This document shows positions 1 through 64,000 of a DNA stretch of 64,000 nt, in pieces. Where the stretch lies: the NCBI GenBank assembly GCA_017557885.1, contig JAFYXV010000005.1:1-64000 (forward strand), written 5' to 3'. The notes under the pieces were generated by a model. That model had not been told where the DNA came from, did no database searches, and saw nothing but the letters and a program-made list of their open reading frames with translations. A program made the translations under genes and the position numbers. The stretch is from a bacterium. Lineage in GTDB: Bacteria > Auribacterota > UBA3054. Each line of letters opens with the position of its first letter. Positions within the stretch are counted from its first letter, which is position 1.

Positions 1-243
1 CGTTAGCGGCAGGCCTTGCGGTCCCCACCTTTCTTGTTAAACCCGGCGGTTTAACATCACATCCGGTATTAGCGTCCCTTTCGGAACGTTATCCCAAACT
101 ATCGGGTACATTACCCACGTGTTACTCACCCTTACGCCACTTGACTTTACAAAGTATTGCTACAACGTAAAGTCCCGTTTGACTTGCATGCCTAATCCAC
201 GCCGCCAGCGTTCGTTCTGAGCCAGGATCAAACTCTCCGTAAA
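1..243 (-). rRNA. rrs: 16S ribosomal RNA, 5' end (partial)
   Basis: The complement of 217-236 matches the universal 27F site AGAGTTTGATCCTGGCTCAG, which covers E. coli 16S positions 8-27. This puts the mature 5' end near 243. The gene reads leftward and is cut by the window edge, so about 240 nt of helices near the 5' end are present. Its promoter is at 637-665. The exact 5' end is extrapolated from E. coli numbering. Confidence 0.97.
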
Positions 244-636
244 AACAGATTTATAAAATCTTAGCTCGTAGTCTCTATTTTTATTTAGAGACACGCTTAG
301 CTTTTCGCTATTTGTTGTTCTTGACTTATTGTTTACACAATTGACAAGTTTTATTTGAAGAGATCTGGAGTGATCTCTTCCGCACTTGCATTGGCACATC
401 ATAAAACCTTTCCAACTGTCAAAGATCAAATTCATTCGCGGCTCGCGCCGCTTTTCCACCGCTATTTTTGCGATGGTGAGGAATAGTGTATCAAAACATA
501 TTCCCAAAAGTCAATACCCCTCCCCGCCGGCCCCCTTAGGAACCCCTGAGAGTAGTTTCAACTTCCTTGTCCTGCAAAAGGGCGCGCTAAGCTTTTCTCT
601 CTTTCGCTTTCCCGTTTTTTCAGGCAAGTGGCGACT
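244..636 (-). other. 16S rRNA leader region with hairpins, no gene
   Basis: This stretch of about 390 nt separates the rRNA promoter from mature 16S and would be transcribed as leader. Two clear hairpins are visible. One is at 357-380, with arms GAAGAGATC and GATCTCTTC around a 6-nt loop. The other is at 271-292, with 7-bp arms GTCTCTA and TAGAGAC. Such leader stems commonly serve in pre-rRNA processing and antitermination; that role is inferred. Short open frames here have no coding support. Confidence 0.6.
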
Positions 637-665
637 ATAATACTAAACCCTTTTCTCAAAGTCAA
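637..665 (-). promoter_or_regulatory. Sigma-70-type promoter of the rRNA operon
   Basis: Read on the minus strand there is a -35 TTGACT (660-665), a 17-nt spacer and a -10 TATTAT (637-642). Both hexamers are near consensus, as expected for an rRNA promoter. The -35 lies about 10 nt beyond the stop codon of the SUMF1-like gene, with no obvious terminator between them, so some read-through into rRNA is possible. Confidence 0.7.
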
Positions 666-675
666 GAGGTGCAGC

Positions 676-2358
676 TTACTGCTCGACCACCACGCGGAAG
701 CCTGTGCCCTGATTGTGGAAATTGCTGTCAACGCCCACTCTCCTGGCGGAGCGGCACTCTGAAGCGATATCCTGCCAGCTGCCGCCTCGCTTAACGCGAA
801 GGGTACCGGTGGAGGGACCGACAGGATCAGTCACAGCATCGCTGCTGCTATAGTCAGCATAATAATCCAGACACAGTTCGGCAAGATTGCCGTGCATGTC
901 GAAAACACCCCAGTTGTTGACGAGGTACTGGCCAGGTTCCACAAAATTGTTGCCCTTACCATCGTTGGTATTGTGGGTATATCTTCCCACTTCCGCCATG
1001 TTCGGACAAACAGAGGCATTGGTCAGATCCTTTCCGCTGTTCAAGGCGGTGGTAGTTGTCGCTCTGCAAGCATATTCCCACTGCGCTTCAGTCGGCAGAT
1101 CGAAGGTCAGGCCAGTCTTGGCGCGCAAAACGCCCATAAAGGATGTGGAATCAACATTGTTGTTTTCTGGCCAGTTCGCACCCTGGTCGTTGCCGCGGAT
1201 CATGTCGTAAGAGACCTGTTCCACAGGATACTTCTGGCCGATGTTCAGATCGGCGGGATTGCTTCCGGTTATAAGTTCGTACTGTCTCTGCGTCGTTTCA
1301 AAGATGCCGATGTAATATGGCTTCGTCAAAGTGACGGTATGCTGCAATTCTCCGTAAGCGGAGGTGTCGCGACCTATTTCGTCGCTGGGACTGCCCATGT
1401 CGAAAGTGCCGGGCTGCACAAGGCGCAAGGCCAGTTTCGTCGTTCTGTATTCATCGCTCCAGCCGCCTTCGGGAACGCTTGACAGATAAGAAACAGGATA
1501 ACTGGAAGCGCTGGTTCCGCCGGAAAGATCCACCACCAAATAAGTCGCTTCGCTTGTAATGTCTGATGCGGTGACTTTGATCTTAAGATTATTGGATTTG
1601 AGAGTCAGATCGCTGGCGGGATTCCAAAGTACTTTGTGCGCGCCTGCGGAGAAGAGCAAACCGTTGGCGCCGTCTTTTTCCAGCGTTCCCCGTTCATTAA
1701 GCTTGAAGGTCGTTTCACCGTCGTCGAAAGTTCCGTAGAAGTCAACTGCAAAAACGGTGGCGCCCTGGGTATTCGATTCAAGCGTATAATTGATGACGAG
1801 GCTTCTCTTGAAGGGCCAGGCCTGCTGGGCGGTCACGGAAGTGACCGTCACGTTAGCAAAAGCGCCGAGGGAAGCGACCGTCAGGACAAGCAGCATCAAT
1901 GCTCCTTTCCTTCTGGCCAGGAACAAGCCGCCCAAAACAGCGAACAGCACAAGGCAGGCCGGCTCGGGCAAGATCCTGACGTTGCGGGTCAGGTTTTGCG
2001 TCCCTTCGGTAGTTACGATCGTTTCCTTGAGTTCGTAAACGTCGCCGGAAGGAAAATCTTCGTAAGCCTGATCTTTGTAATTCCAGGAGGCTGTTCCCTC
2101 CACCGCGGTTTGGGAATCGTCATAAAACAACGCCGCCACCTTCGTCGAATCAGAAGTGTCCGTCGCGGTAAGCTCTAGGGAGACGGGTTCGCCGTCCGCC
2201 AAAGCGCTGCTGTAAAAGATCTGGTCCGTGGTGAGAAGCGTAATAGGTGTAGAAGTGATCTCGCTTCCGTCAAACGCCGTGGCGCCGGACCAAAGTTCGC
2301 TCGCTAAAACTGTCGTGCATAAAAGCGCACTGATAAAAAGGGATAAAAGTTTGCTCAT
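676..2358 (-). CDS. Secreted SUMF1/FGE-like protein with an internal PEP-CTERM-like segment
   Basis: The 560-aa protein has an N-terminal signal peptide (residues 1-19) and a C-terminal formylglycine-generating-enzyme-type domain (about 310-560). Domain hallmarks are LPTEAQWEYACRA, the WGVFDMHGNLAEL motif and VKRGGSW followed by a GFRVV terminus. The usual catalytic cysteine pair is incomplete: only the Cys of SECRSARR remains, so true FGE activity is doubtful. An LPEP motif, hydrophobic stretch and ARRKG basic cluster at 130-152 look like a PEP-CTERM sorting tail but sit in mid-protein, and a second signal-like hydrophobic stretch with an Ala-Phe-Ala end follows at 153-168. It could be a fusion of two exported proteins. 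Promoter at 2397-2425. Confidence 0.75.
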   Translation of the reverse strand: MSKLLSLFISALLCTTVLASELWSGATAFDGSEITSTPITLLTTDQIFYSSALADGEPVSLELTATDTSDSTKVAALFYDDSQTAVEGTASWNYKDQAYEDFPSGDVYELKETIVTTEGTQNLTRNVRILPEPACLVLFAVLGGLFLARRKGALMLLVLTVASLGAFANVTVTSVTAQQAWPFKRSLVINYTLESNTQGATVFAVDFYGTFDDGETTFKLNERGTLEKDGANGLLFSAGAHKVLWNPASDLTLKSNNLKIKVTASDITSEATYLVVDLSGGTSASSYPVSYLSSVPEGGWSDEYRTTKLALRLVQPGTFDMGSPSDEIGRDTSAYGELQHTVTLTKPYYIGIFETTQRQYELITGSNPADLNIGQKYPVEQVSYDMIRGNDQGANWPENNNVDSTSFMGVLRAKTGLTFDLPTEAQWEYACRATTTTALNSGKDLTNASVCPNMAEVGRYTHNTNDGKGNNFVEPGQYLVNNWGVFDMHGNLAELCLDYYADYSSSDAVTDPVGPSTGTLRVKRGGSWQDIASECRSARRVGVDSNFHNQGTGFRVVVEQ

Positions 2359-2396
2359 ATTTTTTTGAGATTAATTTTTAGACAATAATGCCGAAG

Positions 2397-2425
2397 AGTC
2401 TATCAAAACGCTTTTTAGAATGCAA
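2397..2425 (-). promoter_or_regulatory. Promoter with palindrome-like spacer upstream of the SUMF1-like gene
   Basis: On the minus strand: -35 TTGCAT (2420-2425), 17-nt spacer TCTAAAAAGCGTTTTGA, -10 TAGACT (2397-2402) with an extended TGA. The spacer matches 13 of 17 bases of the mlaA promoter spacer at 9393-9409, which is a perfect palindrome there. The predicted transcript start is about 30 nt before the ATG. The promoter call is by eye. Confidence 0.55.
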
Positions 2426-2560
2426 GCGGCTCTTGTTTTCTCCGGATATCTCCCGAAACGGCGCAAGCGCAAAAACAGGCGCGAAAAGCTCAGCGACGCA
2501 ACAAATGTCGGTTTTGTGTCCGTTATATAGTGAATCGCGGTATAACAATTGGAGGCAAAC

Positions 2561-4087
2561 ATGCAAAAAACATTTTTACAGACTTTACCGGCAACGGAGT
2601 GCACGGATTATGATTTCAAACTTACGGTAGAAATCAAAAAGCCCAAAAGTTGGCTAAAAAGTGTCTCGGCATTTGCTAACACTCTAGGCGGAACACTCTT
2701 TTTTGGGGTGTCAGATGATCAAACCATTGTTGGAATGGATGATCCGCAAACTGCAAGCGAAAAAATATCTCAACTTATCAACGAACGCATCAAACCAACG
2801 CCTATCTATGTCCTTTCAAACTTTACTAAAGATGGTAAAAGCATCATCGCGGTCCAAATCTACGCAGGAACATCCACACCATATTATTATTTTGCAGACG
2901 GGGTCCAAGAAGCATATATACGCAGTGGAAACGAATCTATTATTGCCCCGCCTCATATTTTAAACGAACTCGTTTTAAAAGGACTCAATAAAACATATGA
3001 CACATTAAAAACCAATTATAAAAAGCGCGACTATTCTTTTTCGTTTTTTGAAGCAACGTTTTATGAAGTCACCGGAGTCAAACTCACCAAAAACGATTAT
3101 AATTCTTTCAATCTCGCAGACAAAGCCGGGTTTTTAACAAACGCCGGAGTCTTGCTCGCCGACCAGGCTATATATAAACACAGCCGCATCTTTTGTACAC
3201 GTTGGAAAGGGTTGACAAAAACCTCGGTACAAAGCGAAGCCGTTGATGACAAAGAAATATCCGGTGGCCTTTTGCAACAATTCTTTGCTGCTATGGATTT
3301 CGTGCGCAACAATACAAAAAGAGCATGGAACAAATCTGGCATTACCCGTGTGGAAACACCAGAATACAGCGAAGAGGCGGTTCGTGAAGCCATAGTCAAT
3401 GGCATTATACACAGAGAATATACTCGCCTTGGAGCTGAAGTATGCGTAGATATTTACGACGATCGCCTTGAGGTAACCTCTCCGGGAGGTATGATATCTG
3501 GTAAAACAATAGAAAAAGAAGTTGATTTTGTAGTTGCCTCAGAACGCAGAAATCCTGTCCTAGCTGACATATTTGCAAGAATGAAGTTTATGGAACGTCG
3601 CGGATCGGGCTTAAAGAAAATTACAGATAATACCAATGCTCTTTTCCCCGACAAATCCACACATGTTGAGTTCTATTCAGACAGGGATTTTTTCAAGGTT
3701 ACGATCCATAATGCTCTGTACAACAAAAAGCAAACAAATGTAGGTGTAAATGCAGGCGTAAATGTTCATATCAGTGGCATAAGTGGCATAAGTGGCATAA
3801 GTGGCATAAGTGGCATAAGTGGCATAAGTGGCATTAAACTAACTCATACAGCTGAGCTTGTGCTTTTGGCTTTGACCGAAGGCCCACAATCAAGAAAGGA
3901 AATTGCCAGCTCATTAAATATGTCTCCAATGACCCGTTCTCTGCACATAGCCATCAAATATTTGTTAAAAAACGGCCTAGCAGAATACACAATACCAGAT
4001 TCCCCACAAAGTTCTCGTCAAAAATACCGTTTGTCTAAAACCGGGCTCGTTCTTTGGAAAAAAATATCAAATAAAACTAACATGTAA
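2561..4087 (+). CDS. AlbA_2/Schlafen-type putative DNA-binding regulator with an ISG-repeat linker
   Basis: This is a 508-aa protein. The start is ATG 2561, preceded by GGAGG at 2551-2555; a TTG 12 nt further upstream overlaps this Shine-Dalgarno and is less likely. The N-terminal AlbA_2 (Schlafen AAA_4) domain covers about 1-115, with ANTLGGTLFFGV around residues 39-50. A HATPase_c_4-like region follows at about 270-360 (AIVNGIIHREY, RNPVLADIF, RRGSGLKKI). The C-terminus (about 427-505) is a winged helix (RKEIASSLNMSP). A low-complexity linker of seven Ile-Ser-Gly repeats (404-424) joins the last two domains. Such proteins are usually transcriptional regulators or defence-linked. Codon and base use are AT-rich compared with neighbours, suggesting transfer. 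Confidence 0.8.
   Translation: MQKTFLQTLPATECTDYDFKLTVEIKKPKSWLKSVSAFANTLGGTLFFGVSDDQTIVGMDDPQTASEKISQLINERIKPTPIYVLSNFTKDGKSIIAVQIYAGTSTPYYYFADGVQEAYIRSGNESIIAPPHILNELVLKGLNKTYDTLKTNYKKRDYSFSFFEATFYEVTGVKLTKNDYNSFNLADKAGFLTNAGVLLADQAIYKHSRIFCTRWKGLTKTSVQSEAVDDKEISGGLLQQFFAAMDFVRNNTKRAWNKSGITRVETPEYSEEAVREAIVNGIIHREYTRLGAEVCVDIYDDRLEVTSPGGMISGKTIEKEVDFVVASERRNPVLADIFARMKFMERRGSGLKKITDNTNALFPDKSTHVEFYSDRDFFKVTIHNALYNKKQTNVGVNAGVNVHISGISGISGISGISGISGISGIKLTHTAELVLLALTEGPQSRKEIASSLNMSPMTRSLHIAIKYLLKNGLAEYTIPDSPQSSRQKYRLSKTGLVLWKKISNKTNM
3770..3832 (+). repeat. In-frame 9-bp tandem repeat, seven units
   Basis: One copy of ATCAGTGGC is followed by six identical copies of ATAAGTGGC, encoding (Ile-Ser-Gly)x7 between the HATPase-like region and the winged helix of the AlbA_2 protein. 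The unit length is a multiple of three, so slippage would lengthen or shorten the linker without a frameshift. Confidence 0.95.
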
Positions 4088-4154
4088 AAAATTTAGATTT
4101 CATAGGCGTAAATTTCACGCCCTTCTCTTCGCTGCGCTAAGGTCTGCCTAACAG

Positions 4155-6071
4155 CTAAGCGTTCATAAAATCTTCCCAGGCGGTATAGAGGGAATTGAGC
4201 TCTTGCTGGGCTTGTTCTTTTTCCTCCGTGAGGGCGCGGCCTTTTTCATGGTCCGCCCGGGCGAAGGCGGCGGCGATCTCTTTGTCGAGGTCTTCCAGTT
4301 TGGCTTCCAGGGTCTCGATCTTTTGGGTGAGGTCGGCTTCCTGTTTGGCGAGCTTCTGCCTGGCGTTGTTGGAAAGGGGTTTGGCAGAAGTGTTTTCGGT
4401 TTTTGGTTTGGGCTGCTCTTTTTTGTTCTGCTTGTTTTCTTTTGCTTCTTTCTGTTCCCTTTCCTTTTTGTGGAACCAGAATTCGGAATATGAGCCGGGA
4501 TAGGAGTGGAGTTTTTTGTTGTCCACTTCGACGATCCTCGTTGCCAGTTTGTCGAGGAAGTAGCGGTCGTGGGAGACGACGATCAGCGTGCCTTTGTAAT
4601 CGCTCAGGGCTTCTTCCACGGCTTCGCAGGTTTGGATGTCCAGGTGGTTGGTGGGCTCGTCCAGGATCAGGGTGTTGGGGTTGATGAGCATCAGTTTGGC
4701 CAGCTGCAGGCGGTTCTTTTCGCCGCCGGAAAGGTCTTTCACTTTTTTCTTCAGCTCCTCTTTGACGAAGAGGAATCTGGCCAGAAGATCGTAGGCCTGC
4801 TTTTCGTTGGTGATGCCGGAAACGGCGATCTCTTCGAAGACGGTGTTCTCGGGATCCAAAGTCTCCTGCTGCTGGGAGCAGTAGCCTATCGTGATGGAGG
4901 GGCCAACTCTAAGGGTGGGGTTCTCCCAACGTCCGTCCTCTATGATGGCTTTTATCAGAGTGCTTTTGCCGCTGCCGTTGGGGCCTACGAGAGCGACTCT
5001 TTCCCCGGAGGAGATGTCGAGATCGACATGATCGAGGACTAATCTTCCGTCGAAGCTGGCGGAGAAACCTCGGACCTGGATGGCGATGTTGGCGTGGGAT
5101 GATTCGCCCTGGAAGCGAATGGAGGCTTTCTTGTCTTCCCGCTCCGGAGCCTGGACGGCGGTTTGCTTAAGCTGTTCTATTTTGGATTCCCGGGATCTGA
5201 TCATCTTGCCCCAGCGCTTGTCGTCATAGACCTGGGCGAAATTTCTGATCCTTAAGATCATGGCTTCCAGGCTGGCCAGGCGCTTTTCATAGGCGGCGTG
5301 CTCTTTCTCCTGGCGGATCTGCTGCTCGAGTTTCTGGGCGCGGTAGTCGGAGTAGTTGCCGGGGAAATATTTTATCTGACCGCCCTTCAGTTCCAGCGTG
5401 CCCTTGGTGACCTGGTCCAGGAGATAGCGGTTGTGGGAGACGAGCAGGATGGCGCCTTTGTATTTCTTTAAAAAATCTTCCAGCCAGGCGATGCCGACAT
5501 AGTCCAGGTGGTTGGCGGGCTCGTCGAGGATCAGAAGATCCGGGCGGTTGAGAAGAGCGCCAGTAAGAGAGACGAGGTTCCTTTCCCCGCCGGAAAGGGA
5601 CATGACGGTCTGGTTGGTGCGGTTGTCAAGTCCGAAGGCCGCCAGCATGCGTTCCGCCTGCACGGCGTAGTTGTCGCCGCCCTGCTCTTCGAAGAGATCC
5701 CGGGCTTTCTGGAAGGCGTTGAGCTTTTTGTCGAGGTCTTCCGGAGCGCACTCCGCCAGCTGCTTTTCCGCTTCCCTGAGCCGCTGCTCAACCTTCTTGT
5801 GTTCCTTCAGAAGATAGTCGATGATCGTCACGTCGTCGGGGCAGACTACGCTTTGCGGGACGTAGCCGATCCTGGCTTCTTCATCGAAAACAAAAGATCC
5901 TCCAGAGGATCTTTCTTCCCCTATGAGGATCTTTAATAGCGTGGTCTTACCGCAGCCGTTGGCTCCCACCAGGCCCCATTTGTCGTTGGGGTTTATTTCG
6001 AAGGAGACGCCGTCCAGAAGGACTTGCAGTCCGTATTCTTTCCTGAGGCCGTTGACGCGGAGAAGGGCCAT
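4155..6071 (-). CDS. ABC-F family ATPase
   Basis: A 638-aa soluble protein with two ATP-binding cassettes and no membrane segment, the ABC-F layout; members act on ribosomes (translation factors, antibiotic resistance). Cassette 1 has Walker A GANGCGKT (36-43), signature LSGGE (159-163) and Walker B LLILDEP. Its DEPANHLD has Ala where DEPTNHLD is usual. Cassette 2 has GPNGSGKST (about 363-371) and DEPTNHLD. A charged linker lies between them (about 245-320), and a Lys/Glu-rich coiled coil fills the C-terminus from about 530, as in Uup-like members. The start ATG lies 9 nt after the hydrolase stop with AAGGG as Shine-Dalgarno, so it is probably the third gene of the mlaA operon. Subfamily not resolved. 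Confidence 0.92.
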   Translation of the reverse strand: MALLRVNGLRKEYGLQVLLDGVSFEINPNDKWGLVGANGCGKTTLLKILIGEERSSGGSFVFDEEARIGYVPQSVVCPDDVTIIDYLLKEHKKVEQRLREAEKQLAECAPEDLDKKLNAFQKARDLFEEQGGDNYAVQAERMLAAFGLDNRTNQTVMSLSGGERNLVSLTGALLNRPDLLILDEPANHLDYVGIAWLEDFLKKYKGAILLVSHNRYLLDQVTKGTLELKGGQIKYFPGNYSDYRAQKLEQQIRQEKEHAAYEKRLASLEAMILRIRNFAQVYDDKRWGKMIRSRESKIEQLKQTAVQAPEREDKKASIRFQGESSHANIAIQVRGFSASFDGRLVLDHVDLDISSGERVALVGPNGSGKSTLIKAIIEDGRWENPTLRVGPSITIGYCSQQQETLDPENTVFEEIAVSGITNEKQAYDLLARFLFVKEELKKKVKDLSGGEKNRLQLAKLMLINPNTLILDEPTNHLDIQTCEAVEEALSDYKGTLIVVSHDRYFLDKLATRIVEVDNKKLHSYPGSYSEFWFHKKEREQKEAKENKQNKKEQPKPKTENTSAKPLSNNARQKLAKQEADLTQKIETLEAKLEDLDKEIAAAFARADHEKGRALTEEKEQAQQELNSLYTAWEDFMNA

Positions 6072-6080
6072 TTTGAGCCC

Positions 6081-8141
6081 TTATTCTTCTTTGGGTTCCT
6101 CTTCCGGAACGGTGCTTTCCATTTTAACGTCGTCCCGGGTGGAGCCGCCTTTCTTTTTGGCGGAGGAAGCCTTCTTGACCGTTTTCTGCACAGCGTTCGT
6201 TTTGGCGCTGTCTTTGGCCGCGGCCTCTGCCACTGCCTTTTTGACGCTCTCAGCTGTCTTCTTGGGCTTACTGGCGGCCTTCTCGGGCTTCTTGGCGGGC
6301 TTCGGCGTCGCCTCTAATGTTTTTTCCTTGGCTTTTTCGGCGTTGCGGACTCTTTCCCTCTCGGCCTTTTCCTCTCTTTCCCTGGCCGCTCTTTCCCTGT
6401 CGGCCTTGGCTAAGGCTTCCTCGGCGATCTTTTTCGCCTTGGCTTCCGCTTCGGCTTTGGCTTTGGCCTGGTATTCTTCCCAGGGGAGGCCCGATTCGAC
6501 GTCCACTTCCCGCATGACAAGCACAGTCTCGTTGATCCTGCCGGGGTCCGGCATCAGACGCCATTCCACCTTGCGGCCGTCTCTGATGGTTGAGGCGGGC
6601 GTGGTGGTGGAGGCTGTCTGGGTGTTGACGTACATCTCGCCTTCCTTGCGGGGCGTGGCGGAGGCGGGCTGAGCCGGCGCCGCGGTCGCGGTGGTCATGA
6701 CCGGCGTCTTGGAGGCCGGAGCGGCCGCAGTCTGCGTCGTTTGGACAGGCTTGGCGGTCTGCGCGGTCTGGGTAGTCTGGGCCGGCTGAGCCGGCTTGGC
6801 GCTGGCGGTTTGAGTCTTGGCTTTGGCCTGGGCCATCTTGGCCAGGTAGGCGTCGAAGTAATGGTAAGTGGGCTGGGCAGTCGCCGGCCTGGGGCCGCTG
6901 ACGGTCTCGCCCTTTATGAGCTTGACGACGACGTCCAGGGCCTGGGGCATGCAGAAATAGCCCAGGTGGGAGCCGTGGTCAAACATGACCAGACGGTCGC
7001 CCATCTGGCGCTTGAGCCAGTTGCGGTCGTAGTCCGTCAGCAGGAAGTCGTCGGCGGTGTGGACGGCCACGATCTTCTGATTCTGCTTGAGCTCGTTGGA
7101 CATAGCGGGAAGGCTGGAAATGCCGTTGACATGCTTGAAGGGCTCGCTGGTAGAGAAGATGGTCGGATGGGCTTCCTTTAAGAAGGCGTCTACGTAGCGC
7201 TGATAGCCGTAGCGCTCCAGGTGTTTTTCAAATTCCTGCTGCTTCCAACTGGAGACTTCTCCGAAAACTTCCATGGGATGGCGCTCGATGATCTTCTTCA
7301 TGACGTCGCCCAAGGACATCCTGAACATGAAGCCTATGACAAAGGAAGCCTGCTCTTCCGTAATGGGAAGGTAGGTGTCCGTATTCAGGGCGCCGTAAGA
7401 GTAGCCCTTGTAGAAACCCACCGCAAGGTTGCGGTTGTTGGTCAGCGTTACCTTGTCCCAGTTTTTCCAAATGTTGTAGTAGCGGTCGAGGGTGGTGAGT
7501 CCGTAGATCAGGTTCACCGGGGGGCTCATAAGCACGTAGCGCTTGACGTTCAGGCGATGCTCAATGGCCTCGTTGCCGGCCATGAAAGCCGCCTGCAGCG
7601 CGCCCAGGGAGTAACCGACGATGGAAACATCCTTGACTTTCCCGGGATGCTTCTCGTTGATGTTGTCCAGAACGCGGGCTATATGATAATAGAGGTCTTT
7701 GGCGTCGGATCTGGTGTAGCCGGGGGCCATGCTGGTCAGCGCGGACTGCGTGAACTCCCAGCAGAAGGGGTTGCTGACGATGGCCACGGAATAACCGGCC
7801 CTGTAGATGGCCTCGGCCAAAAGCGCGGCCTGGGAGTTGCGGTAGTGGTCGCCCAAGCCGGGGATGATGAAGACCAGATCGGCGGGATTTTTCTGCATCC
7901 AGACGCTGTAACGGGAATCGACGTCTTCCTCTTTGCCGTCTCTTTTGACCTTGAATTTGACTTTGCCTTTCTCAACGTCGAAATAAAAATCGTTGTCCTG
8001 GAAATTGGCGAGCTTGTAACGGAAGGAGTCGATGACGGGGCCCTGGGCCGGGAAGTTGGTGAGGGCGATGTAAATTTCACCGGAGGCGCCGAAGGCGCTC
8101 ATTATCACGAGCGCTAAAAGCAAAAAGAAAACTTTTTTCAT
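6081..8141 (-). CDS. Exported alpha/beta hydrolase with a long charged C-terminal tail
   Basis: This 686-aa protein has a signal peptide (1-19). The alpha/beta-hydrolase domain spans about 60-420: oxyanion-type PGLGDH (94-99), nucleophile elbow GYSLG (176-180, Ser178), an acid candidate in HTADDFLL and a His candidate in DHGSHLGYF. From about 430 the chain becomes a Thr/Ala/Gln/Pro low-complexity linker, then a Lys/Glu/Ala-rich coil ending in Lys-rich repeats. Its ATG overlaps the mlaA stop (ATGA), so the two are translationally coupled. A role in envelope lipid handling is inferred only from that neighbour. Substrate unknown. Confidence 0.75.
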   Translation of the reverse strand: MKKVFFLLLALVIMSAFGASGEIYIALTNFPAQGPVIDSFRYKLANFQDNDFYFDVEKGKVKFKVKRDGKEEDVDSRYSVWMQKNPADLVFIIPGLGDHYRNSQAALLAEAIYRAGYSVAIVSNPFCWEFTQSALTSMAPGYTRSDAKDLYYHIARVLDNINEKHPGKVKDVSIVGYSLGALQAAFMAGNEAIEHRLNVKRYVLMSPPVNLIYGLTTLDRYYNIWKNWDKVTLTNNRNLAVGFYKGYSYGALNTDTYLPITEEQASFVIGFMFRMSLGDVMKKIIERHPMEVFGEVSSWKQQEFEKHLERYGYQRYVDAFLKEAHPTIFSTSEPFKHVNGISSLPAMSNELKQNQKIVAVHTADDFLLTDYDRNWLKRQMGDRLVMFDHGSHLGYFCMPQALDVVVKLIKGETVSGPRPATAQPTYHYFDAYLAKMAQAKAKTQTASAKPAQPAQTTQTAQTAKPVQTTQTAAAPASKTPVMTTATAAPAQPASATPRKEGEMYVNTQTASTTTPASTIRDGRKVEWRLMPDPGRINETVLVMREVDVESGLPWEEYQAKAKAEAEAKAKKIAEEALAKADRERAAREREEKAERERVRNAEKAKEKTLEATPKPAKKPEKAASKPKKTAESVKKAVAEAAAKDSAKTNAVQKTVKKASSAKKKGGSTRDDVKMESTVPEEEPKEE

Positions 8142-9340
8142 TCGTCGATCTCCGCGGTTCTCTTAAGATACCACATGTCCCTGGCGAAGGCGTAAGGGTC
8201 GCCGTTGTCCATGTACATGCTGTCGATGGAATCGACCTGCAGGCTGATGTTGTTCATGACCATAAAGGTCTTGACCATGCCGCCGAAAGGAAGGTACGTC
8301 CTGGGGTCCATGGCTTCGTCGAAGACCATGCCGACGGTATCCCTGGCAGTGAGCGGGCCGGCGATGGGCAGAAACACATAGCAGCCCGGGCCGATGCCGT
8401 AATAAGCGAAAGTCTGGCCGGTATCCTCGTCGTATTTGTCAAGGTCGAACCAGGCTTTGGCGGGATCGAAAAGGCCGGCCAGGCCGACGGAGGTGTTGAT
8501 GAGAAAGCGGGCGGTCTCCACGCCGGCGCCTTTGAATTTCGCCTGGGCAAGGTTGTTTATGAGCCTTTTGGGCCAGACGATGTTGTGGTCCATCTGGGAA
8601 ACGCAGACCCTGGCCACCTCAGGCACCAGCCAGCGGTAGCCTTTGCAGATAGGGCCCACGAAATAATTGTAGGCGTAGTCGTTGACCACGAACATGGCGC
8701 GGTTGAAGCGCTCTATGGGGTCGTTGACGAAAAGCTCGTCGGAGAGAAGCTCCGCGCTGTCGTCCTTGGAATAGTCGTGGGAGATCTGGCTGTAGTTCAT
8801 GTAGTCCACGTAATCTCCGCCCACGATATTCTGGGGCGGCAGCTCCACGACTTCCTGCTTGGGCGGCTTGGGCGGCTCCAGTTCCCTCAGCGTCACCTTC
8901 GGCAGCTGCTCGATAAGCTCCACCATATCCGGAGTGTCAAGCTTCGGAGGATTGACCTTCAGATAGACCTTGTGGTCCAGTTCCTTATAAGGCGTGTAGA
9001 AGACCAAATTGGTGGTGTAGTTCGTCACGCTGACGTTGATGAAATAGTCCTTCGTTTCAAAGCGCCTGACGCCGCCGGTGACCGTCACGGTCTCAAGAGC
9101 CAGCTTGTAATAGACCGAATCCGGAAGGTTGGCGTCCACCCGCTCCCAGTTGGAGCTGGACTGCATAACGATGTTGGTCACATAGCGCGCCACGCTGACC
9201 TGAGTGGCCTGGGGCGTTCCCGCAGTGACCGTGGTCATGGTCGGAGTCTTGGCGCCCTCGGCGAAAGCCATGGCGCACAGAAGCGCCGCGGCCGCAAAAA
9301 GGCCGAGGCGGAACTTTAAGTCCTTTTTGTTTTCTCTCAT
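8138..9340 (-). CDS. mlaA: MlaA (VacJ) family outer-membrane lipid-asymmetry protein
   Basis: 400 aa from ATG 9340, chosen because it begins directly with a signal peptide (MRENKKDLKFRLGLFAAAAL); a longer frame upstream adds an implausible leader. The MlaA domain occupies the C-terminal half, from NDPIERFNRAMF (about 206) through FLINTSVGLAGLFDPA, the YGIGPGCYVFLPIAGPLTAR region and a late Asp-Pro-Arg-Thr-Tyr. MlaA removes misplaced phospholipids from the outer leaflet of the outer membrane. The N-terminal 180 residues (Thr/Val-rich, then Pro-rich) are an unusual extension, and no lipobox Cys is evident. It is first in an operon with the hydrolase and ABC-F gene; promoter at 9387-9415. Confidence 0.88.
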   Translation of the reverse strand: MRENKKDLKFRLGLFAAAALLCAMAFAEGAKTPTMTTVTAGTPQATQVSVARYVTNIVMQSSSNWERVDANLPDSVYYKLALETVTVTGGVRRFETKDYFINVSVTNYTTNLVFYTPYKELDHKVYLKVNPPKLDTPDMVELIEQLPKVTLRELEPPKPPKQEVVELPPQNIVGGDYVDYMNYSQISHDYSKDDSAELLSDELFVNDPIERFNRAMFVVNDYAYNYFVGPICKGYRWLVPEVARVCVSQMDHNIVWPKRLINNLAQAKFKGAGVETARFLINTSVGLAGLFDPAKAWFDLDKYDEDTGQTFAYYGIGPGCYVFLPIAGPLTARDTVGMVFDEAMDPRTYLPFGGMVKTFMVMNNISLQVDSIDSMYMDNGDPYAFARDMWYLKRTAEIDE

Positions 9341-9386
9341 TTTATTGCTCAAAAATAAGGTGATAGGTATCCAATTTAGGAAGAGT

Positions 9387-9415
9387 ATTTTATCAAAAAG
9401 GCTTTTTGATTGCAA
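9387..9415 (-). promoter_or_regulatory. Promoter of mlaA with a perfect palindromic spacer
   Basis: On the minus strand: -35 TTGCAA (9410-9415), 17-nt spacer TCAAAAAGCCTTTTTGA (9393-9409) and -10 TAAAAT (9387-9392) with extended TGA. The spacer is an 8-1-8 perfect palindrome, a natural operator geometry, and resembles the spacer at 2403-2419. Confidence 0.6.
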
Positions 9416-9518
9416 AAGGATAAGCCCGACGGCGGGAAAGCCTTTAGCAAAAAGGGCTGCGGCGCTTTCTGCCGCCCCGCGCAAGGACCCGGCCGGCTTC
9501 CCGGCCCTCTCTGGCCAT

Positions 9519-9553
9519 AAAAAAACAGCCGCTCCCAAAGAGCGGCTGTTTTT
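9519..9553 (-). terminator. Rho-independent terminator of the PEP-CTERM protein gene
   Basis: Perfect 14-bp inverted repeat (arms AAAAACAGCCGCTC and GAGCGGCTGTTTTT, loop 5 nt) at 9521-9553, giving a run of seven U on the minus-strand transcript. It lies 18 nt beyond the stop of the gene ending at 9572. Confidence 0.9.
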
Positions 9554-9571
9554 GGCTTTTCACCTTAAGCT

Positions 9572-11281
9572 TTAGCGCTGCTTGCGGGCAATAAAGAGGC
9601 CCAGGAGAGCCAGGACGCCGAAGATGGCGGGCTCAGGCAGCGTTCCGGACTTGATCAGCTCGACGCTGAAGTTGTCAACGTAGTAGCCTTCAGAGGCGCT
9701 GAAGGTGTAGTTGCGGAACTGCAGGAAGTTCTCGTTGTCGCCGGCCGCGCCGGGGACGTATTCGTTGTCGAAATGGTAAGTTTCGCCGTCGAATTCAGCG
9801 TAATGGAGCACCCAGGGGCGGGTGTCGTCGCTGGCGAGACCAATCGTGTAGGTGTAGGCCACGTTGAACCACTGGCCGTAGGGAGCCAGGTTGGGAACGT
9901 CAACGCCCTGGAAGGGTTCGCCGCCCAGTTTGATGCCGCCGCCGGGGTGGCTCAGGCTGACTTCGCCCATTCTGTGTCCAAGGTCGGTGCCGAAGACCAA
10001 ATACGGCGTGACGCCTTCGGGATAATACATATCCATGGAGACGCGGACATCATAGGTCGGATAGATCACGTCCGGCATATTGACCGCAGTGTGGATCTGG
10101 CCGCCGCCCGTGATCTTCAGGCACTGGTTGTTGGGATCTTCGGGATCGACTGCGATCTCGTTGGCGGCGCCGGTCTCGCCCCAGCCGGGCTGAAGCTTGA
10201 CATCGCCGCCCACGGGCATACCTTCAAAGTCTGTGGCGTAGAGCGCCCAGCCAAGGCCCTTGTTGCCGTTCTGGACCAAAATGGAGTTTGTGATGACCTT
10301 GTCTTCTTCACCGTTGTTATAGGAATAGGTGACGGTGGCGGCGGGCATGTTGCGGACGTTCGCGGGCAGATTGGCGCTGAAGGTCAGGGTCTGCGGGGTG
10401 CCGGGCTGGACAAGGATCTGCGCGGCGTAGGGCTCGATGGAATTCTGAATGGAGAGCCAGTTGCCGTCGGATTCAACGTCAACATGAACAGTGGCGGAAT
10501 TGCCGGTGGCGGAGATCACAGACTGAATGGGATCCTCGCTGCCGAACTTCACGATGCCGGGGTTGGTGACGGTCACATTGGCGGTGGGAGGAACATCGAC
10601 GAATTCGCATTTCAAATTATCGACGTAGAGGTGGCCCTGGCCGCCCCAAATGAAGAAGCGCAGACGACGGAATTTGTCAGGAGACGTTTGGTTGCCGATG
10701 GGGATGTTCAGTTTTTCATAGGTCTCGTCGCCGAAAGTGCATTCGCGAAGGAAGGCGCCGTTGGCGGTGGTGTTGAGGGTGTAGCTGAAATACACCCACT
10801 CGTCGCGGGGCTCGGAGTTGGCAACGGTGTACTGCGGGGAGCAGGCGGAGAAACGGATGCCGAACTGGCCGTCCTTTTTGATGAAGTGGTTCTCGCCCAG
10901 GCCGTCGTTGCTGCCGAAGATAATGTCGCCGGTGTATTCGCCGGATTCGTCGGCTTTCTGCGTCGGCCTTTTCACCATCATGGACACCTTGTAGTCGTAC
11001 TGGGCGGACTGTCCGCCCACATTGTCGATGTCCCAGTGAATGCCGAACAGACCGGAGGCGGTCATATGCAGGCATTTTCCGCCTTCATAGCCGCCTTCTT
11101 CCACGAGGGCGTTGCCGTCGTTGCCGGGGGTGCCGTAGGCGGTGGTCCAGCCGTTCTGGCCGATAACGTTATCGCCGACCGCGTAGCTTTCGAAGTTGTC
11201 CTCGACGATCGTGGAGGGAGCAGCTTGCGCCATCAACGCGCAAACGAAGACGGCGAGCGTTAAGAGGATCAGTTTTTTCAT
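9572..11281 (-). CDS. PEP-CTERM sorting-domain protein, secreted
   Basis: This 569-aa protein has a cleavable signal peptide (MKKLILLTLAVFVCALMAQA) and a C-terminal PEP-CTERM-type tail: LPEP, a hydrophobic helix, then ARKQR at the end. The body has two similar halves, each starting near an FESYAVGDN/FEGMPVGGD-type motif followed by a lectin-like beta-rich domain (about 25-230 and 345-545), with an all-beta linker between. This suggests an extracellular carbohydrate-binding or adhesin-like protein. In known systems the tail is processed by an exosortase; none is in this window. Monocistronic: terminator directly downstream, likely promoter at 11336-11365. Confidence 0.85.
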   Translation of the reverse strand: MKKLILLTLAVFVCALMAQAAPSTIVEDNFESYAVGDNVIGQNGWTTAYGTPGNDGNALVEEGGYEGGKCLHMTASGLFGIHWDIDNVGGQSAQYDYKVSMMVKRPTQKADESGEYTGDIIFGSNDGLGENHFIKKDGQFGIRFSACSPQYTVANSEPRDEWVYFSYTLNTTANGAFLRECTFGDETYEKLNIPIGNQTSPDKFRRLRFFIWGGQGHLYVDNLKCEFVDVPPTANVTVTNPGIVKFGSEDPIQSVISATGNSATVHVDVESDGNWLSIQNSIEPYAAQILVQPGTPQTLTFSANLPANVRNMPAATVTYSYNNGEEDKVITNSILVQNGNKGLGWALYATDFEGMPVGGDVKLQPGWGETGAANEIAVDPEDPNNQCLKITGGGQIHTAVNMPDVIYPTYDVRVSMDMYYPEGVTPYLVFGTDLGHRMGEVSLSHPGGGIKLGGEPFQGVDVPNLAPYGQWFNVAYTYTIGLASDDTRPWVLHYAEFDGETYHFDNEYVPGAAGDNENFLQFRNYTFSASEGYYVDNFSVELIKSGTLPEPAIFGVLALLGLFIARKQR

Positions 11282-11335
11282 TATGGTTTTTCCTTCCCTT
11301 TTCAGGGGGTTGTGATTAAAAAGGTTTTTCTTGCA

Positions 11336-11365
11336 AGTATAATTGGGGAACTTATTTTATCACAA
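11336..11365 (-). promoter_or_regulatory. Candidate promoter of the PEP-CTERM gene
   Basis: On the minus strand: TTGTGA (11360-11365), 18-nt spacer, TATACT (11336-11341). Just inside it (11314-11336) is a TTGCAA followed by an A5-CC-T5 element resembling the palindromic promoter spacers at 2397 and 9387, but without a matching -10. Confidence 0.45.
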
Positions 11366-11502
11366 TGTATTTCAAAACACAACATCGCATGTTTTTTCCC
11401 AGGAGGTCTTTCGCGTTAAAACGCCGCGGCAAGCGGTTTTAATATTTTGCGCTTTGTTTGGCGTTCCTTGAAATTTGGCGGCAGCCGCGAGGCTTTCCTA
11501 TT

Positions 11503-11511
11503 TGGTATAAT
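11503..11511 (+). promoter_or_regulatory. Extended -10 promoter of the STAS/PP2C/HATPase operon
   Basis: TGG directly followed by TATAAT (11506-11511), with no good -35; an extended -10 promoter. The same TTTGGTATAAT string precedes hppA at 58250-58260. The predicted transcript start is about 20 nt before the STAS gene ATG. Confidence 0.55.
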
Positions 11512-11536
11512 GTATAAAACTATCTTAAGGAGCTTT

Positions 11537-11836
11537 ATGACTTACGAGATCACATCTCCCGCCCCGGATCTGGCGATCCTGGTGAAAGGCCGGCTCGACA
11601 CGCTGACCTCCCCGCAACTGGAAAGCGAACTTGAGCCTCTGCTAGGGAAAGCCGGCAGTCTTACCATTGACATGTCAGGCGTGGATTATCTTTCCAGCGC
11701 CGGTCTGCGCTTGATCTTAACGCTGCAGAAACACTTTAAAAAAGAAGGCGGCAGCTTCAAGCTCCGCAATATCCAGCCCGGAGTCATGGAGATATTGCGC
11801 ATGACCGGTTTCCTGAAGATCCTCTCCGTCGAGTAA
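11537..11836 (+). CDS. STAS-domain anti-sigma factor antagonist (RsbV/SpoIIAA-like)
   Basis: 99 aa from ATG 11537, preceded by AAGGAG at 11527-11532. It is a single STAS domain with the conserved MSGVDYLSSAGLRLI motif; a Ser in this segment is the phosphorylation site in RsbV/SpoIIAA. Dephosphorylated STAS proteins bind the partner kinase and release its client. It is first in a three-gene unit with a PP2C phosphatase 6 nt downstream and a HATPase kinase after that, so all three elements of a partner switch are present. Confidence 0.92.
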   Translation: MTYEITSPAPDLAILVKGRLDTLTSPQLESELEPLLGKAGSLTIDMSGVDYLSSAGLRLILTLQKHFKKEGGSFKLRNIQPGVMEILRMTGFLKILSVE

Positions 11837-11842
11837 ACTTTT

Positions 11843-13705
11843 ATGCGCGGCACTTTTCAGCGTTGGCTTTTCCTTTTCCTGGCGGTCTCCTTCGCCGCTC
11901 TCTTTCTGCTGACTTTTTACATTCAGACCAGAGAGGCTTATTCCGATGCCGAGCACCTCATCCAGCTGCGATTGGAAGACGTGCAGAAACAGATCCGCAT
12001 CAGCGAAAACGCCGCGCGCACCATCCTTAACGTCTACAACGCCTCCGTGGCCAGCGACGTGCGCACGGTGGCTTATTTTTTGGAACGCTGCCCCGCCTAC
12101 GCCACCAACAGCTTCCTGCTGGAAGAATTAAGGGAAAACACCGGCTATGACGAGATCCACGTCATCAACGAGCACGGCATTATTGAAAACTCCGCGGTGA
12201 ACCCCGTTTTGGGCAGCCCGGAAAAATTCCTGGGCTTCAACATGCGGCTGCACGCCCAGTCCGAGCCTTTTTTGGAAGGCCTGAAGAAAAAGGATTTCGT
12301 ATTGGTCCAGCCTCCCCTGCCCAGGGGCATTGATCACAAGCTTTTTTTGTACAGCGGCGCTTCCCGAAAAGACGCGCCCGGCCTGGTCCAGCTCGGCGCT
12401 TCCGTGGACTTTTTGGAAGATTCGCTGGAAAACAGCCGCCTGGCCCAGCTCTCGCCCAGCCTGCGCGTGGGAACGAACGGCGAAATCCTTATCTGCAAAG
12501 GGGAAAAGATCATCGGGGCCGCCAGGACCGATTACGAAGGCCGCACCCTGACTTCCATAGGCCTCAGGCAGGATCTCATCTCCGCTTTCCTGCAAGGGGA
12601 CGGCGCTTTTGACGAGACCATAGAAGGCATTTCCTTCTACGGCCTGTACATGCAAACCACGGGGCTGACGCTTATCGGCGTCATGCCGAAATACGAGATC
12701 ACGCAAAAACGCAACGGCATGGTGCTTTTGCTGATCGCGACCTGCCTCTTTATGATTCTGGTGGTCTTCGTCGCTGTTTCCAAGCTCGTGCAAAAAATAG
12801 TGATAGACGGCATCGACCGCATCAACGTTTCCCTCGGCAAGATCACCGCGGGCAACCTGGAGGAAAAAGTCGAGGAACGCGGCTCTCAGGAATTCGACGA
12901 TCTCTCCAACGGCATCAACACCATGGTGGACGCCCTCAAAGGCGCCATCGCCGCGGAAAAGACCCGCTTGAACAGCGAGCTTGATTTCGCCCGGGCCGTC
13001 CAGGCCTCCGCGCTGCCCCAGCTCCACTCGGACTCCCGCTATGAGATCTTCGCTTCCATGGAGCCCGCCAAGGAAGTCGGCGGCGATTTTTACGATTTCT
13101 TCCAGTTGGACTCCTCCCGCCTCGCCTTCCTCATAGCCGACGTCTCCGGCAAAGGCATTCCCGCCGCCATGTTCATGATGAAAGCCAAGGCCCAGCTTAA
13201 ATCCAGCCTGCTCGCCAACAAGGGGCGGACCCTCGACCAGATCATCGCGGAAGTGAACGACAGCGTCTGCGAAGGCAACGACGCCTGCATGTTCGTGACC
13301 GTCTTCGCCGGCGTTCTGAACATGGACACCGGTTTGGTGGTTTATGTCAACGCCGGCCACAACGCGCCCGTCCTCAGGAAATGCGACGGCGGCGCCAGCT
13401 GGCTCCCGGTGGACAACGGCTTCGTCATCGGCGGCATGGACGGCGTGTCCTACGAAAGGCAAACCGTGCTTTTGAAAAAAGGCGACGGCCTGCTCCTCTA
13501 CACCGACGGCGTCACTGAAGCCATGAACAAAACGCACGCCCTCTACGGAGACGACAGGCTCATCTCTCTCATGGACGGGCCCATCATGCGCTCCGCGCCG
13601 GCCGATTGCGTTTTGAACGAAATAAAGGACGACGTGAAAAACTACGTCGACGGGGCGCCCCAATCCGACGACATAACCATGCTATTCCTCCGCTATCTAG
13701 GATAA
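11843..13705 (+). CDS. Membrane sensor PP2C (SpoIIE/RsbU-type) serine phosphatase
   Basis: This 620-aa protein has TM1 at about 6-27, an extracytoplasmic sensor region (about 28-285, likely dCache-type), TM2 from 293 to about 315, a HAMP segment to about 365, a short helix and a SpoIIE/PP2C catalytic domain (about 390-620). Metal-binding motifs are GGDFYDFF (413-420), DVSGKG (433-438), YTDGVTE (553-559) and a late DDIT. It should dephosphorylate the STAS protein encoded 6 nt upstream in response to an envelope or external ligand. Its start lacks a Shine-Dalgarno, so translation is probably coupled to the STAS gene. Confidence 0.92.
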   Translation: MRGTFQRWLFLFLAVSFAALFLLTFYIQTREAYSDAEHLIQLRLEDVQKQIRISENAARTILNVYNASVASDVRTVAYFLERCPAYATNSFLLEELRENTGYDEIHVINEHGIIENSAVNPVLGSPEKFLGFNMRLHAQSEPFLEGLKKKDFVLVQPPLPRGIDHKLFLYSGASRKDAPGLVQLGASVDFLEDSLENSRLAQLSPSLRVGTNGEILICKGEKIIGAARTDYEGRTLTSIGLRQDLISAFLQGDGAFDETIEGISFYGLYMQTTGLTLIGVMPKYEITQKRNGMVLLLIATCLFMILVVFVAVSKLVQKIVIDGIDRINVSLGKITAGNLEEKVEERGSQEFDDLSNGINTMVDALKGAIAAEKTRLNSELDFARAVQASALPQLHSDSRYEIFASMEPAKEVGGDFYDFFQLDSSRLAFLIADVSGKGIPAAMFMMKAKAQLKSSLLANKGRTLDQIIAEVNDSVCEGNDACMFVTVFAGVLNMDTGLVVYVNAGHNAPVLRKCDGGASWLPVDNGFVIGGMDGVSYERQTVLLKKGDGLLLYTDGVTEAMNKTHALYGDDRLISLMDGPIMRSAPADCVLNEIKDDVKNYVDGAPQSDDITMLFLRYLG

Positions 13706-13718
13706 AAAGGACTTTATT

Positions 13719-14129
13719 ATGAACGTTGCCGTGACTCTGCAATTTGCCGCCGATACGCAAAAACTTCCGGAAGTTTTGGATAAACTGGACACCAACCTCC
13801 TGTCCGCCGGCTGTCCGGAGGACGCCAGAACGCAGCTGGCCGTGGCCGCGGAGGAGATCTTCGTCAACATCGCGAGCTACGCCTACGAGGGGAAACAAGG
13901 CTCCGCCACCATCAACATAAAGGCCGACGCCCACAAGGCGACCATTTCCTTCGCGGACAGCGGCTTCCCTTACGATCCTTTGCAAAAAGAAGACCCCAAC
14001 ATCGAGCAGGCCGCGGAAGACCGCCCCATAGGCGGCCTGGGCGTTTTCCTCGTCAAGGAAATGTGCGACGAAGTGCATTACGAGCGCCGCAACGACATGA
14101 ATATCCTGACGCTCGTCAAAAAATACTGA
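13719..14129 (+). CDS. RsbW-like anti-sigma factor/serine kinase (HATPase_c_2)
   Basis: This 136-aa protein has the GHKL fold motifs: N box EEIFVNIASYAY, G1 box DSGFPYDP and G2 box GGLGVFLVK. The length fits stand-alone RsbW/SpoIIAB-type kinases. It would phosphorylate the STAS protein and sequester a client when the phosphatase is inactive. It follows the PP2C gene by 13 nt. No sigma factor gene lies nearby, so the client is either encoded elsewhere or not a sigma factor. Confidence 0.9.
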   Translation: MNVAVTLQFAADTQKLPEVLDKLDTNLLSAGCPEDARTQLAVAAEEIFVNIASYAYEGKQGSATINIKADAHKATISFADSGFPYDPLQKEDPNIEQAAEDRPIGGLGVFLVKEMCDEVHYERRNDMNILTLVKKY

Positions 14130-14242
14130 CACCCCCCTGTTTTCTGCAAGCGCTGAACAAAATACCCCCAATTTCATACAACGCTTGCACATTTTTGGCA
14201 TCTACTTGCCAAACACAGCTCGAAATCTGCCGATCCGCTTTT

Positions 14243-14275
14243 CGACAAATCTGGAATTGAATTCCAGATTTGTCG
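14243..14275. repeat. 33-nt perfect palindrome between convergent genes
   Basis: Arms CGACAAATCTGGAATT and its exact complement flank one G. It sits in the 222-nt gap between the convergent RsbW-like and VWA genes. No T-run follows on either strand, so it is not a classical terminator, but it could block convergent transcription or bind a dimeric protein. Confidence 0.9.
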
Positions 14276-14351
14276 CAAGGACTTTGTATTAAACAACGGA
14301 AAACAAGCTTGTTATAAAAGCGGCTGCCAACAACTTTTTCTGGGCGCCGAT

Positions 14352-15326
14352 TCATTCCACTTCGCGGAATTCCCCTTTCCCGTGGGAGGCCACTCTTTTT
14401 AAAAAGGCGCAGCCCCTCTCCGCTTTTTCCCTTCTCTTTACGCTCCCGTCCCTAGCCGGCCTGTAGGCGATGGCGTTTATCTGCGTGGCTTTCTCCCTTC
14501 GGCTTTCGTCGATCAGGGCCATTATCCTTCTTTCGTGGACGATTTCGTCTTCCCCCTGCAGGTACGGCGGATCGTCGCTTATCAGGACCACCGCGTCGGG
14601 CTTCAGATTCAGAGCGAACTCCAGCGCTTTAATAGGAGTTGAGCCGCTGGTATCGGGGTCGTTGCCGCGATTGACTTTCATCTCCTTTGCTAGCCAATCG
14701 GACAATTCTCTTTTGGCGCTCTTGGTGGCGAAGCAGAGGTTCGTTTTGAAAGGAAATTTGCCGTCGGTGAACAAAACGACGTTGAAGAGCGTGTCCGGGT
14801 GGAAGAGCTCGACTGTTTTCTCCGCCTCTTTCCTGACCGCTTCGAATACGCCCTTCTGAACGATAGAAGAGGAGGAGTCCACCAGGATGACGATCGACCG
14901 GGCCGCGATCCTCTGCCCCAGGAACTCTATCTCTCCCCAGCCGTCGCCGCCCTTCGGTGCCTTTCCCAATCCGCTGTTCCCCAGGGAAAAAGAGAAGCTG
15001 TCGCTAAGGCTTAATCCTTCGCTTTCCCTTTTGACATCCGGCTTGGCGATTTCCGGCACCGGAAGCGCAAGGCTTCCCGCGTCGCACTTGGCGGCGAGCT
15101 TCAGATTCTTCGCCATGCTCTGCCCGTAGGAGGCCGCCTTCTTGCACAGCAGCCTGTGCTTCAACTCCCTGGCCTTCAGTTTCGGCCCCACCGCCTGGGC
15201 TGTGAAAAAGGGCTTCGGCGGCCGCACGGCCCGATAGACCACTATCCCTCCCGCCACGAGAAAGAGGGCCAGATGAAGCCCTACGCTCACAATAAGGCTG
15301 CCGTAGCGCGAAAAGTCAATCTTCAT
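14352..15326 (-). CDS. VWA-domain protein with a TonB-like N-terminal helix
   Basis: This 324-aa protein has a single N-terminal transmembrane helix (about 11-31) and a VWA domain (about 143-310). MIDAS residues are visible: DSSSS at 150-154, Thr230 in GSTPI and Asp251 in VLISDD. The helix carries SVGLH (Ser14-x3-His18), the same SxxxH spacing that TonB uses to couple to ExbB/ExbD, followed by a Pro-containing periplasmic linker. It is the last gene of a TPR-TPR-ExbB-ExbD-ExbD operon and overlaps the second ExbD by 11 bp. This suggests a force-transducing protein with a VWA head instead of a TonB C-terminal domain. That mechanism is inferred. Confidence 0.85.
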   Translation of the reverse strand: MKIDFSRYGSLIVSVGLHLALFLVAGGIVVYRAVRPPKPFFTAQAVGPKLKARELKHRLLCKKAASYGQSMAKNLKLAAKCDAGSLALPVPEIAKPDVKRESEGLSLSDSFSFSLGNSGLGKAPKGGDGWGEIEFLGQRIAARSIVILVDSSSSIVQKGVFEAVRKEAEKTVELFHPDTLFNVVLFTDGKFPFKTNLCFATKSAKRELSDWLAKEMKVNRGNDPDTSGSTPIKALEFALNLKPDAVVLISDDPPYLQGEDEIVHERRIMALIDESRREKATQINAIAYRPARDGSVKRREKAERGCAFLKRVASHGKGEFREVE

Positions 15327-15756
15327 CAGAGCAATTGAAAGTCACGTTGGTTAGCCCGGCCTTGTGGCAGCAGTCCAGGACCAGCGCGATCCTTTCGTGC
15401 AGCGCATCGTCCGCGGCGGAAATGGAGATGAGAGCAGGGATCTTCGCGCCCCGGGAGGCCGCCTGGAAGCGCATTAGGGTCTCTGCTAGTTCTGTGAGTT
15501 CCCGGCTCTTGGCCGGGACAAGCGTCTGTCCGTTCAAAACGACCGCTCCCTCCTCGTCAACTTCTATGACCTGCTCGTCCGGCATGACGACCGCTTCCGC
15601 TGCCCGGCCTTCCCCCGGAAGCGAAAACCCCAGGTCCCCTTCTGTTTTGTTCAAAGAGCAGGCGGACATGAAATAGATCAAAAGCAGAAACGTGCAGTCT
15701 ATCATGGAGGAAATAGGAAAGCTTATCTTGCCGGTTTCTTTTTTATTGATCCTCAT
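15316..15756 (-). CDS. ExbD/TolR-family protein (second copy)
   Basis: 146 aa: short cytoplasmic N-terminus, one transmembrane helix (about 15-33) containing SMIDCTFLLLIYFM, then a periplasmic domain. The helix Asp (SMID, residue 19) is the proton-pathway residue of the ExbD/TolR family. The start ATG overlaps the upstream ExbD stop as TGATG. Two different ExbD subunits with one ExbB recur in PVC-type clusters. This copy is more divergent than its upstream partner and has several extra cysteines. Confidence 0.88.
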   Translation of the reverse strand: MRINKKETGKISFPISSMIDCTFLLLIYFMSACSLNKTEGDLGFSLPGEGRAAEAVVMPDEQVIEVDEEGAVVLNGQTLVPAKSRELTELAETLMRFQAASRGAKIPALISISAADDALHERIALVLDCCHKAGLTNVTFNCSDED

Positions 15757-16166
15757 CAGCTCTCCTCATAGACGGAAAAGATTATTTTCGCCAAGCCCGC
15801 TTCCGCGCAGAGCTTCACGAATTTTTTCGTGACCTGGCTCTTGCTTCTTCGATCGATCCTTAAAAGCACCGTGCCCTTGGGCGTCGTCTTCGCGAAAGCT
15901 TCCAGCTCAGATTTTGCTTCCTCTATTTCGACTTTTCTCCCGTTGACAAGACAGCTCTCATCCCTTAGGATCGTCAGCGCGCAGAAAGCTTCCTCGCCTT
16001 CCCTTTTCCCGAAGTTCTTTACTTCCGGAAGCTCCAGCTCTTCCGGCGTGGAAAGGTTCTGCATGGTGGCGCTGCACATGAAGAAGATGAGAAGCAGAAA
16101 GACCATATCGATCATGGGCGCCATGTCCAGCTCACACTCCGCTTTCTTTTTCCTTGGCGGCCGCAC
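15756..16166 (-). CDS. ExbD/TolR-family protein (first copy)
   Basis: 136 aa from GTG 16166, preceded by a strong AAAGGAGGAG Shine-Dalgarno. A longer ATG frame would overlap exbB by 125 bp and add a meaningless basic leader, so GTG is preferred. It has a basic N-terminus, a transmembrane helix with MAPMIDMVFLLLIFFM (Asp in MID is the proton-carrying residue) and a periplasmic TolR-like domain. It overlaps the ExbB gene end by 35 bp. With ExbB it should form a proton-driven motor in the inner membrane. Confidence 0.9.
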   Translation of the reverse strand: MRPPRKKKAECELDMAPMIDMVFLLLIFFMCSATMQNLSTPEELELPEVKNFGKREGEEAFCALTILRDESCLVNGRKVEIEEAKSELEAFAKTTPKGTVLLRIDRRSKSQVTKKFVKLCAEAGLAKIIFSVYEES

Positions 16167-16935
16167 TTCTCCTCCTTTTCGGTTTTTCCTTTTCCTCTTC
16201 TTCCTCCAGGCCCAGCTTGACCCTGACTTTTTCCCTTGCCAAGCCCGCTCCCGCATACACGTCGATAAGTTCCGTAACGCGGGCCAGCAGCTCCCGCTCC
16301 CTGATGTCGAAACGGCTCTTCAAAACAAAGAAGGAAACCATGGCCGGAATGCCGACTATAAGTCCTGCGGCGGTGGTCAGCAGCGCTTCCCCGATGTCGC
16401 CGGCCAAAAGCTCCGGCTTGCCCATGCCGCCCAAACCGATCTTTGAAAAAGCTTTTATCATGCCGCTTACCGTCCCCAACAGACCCAGCATCGGGGAGAG
16501 CGCCGCGATGGTGGAGAGCAGGTTGAACCAAAACTGCATCGCGATGCTTTTGCCCTCCCATTTTTCCAAGACCGCCTCTTCCGCCTGCGATCTCTCTTCC
16601 TTGTCGAGGGGATACTTCAGCTTTTCTATGCCCGGCGCCAAAACCAGCGCCAGAACGCTTTTGCTGAGCGCCAAAAGATCAAGCGCGGCTTTAAGGTCCC
16701 TCTTATAGAGCGCGGCCTCCAACCGCTCCGGAAGTCCTTTGGGAACAAACTTTCCTTTGCGCGTCTCGAAGAAACTGTAAACCGTGAGCCAGACTACCAC
16801 GCAGGAGCAAATGGCCAGGGGATACATCAAAGGCCCGCCCGTCTTGAAAAGCCCCAATGCGGTGGTGCTAAGCGATTCCTCTTCCCCGAATGCGGAAAGA
16901 GCGGCGAAAACAAAACAAACGATCAAAAACTTCAC
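16132..16935 (-). CDS. exbB: MotA/TolQ/ExbB proton-channel family protein
   Basis: 267 aa: signal-peptide-like start, transmembrane helices at about 36-57, 130-155 and 180-205, and the family core NLLSTIAALSPMLGLLGTVSGMI and GEALLTTAAGLIVGIP. It forms the ion channel that powers ExbD and the TonB-like partner. The C-terminus is a Lys/Arg/Glu-rich tail. It overlaps the upstream TPR gene as ATGA. The symbol denotes family, as TolQ is equally possible; the SxxxH motif of the VWA protein favours the ExbB side. Confidence 0.9.
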   Translation of the reverse strand: MKFLIVCFVFAALSAFGEEESLSTTALGLFKTGGPLMYPLAICSCVVVWLTVYSFFETRKGKFVPKGLPERLEAALYKRDLKAALDLLALSKSVLALVLAPGIEKLKYPLDKEERSQAEEAVLEKWEGKSIAMQFWFNLLSTIAALSPMLGLLGTVSGMIKAFSKIGLGGMGKPELLAGDIGEALLTTAAGLIVGIPAMVSFFVLKSRFDIRERELLARVTELIDVYAGAGLAREKVRVKLGLEEEEEKEKPKRRRSAAAKEKESGV

Positions 16936-17771
16936 GGCAGCAGCTCCTCGGTGTAGGTGTTTATCAGGTGCGTCTTGGTATAGCGGTCTTTAATTTCCAG
17001 CCAGCGCAAAATAAGCTTCCTGTGCCGGCGGAATTCGACTTCCCTATATTCGTTGGTCAGTATCCCGGCCAAGCGGAAGGCCGTTTCCTGATCCCCCGCT
17101 CTCAGGGCGCAGACGCTCCCTAAAAAAAGGCAGTCCGCATCGACCTTCCTTTCCAGCGCGAAAAACATAGGAGGAGGGAGAAGATAAAAGAGCGCGTTCC
17201 TGAAATCCTCCTCCCGGTACAAGATGCGGCCCATATAGTAGTGCCAGAGCGTCGCCGATTCTTCCTCTCCCTTTTCCCAAGCAAACTTTTCCAAGACTTC
17301 CCTGGCTTTTTTGTGATCTTTGGTCTTCCAATGGCAGATGCCCAGATACAGCCCGGCCGCTTCTTCTTTGCTTTTAACGAAATAGCGCTTGGCCTCCTGG
17401 TAGCGGGCGCAGTTGAAAAGCAATTTCCCGTAGGCGAAATACGGCGCCTCCGCCCCGCCGGGCCAGTAAGAACCCCAGGCGTAGAGCTCCCACAATTCTT
17501 TCCCCCGGTCCAGCGCTCGCTTCATTTTCGGCCCCCGGCGGTAGCTTTTTTCCGCCAATTCCGTAAGTTCCACAGGATCGCTTAATCTCAGCTTCGTCAC
17601 CTGCTCCTTTTTGGCGCGGCACTTCATAAGGGAGCCGTCTTTAGCGTACCTTTCGTAAACGATCGCGTTCTCTTCGCGTTCCAAAAGCCGTCCGCTGAAA
17701 CTCTGCCCGGACTGCAGCGTCAGCCTGATAGGCAGCATAACTGACAAAAACAAAAGGTACGGTCTTCTCAT
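16932..17771 (-). CDS. Exported TPR-like protein in the ExbBD-VWA operon
   Basis: 279 aa from ATG 17771, which overlaps the stop of the upstream TPR gene (ATGA); an upstream in-frame ATG would add 14 residues lying inside that gene. The N-terminus is a short signal peptide (RRPYLLFLSVMLP). A small beta-rich region (about 15-65) precedes helical repeats of TPR type (about 85-260; YFAYGKLLFNCARYQEAKRY and similar). No catalytic motif is visible. It is probably a periplasmic scaffold for the motor encoded immediately downstream. Confidence 0.7.
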   Translation of the reverse strand: MRRPYLLFLSVMLPIRLTLQSGQSFSGRLLEREENAIVYERYAKDGSLMKCRAKKEQVTKLRLSDPVELTELAEKSYRRGPKMKRALDRGKELWELYAWGSYWPGGAEAPYFAYGKLLFNCARYQEAKRYFVKSKEEAAGLYLGICHWKTKDHKKAREVLEKFAWEKGEEESATLWHYYMGRILYREEDFRNALFYLLPPPMFFALERKVDADCLFLGSVCALRAGDQETAFRLAGILTNEYREVEFRRHRKLILRWLEIKDRYTKTHLINTYTEELLP

Positions 17772-20272
17772 AAATATCCCTTTTCCTTGGCTTCTTTTTC
17801 CGTGGCGGCCCAATCGTTCGTCCTGCCCAGCGCCTGAAAACAGACAAGGCTCTTTTCATAGGCCTCTTTCACCGCTTTCTTTTCCCCCTGGTACATGACG
17901 TAGACCCGCTGGTAGTAGCCCAGCGCCTCGCCGTATTTCTTTCCCGCGATATAGCAGTCTCCCGCCAGCAGAAGCAAGGCGGCTTTTTTCTCCGGAGGAA
18001 GGCCCTTCTGCCCCAGAAGCGCCAGAAACTTCTGCAGCGCCTCCTCCGTCTTCCCTTGATTGAAGAATGATCTGCCCTGCAGTTCGTCCCTGCGGTAAAG
18101 ATCCTCTATACGCTGGTAGGACTCCTCGCCTTCCAAAAGATAAGCCTCCGCCTCGGCGTAGCGCGCCTTTTCCACGCAACGTTCGGCCAGGCAGAGCCAG
18201 CCTTCGGAAGCGGCTGGATCCTTGGGGAATTCTTCCGTCAGATACTTCGCCAATTTTTCCGCTTCGCCTCCTTGCTTTTCCTTTGCCAGAATGAGCCGGC
18301 GCCTCAGGCCCTCCGGCCCCAGCGTCTGATATTTCAGCTTTCCCAACCCGGCGTCGTCTTTCAAAAACAAGGAGATCTTGGCATAGGCTCCCGTTTTGCC
18401 TTTTTCCAGTTCCAGAGCCGCCTCTTTTAAAAGCGCTTCCTTATACGCCCCGGCGTCCTCCGCAAACTGAAGGCCTGCCGTCAGCGCCCCCAACGCTTCG
18501 CCTTCCGCAAGCTCGTCCTTGGTCCTCAGCCAAAGTTTCCAAGCCGCGCTCCTGGCTTTTTCCTTTTCTCCCAGGATCCGGCAAGAACAAAGATAAGCGC
18601 TGAGGGCTTCGCCCCGGAAGCCTATCGTCCCTTCCGCAAGCAGGTAAGGCTCCAATAGTTCCATAGCGAGCCTCGGCCTTCCTAATACCTCGTAAATTTC
18701 CGCCGCTTTCAGAAGCGCGTAGCAGGCGAAATTGTCCGGCTTCTCTTTTTCCTGCGGCAGATTCCCTCTGTAAGCCGCCAGCGCTTCCGTAAGCTCCCCT
18801 GTGGCTCCCAGGGCGTCCCCTAAGGTGTTCTTCACCTCTTTTAGGTTATCGTACTCGGGGTAGCGCTCCAAAACCGCTCTCAGGGCCTTCTGGGCCTCCA
18901 AATAGTCCTCCCTGCGGTAGAGAATGGCCGCCAAACGGAACTCCACGTCCGCCAGGTGCGAATTCTTGGGATATTTTTGCTTGAAAGCGGAAAATGTCGC
19001 TTGCGCTTCCTCGTCCAGCACCTGATAATACGCCAGCATGCCCTTCCAATACATTGCCTCTGCCGACAGCTTATGCTCTTCCCCGAAAGCGGCGAGCCAG
19101 GCTTCCGTTTCCGCGAGGGCCGCCTTCTCTTCGCCCAGGAAGCCCAGGGCGCAGGCCGCGTACAGTTTCGCTTCCCCCAATAATTCGGAGGAAGGATATT
19201 TTTTGGCAAACTCCAGAAACCTATCCCGCGCCCTCTGGTATTCTGTGGCCCGCAGGGCGCCCTGGGCCGGCAGCAGCGCCAGCGCTTCCAGTTCATCCTC
19301 TTTCAGCTTTTCCCTTAAAAGCTCCGCCACGCCCCTTTCCAGACGGTCCAGGTATCCTCCCTGCAGACAGGCGTAGCAGGCTAGCTTTTTCAAGCCAACC
19401 TTCACGAAATCGTTGGTGGTTGTCCTTATGCCTTCCTCACAATAGACCGCGCATTCCGGATAATAGCAGGCATCGTAACAGGCCCTGGCCAATCTCGCCA
19501 GTCTCGCCTCGCCGCAGGAAGCTTTGTCCGCCAGACGGTAAGCGCTAAGGGCGCCGGAAAAATTATTGCTCATATAAAGAACGTCCCCCATTCTCAGCGC
19601 CAGATAATTCCTTAAGGACGCGGAATCCTCTTTTTTGTTCAGCGCCAGGCCTTCCCGCAGCCACGAAAGCGCCGCGTCCGCCTTCCCGATTTCCAGCAAA
19701 CACCAGGAAAGATTAAGCGAAGAAAGCGCCCGGAATTTTTTCACCTCCTTCACTTCCTCCCAATAGGGCAGCGCCTCTTCATAGCGCCCCGCTTTCGTCA
19801 GGGACAGCGCCAGATTCGCTTTCACTTCCGCCGCGTCGCCAAATCCTTCTTGCAAAAGATTTCGGAAAGCGTCCGCCGCGATAAGATAATGCCCGAGCTC
19901 CATCTCCGCCATCCCGAAACCGAAACGCGCGTTCTTTGCTTCCGAAAAGGCAGGATACTCTTTCCCCGCCTTGGCAAACAGATCGGACGCTTCCTCGAAA
20001 CGCTTTATCCTGTAGGCCGCCAATCCTCCGAAATAAGTCATGCGGGGAAAATAGTTCGTCATCTCCTCCTCTTCCCCGTAGCGCGCCAGAAAAGTCCGCG
20101 CCGCAAAAAAGGCGTTCGTCGCCTCTCCTCTTTTCAGCGAAGCGTAAGTAAAACGAAACAGCCCCGCCGAATCAAGCTCGTCAAGCTCTCCGCCCGCGGA
20201 GGAGTATCCTAAGACCAAACAGAGCCACAGGATGCCTGTTTCGGCAGCGATTTTAATTTTCTGACCGCACAT
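17768..20272 (-). CDS. Large exported TPR-repeat protein, first gene of the ExbBD-VWA operon
   Basis: This 834-aa protein has a signal peptide (about 8-27) followed by tetratricopeptide-like helical repeats along almost the whole chain, for example ALSAYRLADKASCGEARLA and EAQKALRAVLERYPEYD. It resembles the YbgF/CpoB and BamD-type periplasmic TPR scaffolds of Tol systems but is much longer. The start has GAGGA upstream. It lies 48 nt after the GH2 gene stop on the same strand, so it may be co-transcribed or use a promoter in the AT-rich TATATATA just upstream. Function inferred from operon only. Confidence 0.8.
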   Translation of the reverse strand: MCGQKIKIAAETGILWLCLVLGYSSAGGELDELDSAGLFRFTYASLKRGEATNAFFAARTFLARYGEEEEMTNYFPRMTYFGGLAAYRIKRFEEASDLFAKAGKEYPAFSEAKNARFGFGMAEMELGHYLIAADAFRNLLQEGFGDAAEVKANLALSLTKAGRYEEALPYWEEVKEVKKFRALSSLNLSWCLLEIGKADAALSWLREGLALNKKEDSASLRNYLALRMGDVLYMSNNFSGALSAYRLADKASCGEARLARLARACYDACYYPECAVYCEEGIRTTTNDFVKVGLKKLACYACLQGGYLDRLERGVAELLREKLKEDELEALALLPAQGALRATEYQRARDRFLEFAKKYPSSELLGEAKLYAACALGFLGEEKAALAETEAWLAAFGEEHKLSAEAMYWKGMLAYYQVLDEEAQATFSAFKQKYPKNSHLADVEFRLAAILYRREDYLEAQKALRAVLERYPEYDNLKEVKNTLGDALGATGELTEALAAYRGNLPQEKEKPDNFACYALLKAAEIYEVLGRPRLAMELLEPYLLAEGTIGFRGEALSAYLCSCRILGEKEKARSAAWKLWLRTKDELAEGEALGALTAGLQFAEDAGAYKEALLKEAALELEKGKTGAYAKISLFLKDDAGLGKLKYQTLGPEGLRRRLILAKEKQGGEAEKLAKYLTEEFPKDPAASEGWLCLAERCVEKARYAEAEAYLLEGEESYQRIEDLYRRDELQGRSFFNQGKTEEALQKFLALLGQKGLPPEKKAALLLLAGDCYIAGKKYGEALGYYQRVYVMYQGEKKAVKEAYEKSLVCFQALGRTNDWAATEKEAKEKGYL

Positions 20273-20320
20273 ATATTCCTCATATATATAACGGTCGCGA
20301 AAACGAAAAAGTTGCGCGAA

Positions 20321-23455
<3,135 letters not shown>

Positions 23456-23535
23456 TCAAACCGCGCCGCACCGCCCCGTTTGACTTTCAAACTAAGAAGT
23501 GCTAACATATCTCGCACAATTTGATTTTGAAAAAC

Positions 23536-23612
23536 GCGCCCGTGGCTCAATTGGATAGAGCGTTTGGCTACGGACCAGAAGGTTAGGGGTTCGAGTCCCT
23601 TCGGGCGTACCA
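23536..23612 (+). tRNA. tRNA-Arg (ACG)
   Basis: 77 nt with encoded CCA. The acceptor stem GCGCCCG pairs with CGGGCGT (one G-U). The D-arm is GCTC/GAGC. The anticodon stem TTTGG/CCAGA encloses loop CTACGGA with anticodon ACG. The T-arm is AGGGG-TTCGAGT-CCCTT. Read by eye, but all four helices form. Confidence 0.96.
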
Positions 23613-23619
23613 TCTTTTT

Positions 23620-23648
23620 CCGCCGGAGATTTTCTCCGGCGGTTTTTT
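23620..23648 (+). terminator. Rho-independent terminator after tRNA-Arg
   Basis: 10-bp stem CCGCCGGAGA/TCTCCGGCGG with a 3-nt T loop, followed by six T. It starts 7 nt after the tRNA. Confidence 0.93.
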
Positions 23649-23661
23649 ATTTATTGCGCTG

Positions 23662-23910
23662 TTTCAAATTCGTGGCGCAGTGTGCCTCAAATTCAGCAAA
23701 GCAAGCCGAAAACAGTTAAACTCTTGATTACACGCAACTTCAAATTCGGCACACAGTGTGTGCCGAATTCAAAAAGTGCTTAACACATTGAAAACACGGC
23801 ATTTCAAATTCGGCCCACAGTGTGGCGCGAATTCAGCAAAAGAGGCCAAAACCGTTAACTTATTGATATGTAGTTATTTCAAATTCGGCACACACTGTGT
23901 GCCGAATTTA
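23662..23910. repeat. Array of four 27-nt palindromic repeats in two tandem ~140-bp composite units
   Basis: Four hairpin-forming elements occur at 23667-23693, 23743-23769, 23807-23833 and 23882-23908. Each has two 13-nt arms around one base; elements 2 and 4 are perfect (arm AATTCGGCACACA) with centres G and C, while 1 and 3 carry mismatches. Each is preceded by TTCAAATTC. Centre spacing is 76, 64 and 75 nt. The sequence after element 1 (AGCAAAGCAAGCCGAAAAC, ending CTTGAT) closely resembles that after element 3 (AGCAAAAGAGGCCAAAACC, ending ATTGAT), so the array is a duplicated pair. It fills the gap between tRNA-Arg and the DUF1016 nuclease gene; no convincing gene lies in it. Confidence 0.93.
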
Positions 23911-24039
23911 ATTTTCTTGCTTCTTTGTCTCTTTTTTCCTACACAAAATTACCGACATGGATGACTTGATATTTTTTGGCATTTCATACAATGGGGATAG
24001 ATGATCGTTTTTTAGCCCTCATACAGGAGTATCGCACAT

Positions 24040-25065
24040 ATGAAATCACCAACAGAACCAATCAACGACAAAACTACAGAGGCAATCTATACTTCCATAA
24101 GATCCTTTGTCATTAACGCTCAAAACAAAATTTATTCTGCTATTAATTCTGCTATGGTTACTGCTTATTGGGAAATAGGAGAACAGATATACAAAGTATG
24201 CGGAGAAAACGATAGAGCTGAATATGGTCAAAACATACTAAAATATCTTTCTGACAGGTTAATCGCAGAGTTCGGCAAAGGGTATACGGTGCGAAATTTA
24301 CGAGCAATGCGTCAATTTTATTGTTGCTTTAAGTTTCGACATAAGTTGTTTGCTGAACTCAGTTGGTCGCATTATCGTTTGCTAATGAAGATCACAGATA
24401 AAACCGCTCGTGATTTCTACACAGAGGAATGCGTCAAGGCCGCCTGGAGCGTTCGGCAGTTGGAACGGCAGATCAACACGATGTATTATCAGCGGCTTCT
24501 CGCGAGCAAAGACAAAGATGCCGTTAGAGCTGAAATACAAAGAACCGAGCCAAAACCGGAATATGAAAAAGTCGTCAAGAATCTTTATGTCATGGAGTTT
24601 TTACAAATAAAGCCTGACACCAAAGTTTATGAGGAGGAAATTGAACAAGCCTTGATCGACCATTTGCAGCAATTTCTTTTGGAGCTTGGACGCGGTTTTT
24701 CACTTGTCGCCCGTCAAAAACGTTTTACGCTGAACGGACAGGATTTCTTTATAGATCTGGTGTTTTACAACTATATCCTGAAATGTTTTGTCCTGATCGA
24801 CTTGAAAACAACCAAGCTCACGCATCAAGACTTAGGACAAATGCAAATGTACGTTAATTTCTACACAAGAGAATTGATGAACGAGGGCGACAATCCTCCC
24901 ATCGGAATAGTGCTGTGCGCCGAAAAAAATGACGCTGTTGTCAAATATACCTTGCCCGTAGATAACAACCAGATATTCGCGTCAAAATTTTTGACCTGCC
25001 TTCCTACGGAAGAAGAGCTGAAGAGAGAATTGCGCCTGGATTCGTTTATAAAAATTGAGAAATAA
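24040..25065 (+). CDS. DUF1016/YhcG-family PD-(D/E)XK nuclease
   Basis: This full-length 341-aa member has the N-terminal DUF1016_N helical domain (about 12-165; AYWEIGEQI, LSWSHYRLLM, AWSVRQLERQI) and the C-terminal YhcG_C nuclease domain (about 180-335). Putative catalytic residues are Asp239 in FFIDLVFYN and Asp254-x-Lys256 in VLIDLKT, followed by QMQMYV. The start has AGGAG at 24025-24029, spacing 10. The gene is more AT-rich than its neighbours and stands alone on the plus strand between minus-strand genes, which suggests acquisition. It directly follows an array of palindromes at 23662-23910, probable substrates or regulatory sites. The family is linked to mobile DNA and defence, but its role is poorly defined. 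Confidence 0.9.
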   Translation: MKSPTEPINDKTTEAIYTSIRSFVINAQNKIYSAINSAMVTAYWEIGEQIYKVCGENDRAEYGQNILKYLSDRLIAEFGKGYTVRNLRAMRQFYCCFKFRHKLFAELSWSHYRLLMKITDKTARDFYTEECVKAAWSVRQLERQINTMYYQRLLASKDKDAVRAEIQRTEPKPEYEKVVKNLYVMEFLQIKPDTKVYEEEIEQALIDHLQQFLLELGRGFSLVARQKRFTLNGQDFFIDLVFYNYILKCFVLIDLKTTKLTHQDLGQMQMYVNFYTRELMNEGDNPPIGIVLCAEKNDAVVKYTLPVDNNQIFASKFLTCLPTEEELKRELRLDSFIKIEK

Positions 25066-25070
25066 AAACA

Positions 25071-26237
25071 CTATCGGCTGCAGATCTCTTCCACCATGTG
25101 GACAAAGTTTTCTTTGCCGGTTTTGATGTTGAGGGAGACCTTGAGGTAGTAGACGGGAGGGGGATTTAATTCTAATCCGGCGCGCTTTGAAAAGCGCACG
25201 GCGTCTTTTTCGGTAACGAGAATGGCCTGGCAGTCGAAGTTTTTGGCGGTCTCGTAGATCTTCTCTATCTCATAGCGCATGAAGCGGTGGTGATCGGCGA
25301 AGAAGCGCTTGGCGTTTATCTTTGCGCCGTTCTTTTCCAGGATATTGACGAAACCTTCGGGCTGGGCGATGCCGGTCACGACCATGATGGGAAGGTCCTT
25401 GAGAAGGGAGACGGGAGATTCCTTGTCGGTGTGGACGCTGATTAGTTTGTCGGGCTCGTACTGGCAGGTCAGGATGTCGGCGTTTTTATTGTAAAGACGG
25501 ATGTCGGCGACGAGGTCCTCGTATTTCTCTTCCGTTAAGTTTTCGGATTTCGTGATGAAGATGTGGTCGGCCCTTTCCAAGCCTTCTATGGGCTCCCTTA
25601 GGAGGCCGGCGGGCAGGATCCTACCGTAGCCGAAGGGACAGTTGGCGTCAACAAGAACGATGTCTTTCTGGCGGCGCATTCTCAAGTGCTGCATGCCGTC
25701 GTCTAAGATGATGGTGTCCACGCCGAATTCCCGCATGGCGTAGCGGGCGCCCCGCACTCTGTCGGGATCGGTCACGACCACGACGTTTTTTAGCTCCTGG
25801 GCGAGCATGTAGGGCTCGTCGCCCGCGATCTTCGGGGAGAGCAGAAGATTCTTGCCGTCGCAGACGACCTTGGTCTTGTTGCTGAAATCCTTGTGTTTAA
25901 GCCTGAAGCGCAAACTTGGGGAATGGGATTTGTAGCCACGGCTCACGATGGCGACTTTTCTTCCGCCCTTGGAGAGCGCCTGGGAAAGCAGCGCGACAAC
26001 GGGCGTCTTGCCGGTGCCGCCCACGGTGATGTTGCCGACGCTTATGACGTAGCAGCCGGGCCAGTAGCGCTTGCAGTAGCCCTTTTTGTACATGGCGTTG
26101 CGAAGGGAGACGATACCGCCGTAAATTTTGCCGAGGACAATGAGGATGGGCCAGACTATGTAGCGGCGCCAGGTGGTGTCGTTACCGGAAATAAGTCTTT
26201 TCCATTTCTGCTCTCTGGAGAGTTTGTTTTTTCTCAT
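25071..26237 (-). CDS. lpxK: Tetraacyldisaccharide 4'-kinase
   Basis: A 388-aa LpxK, which phosphorylates the 4' position of the lipid A disaccharide precursor at the inner membrane. An N-terminal hydrophobic segment (about 26-42) precedes the P-loop GNITVGGTGKTP. Other family motifs are SRGYKS, ILDDGMQHLRM and GYGRILPAGLLREP. It ends a housekeeping run and overlaps coaB as ATGA. Its presence implies a lipid A-containing outer membrane. Confidence 0.95.
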   Translation of the reverse strand: MRKNKLSREQKWKRLISGNDTTWRRYIVWPILIVLGKIYGGIVSLRNAMYKKGYCKRYWPGCYVISVGNITVGGTGKTPVVALLSQALSKGGRKVAIVSRGYKSHSPSLRFRLKHKDFSNKTKVVCDGKNLLLSPKIAGDEPYMLAQELKNVVVVTDPDRVRGARYAMREFGVDTIILDDGMQHLRMRRQKDIVLVDANCPFGYGRILPAGLLREPIEGLERADHIFITKSENLTEEKYEDLVADIRLYNKNADILTCQYEPDKLISVHTDKESPVSLLKDLPIMVVTGIAQPEGFVNILEKNGAKINAKRFFADHHRFMRYEIEKIYETAKNFDCQAILVTEKDAVRFSKRAGLELNPPPVYYLKVSLNIKTGKENFVHMVEEICSR

Positions 26238-26878
26238 TGCTTTTTAGAAGCGGATTCGGCTGCCTCTATGAGTTTTTTGGCGACGGTCGCTTTGCTGACA
26301 AGACCGCAGCGCTCCTCTTTCCCGTCGGGGAAAAGGAAGACGGCCCTTAATTTTTCGCTGGCGAAACCGGCGTCGGATCTGGAAACGTCGTTTGCTACGA
26401 TCATGTCGAGGCCTTTCACGAACATTTTCCGTTTAGCGGAAGCAAGGATGTCGTTTGTCTCAGCGGCGAAACCGATGACGAAGCGCTTGCCCTTCTCTTT
26501 GGCGACGCCTTTAAGGATGTCTTTCGTGCGGACTAATTCCAGGACCGCTTTCTCGGCGATCTTGTGCTCTTTCTGTTTCAGTCTTTTCGCTGGCTTGAAA
26601 TCGCTGACGGCGGCGGTCATGATGAGGACGTCGCATTTAGGGAATTCTTTCACAATGGCCTCATACATGTCCTCGGCGGAGACGACGGGAATGAATTTGC
26701 AGCCCTTGGGCGGTTTTAAATTCACGGGCCCGCTGACCAGAACGCACTCATAGCCCCGCTTTACCGCTTCCTTGGCGACTGCGAAGCCCATCTTTCCGGA
26801 GCTGGGGTTGGAGAGGAAGCGCACCGGGTCGATGTATTCCCTGGTCGGTCCAGCGCTGACTAAAAACCTTAATTTCAT
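26234..26878 (-). CDS. coaB: Phosphopantothenate-cysteine ligase (stand-alone CoaB)
   Basis: 214 aa from ATG 26878, which overlaps the coaC stop as TAATG; longer in-frame extension would run into coaC. Motifs: [21 protein letters not shown] (a nucleotide-binding start typical of CoaB), [15 protein letters not shown] and ANDVS. It joins cysteine to 4'-phosphopantothenate in CoA synthesis. In most bacteria this domain is the C-terminal half of a CoaBC fusion; here it is a separate, overlapping gene. A frameshift artefact is unlikely because each part has an intact terminus and its own ATG. Confidence 0.93.
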
Positions 26879-27402
26879 TACTGTTTCAGCGCTTTTATAA
26901 TTTCTTCCAAAGGCGCGAGACGACCCAGGCCGCACTTTCCGCAGGCCAGTTCGCCTTCCGTAGGATAGATGACTTCGACGCCCCTGTCTTTCAGCTTTTG
27001 GATGTTTTCCTTGGTGGCGCTTGCTTCCCACATGCCGTCGTTCATGGCGGGCGCCACGATCTTCCTGCCTCTGTGGGCGAGGATGACGGAGCTGGGGCCG
27101 TCGTCAGCGAAACCGTAAGCCATCTTGGCGATGAAATCGGCGGAGGCCGGCAGCACTATTACCGTTTCGCAAAGCTCGGCCAGAGCTACGTGCTCGGGGC
27201 GCCAGTCCGCGGGCTGGGCGAACTGATCGATATAGACGGGATTCCTGGAGAGCGTTCTAAAGGTCACTTCGCCGACGAATTCCGTCGCGGCTTTCGTCAT
27301 GGCGACGTGCACGTTGAAGCCTTCCTTTACGAGAAGGCGCGTGAATTCGCAGGCCTTGTAGGCCGCTATGGATCCTGTGACGACTAAAAGAATGTCTTTC
27401 AT
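26878..27402 (-). CDS. coaC: Phosphopantothenoylcysteine decarboxylase (stand-alone CoaC)
   Basis: A 174-aa flavoprotein of the HFCD family, which decarboxylates phosphopantothenoylcysteine to phosphopantetheine. Visible are the FMN-binding start TGSIAAYKA, the catalytic His in [15 protein letters not shown] and the substrate-clamp segment [10 protein letters not shown]. The gene ends at the overlapping coaB start and begins in a 4-bp ATGA overlap with gmk, so the whole stretch is one operon. panC, an earlier step of the same pathway, is at 54.2 kb. Confidence 0.94.
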
Positions 27403-27965
27403 TTGTTTCCTCCGTAGATGAGGTCCTCAAGTTCGTTTGCGGCCCGGTCGACGTCGTCGTTCACGACGACGTGGTCGAACCAGACGCTCTCGGCCATCTC
27501 GCTCTTGGCTTTGGCCAATCTTCTTTCTATCACTTCCTCGCTGTCGGTGGCGCGGCCTCTTAATCTTCTTTCCAGCTCTTCAAAGGAGGGCGGCATAATG
27601 AAGATAAGGTGCGCTTCCGGCATTTTTTCATGCACGGATCTGGCGCCCTGGACGTCGATGTCCATCAGAACGTAGTAGCCCTCGCTGAGCTGCTTTTCCA
27701 CCGCTTCCCTGGGCGTTCCGTAATAGTTGCCGTGCACCGTGGCGTGCTCCAGAAAGCGGTCTTCTTTTAGCCAGGTCTGGAAGGTTTCCACTGTCAGGAA
27801 AAAGTAATCCTTGCCCTCCGTTTCGCCGACTCTCGGCGCTCTGGTGGTCGCGGAGACGGAGAAGCGCAGATCATCGTGCCTGGCCATCAGCTTGGCTACG
27901 ATGGTGGATTTTCCCGCGCCGGAAGGACCGGTCAGGACAAACGCTCTGCATTTGGGATCAGCCAT
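27399..27965 (-). CDS. gmk: Guanylate kinase
   Basis: 188 aa, the usual length. The P-loop is GPSGAGKST; SVSATTRAPRVGETEGKDYF carries the GMP-binding residues; DIDVQGARSV follows. It converts GMP to GDP. The start overlaps the rsfS stop as TAATG, and the end overlaps coaC. Confidence 0.96.
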   Translation of the reverse strand: MADPKCRAFVLTGPSGAGKSTIVAKLMARHDDLRFSVSATTRAPRVGETEGKDYFFLTVETFQTWLKEDRFLEHATVHGNYYGTPREAVEKQLSEGYYVLMDIDVQGARSVHEKMPEAHLIFIMPPSFEELERRLRGRATDSEEVIERRLAKAKSEMAESVWFDHVVVNDDVDRAANELEDLIYGGNK

Positions 27966-28477
27966 TACTGCTTTTTCGTTTTGATAGTCTTTTTGGCGGC
28001 GGGCTTTTTGGTTTCTTTCTTGGCGGCCGGTTTTCTTCCGGGCTTTTTGGCGGCGGGCTTTTCTTCCTCGGGTTCCTTGTCCTTTTTGGGCGCGGCTTTC
28101 TTGGCCGGGACCAGATCCTCGAAGAAGGTTTCCCTGTTGGCCCAGATCTCCTCGATGTTGTATTCCGCCCTGGCTTCTTCCGTGAAGAGGTGGACTATAA
28201 CGTCGACAAGGTCGACCGCCACCCAGTTGTTGCCGGAGAGCGTTTCGTCCGCGCTGTAGGGCTTGACGCCCATGTTTTTCAGCTCTTTCAGAAGGTTCTG
28301 GCCGGCCGCCTGCATCTGCCTTTCGTTCCTGACGGAACCGACGATGAAGAAGTCCGTGATGGGAGAGAAGCCTCTGACATCATAGATCTTGATGTCGCTG
28401 ACCTGCTTGTCTTCCAAAAGCTTGCGGTAGGTGAAAACGATCTCGGGGAGGTTGGGGTTCTTTGCGGTTTTTGCCAT
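27965..28477 (-). CDS. rsfS: Ribosomal silencing factor RsfS with a histone-H1-like tail
   Basis: 170 aa. Residues about 12-122 form the RsfS/Iojap domain (VSDIKIYDVRG, DFFIVGSVRNERQM, WVAVDLVDVIVHLFTEEAR, YNIEEIW). RsfS binds L14 on the large subunit and blocks subunit joining in slow growth. The last 45 residues are almost entirely Lys, Ala and Pro (AAKKPGRKPAAKK type), like histone H1-like tails, which is not normal for the family and could bind nucleic acid. It starts one nucleotide after the HAD-NadD gene, and a nadD-rsfS order is common in bacteria. Confidence 0.93.
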   Translation of the reverse strand: MAKTAKNPNLPEIVFTYRKLLEDKQVSDIKIYDVRGFSPITDFFIVGSVRNERQMQAAGQNLLKELKNMGVKPYSADETLSGNNWVAVDLVDVIVHLFTEEARAEYNIEEIWANRETFFEDLVPAKKAAPKKDKEPEEEKPAAKKPGRKPAAKKETKKPAAKKTIKTKKQ

Positions 28478-28478
28478 G

Positions 28479-29714
28479 TTATTTTCCTGTATAAAGTTTT
28501 TTCGCTTGGATCAGTTTCCAAACGCTGGAAATAATATCTTTCTTATCTATCTTACCTTCTTTCAGTTTTTGACGCAAAGCCGTGGAAGAAACATCCGTGG
28601 CGGGACCTTTTATCAGAAGGTCCCCCGGCTTTATCTTCGCCGTTTCTCCCTTGCGCTGGTAAACGGCTAGCTTCGCCAGTTTTTTTATTTTTTGGGGTTC
28701 GCGCCAGGTATTGAAACCCAAGTAATTGTCGGAGCCCAAAAGGAAGTAGAGCTCGCAGGGCGCGAATCTTTTTTTCAGCGTTTGCAGCGTTTCCACGGTG
28801 TAGGAAACGCCGCCTCTTTTTAGTTCGCAGCGCTCCAACCTGAAGGCGGGGTCTTTTTTCAGCGCGGCGTTTATTAGCTCGCAGCGGACTTCGTTGTCAG
28901 CGTAGATCCTGCCTTTTTTGTGCGGCGCCTGGTAGGCCGGCACAAAAAGCAGAAGATCGAGTTTCAATTGCTTTTTCGCCCTTCTGGCGATCGCTAGGTG
29001 CGTCTTGTGGACAGGGTCGAAAGAGCCGCCGAAGACGCCGATCTTCAGTTTCGCCCGACGAGGCTTCAGAAGTTTCGCGATGTCACGGGGCTTTTCGGCG
29101 TAGAGTTCCGGCTTGTAGGGCGCGACGTCGCTTTTGTCCCGGAAGCCCCATTTGACCGCCATCACGGGGATACCGGCGTTCCTGGCGGTCTGCATGTCCA
29201 CTTCGGAGTCTCCTACGTAGATCGCTTCCTCAGATTTGGCGTCAAGCAATCTCAGGGCTTCCCAGACCGCGTCAGGAGCGGGCTTCCTACTCCTCCCCTC
29301 CTTGTCGCCCAAGGCGACGTCCCAAAGCGCGGGGAAAAAGCGCTTGGCCAGTTTTCTGACCGCACGCTCGGGTTTGTTGGAAACGATGGCGATCTTGAAG
29401 CCAAGGTCCCTTAGTTTTTTCAGCTCTTCTATGATCCCGGAATAGGGCCTGGTCTTTACGACGGTATGCGCCGCGTAGTAGCGGCGCATATCCGCCAGCA
29501 TTTCCGAATATTCGGGATCGCTCAGGCCCAGTTTGAGCGAACGCTCCACGAGTTTTCCCACGCCGTTGCCAACGTAGCGCCGAGCCTCGCCGAGCGTGAT
29601 AGGAGGCCTATTATGTTTGCTCAGGGCGAAATTGACGGCGGTCTGGAGATCCATTAGGGTGTCAAGAAGCGTCCCGTCAAGATCGAAGACCGCGCATTTG
29701 ATGGTCTTGCCCAT
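28479..29714 (-). CDS. nadD: HAD phosphatase fused to nicotinate-nucleotide adenylyltransferase
   Basis: 411 aa from ATG 29714, overlapping the upstream stop as TGATG; a GTG 9 nt earlier is possible. Residues about 1-215 form a Gph-like HAD hydrolase with all four motifs: DLDGTLLDT, SNK, KPAPD and VGDSEVDMQTA. Residues about 222-411 form NadD, with GGSFDPVH at 229-236 and SSTALRQ near the end. NadD makes nicotinate adenine dinucleotide in NAD synthesis; the HAD half probably removes phosphate from a small metabolite. The fusion is uninterrupted, with only a short linker. Confidence 0.93.
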   Translation of the reverse strand: MGKTIKCAVFDLDGTLLDTLMDLQTAVNFALSKHNRPPITLGEARRYVGNGVGKLVERSLKLGLSDPEYSEMLADMRRYYAAHTVVKTRPYSGIIEELKKLRDLGFKIAIVSNKPERAVRKLAKRFFPALWDVALGDKEGRSRKPAPDAVWEALRLLDAKSEEAIYVGDSEVDMQTARNAGIPVMAVKWGFRDKSDVAPYKPELYAEKPRDIAKLLKPRRAKLKIGVFGGSFDPVHKTHLAIARRAKKQLKLDLLLFVPAYQAPHKKGRIYADNEVRCELINAALKKDPAFRLERCELKRGGVSYTVETLQTLKKRFAPCELYFLLGSDNYLGFNTWREPQKIKKLAKLAVYQRKGETAKIKPGDLLIKGPATDVSSTALRQKLKEGKIDKKDIISSVWKLIQAKKLYTGK

Positions 29715-30679
29715 CAATTCCACCAGAGCGCGCCCTCCATCTTTTGCCTGATCATGTTCCTCTTGAGGAAACCTATGGCGCTCTCCAAGCCTTCCCTGGG
29801 CGTCATAAGACTGTCTTCGTGCTCGATACTAAGGGCGTAGTCGTAGCCCTCCATTCTAAGGGCGCCGAAGATCTGCTTCCACTTTTGCTCAGACATGCCG
29901 TGGCCGACGGTCCTGAAGAGCCAGGCGCGGTCCCTTTCCTTGTCGAAGGGCTTCGTTTCCAATACGCCGGTTCTGTTTGCGACTTCCGGATGCATCTCGG
30001 TGTCCTTGGCATGGAAGAAGTGGATCGCTTTGCCAAGGTAGCGGATGACGGAAACGATGTCCATGCCCTGCCAGATGAGGTGCGAAGGATCAAGGTTTGC
30101 GCCTACTATGTCGCCAACGGCCGCTCTCAGGCGGAGCAGACTGTCGGGATTATAGACGCAGAATCCCGGATGCATTTCAAGGGCGACGTATTTCACACCG
30201 CCGTTTTCCGCGATCTTCGCGGCCTTCTGCCAGTACGGAATCAGAACTTCGTTCCACTGGTAGTCCAGGACTTTCCTATACTCGGTGGGCCAGGTGCAGG
30301 TCACCCAGTTGGGCTGGTCGCCCTTGCCGTCGCCGGGACAGCCGGAGAAGGTCACCAGGTGATCGACGTTAAGCTGCCCGCAGAGCTCGCAGGCCGCCTC
30401 GTAATCCTCTTCGAATTTCGCGGCGATCTCGGGATTAGGGTGCACGCAGTTGCCGTGGACGGAGAGCGCGACCAAATTGATTTGGTGCTTCTCGAAGGTG
30501 TCCAGGAGTTCCTGCCTGGCCTTGGGGTCTTTCACGAGCTTCTTCGCGTCCGCGTGCGCCGTGCCGGGGTATCCTCCGACGCCCAGCTCCAGGGCCTCGA
30601 CGCCCAATCCCTTCAGATACGCAAGGGCGGCGTCCAGGCTCATGTCGCTCAACGCGGGGCTGAATACGCAAAGCTGCAT
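29714..30679 (-). CDS. Sugar phosphate isomerase/epimerase (AP-endonuclease-2-like TIM barrel)
   Basis: 321 aa with the xylose-isomerase-like fold. Likely metal ligands are the Glu of ALEMHPG, the Asp and His of NLDPSHL, the His of HFFHAKD and the Glu of SIEHEDS. These enzymes isomerise or epimerise sugars or keto-sugars. It lies downstream of two Gfo/Idh/MocA dehydrogenases and ThuA on the same strand, consistent with a shared sugar-oxidation route, and overlaps the start of the HAD-NadD gene. Confidence 0.88.
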   Translation of the reverse strand: MQLCVFSPALSDMSLDAALAYLKGLGVEALELGVGGYPGTAHADAKKLVKDPKARQELLDTFEKHQINLVALSVHGNCVHPNPEIAAKFEEDYEAACELCGQLNVDHLVTFSGCPGDGKGDQPNWVTCTWPTEYRKVLDYQWNEVLIPYWQKAAKIAENGGVKYVALEMHPGFCVYNPDSLLRLRAAVGDIVGANLDPSHLIWQGMDIVSVIRYLGKAIHFFHAKDTEMHPEVANRTGVLETKPFDKERDRAWLFRTVGHGMSEQKWKQIFGALRMEGYDYALSIEHEDSLMTPREGLESAIGFLKRNMIRQKMEGALWWN

Positions 30680-30688
30680 AATGTCTCC

Positions 30689-31789
30689 TTATTTCTTGGT
30701 GGCTTTCTGCTTCTTGAAGTAATAGGGTTTGCCGGTCTTGGCGGATTCGTAGATGCCTTCCAGGATCTGCGTGACGACATAGGCCTGCTCGGCCTTGACA
30801 ACGAGTTCGCCCTTGCCGAGGACGGCCTGCGTGAAGACGCGGGCTTCCCTGTCTTCGGAAGTCTCGGAGTGACCGTCGTAGAAAGCGACGCCGCTGGCTT
30901 TGAGGTCGGGTTTAAGGACGTAGCGGGCGTTGTTCTTGATGCCGTTGATCCTAAGCCCGTCCTTCATGTCGGCGCCGGCTAGGGTGCCGCTGAATTCCGT
31001 ACAGGCTTCGCCGGTATTGAGCGTGTTGAGAGCCCAGCTGGATTCCACGATGATGGTGGCGCCGTTTCTCATGACGACGAAACCGAAGGCGCTGTCTTCC
31101 ACGGTGAATTTTTTGGGATCCCAGTCGCCCCAGGCGTTGCCCTGGTCGGTCTGCTTGTTGAGCTTGTGGTACGTCGTGCCGACGGCGTAGGCGGGCTCGT
31201 AGTTGTTCAGCATGTAGAGCGTCAGGTCGAGAGTATGCGTGGCGATGTCGATAAGGGGACCGCCGCCCTGCTGCTTCTCATCAAGGAAGACGCCCCAGGT
31301 GGGGACGGCTCTGCGCCTTATTGCCTGGGCCTTGGCGTAGTAGATGTCGCCGAAGGTGCCCTTCTCACATTCCTTCTTCAAAAAGATGGCCTGAGGGGTG
31401 TAGCGGCTCTGATAGCCGATTGTGAGGATGCGTTTATATTTCTTGGCGGCGTCCAGCATTTTCTTCGCTTCCTTGCTGTTGATAGCCATGGGCTTTTCGC
31501 ACATGACGTGCTTGCCGGCTTTCATGGCGTCCACGGAAATGAAGCTGTGGGCGAGGTTCGGAGTCAGGACCAGGACCGCTTCTATTGACTTGTCTTTCAG
31601 AAGTTCCTTGTAATCCTTGTAAACTTTTGCGCCGGGAACGCCGTATTCCTTGGCGGCCTTTTCCGCTCTTTCCACGATGATGTCGCAGAAAGCGACCAAC
31701 TCAGAATCAGGGTTGTGCTTGTGGGCCGGAAGGTGCTTGCCGTTGGCAATGCCGCCGCAGCCGATGACGCCGATGCGAACTTTTTTCAT
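30689..31789 (-). CDS. Gfo/Idh/MocA-family NAD(P)-dependent oxidoreductase (second copy)
   Basis: 366 aa, Rossmann fold with IGVIGCGGIANGKHLPAH at the N-terminus, then the family CEKPMAIN motif (Lys-Pro catalytic pair) and a C-terminal alpha/beta domain with DIATHTLDL. These enzymes oxidise or reduce sugars, inositols or glycosides. The C-terminal tail is basic. It begins 34 nt after the ThuA gene and ends 9 nt before the sugar isomerase. Confidence 0.92.
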   Translation of the reverse strand: MKKVRIGVIGCGGIANGKHLPAHKHNPDSELVAFCDIIVERAEKAAKEYGVPGAKVYKDYKELLKDKSIEAVLVLTPNLAHSFISVDAMKAGKHVMCEKPMAINSKEAKKMLDAAKKYKRILTIGYQSRYTPQAIFLKKECEKGTFGDIYYAKAQAIRRRAVPTWGVFLDEKQQGGGPLIDIATHTLDLTLYMLNNYEPAYAVGTTYHKLNKQTDQGNAWGDWDPKKFTVEDSAFGFVVMRNGATIIVESSWALNTLNTGEACTEFSGTLAGADMKDGLRINGIKNNARYVLKPDLKASGVAFYDGHSETSEDREARVFTQAVLGKGELVVKAEQAYVVTQILEGIYESAKTGKPYYFKKQKATKK

Positions 31790-31823
31790 TTTTATCTCCT
31801 TAAGTTTGGGATGTTATTTTTGA

Positions 31824-32555
31824 TTACTTTTCTTCGATGGGTTCCAGAGGCTTGACGTTGGGACAATCGATCTCACTAAGCCACTTGTCGGGCTTCACGA
31901 ATTCGGCGATGTTAGAGAGAAGTTTCTGGATCTTGGGATCCTGATAGATCGGATAAGTCTCGTGTCCGGGCTGGAAGTAAATGATCTTCCCGTAGTAGCG
32001 CTTGAAGAAAGCGATGGATCTAAAGACTTCTCCTCCCTGGAACCAGCCGATGCCGAGAAGCCTGTCGGGCTGCGGGATGCCGAAAGGTTCGCCGTACATT
32101 TCTTCATGCGGCAGCTCGAGGTATTCGCCCTCCAGGCCTTCGAAGATCTGATGATTGGGCTCCACGAACCAGAGTCTTTCCTTTTCGGCCACTTCCCTCC
32201 ATTTGAGCGTGCAGGGGCCGCCCACCAAAGCGCGGAAGGGCTTGGCAAGGTGCGCGGAATGCAAAAAGACGACGCCCATGCCTTTCCAAACGCGGCGCAC
32301 GATCTTTTTGACGAGCTCGTCGCTAACGTTGCCGTGATAGCAATGCCCCCACCAGAAGAGCACGTCGGTGGATTCCAATATCTCGTCCGTCAGCTGCTTT
32401 CCGTCGTCGCCTTCATTTTGCAGAACGAGCGTCGTTTTGTTGCCGGCTTTTTCCAAAAAGGCGGCGATGGTCTCGCCCATGCCGATGGGGTAGGCTTCCT
32501 TTACCCTGCCTTCGCGCATCTGCTTGTAGTTTTCGCACCAGACCGTGATGTTCAT
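31824..32555 (-). CDS. ThuA-like (trehalose utilization) protein
   Basis: 243 aa of the ThuA/class I glutamine amidotransferase-like fold: ADVLFWWGH-type strand (DVLFWWGHCYHGNVSDE), GMGVVFLHSAH, EPNHQIFEGL and a late YFQPGHETYP. ThuA proteins take part in utilisation of trehalose and related disaccharides through 3-keto derivatives. Flanked by two Gfo/Idh/MocA dehydrogenases (ThuB belongs to this class), so a ThuA/ThuB-like pathway is likely. Confidence 0.88.
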   Translation of the reverse strand: MNITVWCENYKQMREGRVKEAYPIGMGETIAAFLEKAGNKTTLVLQNEGDDGKQLTDEILESTDVLFWWGHCYHGNVSDELVKKIVRRVWKGMGVVFLHSAHLAKPFRALVGGPCTLKWREVAEKERLWFVEPNHQIFEGLEGEYLELPHEEMYGEPFGIPQPDRLLGIGWFQGGEVFRSIAFFKRYYGKIIYFQPGHETYPIYQDPKIQKLLSNIAEFVKPDKWLSEIDCPNVKPLEPIEEK

Positions 32556-32577
32556 AATTTCCCCCGAAAAGTTTGTG

Positions 32578-33630
32578 TTAAAAATCTATCTCGATCACTT
32601 TGTTTTCCGCGGCGGATTTGGCGGCCGCAGTCATGATCTTAAGTACGCGCAGGACTTCCCAGTTCTTGACATAAGGATCCTCTTCCTTTCTCATCGCCTT
32701 GATGAAATGCTTGTAGAAAGCGAAGGGCTCGGGCTTCACGATTTCTAAGGGCAGCGTCTCCACGGTGTCGTGGGGACGGTACGCCATCGTCTTGGTGAAG
32801 CCGTTGCCGGCCTTGATGCCGGTTATTTCCCTGGGTTTTTCCGTGTAGATGGGCCTGACCATCTTGCCGTTAAGGTCCCAGTCCTCCACTACCGCCGTGC
32901 CGTCGTGGCCGTAGACCACCCAGCGGGGAAGCGGCGTGAAGCAGTTGGTGTCAACGACGACTTCGACGCATTTGTTGCCGCTGAAAACCATCTCGAGCTT
33001 GAAGGCGTCGTCGCAGTCGTAGCCCGCTTCGTAAGAGTACTGGCAGTAAAGGTGCAGAAGCTTTTCCTTCATCATGAACATGATTTGGTCGATCATATGC
33101 ACGCCCCAGTCCAGCATCATGCCGCCGCCTTTGATTTTCTCGCATCTCCAGCCGCCGGGCACGCCGTTGGCGCCCTGGACTCTCGATTCTATGCGGCCGA
33201 TGGGACCCAAAAGATTCTTCTCGTAAATGTTTTTCACGATCAGGTAGTCTTCGTCCCAGCGCCTGTTCTGATGCACCATGAGAAGCGTTCCGCATTCGTC
33301 GGCGGTCTCCGCCATGTCCTCGAAAAGACTGGGATTGATGGCGGCGGGCTTTTCGCAGATGACGTGCTTGCCCGCTTTGGCGCAGGCTTTGGCGTAGAAG
33401 GGATGCCAGTCGTTGGGCGTCGCGATAAGGACCGCTTCCAATTCCGGATCCGAGAGCATTTCCTCGTAAGTCTTGTAAACGTACAGTCCGTTTTCAATTG
33501 CTCTCTTCTGGCTCTTGGGGTCGATGTCGTAGATGCCCTTCGCTTCGATTATCCCGCTTTTGGCCATATGTTTGACATGGTATCCGCCCATGCCGCCGTA
33601 ACCGATGACGCCGATCTTAACCGTGCTCAT
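32578..33630 (-). CDS. Gfo/Idh/MocA-family oxidoreductase (first copy)
   Basis: 350 aa with IGVIGYGGMGGYHVKHM (NAD-binding), CEKPAAINP (catalytic Lys) and DWGVHMIDQIMF. It is distinct from the second copy 800 nt downstream, which suggests consecutive or complementary redox steps on a sugar. The start has AAGGAG upstream in a purine-rich (minus strand) 70-nt spacer after htpX. Confidence 0.92.
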   Translation of the reverse strand: MSTVKIGVIGYGGMGGYHVKHMAKSGIIEAKGIYDIDPKSQKRAIENGLYVYKTYEEMLSDPELEAVLIATPNDWHPFYAKACAKAGKHVICEKPAAINPSLFEDMAETADECGTLLMVHQNRRWDEDYLIVKNIYEKNLLGPIGRIESRVQGANGVPGGWRCEKIKGGGMMLDWGVHMIDQIMFMMKEKLLHLYCQYSYEAGYDCDDAFKLEMVFSGNKCVEVVVDTNCFTPLPRWVVYGHDGTAVVEDWDLNGKMVRPIYTEKPREITGIKAGNGFTKTMAYRPHDTVETLPLEIVKPEPFAFYKHFIKAMRKEEDPYVKNWEVLRVLKIMTAAAKSAAENKVIEIDF

Positions 33631-33700
33631 AGTCTTTTAATTTTTTCTCCTTGCTTTTTGGTTTTTTATTATTGTTTATATTTTATTATTTTTTTCTTTT

Positions 33701-34615
33701 CTAGCTCATTGCGCGAAGCCGCGCCACTCTTTTCTCGATAGGCGGATGGGTGGAGAAAAGCGAATCGGCGCTGAAAAAGGATTTTTTGAAAGGCTCCGCG
33801 ATATAAAGCGCCCTGGTGGCGCCGGAGGCGCCTTTCACCTCGCCGGGATCCCCGGCTATCTTTTCCAAAGCCCTGGCCAGGCCTTCGGGATTCCTGGTGA
33901 GGGAGACGGCGCCGGCGTCCGCCAGATACTCCCTTTCCCGGGAGATGGCCAGCTGCACGATGGTGGAAAGAATAGGCGCGAAGATCATCAGCGCCAGGGC
34001 CAGGATTATGACGAGCCCCTGGCCACCGCCCTTCCTGGAGGAGGACTTTCTGCTTCCCCCGAAGATCATGAAGCGCCAGGCGAAGCGGGCGATCATGGCC
34101 ACCGCGCCCACCAAAACGCAGACCAGGGTGGAGAAAAGAATGTCGTAATGCCTGATGTGGGACAGCTCGTGGGCGATGACGCCCTGCAGCTCGTCGCGGT
34201 TCAGCTTTTGCAGAAGCCCTCTGGTGACCGCCACCGCGCTGTCCTTGGGATTCCTTCCGGTGGCGAAGGCGTTGGGCGCCGCTTCCTCCATGATGTAAAC
34301 CTTAGGCATGGGGAGTCCGCCGGCGATGGTCATTTCTTCCACCACGTTGTAAAGCTGTTTCTCAACTCTGGGATCCGCCTCTTTGGCTCCGCTCAAAGCC
34401 ATGATGGCCGCGCTTCCCTGGAAATATCCGAAGAGAATGTAAACCGCAACGAAGATAAGGGAAAGGAACACTATGAAGCCCTGCTCCTCGGGAGGGAAGA
34501 ATGCGGAAAGCGCCAGGCAGAAAGCCGTCAGTAGGATCGCCAGAAGCGCGACGAAGAAAACGGATTTCCGCTTGTTGGCCGCGATGCAGTCGTGGATGCT
34601 TTTTCTTTCCGCCAT
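33701..34615 (-). CDS. htpX: HtpX-like M48 family membrane metalloprotease
   Basis: 304 aa. The zinc site is HELSH in VIAHELSHIRHYD with a downstream Glu in EREYLADAG. Helices at about 21-40, 46-64, 160-180 and 200-220 place it in the inner membrane. HtpX degrades misfolded membrane proteins. It follows lemA by 13 nt; LemA-HtpX pairs are common. Confidence 0.94.
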   Translation of the reverse strand: MAERKSIHDCIAANKRKSVFFVALLAILLTAFCLALSAFFPPEEQGFIVFLSLIFVAVYILFGYFQGSAAIMALSGAKEADPRVEKQLYNVVEEMTIAGGLPMPKVYIMEEAAPNAFATGRNPKDSAVAVTRGLLQKLNRDELQGVIAHELSHIRHYDILFSTLVCVLVGAVAMIARFAWRFMIFGGSRKSSSRKGGGQGLVIILALALMIFAPILSTIVQLAISREREYLADAGAVSLTRNPEGLARALEKIAGDPGEVKGASGATRALYIAEPFKKSFFSADSLFSTHPPIEKRVARLRAMS

Positions 34616-34628
34616 TTACAGCACCGTG

Positions 34629-35171
34629 TCAGAACTTCACTTCCGGAGCGGCCTGCTCCGCTTCCGAAACTTGGAAGCATTCGTAGGGCTTGAAAGAAAA
34701 AAGCTTCGCGATGATCACGCTGGGAAAACTTTCGCAGCGGGTGTTGAAAGAAAGAATGCTGTCGTTGTAATGCTGTCTGGCGAAAGCCACTTTGTTTTCC
34801 GTGGACGTCAGCTCTTCCTGCAGCGAGAGCATGTTGGCGTTGGCTTTCAGTTCCGGGTATCTTTCCACCACCGCCAGAAGCCCGTGCAGCGAGCTTGTCA
34901 GTTTGTTTTCCGCGGCGACGGAATCGCGGACATCCTTGGCGTTCAAAGCCTGGTTGCGCGCCTCTATGACTTTTTCCAGCGTCTCTTTCTCATACTGCAT
35001 GTAGCCTTTGACGCACTCCACCAGATTGGGGATCAGTTCATGGCGCCTTTTAAGCTGCACGGAGATCTGGCCCCAGGCGTTTTTGATCTCGTTTGCCCCG
35101 CGGATAAAAGCGTTGTAGGTCGCGATGATCCAGAAGGCCAAGACCGCCAGCACGATAATAGTTATAAGCAT
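34629..35171 (-). CDS. lemA: LemA family protein
   Basis: 180 aa: one N-terminal transmembrane helix (about 2-19), then a long helical bundle with the family segments YNAFIRGANEIKNAWGQI, QLKRRHELIPNLVECVKGY and FARQHYND. Function is poorly understood; it is often co-operonic with HtpX. It is the first minus-strand gene left of the origin region. Confidence 0.94.
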   Translation of the reverse strand: MLITIIVLAVLAFWIIATYNAFIRGANEIKNAWGQISVQLKRRHELIPNLVECVKGYMQYEKETLEKVIEARNQALNAKDVRDSVAAENKLTSSLHGLLAVVERYPELKANANMLSLQEELTSTENKVAFARQHYNDSILSFNTRCESFPSVIIAKLFSFKPYECFQVSEAEQAAPEVKF

Positions 35172-35865
35172 AGTCGTCCTTGTTTTTTATTTCTTAAATT
35201 TCTTATTTATTGTAGCAAATCCGAGCAGAGTTAAAAAGCCCGCCCGGGCTTTGATTTTCCGCAAACTTTTCGCTTCATTTTCAAGGGCGCTCCGCCAATT
35301 TTGAAAGCCGAGCGCTCCGCGGTTTCGTTTTCGCCTTCTTCCCGCGGCCGGCAAAAGTGAATAATTGGTTTTTTCCACATTCTTATCAACAGGTTGCTAA
35401 CAAGTTATCCACATAATGTATGTCTTCCTTCTTCCGACATTTGCCCAAGCTTTCGAAGGCGGCGCAAAAGTCCTTCCGGACGGGCCCGGCAGCCTTGGGC
35501 CGGCGCTTTTTTCGGCGCTTTTTTCGCTTTGCTCAAATTAGCGGTTTGCAAATATTTATATTTTAGCTCTCCGCCTCTCTTGCTTTTCTCGGTCCGGTTT
35601 GGTAGAGTGTTATCCGTGCCTTTTATCAACCCTAGGAAAGAGTCTTCTTTCGGCTGAGATATTAACAGCCTTTTGAAACTTTTCCAAAAAACCGTCTTTA
35701 CAAACGGGGAGGATTTTGATAAAGTGGTGCCGTTCTTTTTTGTGAAAAAAGCAAAAGAGGACCCAGAAAGAGCATGGTGCTCTCTTTGGTGTGTGTGACC
35801 ATAAAACAGATATTATCGCTTCCCTTCGGGGGATCGTTATAACTTTATTCGTGTAAGGTTTTTTT
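35172..35865. other. Intergenic region upstream of dnaA with DnaA boxes: origin half A and dnaA leader
   Basis: This 694-nt gap separates divergent lemA and dnaA. A tight cluster of DnaA-box-like 9-mers lies at 35371 (TTTTCCACA), 35383 (TTATCAACA) and 35405 (TTATCCACA, exact consensus), with weaker ones at 35610 (TTATCCGTG) and 35623 (TTATCAACC). A GC hairpin with arms AAAGCCCG/CGGGCTTT is at 35234-35253. The dnaA leader contains hairpins near 35770-35784 and 35821-35834. No gene is supported here. Confidence 0.6.
35697..35725 (+). promoter_or_regulatory. Candidate dnaA promoter
   Basis: -35 TTTACA (35697-35702), 17-nt spacer, -10 TAAAGT (35720-35725) with extended TGA. It would give a leader of about 130 nt before the dnaA GTG. 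By eye only. Confidence 0.5.
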
Positions 35866-37245
35866 GTGAACGACTATCAGAGAATGTGGGAGAAAGTCCT
35901 GGACCTTGTCCGCCAGACAACGGATCCGATGGTATTCTCGGCTTTCTTCTCTTCTGTGCAACCTGTGTCTTTTACAGATGGACTTTTCTCAATTCGTACT
36001 AACAATCCGCTGACCGCGGAATATGTGAAGAAGAATCTGGGAGCCGTCATCGAGAGCAATCTCTCGAAGGAAGCCCAAAGAAAAGTGACTCTGCAGGTCA
36101 TCGTGAAAGATGATCCGGAAATAGAAGATGAGCCGCCTGCTTTCGAGGAGGAGGCCGATGCTTTGCCTGTTCCCGAAACAAAAACGCTGCGCGCCCAGGA
36201 ACCGCCGAAATTGAACGCCAATTACGTTTTTTCAAATTTCATTATCGGCCCTTCCAACCAGTTCGCCCACGCCGCCGCTTACGATGTCGCCCACAATCCG
36301 GGAACGTCTTACAATCCGCTTTTCATCTACGGCGGTTCCGGCCTTGGAAAAACTCACCTTCTGCACGCCATCGGGCATGCGATCTACGAAAGGGACAACA
36401 GCAAGCGTATCCTCTACATCACCTGCGAGAACTTCTGCTCCGATTTCCAGGCCTCTCTTTCCCTGAGGAACAACATCCATTATTTCAGGGAAAAATACCG
36501 CTCCAACTACGACGCCATTCTTATAGACGATATCCAGCATCTTTCCCTAGTGAACAAGACGCAGGAAGAATTCTTCAATCTTTTCGAGTATCTCTATTCC
36601 AACAAATGCCAGATCGTCATGACCTGCGACAAGTCTCCGAAAGATCTGAAGAATATTTCCGAAAGGCTTATCACACGTTTCGAATGGGGCGTGGTGGCGG
36701 ACATTCAGCCGCCTGATTTTGAGACCAGGCTCGCCATCATCAAAAACAAGTGCTTGTCGCTCGGCTTCGACATCGGCGACGACGTGGGCCGTTTCCTGGC
36801 CGAGAAGATTCAGAATCACGTCAGGGAAATAGAAGGCGTTCTGACCAGGCTCAGCATTTACGCGTCTCTTCAGAATCAGCCCATATCCATCAAGCTGGCC
36901 AAAGAATGTCTGAAGGAATACACTTCCGACCAGAACATCTCCATGGACGTCATCAAGCGCGCCGTGGCCGCTTATTTTGACATCAGCATCGCTGACCTTA
37001 CTTCCAAGAAGCGTCCGAAAAATATCGCCAAGCCCAGACAGCTAGCCATGTTCCTCTGCCGCTCCATGACCAACAGCTCCCTTAACGAGATTGCTGCTTC
37101 TTTCGGCGGCAAAGACCACACCACCGTGCTCTACGCCTGCCGCAAGATTGAAGAATGCAAAAACACCGACGACGATCTGAGTTCCCAGATAGACACGCTG
37201 AAAAAGTACATCATAAAAAATAGAAGAGAAGAGATAGACCACTAA
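35866..37245 (+). CDS. dnaA: Chromosomal replication initiator DnaA
   Basis: 459 aa from GTG 35866 with AAGG 8 nt upstream. Domain I spans about 1-80 and a linker reaches about 120. The AAA+ domain has Walker A GGSGLGKTH (from 156) and Walker B DDIQHL (from 221). The C-terminal DNA-binding domain contains the signature KDHTTVLYACRKIE (about 417-430). It opens the origin by binding DnaA boxes, clusters of which lie on both sides of the gene. A strong terminator follows, so dnaN has its own promoter. Confidence 0.98.
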   Translation: MNDYQRMWEKVLDLVRQTTDPMVFSAFFSSVQPVSFTDGLFSIRTNNPLTAEYVKKNLGAVIESNLSKEAQRKVTLQVIVKDDPEIEDEPPAFEEEADALPVPETKTLRAQEPPKLNANYVFSNFIIGPSNQFAHAAAYDVAHNPGTSYNPLFIYGGSGLGKTHLLHAIGHAIYERDNSKRILYITCENFCSDFQASLSLRNNIHYFREKYRSNYDAILIDDIQHLSLVNKTQEEFFNLFEYLYSNKCQIVMTCDKSPKDLKNISERLITRFEWGVVADIQPPDFETRLAIIKNKCLSLGFDIGDDVGRFLAEKIQNHVREIEGVLTRLSIYASLQNQPISIKLAKECLKEYTSDQNISMDVIKRAVAAYFDISIADLTSKKRPKNIAKPRQLAMFLCRSMTNSSLNEIAASFGGKDHTTVLYACRKIEECKNTDDDLSSQIDTLKKYIIKNRREEIDH

Positions 37246-37259
37246 CTTTTCTTAAAAGA

Positions 37260-37287
37260 CGGCTCCGAAAAAAGGAGCCGTTTTTTT
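37260..37287 (+). terminator. Rho-independent terminator of dnaA
   Basis: 7-bp stem CGGCTCC/GGAGCCG, loop GAAAAAA, then seven T; 14 nt after the dnaA stop. Confidence 0.93.
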
Positions 37288-37638
37288 ATGCCTTTTTTCT
37301 CTTCTTCTTTTATCTACAACTTACTCACAAATTACTAATAAGTAAAAAAAATAGCGATAAGCTGTGAATAAAATGCGAAGAATTTTCCTCAGTTTTCCAC
37401 ATGTTGAAAACCCCCTGCTTTTTTCACTTTTCTATTCACAGCTTTTCAACCGCCTTTTAAGTTATAAATATTTATAAAAACCTAACTTATATTTTTATCT
37501 ACTTAATTCAACAAGCATAATGATAATAATAAATATAGATATTTAAAGATTATTTTTTGTTATTGAAGGTGCAAAAACAAAAGCGCTCTTTTTATCAACA
37601 GTCTTTTCATAGCTTCCTTGTCAGCGGAGAAGAAAATA
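37288..37638. other. dnaA-dnaN intergenic region, probable oriC (origin half B)
   Basis: Very AT-rich (37455-37565 is nearly all A/T, a likely unwinding element) and rich in DnaA-box-like 9-mers: TTATCTACA 37310, TTACTCACA 37321, TGTGAATAA 37363 (reverse), TTTTCCACA 37393, TGTTGAAAA 37402 (reverse), CTATTCACA 37432, TTATCAACA 37592. The 37393/37402 pair forms an inverted repeat. No gene is seen here. Origin function is inferred from position and motifs. Confidence 0.7.
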
Positions 37639-37647
37639 TGCTAGAAT
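37639..37647 (+). promoter_or_regulatory. Extended -10 promoter of dnaN
   Basis: TGC followed by TAGAAT (37642-37647), 38 nt before the dnaN ATG; no clear -35. The leader is pyrimidine-rich and has no Shine-Dalgarno. Confidence 0.4.
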
Positions 37648-37685
37648 AGGATAATAAAAATTTAACCTTTTACCTTTTCCCCTTT

Positions 37686-38780
37686 ATGAAATTTACATGC
37701 GCTATTTCCGACCTGCGCGACGCCGTGCAGCTTTTGCAGCCAGTTTGCTCCAATAAACCGGCTTTTCCGATCGTGGCCAACATTCTCATCAAGACCGGCG
37801 AAAATTTCGTCGAGCTGGTTGGGACGGACCTGGACATCACCATCAAGACTTCCATTGAAGCGACGGTGGAAAGTCCCGGCGAAACTACCGTTCCCGTCCG
37901 CTATATGAGGGACACTTTGGTCAAGATCAAAAACGTCGCCCAGATCAACGTTGAGGTCGATGACAACAACGTGATCAAAATTACCGCCGGCGAAAGGATC
38001 AAATGTAATTTGAGAGGCATGGCGGCCGCTGATTTCCCGACTTTCCCGGTTTTGAGCGACTGCGAGACCGTGACGATCCCCGTCAAGGAATTCTCGAAGA
38101 TGTTGCGTTACACCGGCTACGCCATGTCTCATGACGAGCAGAGATACATCCTGAACGGCATATGCTTCAGTTTCGGCGAGCAGCTCGACGTGGTGGCCAC
38201 GGACGGACGCCGTCTGGCGAAATATTCTCTTCCTGAAGTGAAGAGCGAAAAAGTCAGCCAGATCATCATCCCTACCAAAGCCATCAACATGATGCAGCAG
38301 CTTCTCATCGGCGACGATCCCGTGACTGTCCGCTTCTCCTCCTCCCAGGTCGAGATCACCGTGGGCAAAAACACGCTGGTCGCCAGGTTGATGGACGGCC
38401 ATTATCCCGATTACAAACAGGTGCTGCCGAAAAACAAGAGTTTCTCCCTGACGCTTAATTCCGGAGATTTCTCCAACGCCGTCGAGCTTGCCTCCGTAGT
38501 CACCGACAAGAACAAGCAGGGCGTGGTGAAACTGAGCCTTGCCTCCGGCAAGATGAAAGTTTCCGCCCAGACCGCCGAGATTGGCGAAAACAGTGCGGAA
38601 CTTGAAACGGAATACGCCGGAGAACCCATGGACATTTCCTTCAACCCCGCTTATCTCATGGATGTTTTCCGCAACATTGACGAAACGGAAGTCACCATGG
38701 ACGTCATCAATCCCATCAGCCCCACTGTCATCAAGACCAACGAGAATTTCATCAGCATCATAATGCCGATGCGCTTCTGA
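37686..38780 (+). CDS. dnaN: DNA polymerase III beta subunit (sliding clamp)
   Basis: 364 aa, normal for the family, with three clamp domains of about 120 residues each. Recognisable: NILIKTGENFVELVGTDLDI in domain I, VVATDGRRLAKY in domain II and the C-terminal IIMPMRF, like the family ending xxMPMRL. The ring tethers the polymerase to DNA. It is read from its own promoter after the origin region, and a hairpin terminator follows. Confidence 0.97.
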   Translation: MKFTCAISDLRDAVQLLQPVCSNKPAFPIVANILIKTGENFVELVGTDLDITIKTSIEATVESPGETTVPVRYMRDTLVKIKNVAQINVEVDDNNVIKITAGERIKCNLRGMAAADFPTFPVLSDCETVTIPVKEFSKMLRYTGYAMSHDEQRYILNGICFSFGEQLDVVATDGRRLAKYSLPEVKSEKVSQIIIPTKAINMMQQLLIGDDPVTVRFSSSQVEITVGKNTLVARLMDGHYPDYKQVLPKNKSFSLTLNSGDFSNAVELASVVTDKNKQGVVKLSLASGKMKVSAQTAEIGENSAELETEYAGEPMDISFNPAYLMDVFRNIDETEVTMDVINPISPTVIKTNENFISIIMPMRF

Positions 38781-38807
38781 TCTTTCTGGCAAAGCTGAAT
38801 CAAAAAA

Positions 38808-38838
38808 GAAAGAAGACCGCCGGAAGGCGGTTTTCTTC
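38808..38838 (+). terminator. Probable terminator after dnaN
   Basis: Hairpin with arms ACCGCC/GGCGGT around GGAA, flanked by AGAAG and TTTTCTTC, so the stem extends with mismatches and ends in a T-rich run. About 30 nt after dnaN and 40 nt before the next gene. Confidence 0.7.
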
Positions 38839-38875
38839 TCTCTAACGAAAAAACGCAACATTCCCGCTGCAAAAA

Positions 38876-39163
38876 ATGACAAAGAACCCGTTTAAAAAAA
38901 GCGACGAGCTGGTGGAGGATTTTCTGAAAGACATTCTTGGCGACGAGAAGGGAGCGTTCATAAAGATCAAAAACGGCTGGAAGGAAACAGTCGGCGACGA
39001 GCTGGCCAAGCACACCGAGCCGGAGGAATTCAACAAGGGCGTTCTTTACGTCAAGGTCACAGGAACGATTTGGCGCAAAGAGCTTAAGATGACCGCCGGG
39101 AGGAAGGTCGAGCAGGTCCTTGCAGGCAAGTTTCCCCAGATAAAGAAGGTCGTCTGGCGATGA
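38876..39163 (+). CDS. DUF721 (DciA-like) protein
   Basis: 95 aa: a predicted helical start (LVEDFLKDIL) and the DUF721 core NGWKETVGDELAKHTEPEEF followed by GVLYVKVTGTIWRKEL. In other bacteria DciA loads the replicative helicase in place of DnaC/DnaI. Its place directly after dnaA-oriC-dnaN supports that role. The stop overlaps the next start (ATGA). Confidence 0.82.
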   Translation: MTKNPFKKSDELVEDFLKDILGDEKGAFIKIKNGWKETVGDELAKHTEPEEFNKGVLYVKVTGTIWRKELKMTAGRKVEQVLAGKFPQIKKVVWR

Positions 39164-39729
39164 AGGGAAAAATACTGCTGGGCTGTTTCGATGTTTTCCG
39201 GGACGAGGATGTCTGCCGTTCCAGGGAAGCGTATTTTTGGCTCAAGGAAAACAAAAACGACGCTTTCGCCGCCAGGCTCCTGACGGTCGGCTGGGAGGAA
39301 AACCGCAGGGAGACGGAAGCGATCGCTCAGGAAGACTGGAGAGCCGTGGTGTTTCTGGGCAACGGCCGGGGCGGCGAGCACAAGATAGAAAAGCTTGGCT
39401 TGAACGCCCAGGGCACGAACATCCTGGACAACCGGAACGAAAGGTGCGGCCGGGACGTCATCCTGGAGGAAGGCAAGGCGGCGTATTTTTCTGTTTGGAA
39501 CACGGAGAAGCTTTTGGAAGAAATGCGCAAAAAAGCCATCCCCTGCCAGCTCTCCTACTATCCCGGGCTTTTTCTTTGCAACGGATCGCTGTACCGTTCG
39601 CTGCACCATGAGAGCGGGAAGAAGGAGAAGCGTCCGACGCTGCTTATTCACTTAAGCCCGGAGCGGGAAATCGCAAAAGACCTGCCCGGGATCCTGGAGG
39701 CTCTGCAGGATTCTCTTGCCGGGATCTAG
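39160..39729 (+). CDS. Pyroglutamyl-peptidase I-like cysteine peptidase
   Basis: 189 aa, somewhat shorter than typical Pcp (about 215). No standard GFEPFGG start (here LLGCFDVF), but the peptidase C15 triad aligns: Glu77 in IEKLGLN (family IERVAIN), Cys140 in YPGLFLCNGSLY (family AGTFVCNHLFY) and His164 in LLIHLS. The EEGKAAYFS segment also matches EGGPAAYFS. It removes N-terminal pyroglutamate from peptides. Overlap with the DciA-like gene is unexpected, and the divergent N-terminus leaves specificity open. Confidence 0.75.
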   Translation: MKGKILLGCFDVFRDEDVCRSREAYFWLKENKNDAFAARLLTVGWEENRRETEAIAQEDWRAVVFLGNGRGGEHKIEKLGLNAQGTNILDNRNERCGRDVILEEGKAAYFSVWNTEKLLEEMRKKAIPCQLSYYPGLFLCNGSLYRSLHHESGKKEKRPTLLIHLSPEREIAKDLPGILEALQDSLAGI

Positions 39730-39764
39730 GCCGGAAAAAGCTTCCTCCATTATCTGGCGCGATC

Positions 39765-39773
39765 TGCTATAAT
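39765..39773 (+). promoter_or_regulatory. Extended -10 promoter abutting nadB (leaderless candidate)
   Basis: TGC followed by perfect TATAAT (39768-39773); the nadB ATG begins 7 nt later at 39781, right where transcription is expected to start. No Shine-Dalgarno precedes the ATG. Confidence 0.55.
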
Positions 39774-39780
39774 TAATTAT

Positions 39781-41343
39781 ATGAAAGGAAAAAATTACGA
39801 AACGGACGTCCTCGTCATCGGCTGCGGAGTCGGCGGCGCGGTGACGGCTTTGGCGGCGGCCGACAACGGCTGCAAAGTCATCATGCTTTCCCGCAAGGAA
39901 GGCGTGGAGGACACCTCCACGGTGCGCGCCCAGGGCGGCATAATCTACAAAGGAAAACTTCCGCCGGAGGAACTGGGCAAAGACATCCAGACCGCCGGCT
40001 GCGGACGCTGCTGGCAGAAAGCCGTGGATCACATGACGAAAGTCGGCCCGGAGCTTGTGGACAAATGGCTGGTCCAGCGTTCCGGAGTGAAGTTCGACGA
40101 AGGCAAGGACGGCTACGATCTGACCAGGGAAGGCGGCCACGGGGAGCCCAGGATCGCCCACTGCCGGGACAAAACGGGCTACGACATCGCCCACTGTCTT
40201 TTCGACACCGCCAAAAAGCATCCCAACATCACTATTTTGGAAGACGCCACGGCCATCGATCTTTTGACCACCTCGCACCATTCCATCGATCCTCAGGATC
40301 TTTACACCCCCACGGAGTGTTTCGGGGCTTACGTTTTGTTAAACAAGCCCCATGAGATCGTCGAGATCTACGCCAAGGAAACGGTCTTGGCCACCGGCGG
40401 ATTGGGCCGCATTTATCTGCACACCACCAACAACGAAAGCGCCCGGGGCGACGGCTACGCCATGGCCTACCGCGCCGGCGCCAGGCTCCTCAACATGGAG
40501 TTCGTGCAGTTCCATCCCACCACCTTGTACCTTGAGGGCGCCAGGAATTTCCTGATCACCGAGTCCCTCAGGGGCGAGGGCGCTATATTGAAGGACCGCC
40601 ACGGCCGCACCTTCGCCGAGCACTACCACGCCATGGGATCATTGGCCCCCAGGGACATAGTGGCCAGAGCCATCCATCACGAGATGCTGAAAGAACAGCA
40701 GAACTGCATGTACCTGGACATCTCCTTCAAGGATAGCGAGTGGCTGAAGGAGCGTTTCCCCACCATCTACCAGAACTGCCTGCAGTTCGGGATAGACATA
40801 ACCAAGGAGCCAATCCCCATCGTGCCGGCCGCCCACTACTCCTGCGGCGGCGTGCTGGTGGACCTTAAAGCTCGTTCCAGCATCGACAGGCTGCGGGCGG
40901 TGGGCGAAGTCAGCTGCACCGGCATCCACGGCGCCAACAGGCTGGCTTCCACCTCGCTTCTGGAGGCGGTCATCTGGGGCGCCTGCGCCGGCGAGGACAT
41001 CGCCAGAAGAGTCGCGGAACAGAAGGAGTGGGCTTTCCCAATTATCAACCAGTGGAAAGAGGAGAACGAGTCCGTGGAGACCGCCATGATCAAGCAGGAC
41101 TGGATGACCATCCGGCAGACCATGTGGAATTACGTGGGCCTGGTGAGAAGCCCCAAAAGGCTTCACCGCGCCAAACTGATCCTGAGGGAACTTCAGAACG
41201 AGACGGAAACCTTTTACCGCCGGGCAGCGCTGACGGACATGATCATCGGGCTGCGCAACGGTTTGCAGTCCGCCATGCTGGTCTTGTACTCCGCCATCCT
41301 GAATCCCAGGAGCAGCGGATGCCATTACATTGAGAACGATTAA
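39781..41343 (+). CDS. nadB: L-aspartate oxidase
   Basis: A 520-aa flavoprotein of the succinate dehydrogenase/NadB family. FAD-binding VLVIGCGVGGAVTALAAA is at the N-terminus, then EFVQFHPTTLY, ESLRGEGAIL, LAPRDIVARAI, PAAHYSCGGV and TGIHGANRLASTSLLEAV. It oxidises aspartate to iminoaspartate, the first step of de novo NAD synthesis; NadD is at 28.5-29.7 kb, while NadA and NadC are not in the window. The length and NadB-specific motifs argue against AprA despite the sat gene next door. Confidence 0.93.
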   Translation: MKGKNYETDVLVIGCGVGGAVTALAAADNGCKVIMLSRKEGVEDTSTVRAQGGIIYKGKLPPEELGKDIQTAGCGRCWQKAVDHMTKVGPELVDKWLVQRSGVKFDEGKDGYDLTREGGHGEPRIAHCRDKTGYDIAHCLFDTAKKHPNITILEDATAIDLLTTSHHSIDPQDLYTPTECFGAYVLLNKPHEIVEIYAKETVLATGGLGRIYLHTTNNESARGDGYAMAYRAGARLLNMEFVQFHPTTLYLEGARNFLITESLRGEGAILKDRHGRTFAEHYHAMGSLAPRDIVARAIHHEMLKEQQNCMYLDISFKDSEWLKERFPTIYQNCLQFGIDITKEPIPIVPAAHYSCGGVLVDLKARSSIDRLRAVGEVSCTGIHGANRLASTSLLEAVIWGACAGEDIARRVAEQKEWAFPIINQWKEENESVETAMIKQDWMTIRQTMWNYVGLVRSPKRLHRAKLILRELQNETETFYRRAALTDMIIGLRNGLQSAMLVLYSAILNPRSSGCHYIEND

Positions 41344-41367
41344 CAAAAAACGCCGAGGAAAAACATT

Positions 41368-42519
41368 ATGCACTACCAAATCGCGCCTCACGGCAATGAA
41401 TTGATAAACCGCGTCCTCACCGGGGCGCAGAGAGATTTTTGGCAGGAAAAGGCGGAATCTTTACCCAGCATCACGCTGGATAAGAGAAAAGTTTACGACG
41501 TCATGATGATCGCGGACGGCGCCTACAGCCCCCTGGAGGGCTTCATGGGCTCCGAGGACTACACCAGCGTCCTCAACAAGATGCGTCTGCCCTCCGGCCT
41601 GCCCTGGCCCATCCCCATCGTGTTGGGCGTCCATCCCGACCGGGCCGACGAGTTCGACGTTTACGGTCACATCGCCCTTAAGGACAAGACGGGCCTGACG
41701 CTCGCCATCTTGCATCTCACGGAAAAATTCAAAGTCAACAAGGATCTGGAGCTGGCGAAGATCTACCGCACCACCAATCCGGACCACCCCAGCGTCAAGT
41801 ATCTTTTGGAAGAGAGAGGCGACGTTTTGCTGGCCGGCCCCATCGACGTCATCAACCGTCCGGCGGACGACTTCTTCGACACCAACCGCATGACGCCGGC
41901 CCAGACCAGGCGCATTTTCAAGGAACACGGCTGGAGCCGGATCGTGGGCTTCCAGACGCACAATCCCATCCTTAGAAGCCACGAATACATGATCAAGACG
42001 GCCCTGGAGCTTTGCGACGGGCTTTTGCTGCACCCTCTGCGCTCCACGCCGCACGCCAACGCCGTGCCCACGGAGCTCAGGATGAAGTGCTACGAGACTT
42101 TCATAGAGAATTACCTTCCCGAGGAGCGGGTGCAGCTGGCGGTCTTCCCCATGACCCAGCGCTTCGCCGGCCCCAGGGAGACGGTCCTTCACGCCATCGT
42201 GCACAAGAATTACGGCTGCTCGCATTTTATCGTGGGCTACGACCACGCCGGCTGGAAGGATTACTACAACGCCATCGACACCACCAGGATCTTCAGGAAT
42301 TTCGGGCCTACGGAACTGGGCATCCAGCCCATGTTCTTCGACAGAGTGGTCTATTGCAAAAAGTGCCACGCCATGGTCACGGCCAAGACCTGCCCCCACA
42401 GCAGCGGCGATTATGTCAGCCTTACCTGCACGGAAGTCAGGGAAATGCGCCAGAAGGGCATGCCCATGCCGGAGGAATTCATCCGTCCCGAGATCGCGGA
42501 ACTTCTGATGACGAAGTAA
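41368..42519 (+). CDS. sat: Sulfate adenylyltransferase (ATP sulfurylase)
   Basis: 383 aa of the single-chain type shared by bacteria with dissimilatory and some assimilatory pathways. Active-site strings: QTHNPILRSHEYM (QxRNPxHxxH class), HPLRSTPHANAVPTELRM, VGYDHAGW, and a zinc-type CKKCHAM...CPH cluster near the C-terminus. It makes APS from sulfate and ATP. No APS reductase or kinase is visible here; 24 nt after nadB, so probably co-transcribed. Confidence 0.95.
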   Translation: MHYQIAPHGNELINRVLTGAQRDFWQEKAESLPSITLDKRKVYDVMMIADGAYSPLEGFMGSEDYTSVLNKMRLPSGLPWPIPIVLGVHPDRADEFDVYGHIALKDKTGLTLAILHLTEKFKVNKDLELAKIYRTTNPDHPSVKYLLEERGDVLLAGPIDVINRPADDFFDTNRMTPAQTRRIFKEHGWSRIVGFQTHNPILRSHEYMIKTALELCDGLLLHPLRSTPHANAVPTELRMKCYETFIENYLPEERVQLAVFPMTQRFAGPRETVLHAIVHKNYGCSHFIVGYDHAGWKDYYNAIDTTRIFRNFGPTELGIQPMFFDRVVYCKKCHAMVTAKTCPHSSGDYVSLTCTEVREMRQKGMPMPEEFIRPEIAELLMTK

Positions 42520-42520
42520 A

Positions 42521-43738
42521 ATGCCGAAGGTCTTTACTCACGCGACGGGCTGCAAGATAAGCTACTGCGACACGAAGGAAGCGGAGGAGCTTTTTTGCGC
42601 GGCGGGCTGGGAGATCGCCAGGAAGCCGGAAGAAGCGGATCTTTTTCTTCTGACGGCCTGCACGGTGACCAAGAAAGCGGACGCCGACTTGAGAAAGGCC
42701 GCAAGGCAATTGAAAAACAAAAATCCCCGGGCGGAACTTTGGATCTACGGCTGCTGGGCCAGGGTCGCGGAAAAGCACGAGCCCCTGGAACGGGCGGACG
42801 CGGTCATAAAAAGCAGGGAAGAGCTGAAGGAACGCTTGGCGAAAAGACAGGGCGAAGCGAAAGCTAAGCCGGAATTGGAAAGGAACAGGCTCTTTGTAAA
42901 GATCCAGGACGGCTGCGACCGCTACTGCGCCTACTGCATCGTGCCCTTCGCACGAGGGAACCCGCAAAGCACCCCTTATGAGGAGATCAAAGCGCGAGTT
43001 TTGAAAGCGGCGGCCATCGGCCTCAAGGAATGCGTGCTCTCCGGGATCCATTTGGCTTCCTGGCGGGACGGCGAAAAAGACATTGCCGACCTTAGCGCCG
43101 CGCTGCTTAAGGACACCCCCATTCCCCGCTTGAGAATAAGCTCCCTGGACGTGACGGGAGCCGGCGGGAAATTAAGGAAGCTGATGCGGGAGGAGAAAAG
43201 GCTCATGCCGCATCTGCACATTCCCCTGCAGTCCGGCAGCGACCGGGTACTCAGGCTCATGAACCGCCCGCTTTCCCGCGGCCAGCTCATGGACGCCATG
43301 CAAGCCTTCCTGGAGGAAGTCCCCTCTATGATGCTCTCCACGGACATCATCGTGGGCTTCCCGGGCGAAACGGAAGAGGATTTCCAGGAGACCTTGTCCT
43401 TCGTAAAGAAGATCCCCTTCGGCAAGATCCACTATTTCCCCTATTCCCCCAGGCCCGGAACAGCGGCGGCCCAAAGGATAGCGGATTTCGTTCCGGAAAA
43501 AGTGAAAAAGGAACGGGAAGAGAGGCTGCGCCAGGCGGCGGAAGAGGCGGCCAGGATCTGCCGGGCGCCTTTCCAGGGACAAAGCTTCCAAGTTCTCCTT
43601 GAAACTCAAGGACCTTCCGGCTGGCTGGGATTTACGGAAAATTACTTAAGGGTCTGCTCCAAGAAGGCAAATCTCAAGGCCAACGAAATAGCGACCCTCA
43701 CGATAGACGGTAAAGAGACAGAATTTATTCCTCAATAA
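42521..43738 (+). CDS. mtaB: Radical SAM tRNA methylthiotransferase, MtaB type
   Basis: 405 aa. The N-terminal UPF0004 domain has three cluster cysteines (TGCKISYC, TACTV, YGCWAR). The radical SAM CxxxCxxC is CDRYCAYC in a GCDRYCAYCIVPFARG context. LQSGSDRVLRLMNR and DIIVGFPGETEEDF follow, and the C-terminus resembles a TRAM domain. Sequence style fits MtaB, which makes ms2t6A at tRNA position 37, more than MiaB or RimO. It begins 1 nt after sat. Confidence 0.9.
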   Translation: MPKVFTHATGCKISYCDTKEAEELFCAAGWEIARKPEEADLFLLTACTVTKKADADLRKAARQLKNKNPRAELWIYGCWARVAEKHEPLERADAVIKSREELKERLAKRQGEAKAKPELERNRLFVKIQDGCDRYCAYCIVPFARGNPQSTPYEEIKARVLKAAAIGLKECVLSGIHLASWRDGEKDIADLSAALLKDTPIPRLRISSLDVTGAGGKLRKLMREEKRLMPHLHIPLQSGSDRVLRLMNRPLSRGQLMDAMQAFLEEVPSMMLSTDIIVGFPGETEEDFQETLSFVKKIPFGKIHYFPYSPRPGTAAAQRIADFVPEKVKKEREERLRQAAEEAARICRAPFQGQSFQVLLETQGPSGWLGFTENYLRVCSKKANLKANEIATLTIDGKETEFIPQ

Positions 43739-43741
43739 GCT

Positions 43742-44422
43742 ATGTGGCAAAAAACCAAAGAAGTTTTAACGGATCTTCTCTACAGAGTGATCTACTTTTT
43801 CGGCTGGTGCGGTTTCTGGCTCCTCTTCGGAGTCGGTCACAGGTACAGCATACACCGCACCGACAGGAAGAAAACTTTGAAGGGCAGGAAGCAGGGAGTG
43901 CTCATCGTGGCCAACCACGCCAGCTTCCTGGATCCCGGGATCGTCGGCATCATCTTTTTCCACCGCATCTGGTACCTGGCCAGACAGTCGCTTTTTGAGA
44001 ACAGATCCTTTGCCTGGCTCATCACCGCCGTGGGCGCGCTGCCCATTTCCAGGGAAAAATTAGATCTGGCCACCCTGCGTCAGGTCAAGGCGTACATAGA
44101 GCAGGGGCGCGACGTTCTCCTGTTCCCGGAAGGGACGAGGACGGAGGACGGCGAGCTTCAGGAAGGCCAGGCCGGCGTCGGCTTCTTCGCAGACAAAGTC
44201 AAAGCGGACATCCTGCCCGTTTACGTCAAGGGCTCCTTCGAGTCCTGGCCCAAGAGCGGGAAATATCATTTCGCCAAGCTTGATTCCATCGTGGGCGATC
44301 TTATCCCCTACGAACACTGGCAGACGCTGCCTGCCGGACGCGAGCGCTACCAGCTCATTGCCGACGGCATCATGGCAAAGCTGGCGGAACTGAAAAAAGA
44401 ACTGGAAGAGATCAAAAAGTGA
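43742..44422 (+). CDS. plsC: 1-acyl-sn-glycerol-3-phosphate acyltransferase
   Basis: 226 aa with an N-terminal hydrophobic segment (about 13-31), HX4D motif NHASFLDPG, LPISREK and FPEGTRT. It adds the second acyl chain to make phosphatidic acid at the inner membrane. The last codons overlap the fmt start as GTGA. Confidence 0.93.
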   Translation: MWQKTKEVLTDLLYRVIYFFGWCGFWLLFGVGHRYSIHRTDRKKTLKGRKQGVLIVANHASFLDPGIVGIIFFHRIWYLARQSLFENRSFAWLITAVGALPISREKLDLATLRQVKAYIEQGRDVLLFPEGTRTEDGELQEGQAGVGFFADKVKADILPVYVKGSFESWPKSGKYHFAKLDSIVGDLIPYEHWQTLPAGRERYQLIADGIMAKLAELKKELEEIKK

Positions 44423-45375
44423 AGGAAAAAAGCGGGATAATTTTTCTGGGCACTCCCCAGATAGCGGCCGCCTGCCTCAAAAGGCTCATTAAGGACGGCC
44501 GTCCTGTAAAAGCGGTCCTTACCCAGCCCGACCGTCCGGTGGGCCGGCACAGGATCGTAACCAAAAGTCCCGTCAAGCAAGCCGCGGAGGAAGCCGGCAT
44601 CGCCGTTTATACGCCGGAAAGCCTGAAGACCGAGGAAATACATGCGCTTTTCGAGGAGCTTTCTCCCAAGGTCGCCATAATCGTGGCTTACGGCAAGATC
44701 ATTCCCCCAAACCTGCTCTCCATTCCGGAAAGCTTCATCAACCTCCATTTCTCGCTCCTCCCCCTCTACCGGGGCGCCGCGCCTGTGCAAAGAGCCCTCT
44801 ATGACGGCAGGACCACAACGGGCGTCTCTATTCAGTATCTGGCGGCCAAATTAGACGCCGGCGACATCATAGCCGAGGCACCATTCACCATCAACCCCAA
44901 AGACACCACGGAGACCCTGTGGGAGCGTTCTGTGGCCATCGGAGCGTCGCTCCTGACCAGAGTGGCCGCCCAGCTTCTGGAAGGACGGCTCCCCGCCGTT
45001 CCCCAGGACGAAACGAAAGCCACCTACGCCGCCAAGATGAGCCGCGAGGACGGCTTCATTGACTGGACCTGGAGCGCCAAGATGATCCACGACCACATAA
45101 GGGCCTGCAATCCCTGGCCCGGCGCCGTGACCTGGCGCAAAGGCAAGGAGATAAAACTTTGGAAAAGCGAATGGCCGGTCCCGGATCCCGGCCCCCTGGG
45201 CATCCCGGGAGAAATAACCGTCGCCAAAAAAGAGCTTTTCGTCTCCGCCCGGGACGGCTTCATCAAGATCACGGAACTTCAGCCCGCCGGCGGTGCCCGC
45301 CAGACGGCGGAAGCCTTCGTCGCCGGCCTCCGGGGCGAAAAAGTCTTTCTGGAAAACAAGCCAGAGGGAATCTGA
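44419..45375 (+). CDS. fmt: Methionyl-tRNA formyltransferase
   Basis: 318 aa from GTG 44419, overlapping plsC. Formyltransferase domain: IIFLGTPQIAAACL, catalytic-site NLHFSLLPLYRGAAPVQRAL, then the C-terminal domain (AKMSREDGFIDW, NPWPGAV). It formylates initiator Met-tRNA. The end overlaps rsmB as TGATG, a common fmt-rsmB pairing. Confidence 0.96.
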   Translation: MKEKSGIIFLGTPQIAAACLKRLIKDGRPVKAVLTQPDRPVGRHRIVTKSPVKQAAEEAGIAVYTPESLKTEEIHALFEELSPKVAIIVAYGKIIPPNLLSIPESFINLHFSLLPLYRGAAPVQRALYDGRTTTGVSIQYLAAKLDAGDIIAEAPFTINPKDTTETLWERSVAIGASLLTRVAAQLLEGRLPAVPQDETKATYAAKMSREDGFIDWTWSAKMIHDHIRACNPWPGAVTWRKGKEIKLWKSEWPVPDPGPLGIPGEITVAKKELFVSARDGFIKITELQPAGGARQTAEAFVAGLRGEKVFLENKPEGI

Positions 45376-46586
45376 TGGCGGCGAAAGCATCCCCCGCCAG
45401 GGCTCTGGCCCTGAAAGCGCTCATAACTTGGAGCCGCGACCCTGAAAGCCATCTTGAGCAGCACCTGAAAGGCCTGCCGGATCCCAAAGACCTCGATCTC
45501 GCCTACACCATCTGCCGCGGCGTTCTGAAAGAAAAGACTTTCCTGCAAAAAGTTGTTGGCCGCTACCTCGCCCGCAAAGGCAAAAACCTCCCCTTACCCG
45601 TCGAGCTCATCCTTCTCCTCTCCTTCTACCAAAGACTCTTTCTGGAAAAGATCCCAAATTATGCTGTCGTCTTCGACGCCGTGGAGCTTTGCAAAGAAAA
45701 AAAGCCCGTTTTCTCCAATCTCGTCAACGCCGTCTTAAGAAACCTGGACCGAGATCTGAAATCCGGCTTTGATCCGCAAAAAGAGCCAATGACCCTTGAA
45801 GAGCGCTACTCCCATCCCAAGGAACTCATAGACCTCATAAAAGAGGAAACCAAAGACGAAGCCACAACCGAACAGATCCTCAAATGGGACAACGCCAAAC
45901 CCAAAGCCTTCCTGAGAAAAAGGAACGGCAGCTGCGAGGAATGCCTTGACGTTAAAGCCGCCGTGCAAAGCGACGACTTCAAAAGCGGAAAGATCTATTT
46001 CATGCAGCTCTGGTCTCAGGAAGTCGCCAACGCCGCGCCCGTAAAGGACGGCGCCACGGTCCTTGATCTCTGCGCCGCACCCGGCGGCAAAAGCCTCGCC
46101 CTTTTAGACAGAGCCAAAATTAAACTCACCGCCTGCGATTTCTCCGAAACCAGACTCGCGCAATTAAAAGAAAACTTCGCGCGCCTCGGCTACGAAAACG
46201 CTCCCAATATCACGATAAAGCAGCTGGACGCCCGGAAAGCCAGCCAAGCATTCCCTCCAGAATCTTTTGACCTCGTTCTCCTGGACGCCCCCTGCTCCAG
46301 CCTGGGCACCATCCAGCGCAACCCCGAACTCCGCTGGCGCTTCAAAAAAGAGCAGCTTGCTGAATACGCCGCGCTGCAAAGAGAGATCCTAACTTCCGCT
46401 AAAGAGCTTGTCGCTCCCCAGGGCTATCTTCTCTATTCCGTCTGCTCCTTTGCCGAAGCCGAGCGCGAAGCGGCAGATCTTCTCCGCCAAGACAAAACCT
46501 GGACACTTGTCAAAGAAAAGCTCACCTACCCCGGCGAGCAAGACAGTTTCGACGGCGGCTACTACTCCCTCTGGCAAAAGAACTGA
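45375..46586 (+). CDS. rsmB: 16S rRNA (cytosine-967-C5)-methyltransferase
   Basis: 403 aa from ATG 45375; a longer open frame extends upstream inside fmt but lacks support. NusB-like RNA-binding domain at about 8-140, then a SAM methyltransferase with DLCAAPGGKS, LLDAPCSSLGTIQRNPELRW (catalytic Cys) and YSVCSF (second Cys). Last gene of the nadB-to-rsmB run. Confidence 0.95.
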   Translation: MAAKASPARALALKALITWSRDPESHLEQHLKGLPDPKDLDLAYTICRGVLKEKTFLQKVVGRYLARKGKNLPLPVELILLLSFYQRLFLEKIPNYAVVFDAVELCKEKKPVFSNLVNAVLRNLDRDLKSGFDPQKEPMTLEERYSHPKELIDLIKEETKDEATTEQILKWDNAKPKAFLRKRNGSCEECLDVKAAVQSDDFKSGKIYFMQLWSQEVANAAPVKDGATVLDLCAAPGGKSLALLDRAKIKLTACDFSETRLAQLKENFARLGYENAPNITIKQLDARKASQAFPPESFDLVLLDAPCSSLGTIQRNPELRWRFKKEQLAEYAALQREILTSAKELVAPQGYLLYSVCSFAEAEREAADLLRQDKTWTLVKEKLTYPGEQDSFDGGYYSLWQKN

Positions 46587-46662
46587 ACTGGCATCACAGG
46601 AAGAAATCCTTTTTGGCAAAGGCCAGGATTTAAATCCAAGAAATAAGCTGTTTATTTTTTTA

Positions 46663-46691
46663 TTGATTTATAAAAACAAATTTTATATAAT
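46663..46691 (+). promoter_or_regulatory. Promoter of the AT-rich secreted-protein cassette
   Basis: -35 TTGATT (46663-46668), 17-nt spacer, -10 TATAAT (46686-46691), 43 nt before the first gene. Near consensus in an AT-rich gap. With the terminator at 51595-51629 it defines one four-gene transcription unit. Confidence 0.65.
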
Positions 46692-46734
46692 TAAGTAAAG
46701 ATTTAGACCATATTTATCATCTGAGGAAAGAGTT

Positions 46735-47889
46735 ATGAAAAAAACATTGCTGCTGTTTAGCCTTTTTATATCTTTCAGCCTTTGCGCGGAAGACGTATCG
46801 GTAAAACCCGCAGGGGAAGGCACTGCGGAAAGCCCTTATTTGTTTGACCGTTTGGAGAACTTCTTCTGGCTCAGAGATAATATCCTGGACATGGATCCTA
46901 ATGTCCCAGTCTATTGTAAGCAGACAAAGGACATCGACGCAAGCGCGACGCAGAAGGGAGGAGATTACGCTTGGCAAACGATAGAGTTTAAAGACCACCT
47001 TTTCGTTTACGATGGGCAATGTTACACAATCTATGGTCTCGAGCCGGAGGAACAAGGAGCTTTGTTCGGAAAGGGTTATCTTCAATTAAAAAATATCAGG
47101 ATACACGGTGCAGAAGGAAAAAAGACTTGCGGTTTGGCGAAGGGCTTATATTCATCGTCCATCAAAAACGGATATCTTGAAAACTGTCACATAAAAGGTC
47201 TGCTGGTAGGAATGCCTGCGCTGGCGACAACGGTTTTCGGAAGCGGTATAGTAATAAACGGCTGCATCGTGGAAGCTGATATAGAGGAATTAAAGAACGG
47301 AGCATTAATATCTGAATGCAGGCTTTTTGAGAAAAACATCATTAAAAACACTTGCTTTAAGGGAAAAATAAAGCCAACAACTTCCACAGCTCTTTTAAGC
47401 GGGCTCGCTAATGGTATAACATTAGATATAATCGGCAATACGGAAGTCACTATCGAAGATTGTTATTTTAATTTTGATATAGAAAGCAATCCTGGAGCTC
47501 GGTACGCTGTAGGAGGATTAATATTTGATGTAATCATGTTTCGCAACACAAATGTTGCGTTAAATATAGAGCGTTGCTATGTATCAGGGTCAACAGACGA
47601 AAGACTAGAAAACGGCCAAGCCTTTATTTATAACTTAACAAACACCGTCAACACAATAAACGTCAAAGACTGTTTTTATAGCGAAACGCTGAATTTGACA
47701 GATAAATATGCCACGCTTAAAACCGAAGAAGAAATGAAACAAAAGGCGACATTCAAAAATTGGGATTTTGAAAACGTTTGGGATATCGACGAAGGCGAAG
47801 GAATGCCGTTCTTAAGATGCGAGATTCCCGAACCGACAGGACTGATGATTCTGCTTTTGCTGGCTTTTTTAAAATCACGAGAACGCTAA
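46735..47889 (+). CDS. Secreted PEP-CTERM-like protein with GLUG-type repeat region (paralogue A)
   Basis: 384 aa: signal peptide (1-17), conserved start VSVKPAGEGTAESPYLFDRLENFFWLRDN, a beta-helix-like body with repeated short strands (IEDCYFNFDI, VKDCFYSET), then a C-terminal block KTEEEMKQKATFKNWDFENV and an IPEP tail followed by hydrophobic residues and KSRER. The tail matches a PEP-CTERM-like sorting signal. It is paralogous to the gene at 50380-51579, with the same start, C-terminal block and tail. Probably surface-exposed and adhesin-like; AT-rich codon use. Confidence 0.78.
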   Translation: MKKTLLLFSLFISFSLCAEDVSVKPAGEGTAESPYLFDRLENFFWLRDNILDMDPNVPVYCKQTKDIDASATQKGGDYAWQTIEFKDHLFVYDGQCYTIYGLEPEEQGALFGKGYLQLKNIRIHGAEGKKTCGLAKGLYSSSIKNGYLENCHIKGLLVGMPALATTVFGSGIVINGCIVEADIEELKNGALISECRLFEKNIIKNTCFKGKIKPTTSTALLSGLANGITLDIIGNTEVTIEDCYFNFDIESNPGARYAVGGLIFDVIMFRNTNVALNIERCYVSGSTDERLENGQAFIYNLTNTVNTINVKDCFYSETLNLTDKYATLKTEEEMKQKATFKNWDFENVWDIDEGEGMPFLRCEIPEPTGLMILLLLAFLKSRER

Positions 47890-47910
47890 CACAACCAGGA
47901 GGAAAAATGC

Positions 47911-49377
47911 ATGATTAACGAAAATAAAAAGACACGCATAAGGTTGTTGATTGCGGTTTTGGCAGGAACGTTTTCTTTAACAACGTTTTCTTCTCAGATA
48001 CATTTTTTAAATATTTGTGGACCTTCGTATTTAGCAGTTGGAAAACCAGATGCGACATATAATATTAGTTATTATGTTAACGGGACGTTTTGTGAATGTA
48101 GATTCTCGGTTGATGCAACCTTAGATTATCCCCCCTATCTCGTTTGCATTGCAGATAATGGCCCCGCTTATCAAAATCTTGGTCTGACATTTGACACACC
48201 GGCTAATGAATGCTTTTTGGTCATGACGGCTAGATTAACTTATATGGCAAACACATATCCGGTAACATATCCTTTTTTGCTTGAAGAAAGGCTTGTGGAA
48301 GTCCAAAAGCCGGTTTTAATTACAGCCAGAACAGGATTAAACGGTGTTGTTTATGAAAACAACGCCACTGCTGTACCCATACATTGGAATATAGATGACG
48401 ATGACAGATCAGGGTTTGGCGTAGTTCATCCTAATATTAGTTACGGAGAAGATTATAGGCAGTACGAATTTTTGTCTGAAAACGGCTATGATGATGATTT
48501 ATACAGCATACAAGCATATATTGAGAACTCTGATCTTGATACCGCTGGATGTAACTTTAAAATCAAAACGCCAGATTCAATGCGTTTGTGGTATACCCAA
48601 AATAAAAGCGCATTATGCTGCGATTCAAACAGCGTGTTTGAGACAAATTGTAATATTGTTGATTGGTTCAACACACATGCTAATTCACCAGGAAACAGAC
48701 TGTATGTTGAATGGGTGGTCCCGCCTAACACGACAACAAACGAATATATTGAATTTTACTGCAACGGAGTTCAATTTGCCAAATTGCGTTACAAGGGTTA
48801 TGCGCTTTCTAACCCAGCGTATATAAATATGCCAACCAAATCAGAAAGAACGTTCTTCGAGGGGTTTTGTGAATTAGACGGATGCGAATGGGGAATAAAC
48901 AAGCAAGGCAGCATGCGGCTTCCTGATCGCAACTCTATCGCGGAAGCAGTTGACCCACACTGGACAAGGTATGGAGAAGCGTTTGTCGCAACCAAAACAA
49001 GTCCTGTGTGTCCGGACATTTATACTTTGCGGAACGGGGCGTACAGTAATTTTGTATGTCGCTGTATGAGCATGGATACTTTCAACAACCATAACTATTT
49101 GTTTGAAGAAGCTGACGTTACAGCTTTTTTCACCATACTTAATTTTTGGACATACAATTATCTTGACATAGATTTGCATGGCGCTCTTGGCGATATTGTT
49201 TATTACAGCGGTCCTTTCGCTGCGACTAGAGTGCCGTCTTATTGGTTGACAAATTGCAGACCTTCCTGGGATATATTCACAAGCCGCTTTTTCAATCAAC
49301 CAAAGATTGTTCACAATCCATATCAACTCGAATCTACCAGAGCCATTTTAGACACATATGTTATAGATCTGCCTTAA
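47911..49377 (+). CDS. Unrecognised secreted protein, 488 aa
   Basis: The start is ATG 47911 after AGGAGG at 47897-47902. N-terminal signal peptide (about 9-28), then a beta-rich, Cys- and Asn-rich body with no family I can name. About 15 cysteines suggest disulfides in an exported protein. The C-terminus contains HGALGDIVYYSGP and a late PKIVHNPYQLES, which vaguely recalls the GDIVFY/His pattern of NlpC/P60 or CHAP peptidases; this is weak and not a claim of activity. It is the second gene of the four-gene cassette and AT-rich like its neighbours. Confidence 0.7.
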   Translation: MINENKKTRIRLLIAVLAGTFSLTTFSSQIHFLNICGPSYLAVGKPDATYNISYYVNGTFCECRFSVDATLDYPPYLVCIADNGPAYQNLGLTFDTPANECFLVMTARLTYMANTYPVTYPFLLEERLVEVQKPVLITARTGLNGVVYENNATAVPIHWNIDDDDRSGFGVVHPNISYGEDYRQYEFLSENGYDDDLYSIQAYIENSDLDTAGCNFKIKTPDSMRLWYTQNKSALCCDSNSVFETNCNIVDWFNTHANSPGNRLYVEWVVPPNTTTNEYIEFYCNGVQFAKLRYKGYALSNPAYINMPTKSERTFFEGFCELDGCEWGINKQGSMRLPDRNSIAEAVDPHWTRYGEAFVATKTSPVCPDIYTLRNGAYSNFVCRCMSMDTFNNHNYLFEEADVTAFFTILNFWTYNYLDIDLHGALGDIVYYSGPFAATRVPSYWLTNCRPSWDIFTSRFFNQPKIVHNPYQLESTRAILDTYVIDLP

Positions 49378-49396
49378 TATTAATTGGAGAAAAAAC

Positions 49397-50362
49397 ATGA
49401 AAAGATATTTATTTAGTTTTTACATGATTTTATTGTCTTTGCTTGCTCTTGGAATAGATTCTGATGAATACGCGCTTTTGTTAGAAAAGGCTGAGCAAAC
49501 TCCCGCCATCGTTTTTGACAAGGAGGATTTTTCTTGGGACAAATATCCGGCGGAAATTGAAAAGCAGTTTTTTGATGGCGTTAAGGCACAAGGAGAGCTT
49601 AATAAGGTGCCTTCGTCAGAATCGATACCGTTGCTTTTTGATTTTGTAGAGAATGGCAAAAACATTGATAAAAAAGTTGTGGTATATTTGGAGCAATACG
49701 GATATTACACAAATTATTTCTTTGAAAGAATTTATAAGCAAATAAGGAATCAAAACGGTATCAGTTGCGGATACAGCGGATTGGGAAATCTGGCTTTTCC
49801 ATGGTTAACAAAAAAACACAGGGGCAAAGATTTCAACGAATACGAGATCCAATACTTCTGGTGGGTCTATGACAGAAAACACATTCAGAACATTTGGCAA
49901 AACTGGTATCAGTGCTGGCAGGAAGAAAACGCTAAGCCAGAACCGAGAAAATATGTGCAGAAGCGTTTGATTTCTGACGTGTTGTGTCTGGGCTTTTATC
50001 TTTTTCCTTACTTGGCGGAAAATTTGATAAATGACAAAAGTTTGGAAGATATAGTTGATGAGTTAAGGTCTTATTCCTGTTTTTCCATCAGGGGCGATTT
50101 TTTAACATGGTGGGAAGAAAACAGCGAAAGATATTCTTTTCCGGAAGCAAAGGGCTGGGAACATGCGTTAGAGATTCTTAACCGGGGAAAGTTAATGGTT
50201 AGTAAATCCGCCATGGAAAACATGCCTGTTTGGCACGAGCTGGCGGAGGCTTATTACTCTGGGAACATAAATCGGTATTGGTATTATTTTCTTTCCGACA
50301 AAAACGAAATAACGGAAGAAGACATTACCGAAGCGATTTGCAAATCAATTGAAGACAAATGA
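49397..50362 (+). CDS. Unrecognised secreted protein, 321 aa
   Basis: Signal peptide (about 1-19), then a mostly helical, aromatic-rich chain (YEIQYFWWVYDRKHIQNIWQ and NWYQCWQEEN). No known domain recognised, no membrane helix beyond the signal, no PEP tail. The start has TTGGAG upstream. It ends with its stop next to the Shine-Dalgarno of the paralogue B gene. Third gene of the cassette. Confidence 0.7.
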   Translation: MKRYLFSFYMILLSLLALGIDSDEYALLLEKAEQTPAIVFDKEDFSWDKYPAEIEKQFFDGVKAQGELNKVPSSESIPLLFDFVENGKNIDKKVVVYLEQYGYYTNYFFERIYKQIRNQNGISCGYSGLGNLAFPWLTKKHRGKDFNEYEIQYFWWVYDRKHIQNIWQNWYQCWQEENAKPEPRKYVQKRLISDVLCLGFYLFPYLAENLINDKSLEDIVDELRSYSCFSIRGDFLTWWEENSERYSFPEAKGWEHALEILNRGKLMVSKSAMENMPVWHELAEAYYSGNINRYWYYFLSDKNEITEEDITEAICKSIEDK

Positions 50363-50379
50363 TCTTCAAGGAGAATATT

Positions 50380-51579
50380 ATGAAAAAAGCGTTGCTGTTT
50401 GTTTGCATTTGGGCATGCGTTTGCTTGGCTTTGGCCGACGGCGTTTCCGTTGCGCCTAAAGGAGAAGGGACGCAAAAAGCTCCTTATCAAATTACGCAGA
50501 TGGGAAACTTTGTGTGGCTGTCGCATCAAAGCGACATGATCGATGCCGGAACAACAATTTATTGCGTTCAGGAAAACGATATTGACGCGGTGGAGACGGA
50601 AGAATGGCAGAGTTTCCCTGGTATTGAAACCAACAACATTAATGGTGAAAACAAAGGGGCCTGGACTTTGAATTATGACGGCCAAGGTTTTAAAATAGAA
50701 AATCTTTGCATTAGTCAAACCAAAGGTTTTTACAGCGCGCTGTTTTGCTTAGGCAGCTTCCAATTGAAAAACATCAATATTAACGGAGTGAAAAGCAAGG
50801 TGCCGTGGGGAAGCACGGGAATTTTGGTAGGAAACATGGGAGCCGGGTATATAGATAATTGCCATATAAGCGGAACAAATCTTCGCGCCACGGCCGGTTT
50901 GATCCAGGAAGTAATCGTTCCGCAGGGAGGAAGTATTGAAATCAGCAATTGTTCTGTAGAGACGGATTTAACAAACGCTTGGGCGGGGGTAATAGAGCAA
51001 GCGCATGTTTATGGAACGCTAGTAATTAGAAACACATCTTACAAAGGAAAAATTACGATCGGGGATGAATCTGGCGGAGACGTAATTTCAGCTGGCTTTG
51101 TCAAAGGATTGCAGTTGGAAGAAAAACATGCCAAAGTGGTCATTGAAGACTGTTATTCTGCTGCCGAGATAAAATGCGCTAATTCTTATTTAGGTCTTTC
51201 CGGATTTGTAGGCATAATTAACAACGCGAATTATGGAGAACCAGTTGACATTGAGATCAATCGCTGTTATTCCACGGGATCAATAAGCAACACAAGACCT
51301 TGGGGCAGCGCTAGTTTTCTGACCGTGGTGTACGGATGCGAACCGGTGGTAAAGGATTGCTACTATAATTCCACGACGTTAAAAAAAGCTGACAAATACG
51401 CGCTTCCCAAGACAGAAGAAGAGATGAAACAATTGGCCACTTTTGAAAATTGGGATTTTGAAAATGTCTGGGATATAGATGAAGGCAAGAGTATGCCGTA
51501 TCTCGTATCAACGCTTCCCGAGCCATGCGGGATAGTTGCCCTGCTTTTGCTGACTTTGCTTTTAACAAGAAGAAAATAA
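50380..51579 (+). CDS. Secreted PEP-CTERM-like protein with GLUG-type repeat region (paralogue B)
   Basis: 399 aa from ATG 50380 after AAGGAG at 50368-50373. Signal peptide (1-19), start VSVAPKGEGTQKAPYQIT, beta-helix-like repeats (IEDCYSAAEI, EINRCYSTGS), block KTEEEMKQLATFENWDFENV and an LPEP tail with a Leu-rich helix ending TRRK. Same architecture as the first gene of the cassette, so the two unknown secreted genes are bracketed by duplicates. A terminator follows. Confidence 0.8.
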   Translation: MKKALLFVCIWACVCLALADGVSVAPKGEGTQKAPYQITQMGNFVWLSHQSDMIDAGTTIYCVQENDIDAVETEEWQSFPGIETNNINGENKGAWTLNYDGQGFKIENLCISQTKGFYSALFCLGSFQLKNININGVKSKVPWGSTGILVGNMGAGYIDNCHISGTNLRATAGLIQEVIVPQGGSIEISNCSVETDLTNAWAGVIEQAHVYGTLVIRNTSYKGKITIGDESGGDVISAGFVKGLQLEEKHAKVVIEDCYSAAEIKCANSYLGLSGFVGIINNANYGEPVDIEINRCYSTGSISNTRPWGSASFLTVVYGCEPVVKDCYYNSTTLKKADKYALPKTEEEMKQLATFENWDFENVWDIDEGKSMPYLVSTLPEPCGIVALLLLTLLLTRRK

Positions 51580-51594
51580 AATTGCATAAAAAGG

Positions 51595-51629
51595 AAGGCG
51601 GGAACTCTTGTTCCCGCCTTTTCTTTTTT
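51595..51629. terminator. Bidirectional terminator between convergent genes
   Basis: Perfect 11-bp stem AAGGCGGGAAC/GTTCCCGCCTT, loop TCTT, T-rich runs on both sides (TTCTTTTTT on plus, TTCCTTTTT on minus). It ends the secreted-protein cassette and the beta-helix gene from the other side. Confidence 0.92.
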
Positions 51630-53574
51630 AGAATTTGCCGGCGAAGGGGCCTGGGAGAATTTGACCTTCGCGTTTGTTGCCGTCGAAGTCGGTGTCGAAA
51701 ACGATGGGCGTGCCGTCGGGGTTCTCGAAGGGCTGGTCGGGCTGGAAGGCTTTGCCCAAGGTTTCCGTTGAGATCATGTTTACCTGGTGGTTTTTGATGA
51801 TCTCGTAAAGGTTGGTCTTGAGGGTGTATTTTCCGTCTTTTTCTTCCAGTTCAAGGAAGACCTTGCTTTTGTCGTCAACGAAGGGATCTTTTTCTTTCTT
51901 CCAGGGCTTGGCGCCTCCCAAGTAAACGTTGCCCTGACACCAGACCGGGAGATAGCGGAAGTGGAATTTTTCCAAGGCTTCCATATCGGGTGTTTCGTTG
52001 TCCATGTCAAAGTTGGCGATCCATTCCTCGTAAGTCGGGAACTCATCGAAGACGGAAGTGCCGGTCTCAGTCTTGAATTTGTAGTTGTCTCTTTTGATGA
52101 AAATATTGTTCATTATCCTGTCGTCGCCGTGAAGGATGGTCATGAAGCCCATGACTTCCGTGCGGTGCGGGATGTGATACGGCGTGTAGCGTTGACGGAG
52201 TTTTCCTTCCACCATGCCGTCGCAGCCGTCGTCTATGGAGGCGATGGGGCCGGTTATTATATTGTGCACAAGGGCGAAGCCTTCAGTGGCCATACGGAAG
52301 GAGACGTCGGATAGGAGAATGTTGTTGTCTATGAGCGTGGGGCCGTGGCTGACTTCCACGAAGATATCCTGGCTGCCCATGCCGCCGGGAAGATATGTCG
52401 CGTAGGGCGGGCGGTGGTTGTCGTGCAGCAGATTCTGGGTTATGCGGGTGCCCTGGGCTTCCCAGTCCGTCCAGATGCCCATGACGCAATGGTGGATGTG
52501 ATTGCGCCTTATAACGACGTCTATGGCGGCGTGGAGCTTGATGCCGGCCACTTCGGCGCCGCCCAATTCCATCATGTTGTTGATATGGTGGATGTGGTTG
52601 TCCTCGATAAGCGAGAAGACGCCGCCCATGCGGCCTATGATGCCGCCCTGTTCGCAATGGTGGATGTTGTTTCTTCTAATGATGTGCGAGCCGATTTTTT
52701 CCTTGAGCCAGCCGTGGTACTGTCCGCGGCAGACCGCGTCGCGCTCCATTTGTGTCGGGCTTTTTACGTGCTTAAATGTGAAGAAATGTTCGTTTTCGGG
52801 ATCTAAGTATTTGCCTACGCAGATGCCGGCGCACTTAGAGAGGCTTATGTCGCAGTCCTCTATTATCCAGCCCTTGGACCAATGCGGCCCTATCATGCCG
52901 TCCTGGAAGGCGGCGGGCGGCGCCCAGGTCGTGGCGGCCTTGTTGATCTTGAAGCCCTGGACTGTGATGAAGCCCACGCCTGTTTTGGAGGGGAAGAAGC
53001 ATCTTCTGCGGACGTTGATCTCGACTTTCTCTTTGTTGGGATCCTTGCCTTGGAAATTGGCGAAGAATATGGTCTTGCCGTCCTTCTTTTCAAAGAACCA
53101 TTTGTAAATGGAATTATCGGGATCCCAGGAATAATCGGTTTTTTTGCCTTCCAAACATTCCTCCAGGCTCCCCGCTTCGTAGAAGGCCTGGTCGTTCATG
53201 TAGAGCGAGCCGGTGTGCTTCGTTCTGCCCGCAAAATACCAGTCGCCGTAAACGAAGGTGGAGTAAGGGTCGTAGTCTCCGAAAATAGAATCATCGACTT
53301 CCGCGGTCCAGACGGTGCCTTTGTAAAGTTTCCAATTCGTCAGAAGCTCGGCGCCGGTTATTTCCGCGCCCAGGGGTTCGGCGCTGCGATACGTTATCCG
53401 CTGCTCTTCGGTTCCGGCGTTCTTGGGATCGACGTATTCGCGGTAAAGGCCTGGGAGGACAACTACCTCATCGCCGGGCTTGGCAATTTGCGCGGCTTCG
53501 TTGATCTTTTGAAAAGGAGCTTCTTTGCTGCCGTTTCCGGCGGACTTGGCATGAGCGTCAACGTAGATGATCAT
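51628..53574 (-). CDS. Right-handed parallel beta-helix protein (carbohydrate-active-like)
   Basis: 648 aa with the typical opening YVDAHAKSAGNGSKEAPFQK, then KPGDEVVVLPGLYREYVDP (DUF1565-like) and a long beta-helix with rungs such as HIIRRNNIHHCEQGGI and VVIRRNHIHHCVMGIWTDW. The fold is shared by pectate lyases, GH141-like and other polysaccharide-active enzymes; the catalytic type cannot be assigned. No signal peptide is seen, which would place it in the cytoplasm unless the start is wrong. It begins 2 nt after the stop of the next upstream gene. Confidence 0.8.
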   Translation of the reverse strand: MIIYVDAHAKSAGNGSKEAPFQKINEAAQIAKPGDEVVVLPGLYREYVDPKNAGTEEQRITYRSAEPLGAEITGAELLTNWKLYKGTVWTAEVDDSIFGDYDPYSTFVYGDWYFAGRTKHTGSLYMNDQAFYEAGSLEECLEGKKTDYSWDPDNSIYKWFFEKKDGKTIFFANFQGKDPNKEKVEINVRRRCFFPSKTGVGFITVQGFKINKAATTWAPPAAFQDGMIGPHWSKGWIIEDCDISLSKCAGICVGKYLDPENEHFFTFKHVKSPTQMERDAVCRGQYHGWLKEKIGSHIIRRNNIHHCEQGGIIGRMGGVFSLIEDNHIHHINNMMELGGAEVAGIKLHAAIDVVIRRNHIHHCVMGIWTDWEAQGTRITQNLLHDNHRPPYATYLPGGMGSQDIFVEVSHGPTLIDNNILLSDVSFRMATEGFALVHNIITGPIASIDDGCDGMVEGKLRQRYTPYHIPHRTEVMGFMTILHGDDRIMNNIFIKRDNYKFKTETGTSVFDEFPTYEEWIANFDMDNETPDMEALEKFHFRYLPVWCQGNVYLGGAKPWKKEKDPFVDDKSKVFLELEEKDGKYTLKTNLYEIIKNHQVNMISTETLGKAFQPDQPFENPDGTPIVFDTDFDGNKREGQILPGPFAGKF

Positions 53575-53576
53575 AA

Positions 53577-54233
53577 TTAGGCTTGTTTGGTTGCGGTTCG
53601 GCGTTTCCTGATCAGATCTAAAAAGAGCTCGTCGGAAAGGCCGTAGTCTTTGTCCCAGGTTAAAAGCAGTCTGACCAGCGCGTTTTCGGAAAGCGCGGAG
53701 TTTTCGTCGATGATATCGGTGATCTCGTTCTGCTCTTCCTGAAGGGTGAGGAAAAGCGCGGCGGCTTTCTTCATTTCCGGCCAGAGCAAGGGATCGCTTT
53801 TGAAAGCTTTTTTCTCTACGAGGAGCGTTTGGTACCAGAGATTGGCGTTTTGAAAGGCGGAAAAAGCAAAGGAGCGCAATTCCTGGTTGTTTTTGAATTC
53901 GTCGATAAGCTTTATGGTGACGGGAAGCTCGCGGCCCAATTGCGCAAGGTAAGCCAGAATGGTAAGCAGGTTCGTTTGGCAGAAAGCCTCGAAACCGAAA
54001 ACCAGCGTCAGCTCTTCTGAGAGAAGCTTGTCTTTTTGTGGGAGCGCGCCTATGACTTTTTCCGCGTATTCCGCTTCGCTCTCGTTGTGGTAGGCGGCGC
54101 GGGCTTTTATGAAGGCGGGAGAAAAGACCTCGCTGTCGCTTGGTCCTGCGATCATTGTTTCCCTCATGGGCGCGCCGTTTGGGTAGAGATCCTTGATGGC
54201 GTCTCCGGGGATAATGAAAACGGGGGCGGTCAT
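53577..54233 (-). CDS. Conserved hypothetical protein, possibly DUF1835-like
   Basis: 218 aa. The N-terminus FIIPGDAIKDLYPNG followed by AGPSDSEVFSPAFIKARAAY recalls DUF1835-type proteins, a tentative match. The rest is helical, with a winged-helix-like end (LSENALVRLLLTWDKDYGLSDE). Soluble, no signal peptide. It overlaps panC as ATGA and abuts the beta-helix gene, so it is co-transcribed with both. Function unknown. Confidence 0.65.
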   Translation of the reverse strand: MTAPVFIIPGDAIKDLYPNGAPMRETMIAGPSDSEVFSPAFIKARAAYHNESEAEYAEKVIGALPQKDKLLSEELTLVFGFEAFCQTNLLTILAYLAQLGRELPVTIKLIDEFKNNQELRSFAFSAFQNANLWYQTLLVEKKAFKSDPLLWPEMKKAAALFLTLQEEQNEITDIIDENSALSENALVRLLLTWDKDYGLSDELFLDLIRKRRTATKQA

Positions 54234-55099
54234 TTCTTGGGCGTGGTGAGCCAGACGTTGTCTATGAGCCTTGTGGTGCCGAAATAGACGGCCAGGGCGA
54301 CGAGGATCTTCTGGCCTTTCTTGAAGGTTTTGACTTCCTCAAGGGTTTCCCGGTCGCAAACGCTGATGTAATCTATTTTGGCCAGAGGAGATGTCGCGAT
54401 GATTTTGGCGATGAGCTTTTTCGTTTCCGCGGCGCTTTTGCCTTTCGCCACGGCGTCTTTGGCGGCTTTGAGGGATCTGGAAAGCACCAGGGCCTCTTTC
54501 TTTTCCTCGGGGCTCAGGTATTTGTTGCGGGAGCTCAGGGCCAGGCCGCTCTTTTCCCTGATGAGGGGGCATTCCACGATCTTTATGGGGAAGTCCAGGT
54601 CCCTGACCATGCGCTCAAGGATAAGAAGCTGCTGGGCGTCCTTCTTGCCGAAGCAGGCGAAGTCGGGCTGCACAAGGTTGAAGAGTTTGGAGACGACGGT
54701 GCAGACGCCTTTGAAGTGGCCTATTCTTCTGGCGCCGCAGAGAAATCTTGAGAGTGCTTCCTCGTTCACCCAGGCGGAGCGATCGTCAAAGTACATTTCC
54801 TTGGGCTGAGGGGCGAAGACCGCGTCGGCGCCCATTTCCTGGCAGACCAGAAGATCTTCCTTTAAGGTGCGGGGGTATTTGGCGAAATCTTCGTTGGGGC
54901 CGAACTGGGTGGGGTTGACGAAAACCGAGACCACCACGGCGTCGGCCAGTTGGCGGGCTTTTTTGATAAGCGAGGCGTGGCCGGCGTGCAGGGCGCCCAT
55001 GGTGGGAACGAGGGCGATGGTCTTGCCGTCTTTTTTGGCGCTTTTTATGAATTTGCGCAGCGCCGCTTTGTTCTTAAGGAGCAGAGGAGCCTTGTTCAT
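54230..55099 (-). CDS. panC: Pantothenate synthetase
   Basis: 289 aa. PTMGALHAGHASLI (nucleotide-binding HxGH), VFVNPTQFGPNEDFAKYPR, FGKKDAQQLL and KSGLALSSRNKYLSPEE are all present. It joins pantoate and beta-alanine, and supplies the pathway completed by CoaC and CoaB at 26-27 kb. panB and panD are not in the window. Confidence 0.96.
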   Translation of the reverse strand: MNKAPLLLKNKAALRKFIKSAKKDGKTIALVPTMGALHAGHASLIKKARQLADAVVVSVFVNPTQFGPNEDFAKYPRTLKEDLLVCQEMGADAVFAPQPKEMYFDDRSAWVNEEALSRFLCGARRIGHFKGVCTVVSKLFNLVQPDFACFGKKDAQQLLILERMVRDLDFPIKIVECPLIREKSGLALSSRNKYLSPEEKKEALVLSRSLKAAKDAVAKGKSAAETKKLIAKIIATSPLAKIDYISVCDRETLEEVKTFKKGQKILVALAVYFGTTRLIDNVWLTTPKK

Positions 55100-55112
55100 A
55101 TTGCCTCCCTTT

Positions 55113-55442
55113 TTATTCGCTTTTGGGCGTTTCGGAGGGATCTTCTTTCTTTTCCTCTTTTTTGGCGTCCTCGGCGGTCTCGGCGTAGTTCATCTGCAGC
55201 ATGGCGATCTGGTCGTCAAGAAGGTCGGATTCCTCTTTGGAGAAATTGCCCTTGGATTTTTCCCGCAGCATGACGAGAGAATCGATGAAATAACGGGCGC
55301 CCTGCAGATCGACTTTCGTTTCGTGCGTTTCGGGGTTGGCGATCTTGCCAAGGTTGACCATGGCCAATTGGGCGAAATTGAAGATCAGCATCACAAAAAG
55401 ATGGCTGTTGTGATCGTGCGCATGTTCATGCTCTTCACTCAT
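55113..55442 (-). CDS. DUF1844 family protein
   Basis: 109 aa. The conserved core is FAQLAMVNLGKIANPETHE, then a helix with ARYFIDSLVMLREKSKGNFS and a final LQMNYAE. The N-terminus is His-rich (HEHAHDHNSH), possibly metal-binding, and the C-terminus is Lys/Glu-rich. Function unknown; it lies 13 nt before panC. Confidence 0.88.
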   Translation of the reverse strand: MSEEHEHAHDHNSHLFVMLIFNFAQLAMVNLGKIANPETHETKVDLQGARYFIDSLVMLREKSKGNFSKEESDLLDDQIAMLQMNYAETAEDAKKEEKKEDPSETPKSE

Positions 55443-55492
55443 AATAAACTCCTTTAATGATTGTTTACAAAAAGAATTATAGCATTTGCCAT

Positions 55493-55531
55493 AAAAAACG
55501 CCCCGATGTGCCTTGGGGACAAATCGGGGCG
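55493..55531 (-). terminator. Rho-independent terminator of the metallopeptidase pair
   Basis: 9-bp stem CGCCCCGAT/ATCGGGGCG with a 15-nt loop, giving six U on the minus-strand transcript. It is 21 nt beyond the second metallopeptidase stop. Confidence 0.9.
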
Positions 55532-55552
55532 GTCAAAGAGCCGGCGTGGGTT

Positions 55553-56773
55553 TTATTGCCAGCCGTATTTTTTAGCGATCTCGGTCAGTTGCTCCTCCGT
55601 CACCGGGAAGCGCCAGAGCTGATAATACTTGATGAGGTTCTGGCCGGTGGCGACGTTCAGGGCGGCCAGGGCCACCGGGAGACGGGCCTCTTCTTTTTCG
55701 ATTTTCGGAACGCCTTTTTCATTCAGTTCCACGAAGAGGCGGTACCATTTTTTCATAGCGTCCCAGCCGTAAACCCTGACGATCTTCTGGAAAAAGCCGT
55801 TGATCTCGTCGCTGTCAAGCGAGTCGTAGGTCCTTTCGCTGTTTCCGAGGTAGGAGTCGCCGTAGCAGAGGAAGAAGCGGTCGGCCAGCTTCTTTATGGG
55901 CATCCTTTTTTCGGTGGAGAGCGGCAAAAAGTCCGTTCCCTTCCAATAGATGCCGAGATAGTCGGCGCTGGGCATATGGGAGAAGGCGTAGGTAAGCTTG
56001 AAGTTGGCGTGGAATTCCGCGCAGGGGCCGCTCCAGATGTAATAGTCGCCGATCTCGTCGTCGAAGTTGTGGCCCATCTCGTGGGTCCAGCCGAAGCTCA
56101 TGATGCCCTGCTTGAATTCTTCCAGCGTCTGGGGAACGAAGTCCATGGTCAAAACTATGGGGTTGCCGGCGTAGGCCCAGGCGTAGGCGTTGGGAGTCTC
56201 CTCGATCTTGGAAAGCGCGCCCTTGAAGGGGCGGTGTCCGGTCAGCTCCATCATGGCGGCGTAGGCTTCGTCCATCCAGCCGAGCATTTCCTTTTCCCAC
56301 TTTTCGCCCGTCCAGTTTTTCTTCTGCAGGGAAACTATCATGTAGTTCCCGGTGAGGGCCTGCAGCGGCGTTTCAAGGGTCGCGGTCTTGACCTCCAAAA
56401 GGGAGGGAAGGGAGATCGTCTCGCCGTTTGCTTTGGTGAGAGTGAACACGCCCTCCACGGCCGGGCCCTGAGGGGAGAGCGTCCTGACGCTATCTGGGTA
56501 ATACATGGCGGGGCCCCAGCTGGCTTCCGAGGAAGGCTCCAGGGCGATGTCCAGATTTTCCTCCCAAGTGTCGTTGTCGCCGCGCCAATGCGCCACGAAT
56601 TTCGTTACCTTGTAACTGTCGGGGGAGGGATTCTGGAAGGTGTATTTCGCCCAGTTCCAGCCGTTGCTCATCCAGCCGCGCTCGGGAGTCAGGGCGGCGT
56701 TGACGACGGGACCGAAATTCGGAGCGGCGAAAACGGAAAGGGAGGCGAAAAGCAGGAAAAGGAGTTTTTTCAT
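55553..56773 (-). CDS. Exported M60-like zinc metallopeptidase (copy 2)
   Basis: 406 aa with signal peptide (1-16). Zinc motif HEMGH at 231-235 (WTHEMGHNFDDEIGDYY), followed by a helical half with YGWDAMKKWYRLF and GQNLIKYYQLWRFP. The N-terminal 120 residues are beta-rich. The HExxH plus aromatic context recalls M60/enhancin-type peptidases that cut mucin-like glycoproteins; family placement is tentative. Tandem paralogue of the upstream gene, 21 nt apart, in one transcription unit. Confidence 0.75.
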   Translation of the reverse strand: MKKLLFLLFASLSVFAAPNFGPVVNAALTPERGWMSNGWNWAKYTFQNPSPDSYKVTKFVAHWRGDNDTWEENLDIALEPSSEASWGPAMYYPDSVRTLSPQGPAVEGVFTLTKANGETISLPSLLEVKTATLETPLQALTGNYMIVSLQKKNWTGEKWEKEMLGWMDEAYAAMMELTGHRPFKGALSKIEETPNAYAWAYAGNPIVLTMDFVPQTLEEFKQGIMSFGWTHEMGHNFDDEIGDYYIWSGPCAEFHANFKLTYAFSHMPSADYLGIYWKGTDFLPLSTEKRMPIKKLADRFFLCYGDSYLGNSERTYDSLDSDEINGFFQKIVRVYGWDAMKKWYRLFVELNEKGVPKIEKEEARLPVALAALNVATGQNLIKYYQLWRFPVTEEQLTEIAKKYGWQ

Positions 56774-56794
56774 TGTAGTGTGCTTACGGTTTGA

Positions 56795-58030
56795 TTACAG
56801 TCCGTATTTGTCCGCGGCGGCTTTGAGGGATTCCTCGGTGACGGGGAAGCGCCAGAGCTGATAGTACTTGATCAAGTTCTGACCGACGGCTTTGTTCAAA
56901 GCGGCGAACTGGAAGTTGACTTTTTCTTCCGGGGTCGCGGGGGCGGGCAGGCCTTTGTCTTTGACCGCGCCGATTATTCTGTACCACTTCTTGATGGGAT
57001 CCCAGCCGTAAACTCTCACGATCCTCTGATAGAAGGACTGGAGCTCGTCGCTGTCCAGCGTTTTCCAGGATCTGGTCTTGTCGGCCAGGTATTTTTCGCC
57101 GTAGAGCAGGAAGAAGCGGTCGCCCAGTTTGGTGATGGGAATGCGCTCGTCTTTGTCCACGGGCAGGATGTCGGTGCCTCTCCAGCGGATGCTCAGATAT
57201 TCCCTGGAGGGCATGTGATCGAAGGCGTAGAGGACTTTGATGTTGGCCTGGAACTCCGTGCTGTCGTGGTCCCAGCGGAGGAAGTCCGTCAGGTCGCAGT
57301 CGAAGTTGTGGCCAACTTCATGCGCCCAGCCCCAGCTCATAAGCCCCTGCTTGAATTCGCTGATGGTGTCGGGAACGTAGAGGCCGGTCAAGGTCACGGG
57401 GTTGCCGGCGTAGGCCCAGGCGAAGCGGTTGGGGGATTCTTTCATGCCGGTTATTTTGCCGTCGAAGGGCTTTCTGCCGACCAGTTCGACGTAACATTCG
57501 TAGCATTCGTCCATCCACTTCAGCATGTCCCTTTGCCAGAGGCCGCCGTCAAAGCGGGATTTCTGGAAGGAAACATAGATGTACTGTCCGGTGACGGCGG
57601 CCAGGGGCTCCTCGAGGACGGCCCTCTTGGTCTTGAGCTCGAAGGGCAGATATGTCGCCTTGCCTTCCCTTTTGACTCTGAATTTGCCTTTCATGACGAC
57701 TTTGCCGTCGGGCATTTTCTCGAACATGTCTTTGGGAAGATAAGTGTCGTGCAGCCATTTGGCTTCTTTGCCGGGGGCGACGGTGACGTTGACGGGGGCG
57801 GTCCAGGCTTCGGAATTTTCCGTGCCGATCCACTGGGCTTCCATCTCCTCCACGGTCCAGTCTTTCTGGCCGGAGTTTTTGAAGACGAATTTGGCCTTGT
57901 TCCAGGCGCCGACATCGAAGCCGATGTCGAATTCCGGGCCGGCCTTGACGCTGAGGGCGGTCTGGGCGGGCGGATCGGCTAAAAGCGTTGCGGCGCCCAA
58001 AAGGGCGAGGAAAAGGGCGGTTCTTAACAT
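56795..58030 (-). CDS. Exported M60-like zinc metallopeptidase (copy 1)
   Basis: 411 aa from ATG 58030, preceded by AAGGAG; an upstream in-frame ATG would put 10 residues before the signal peptide (MLRTALFLALLGAATLLA). Zinc motif HEVGH at 237-241 (WAHEVGHNFDCDLTDF), same architecture as copy 2 (YGWDPIKKWYRII, GQNLIKYYQLWRFPVTEES). Both copies keep the HExxH, so both may be active with different substrates. Confidence 0.78.
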   Translation of the reverse strand: MLRTALFLALLGAATLLADPPAQTALSVKAGPEFDIGFDVGAWNKAKFVFKNSGQKDWTVEEMEAQWIGTENSEAWTAPVNVTVAPGKEAKWLHDTYLPKDMFEKMPDGKVVMKGKFRVKREGKATYLPFELKTKRAVLEEPLAAVTGQYIYVSFQKSRFDGGLWQRDMLKWMDECYECYVELVGRKPFDGKITGMKESPNRFAWAYAGNPVTLTGLYVPDTISEFKQGLMSWGWAHEVGHNFDCDLTDFLRWDHDSTEFQANIKVLYAFDHMPSREYLSIRWRGTDILPVDKDERIPITKLGDRFFLLYGEKYLADKTRSWKTLDSDELQSFYQRIVRVYGWDPIKKWYRIIGAVKDKGLPAPATPEEKVNFQFAALNKAVGQNLIKYYQLWRFPVTEESLKAAADKYGL

Positions 58031-58232
58031 ATTGGCTCCTTGATTTTGAAAATTAAGCAATTATTTAACTTGTTATGTAAAAATGTTAGCAAAAATACGA
58101 GCGCCAGTCCATGTGTTTTTGTTTTGTTTCGGCTGTAAATTTTCCGGGGACCGCGGCCGGCCGCCGGGGATCCGCGCCGCGGGGGCTTTTTTGCTTCCGG
58201 CCCGGGGGCCAAGCAGCTTTTTGCCACCGGCT

Positions 58233-58260
58233 TTGATTTTGGAACGGGGTTTGGTATAAT
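58233..58260 (+). promoter_or_regulatory. Promoter of hppA
   Basis: TTGATT (58233-58238), 16-nt spacer, TATAAT (58255-58260) with extended TGG. Identical TTTGGTATAAT string to that before the STAS operon. Leader of about 50 nt, without a strong Shine-Dalgarno. Confidence 0.65.
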
Positions 58261-58315
58261 ATCTAATACTATTTTTTTAGTTAATTTCCTTTAACCCCAT
58301 TCATACTTAGGTGCT

Positions 58316-60688
<2,373 letters not shown>

Positions 60689-60697
60689 GCGACACTT

Positions 60698-61135
60698 ATG
60701 AAAAATTACCTTACGATAATGTCCGTCTTCTTGGCGAGCGCCCTCGCCTGGGCGGATGAAGTCGCGACGGAAGCCGCGGCGGCGGTGGATACCGCCGCCG
60801 CGGAAGCCGGCCCGGCGACTACGGAAGCGGCTAAGCAGTCCGGCGGAATGAATCCTCTTTTCATGATGATCATTCTGCTGGTGGCGATGTACTTCCTCAT
60901 GATCGCTCCTCAGCGCAAGCAGAAAAAGCAGAGAGAACAGATGATGGCGGCCCTCAAGGAGGGCGACCGCATCATGACTCAAAGCGGCCTTTACGGCGTC
61001 GTCAAGAAGATCAAGGACGAATCCGTCAGGCTGATGATAGACGATCAGACCAAAACGACCATCGAGATCTCCAAAAACGCGATAGCGATGGTCATAAATC
61101 CGCCGGAAGCCGATAAGGCGGAGGAAAAGAAATAA
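60698..61135 (+). CDS. yajC: Sec translocon accessory subunit YajC
   Basis: 145 aa. One transmembrane helix (about 53-69: [18 protein letters not shown]) followed by the YajC motif [19 protein letters not shown] and [12 protein letters not shown]. An Ala/Glu-rich signal-peptide-like N-terminus (about 1-18) is extra. It precedes secD by one gene, matching the usual yajC-secD-secF order. It lacks a clear Shine-Dalgarno. Confidence 0.93.
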
Positions 61136-61139
61136 ACCG

Positions 61140-61172
61140 TTTTTCCCGGCCGGATCTCCCGGCCGGGAAAAA
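61140..61172 (+). promoter_or_regulatory. Strong hairpin before the orphan sec-operon gene
   Basis: 14-bp perfect stem (arms TTTTTCCCGGCCGG and CCGGCCGGGAAAAA, loop ATCTC). The T-run is on the 5' side, so it is not a terminator. Its 3' arm ends in the A-run that adjoins the AAAGGA Shine-Dalgarno (61171-61176) of the next gene and may limit its translation or set mRNA processing. Confidence 0.75.
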
Positions 61173-61186
61173 AGGACAAAAGCGCC

Positions 61187-62041
61187 ATGTTCAACAAACT
61201 TCACAAGATCATTAAAAACTCGGGCCTCCCGACCTTGGGAGCGGCCCTCGCTTTGATCTTGGGAGCGCTTTTGCTGGTCCCGGAAGCCCAGAGCGGCGTA
61301 ACGGGCACCAAGAAGTTTGTGCGCGCCAGCAGGGAAACAGGCGGCCGGAGGAAAATGAACAGAACGAACCGCTCCGCCACCTACGTCCCCCGCTACAACG
61401 TGCAAAAAGCGACCTACGGCCCCACGGACGTTCTTCCTCCCTTCCGCAGACCGGACTACATGATCATGAACGGCGAGACCAACGCTGTGATCGTAAATGC
61501 CAAAGGAGAAAAAGAAACGGTCAAGGTCCCCGTCGTGGAGAAAGTGAAGCTCAACCGGGAAGGAGAGATCGAGAAGGTCGTTAAAATAAGGAAGGCGGAG
61601 ACCGGCAAGCCCTCCAGCGTTCACCGCGTCGGCCGCAAGGGCAAAGAAAGAGAGCGCCAGAAAGAGGCGCTAAAAGCCGAGCTTGACAGCGCGGAATCTT
61701 TTGGCAAAGCCGGGGAAAAAGCCGGTCAGAAAAAAAGGCTCGGCAAGGAAGGCAAAGGCGGCGACTCCATGGACGCCTCCGAAACTTCCACCAACGATCT
61801 CAAAACACTTATGTGGCAGACCGCCGCGCCTCCCAGCGGCAGCGTCCACACCGCCAGCTCTCCCCGCCGCGCCGGCTCTTTGGCGAAAAAGGGAAATGTT
61901 CAGCGCAGCCAGGACATCAACGGCAGCGCCAGGAAAATAAAAGAGCGCAACAGGGAGCGCCAGGGCGATAGCGAAACCAACATCATATGGCGCGCCCGGC
62001 ACATAGGATCCGCAGACGATTACGCGGACGCTGACAACTGA
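61187..62041 (+). CDS. Unrecognised basic single-span membrane protein between yajC and secD
   Basis: 284 aa. An N-terminal hydrophobic segment (about 14-32, LPTLGAALALILGALLLVP) could be a signal or anchor. The rest is highly basic and low in complexity (Lys/Arg/Glu/Gly/Ser), probably mostly disordered, with a basic patch GRKGKERERQKEA and an SxxRRAGSLAKKG segment. No known domain. Placement inside a yajC-X-secD unit suggests an export-linked or lineage-specific role; this is inference. The hairpin at 61140-61172 overlaps its ribosome-binding region. Confidence 0.65.
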   Translation: MFNKLHKIIKNSGLPTLGAALALILGALLLVPEAQSGVTGTKKFVRASRETGGRRKMNRTNRSATYVPRYNVQKATYGPTDVLPPFRRPDYMIMNGETNAVIVNAKGEKETVKVPVVEKVKLNREGEIEKVVKIRKAETGKPSSVHRVGRKGKERERQKEALKAELDSAESFGKAGEKAGQKKRLGKEGKGGDSMDASETSTNDLKTLMWQTAAPPSGSVHTASSPRRAGSLAKKGNVQRSQDINGSARKIKERNRERQGDSETNIIWRARHIGSADDYADADN

Positions 62042-62183
62042 TTTTTGCGGCGACAACAAGAGCTTTGGCTCTTCCTTTTAATTCCCGCATTCCTGCGGGA
62101 AACAATACGCCGCCCCCCTCTGAAATTATTCCTTTTGAAAATATAAATACAAAATAAATAACCCCAAAATAATCCTTAACTTT

Positions 62184-64000
62184 ATGAAACTTTCAACCAG
62201 ATTCATCATCATCGCGATCGTTGTTGCAGCTTGCATCGCGTTCATCCATCCTTCCATCCGCTGGGCCACCTACGACAACGCCCAGCGCGTCGCCCTTAAC
62301 GGCGACCCCATGTCCAAGAACGCCGACGAGGCCATCGGACAGTGGAAACTCAACCAGCCCCCCGCGGACGCCCCCTTCGGCCAGAGATTGGCCTACAGCA
62401 TCAAGAAATGGTGGCAGGGCGACCGTTCCAAAGTCTTGAACCTCGGCCTTGACCTCCAGGGCGGCATTTCCGTTTTCCTGAAAGTGGAACTGGACGACGC
62501 CGTCCAGAGCCAGCTGGAAAACCTCCGTCAGCGCGCCGTGGAGTATTTCGAGGAAAACAAGATCAACTATAGCGAGATCACCGTTCCCAAGGACAAAGTC
62601 GGCGAGATCACCTTCACCTTTGCCAACGCGGAAGACGCCAAGCAGGGCTTGGACCGCCTGAACGGCCAGGAAGACTTCACCTCCGTTTTGAACCTCCCCT
62701 CCGCTTCCGGCACCTCCTTTACCGCCACCATGCGCCAGGGCGAGCAGGACAGCCTGCGCCGCCGCGCCCTTGACCAGGCCCGCCACGTGGTCGAGAACCG
62801 CGTCAACGAGCTCGGTCTGACGGAACCGCAGATCCAGGTGGAAGAGCCCAGCCGCATCATCTTGCAGCTCCCGGGCGAAAAGGACCCCAACAGAGTCCGC
62901 GAACTTCTTAAGAAGACCGCCCAGCTCAGCTTCCACGTCGTGGCCGACGCCAAGCGCAGCGAATCCTGCATCAAGAGCATCATCCGCGCCAAGAAGGCCG
63001 AGAAGATCGACGAGAAGATCTTCCCCTCCTCCGGCACCACCGAACGCGGCGTTCCCTATACGACCTACAGGATCAGAACCACCGATTTCGAATATTTCAA
63101 GAAACTGCTTGAGGATCCCGAGATCCAGCGCCGCATTCCCCGCAACTGCACCCTGATGATCGGCAAAGAAGACGCCGACCGCCGCCAGGACGGCGAGAAG
63201 ACCAGAGAACTTACTCTGGTTGAGAACGCCGTGGCCATCGACGGCAGCTGCGTCAAGGACGCCAACGTCCAGATCGACGCCAGAGTCAACCGCATCGTGG
63301 CCCTGAAGCTGAATTCCGCCGGCAAGAGCAGCCTTAGCAAGATCTCCAGCGTCGCGGAACGCAAATATGTCAGCGAGAACAAAGTCACCCAGCTGGCCAT
63401 CTGCCTGGACGATCTCGTCTATTCCTCCCCGCTGCTTTTGACCCACATCGACGGCGATCCTATCATCACCGGCTCCTTCTCCCAGGAAGAATGCAGCGAC
63501 CTGGCCCTCGTATTGCGCAGCGGCTCCCTGCCCGCCAGACTTACTGAAGAATACAGCCAGACCGTGGGCGCCACCCTTGGCTCCGACTCCATCAAGAAGA
63601 GCATCGCGGCCTTCGTTATCGGCTTGGCCTTCGTGGTCGTCTTCATGCTGGGCTACTACCTGCTGCCCGGCGTCGTGGCCATCATCGCTTTGGTCCTGAA
63701 CGTCCTCATCACCATGAGCGTTCTGGCCCTCTTCCACGCCACCCTGACGCTGCCCGGCATCGCCGGTATCATATTGTCCATCGGCATGGCCGTGGACGCC
63801 AACATCCTTATCTTCGAGCGACTCCGCGAAGAGCTCGCTTCCGGTAAGGAAGTGAAGCGCGCTGTCAAGGAAGCTTTCGGCCGCGCCTTCATCACCATTC
63901 TGGACGCCAACCTGACCACCATCCTGGTCTCCATCGTCCTTTACATCTTCGGTATCGGCGCCGTCAAGGGCTTCGCCGTGACGCTGATCATCGGCATCGC
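62184..64000 (+). CDS. secD: Protein translocase subunit SecD (partial, runs off the window)
   Basis: The first 605 aa are present. An N-terminal transmembrane helix (about 5-22), LGLDLQGGISVFLKVEL (the SecD D1 motif), the P1 periplasmic domain, and then several transmembrane helices from about 470 onward including IAGIILSIGMAVDANILIFERLREE are visible. SecD with SecF uses the proton motive force to pull exported proteins through SecYEG. The start is ATG 62184 with no Shine-Dalgarno. SecF, perhaps fused, lies beyond the right edge. Confidence 0.96.
   Translation, partial: MKLSTRFIIIAIVVAACIAFIHPSIRWATYDNAQRVALNGDPMSKNADEAIGQWKLNQPPADAPFGQRLAYSIKKWWQGDRSKVLNLGLDLQGGISVFLKVELDDAVQSQLENLRQRAVEYFEENKINYSEITVPKDKVGEITFTFANAEDAKQGLDRLNGQEDFTSVLNLPSASGTSFTATMRQGEQDSLRRRALDQARHVVENRVNELGLTEPQIQVEEPSRIILQLPGEKDPNRVRELLKKTAQLSFHVVADAKRSESCIKSIIRAKKAEKIDEKIFPSSGTTERGVPYTTYRIRTTDFEYFKKLLEDPEIQRRIPRNCTLMIGKEDADRRQDGEKTRELTLVENAVAIDGSCVKDANVQIDARVNRIVALKLNSAGKSSLSKISSVAERKYVSENKVTQLAICLDDLVYSSPLLLTHIDGDPIITGSFSQEECSDLALVLRSGSLPARLTEEYSQTVGATLGSDSIKKSIAAFVIGLAFVVVFMLGYYLLPGVVAIIALVLNVLITMSVLALFHATLTLPGIAGIILSIGMAVDANILIFERLREELASGKEVKRAVKEAFGRAFITILDANLTTILVSIVLYIFGIGAVKGFAVTLIIGI

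Follow-up and report, generated by a model that had tools for sequence, protein, structure and literature searches.

The question raised by this locus is whether a small palindrome array between a tRNA-Arg gene and a DUF1016/YhcG nuclease gene belongs to that nuclease, and if so in what capacity. In the window, by which we mean the whole 64,000-nt stretch of DNA that was analysed, four odd palindromes of 27 bp are found between the terminator of the tRNA and the nuclease gene (Table 1), as a sequence-only reading of the locus had described. Its further details were likewise borne out: elements 2 and 4 are perfect and differ in the central base alone (G or C), which makes them mutual reverse complements, elements 1 and 3 have diverged, TTCAAATTCG precedes or overlaps all four elements, and the array is indeed a duplicated pair of approximately 140 bp, in which positions 23662-23711 recur at 23802-23851 (offset 140 nt, 78% identity) and positions 23704-23772 at 23843-23911 (offset 139 nt, 77% identity).

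Table 1. Features of the tRNA-Arg/DUF1016 locus, in window coordinates.
Feature	Coordinates	Strand	Remarks
tRNA-Arg(acg)	23536..23612	+	junction adjoining the array/DUF1016 insert
Intrinsic terminator of tRNA-Arg, stem	23620..23642	+	
First copy of duplicated pair (elements 1 and 2)	23662..23772	+	offsets 139-140 nt
Palindrome element 1	23667..23693	.	10/13 pairs, diverged
TTAAN4TTG in array spacer	23716..23726	+	again at 23780-23790 and 23855-23865; direct reading
Palindrome element 2	23743..23769	.	13/13 pairs; arms same as in-gene palindrome of Ruminococcus bromii (L089)
Second copy of duplicated pair (elements 3 and 4)	23802..23911	+	offsets 139-140 nt
Palindrome element 3	23807..23833	.	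11/13 pairs
Palindrome element 4	23882..23908	.	13/13 pairs (14 with a further pair included); identical to L089 in-gene palindrome
DUF1016/YhcG gene, 341 aa	24040..25065	+	DUF1016_N aa 20-152; YhcG PD-(D/E)XK nuclease aa 177-331; D-L-K aa 254-256
Position of the in-gene site, aa 98-107 (KFRHKLFAEL), predicted loop	24331..24360	+	palindromic in most homologues, not here

The array and the adjacent gene

Odd 27-mers with at least 12 of 13 pairs occur three times in the 64-kb window, twice in the array and once, without relation to it, at position 14246; base shuffling yielded one in 64 kb and none in 2 x 400 kb. The solitary case (14246-14272) is a perfect palindrome, CAAATCTGGAATTGAATTCCAGATTTG, that is unrelated to DUF1016. 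Elements 2 and 4 have predicted single-stranded DNA folding energies of -13.3 and -14.2 kcal/mol (z scores of -6.9 and -8.7, respectively). The only Rfam families recognised in the window were SSU rRNA and tRNA, the array giving no match; the 5' part of a 16S rRNA gene occupies positions 1-243 on the minus strand, where it is cut by the window edge.

The gene that follows is a full-length member of its family, with the DUF1016_N and YhcG_C PDDEXK domains passing their curated cut-offs in profile searches (148.4 and 186 bits, respectively) and with an intact catalytic motif. The adjacent enzyme is thus, as the sequence-only reading had it, of another fold than RAYT, namely a PD-(D/E)XK nuclease and not a HUH Y1 transposase. 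In a structure model based on 30 homologues (mean pLDDT 76, pTM 0.46), the segment encoded by the palindrome in homologous genes forms a predicted loop between helices 84-96 and 109-116, which could tolerate tandem copies of 12-13 aa. Comparison of the model with the PDB gave weak matches alone, mostly to PD-(D/E)XK-type nucleases such as MGME1, and the N-terminal domain had no credible match in the fold comparison; a PDB search with the protein sequence gave no match either. PADLOC lists the family as a candidate defence system only (PDC-S02).

Distribution in the genus

Within the source genome and seven congeners, the array motif is confined to the tRNA-Arg locus. Other palindromes of the DUF1016 type were found at only two to three further places in approximately 800-864 kb of the source genome. 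An apparent second copy of array and gene on contig C6 (L041, 49.5 kb) was rejected as a redundant contig, being 100% identical to window positions 9536-29535 across the 20 kb that were compared.

The locus itself differs between congeners. In G004 and G007 the array is accompanied by genes for DUF1016 proteins that are 90% and 88% identical to that of the window, and the spacer motif TTAAN4TTG is, on direct reading, largely kept in their arrays. The G005 contig ends within an array of five units. G003 presents an empty site, where the tRNA and its terminator are followed by lpxK with no insert. G002 has two array units and no DUF1016 gene; approximately 6.7 kb of other, unassigned genes follow, and then a 96-bp repeat and lpxK (L065:6544-13001; L085:1-577, G002:C22). 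Read directly, the repeat is a perfect copy of the tRNA 3' end and terminator that bounds the insert, within which no integrase was recognised. No duplicated tRNA 3' end was found at the right junction of the insert in the window. The empty site of G003 and the gene-less array of G002 indicate that the insert is a young addition at the tRNA junction and that array and gene can be parted. G006 has another locus resembling tRNA-Arg(acg) (G006:C148:30645-30857, L086), preceded by sequence similar to that upstream of the window tRNA and set in a different gene context.

Further arrays accompany DUF1016 genes elsewhere in the genus. On G004:C75 (L230), five palindrome copies spaced approximately 100 bp apart lie 5' of a DUF1016 gene, and on contig C7 of the source genome (10254-10451) three copies approximately 98 bp apart precede a broken one. 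The same contig holds an orphan pair, GATTTGGCAACAASTTGTTGCCAAATC, 96 bp apart (G000:C7:131595-131717; L508:11595-11717), which differs from the array at C7:10254 by a compensating change and near which no trace of DUF1016 was found.

Palindromes in and next to DUF1016 genes

One genome from each of 84,980 species was scanned with the pattern AATTCGNNNCACANTGTGNNNCGAATT, for which the estimated number of chance matches is below one, and at least 117 stretches matched it. The matches listed, together with one viral contig, amount to 129. Of the matches listed, 98 fall within DUF1016 genes at a single site, the codons of the peptide I-R-x-T-L-C-x-E-L, whereas nine lie 5' of a DUF1016 gene (seven of them in the arrays of G004 and G007) and six belong to the arrays of G002 and G005, which lack the gene or are cut off. 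On direct reading, several of the remaining listed matches appear to be decayed DUF1016 remnants in which the palindrome is intact. Three apparent remnants from Collinsella (L110:912, L115:6340 and L157:443) carry the perfect palindrome AATTCGCGACACASTGTGTCGCGAATT and lie upstream of a small antitoxin-like gene. The NNN bases that the pattern leaves free were complementary at all three positions in 57 and at two of three in 40 of the 98 in-gene matches listed, where chance would give 1/4 per pair. Viral contigs searched by protein gave no DUF1016 match; searched by palindrome, they gave one contig, with weak similarity to DUF1016.

A sample blind to the palindrome was obtained by collecting DUF1016 genes by profile from 384 genomes, which gave 128 full-length, non-redundant genes. 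A palindrome with at least 11 of 13 pairs was found within the ORF of 79 of the 128 genes, compared to 3.3 after synonymous-codon shuffling, the thresholds (27 nt, at least 11/13) having been set after seeing the window and the main tests run on independent genes. With at least 12 of 13 pairs, the count was 45 versus 0, and in both cases related genes in the sample make the counts non-independent. The density of odd 27-mers at this stricter level was 0.372/kb in the genes and 0.458/kb in the 400 bp upstream, compared to a background of 0.041/kb. In-gene palindromes have gene-specific arms and fall nearly all at residues 90-140, and the site window exceeded the neighbouring window with a paired Wilcoxon p of approximately 1e-20.

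When the 450 bp 5' of the gene are included, 87 of the 128 genes have an odd 27-bp palindrome, above the coding null: 64 in the ORF only, 13 in both the ORF and the upstream region, and 10, the type to which the window gene belongs, upstream only. The remaining 41 have none with at least 11 of 13 pairs in the site or upstream windows. Homologous genes elsewhere thus do carry such palindromes, which strongly supports the coupling that the sequence-only reading had proposed. In most members, the loop codons of the N-terminal domain include between one and four 27-bp palindromes, all in frame, while in some the site is 5' of the gene, single or arrayed; in L130, L185 and L201 it lies a few tens of bases upstream.

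The identity of the arms is informative in this respect. Window element 4 recurs letter for letter as the in-gene palindrome of R. bromii L089, whose protein shares approximately 79% identity with that of the window when the palindrome codons are excluded, and the in-gene palindrome of L128 (approximately 77% identical) equals the TGG-type element found in G002, G004 and G005. Judged by sequence, the palindrome follows the protein subfamily, not the position, which suggests recognition by that protein. One further arrangement was found in G124 (L297:3015-4246), where two direct repeats of 65 nt (89% identity) flank a DUF1016 gene, each repeat containing the palindrome and approximately 30 nt more. 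A neighbouring gene there resembles a restriction-modification subunit.

Compensating changes in the arms

Covariation was assessed on 19 array elements from five genomes, 12 of them distinct. In these, pairing holds in 95.5% of pair cells, and covariation scores 0.258, compared to 0.080 after shuffling, with none of 500 shuffles reaching 0.258; shifting the pairing partner abolishes the signal. The outer AATT and the inner CACA/TGTG of the arms are nearly invariant, while the bases in mid-arm vary with compensation (GCA/TGC, TGG/CCA, TGC/GCA and GTA/TAC). The same holds across DUF1016 sites in general, where self-complementarity, the base (AATTCG) and the tip (CACANTGTG) are conserved and the mid-arm varies with compensation. 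Moreover, several arm types occur within one array, each perfectly paired. This argues that self-complementarity itself matters, whether through a hairpin, a cruciform or arm-to-arm correction, and since a single dimer specificity would not demand it, hairpin recognition or arm-to-arm correction is favoured.

The yhcG gene of Escherichia coli offers a familiar example. In K-12 it contains three in-frame palindromes 39 nt apart; a single perfect copy is found in the O157 and O111 alleles. In an allele of 92% identity, AATTGTGCAGACACTGTCTGCACAATT replaces AATTCGCCAGACAGTGTCTGGCGAATT through changes that compensate each other. Homology to K-12 yhcG ends at nt 406, at the edge of the third palindrome, in E. 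coli B and in many further strains, and the foreign sequence that follows is present in 713 E. coli genomes; in E. coli B C2566 (L465:2881-3302), the segment after the break is unrelated and includes an ORF of 101 aa annotated as 'transposase'.

Other gene families with the same kind of site

Scored in the same manner as DUF1016, in-ORF odd palindromes were found in 27 of 30 ORF6N genes (null 0.3), 23 of 30 RhuM genes (null 2.0) and 12 of 29 Bro-N genes (null 0), compared to 1 of 30 Fic genes. These palindromes are specific to their families (L344-L373, L374-L403 and L434-L463); CTTGAGGTCACAATTTGTGACCTCAAG, for example, encodes LRSQFVTS. KilA-N, considered as a further carrier, was ruled out, as none of nine loci had a palindrome apart from that of a neighbouring DUF1016 gene. 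The recurrence in ORF6N, RhuM and Bro-N means that the palindrome is not bound to the nuclease domain; it goes instead with families whose N-terminal domain is putatively DNA-binding.

Proposed role and alternative explanations

The link to the gene, the excess over what the protein code would give, the compensating variation and an in-gene position that has moved upstream in some lineages are established as sequence patterns, and they suggest that the 27-letter palindrome in or next to DUF1016 genes is probably a DNA site read by the gene's own product. For the array in the window, our preferred but tentative reading, to which we would give a probability of roughly 0.4, is that it represents an extragenic, multiplied form of this cognate self-site, bound by protein and most likely with a putative autoregulatory function. 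We infer binding by the DUF1016 N-terminal domain, which would contact its own palindrome either as a dimer on duplex DNA or on an extruded or single-stranded hairpin, and we infer autoregulation, in which binding in or before the gene would keep expression of the nuclease low, with the site acting as an operator or a transcription roadblock. Simple steric repression is not obvious at the window locus, since the array lies 130-370 bp 5' of the start codon and the search for a convincing promoter of the DUF1016 gene there found none.

A rather unlikely alternative is that the palindrome is a substrate, the nuclease cutting or processing the hairpin or cruciform so that gene and palindromes are copied, moved or recombined. 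The intact catalytic motif would fit such a role, as would arms that change in sequence yet stay paired, the arrays without a gene (in G002 and at C7:131595-131717), the L297 gene between its palindrome-bearing repeats and the directly read 96-bp duplication of the tRNA 3' end adjoining the G002 array. Genome-wide dispersal is lacking, however, a nuclease with a cut site in its own gene would damage that gene unless the site were protected, and sites of the same kind are carried by ORF6N, RhuM and Bro-N, to which no nuclease is assigned here. We consider it somewhat less probable still that an unrelated host or mobile factor targets or recombines the site, with the families merely hosting it in a permissive loop and quasi-palindrome correction keeping the arms perfect. 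That the coding segment is a predicted loop tolerant of tandem copies, that homology in E. coli B breaks at the edge of a palindrome and that orphan arrays exist are all compatible with such a factor, but the arms track the protein subfamily even where the site is outside the gene, and Fic and KilA-N are without comparable palindromes.

A hairpin formed by the mRNA of the gene itself, which the protein would bind or cut to control translation, would agree with the location of the sites in or 5' of the ORF, hence mostly in the likely transcript, and with the stable predicted fold, computed as DNA. Such an RNA should favour G-T mismatches on the coding strand, but these number 13 compared to 18 A-C and 54 others (pairs 2-12, best palindrome per gene, four families), and the innermost pair beside the single central base is kept, though impossible in an RNA hairpin. 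The missing G-U bias favours DNA over RNA, and with no Rfam family either, the RNA hairpin was set aside as very unlikely; the structured RNA partner for the nuclease suggested by the sequence-only reading is likewise not favoured. There is hardly any room left for coincidence, by which a conserved protein motif (I-R-x-T-L-C-x-E-L) would have chanced upon palindromic codons and the array at the tRNA would be unrelated. It is true that the fixed positions of the search pattern match the conserved peptide, but the palindromes vanish on synonymous shuffling, the free NNN bases pair as well, and the same palindromes occur in the non-coding arrays. A pure protein-motif artefact is contradicted by the shuffles, the NNN pairing and the array covariation alike.

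Beyond autoregulation by DUF1016, one may speculate, as a doubtful extension, that DUF1016, ORF6N, RhuM and Bro-N share a strategy in which a private, co-evolving DNA hairpin would be read by the gene's own product and serve, not as a plain operator, but as a self-recognition tag for mobility, self/non-self discrimination or nuclease control.

Implications

The DUF1016/YhcG nucleases are widespread and occur also in E. coli K-12. Should every gene of the family prove to have a cognate palindrome, its DNA target could be read from the genome, and the function would be directly testable by bringing purified YhcG together with its three 27-bp sites. That ORF6N, RhuM and Bro-N genes are built in the same way suggests that these proteins, often found with phages and restriction-modification loci, have a logic in common that has gone unnoticed. 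Frame-preserving palindromes with compensating variation in coding DNA would furthermore constitute a clean case of two codes on one sequence.

Comparison with known systems

No description of palindromes in DUF1016, RhuM, ORF6N or Bro-N genes was found in open-access full texts, and the palindrome in DUF1016-type genes is apparently undescribed. As to the DUF1016/YhcG family itself (PF17761 and PF06250; PDC-S02), the window gene is an ordinary, full-length member, distinguished by palindromes that are upstream of the gene and not in the ORF.

Rickettsia palindromic elements (RPEs) are palindromic DNA in frame within protein genes, as in DUF1016 genes, but they are longer and insert into a wide range of unrelated genes, whereas the DUF1016 palindrome is 27 bp long, occupies one position in particular families and has gene-specific arms. 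Intragenic operators and transcription roadblock sites of autoregulated DNA-binding proteins are similar, in that a protein whose N-terminal domain is putatively DNA-binding has a palindrome within its gene or ahead of it. The differences lie in the family-wide loop position, the tandem in-frame copies and the recurrence in four families, none of which, to our knowledge, has been described for operators; the DUF1016 site is a putative one, by sequence. The attP arm sites of tRNA-integrating elements resemble the array in being repeats beside a tRNA 3' end, and G002 adds the 96-bp tRNA-end duplication around array and cargo. In contrast to such elements, no integrase was recognised, and the motif recurs in or next to DUF1016 genes away from tRNAs.

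A further parallel is REP/RAYT (TnpA_REP), to which the sequence-only reading had likened the locus and in which palindromes with variable, compensating stems are likewise linked to a single-copy gene for a nucleic-acid enzyme. One half of this comparison stands, as palindromes are coupled to DUF1016 genes, at in-gene and upstream sites, across the family, while the other half, dispersal, does not, the motif occurring in the genus solely at the tRNA-Arg locus. Unlike REPs, the DUF1016 palindromes are not dispersed through the genome but lie mostly inside the ORF of the enzyme itself, and that enzyme is a PD-(D/E)XK nuclease in place of a HUH Y1 enzyme.
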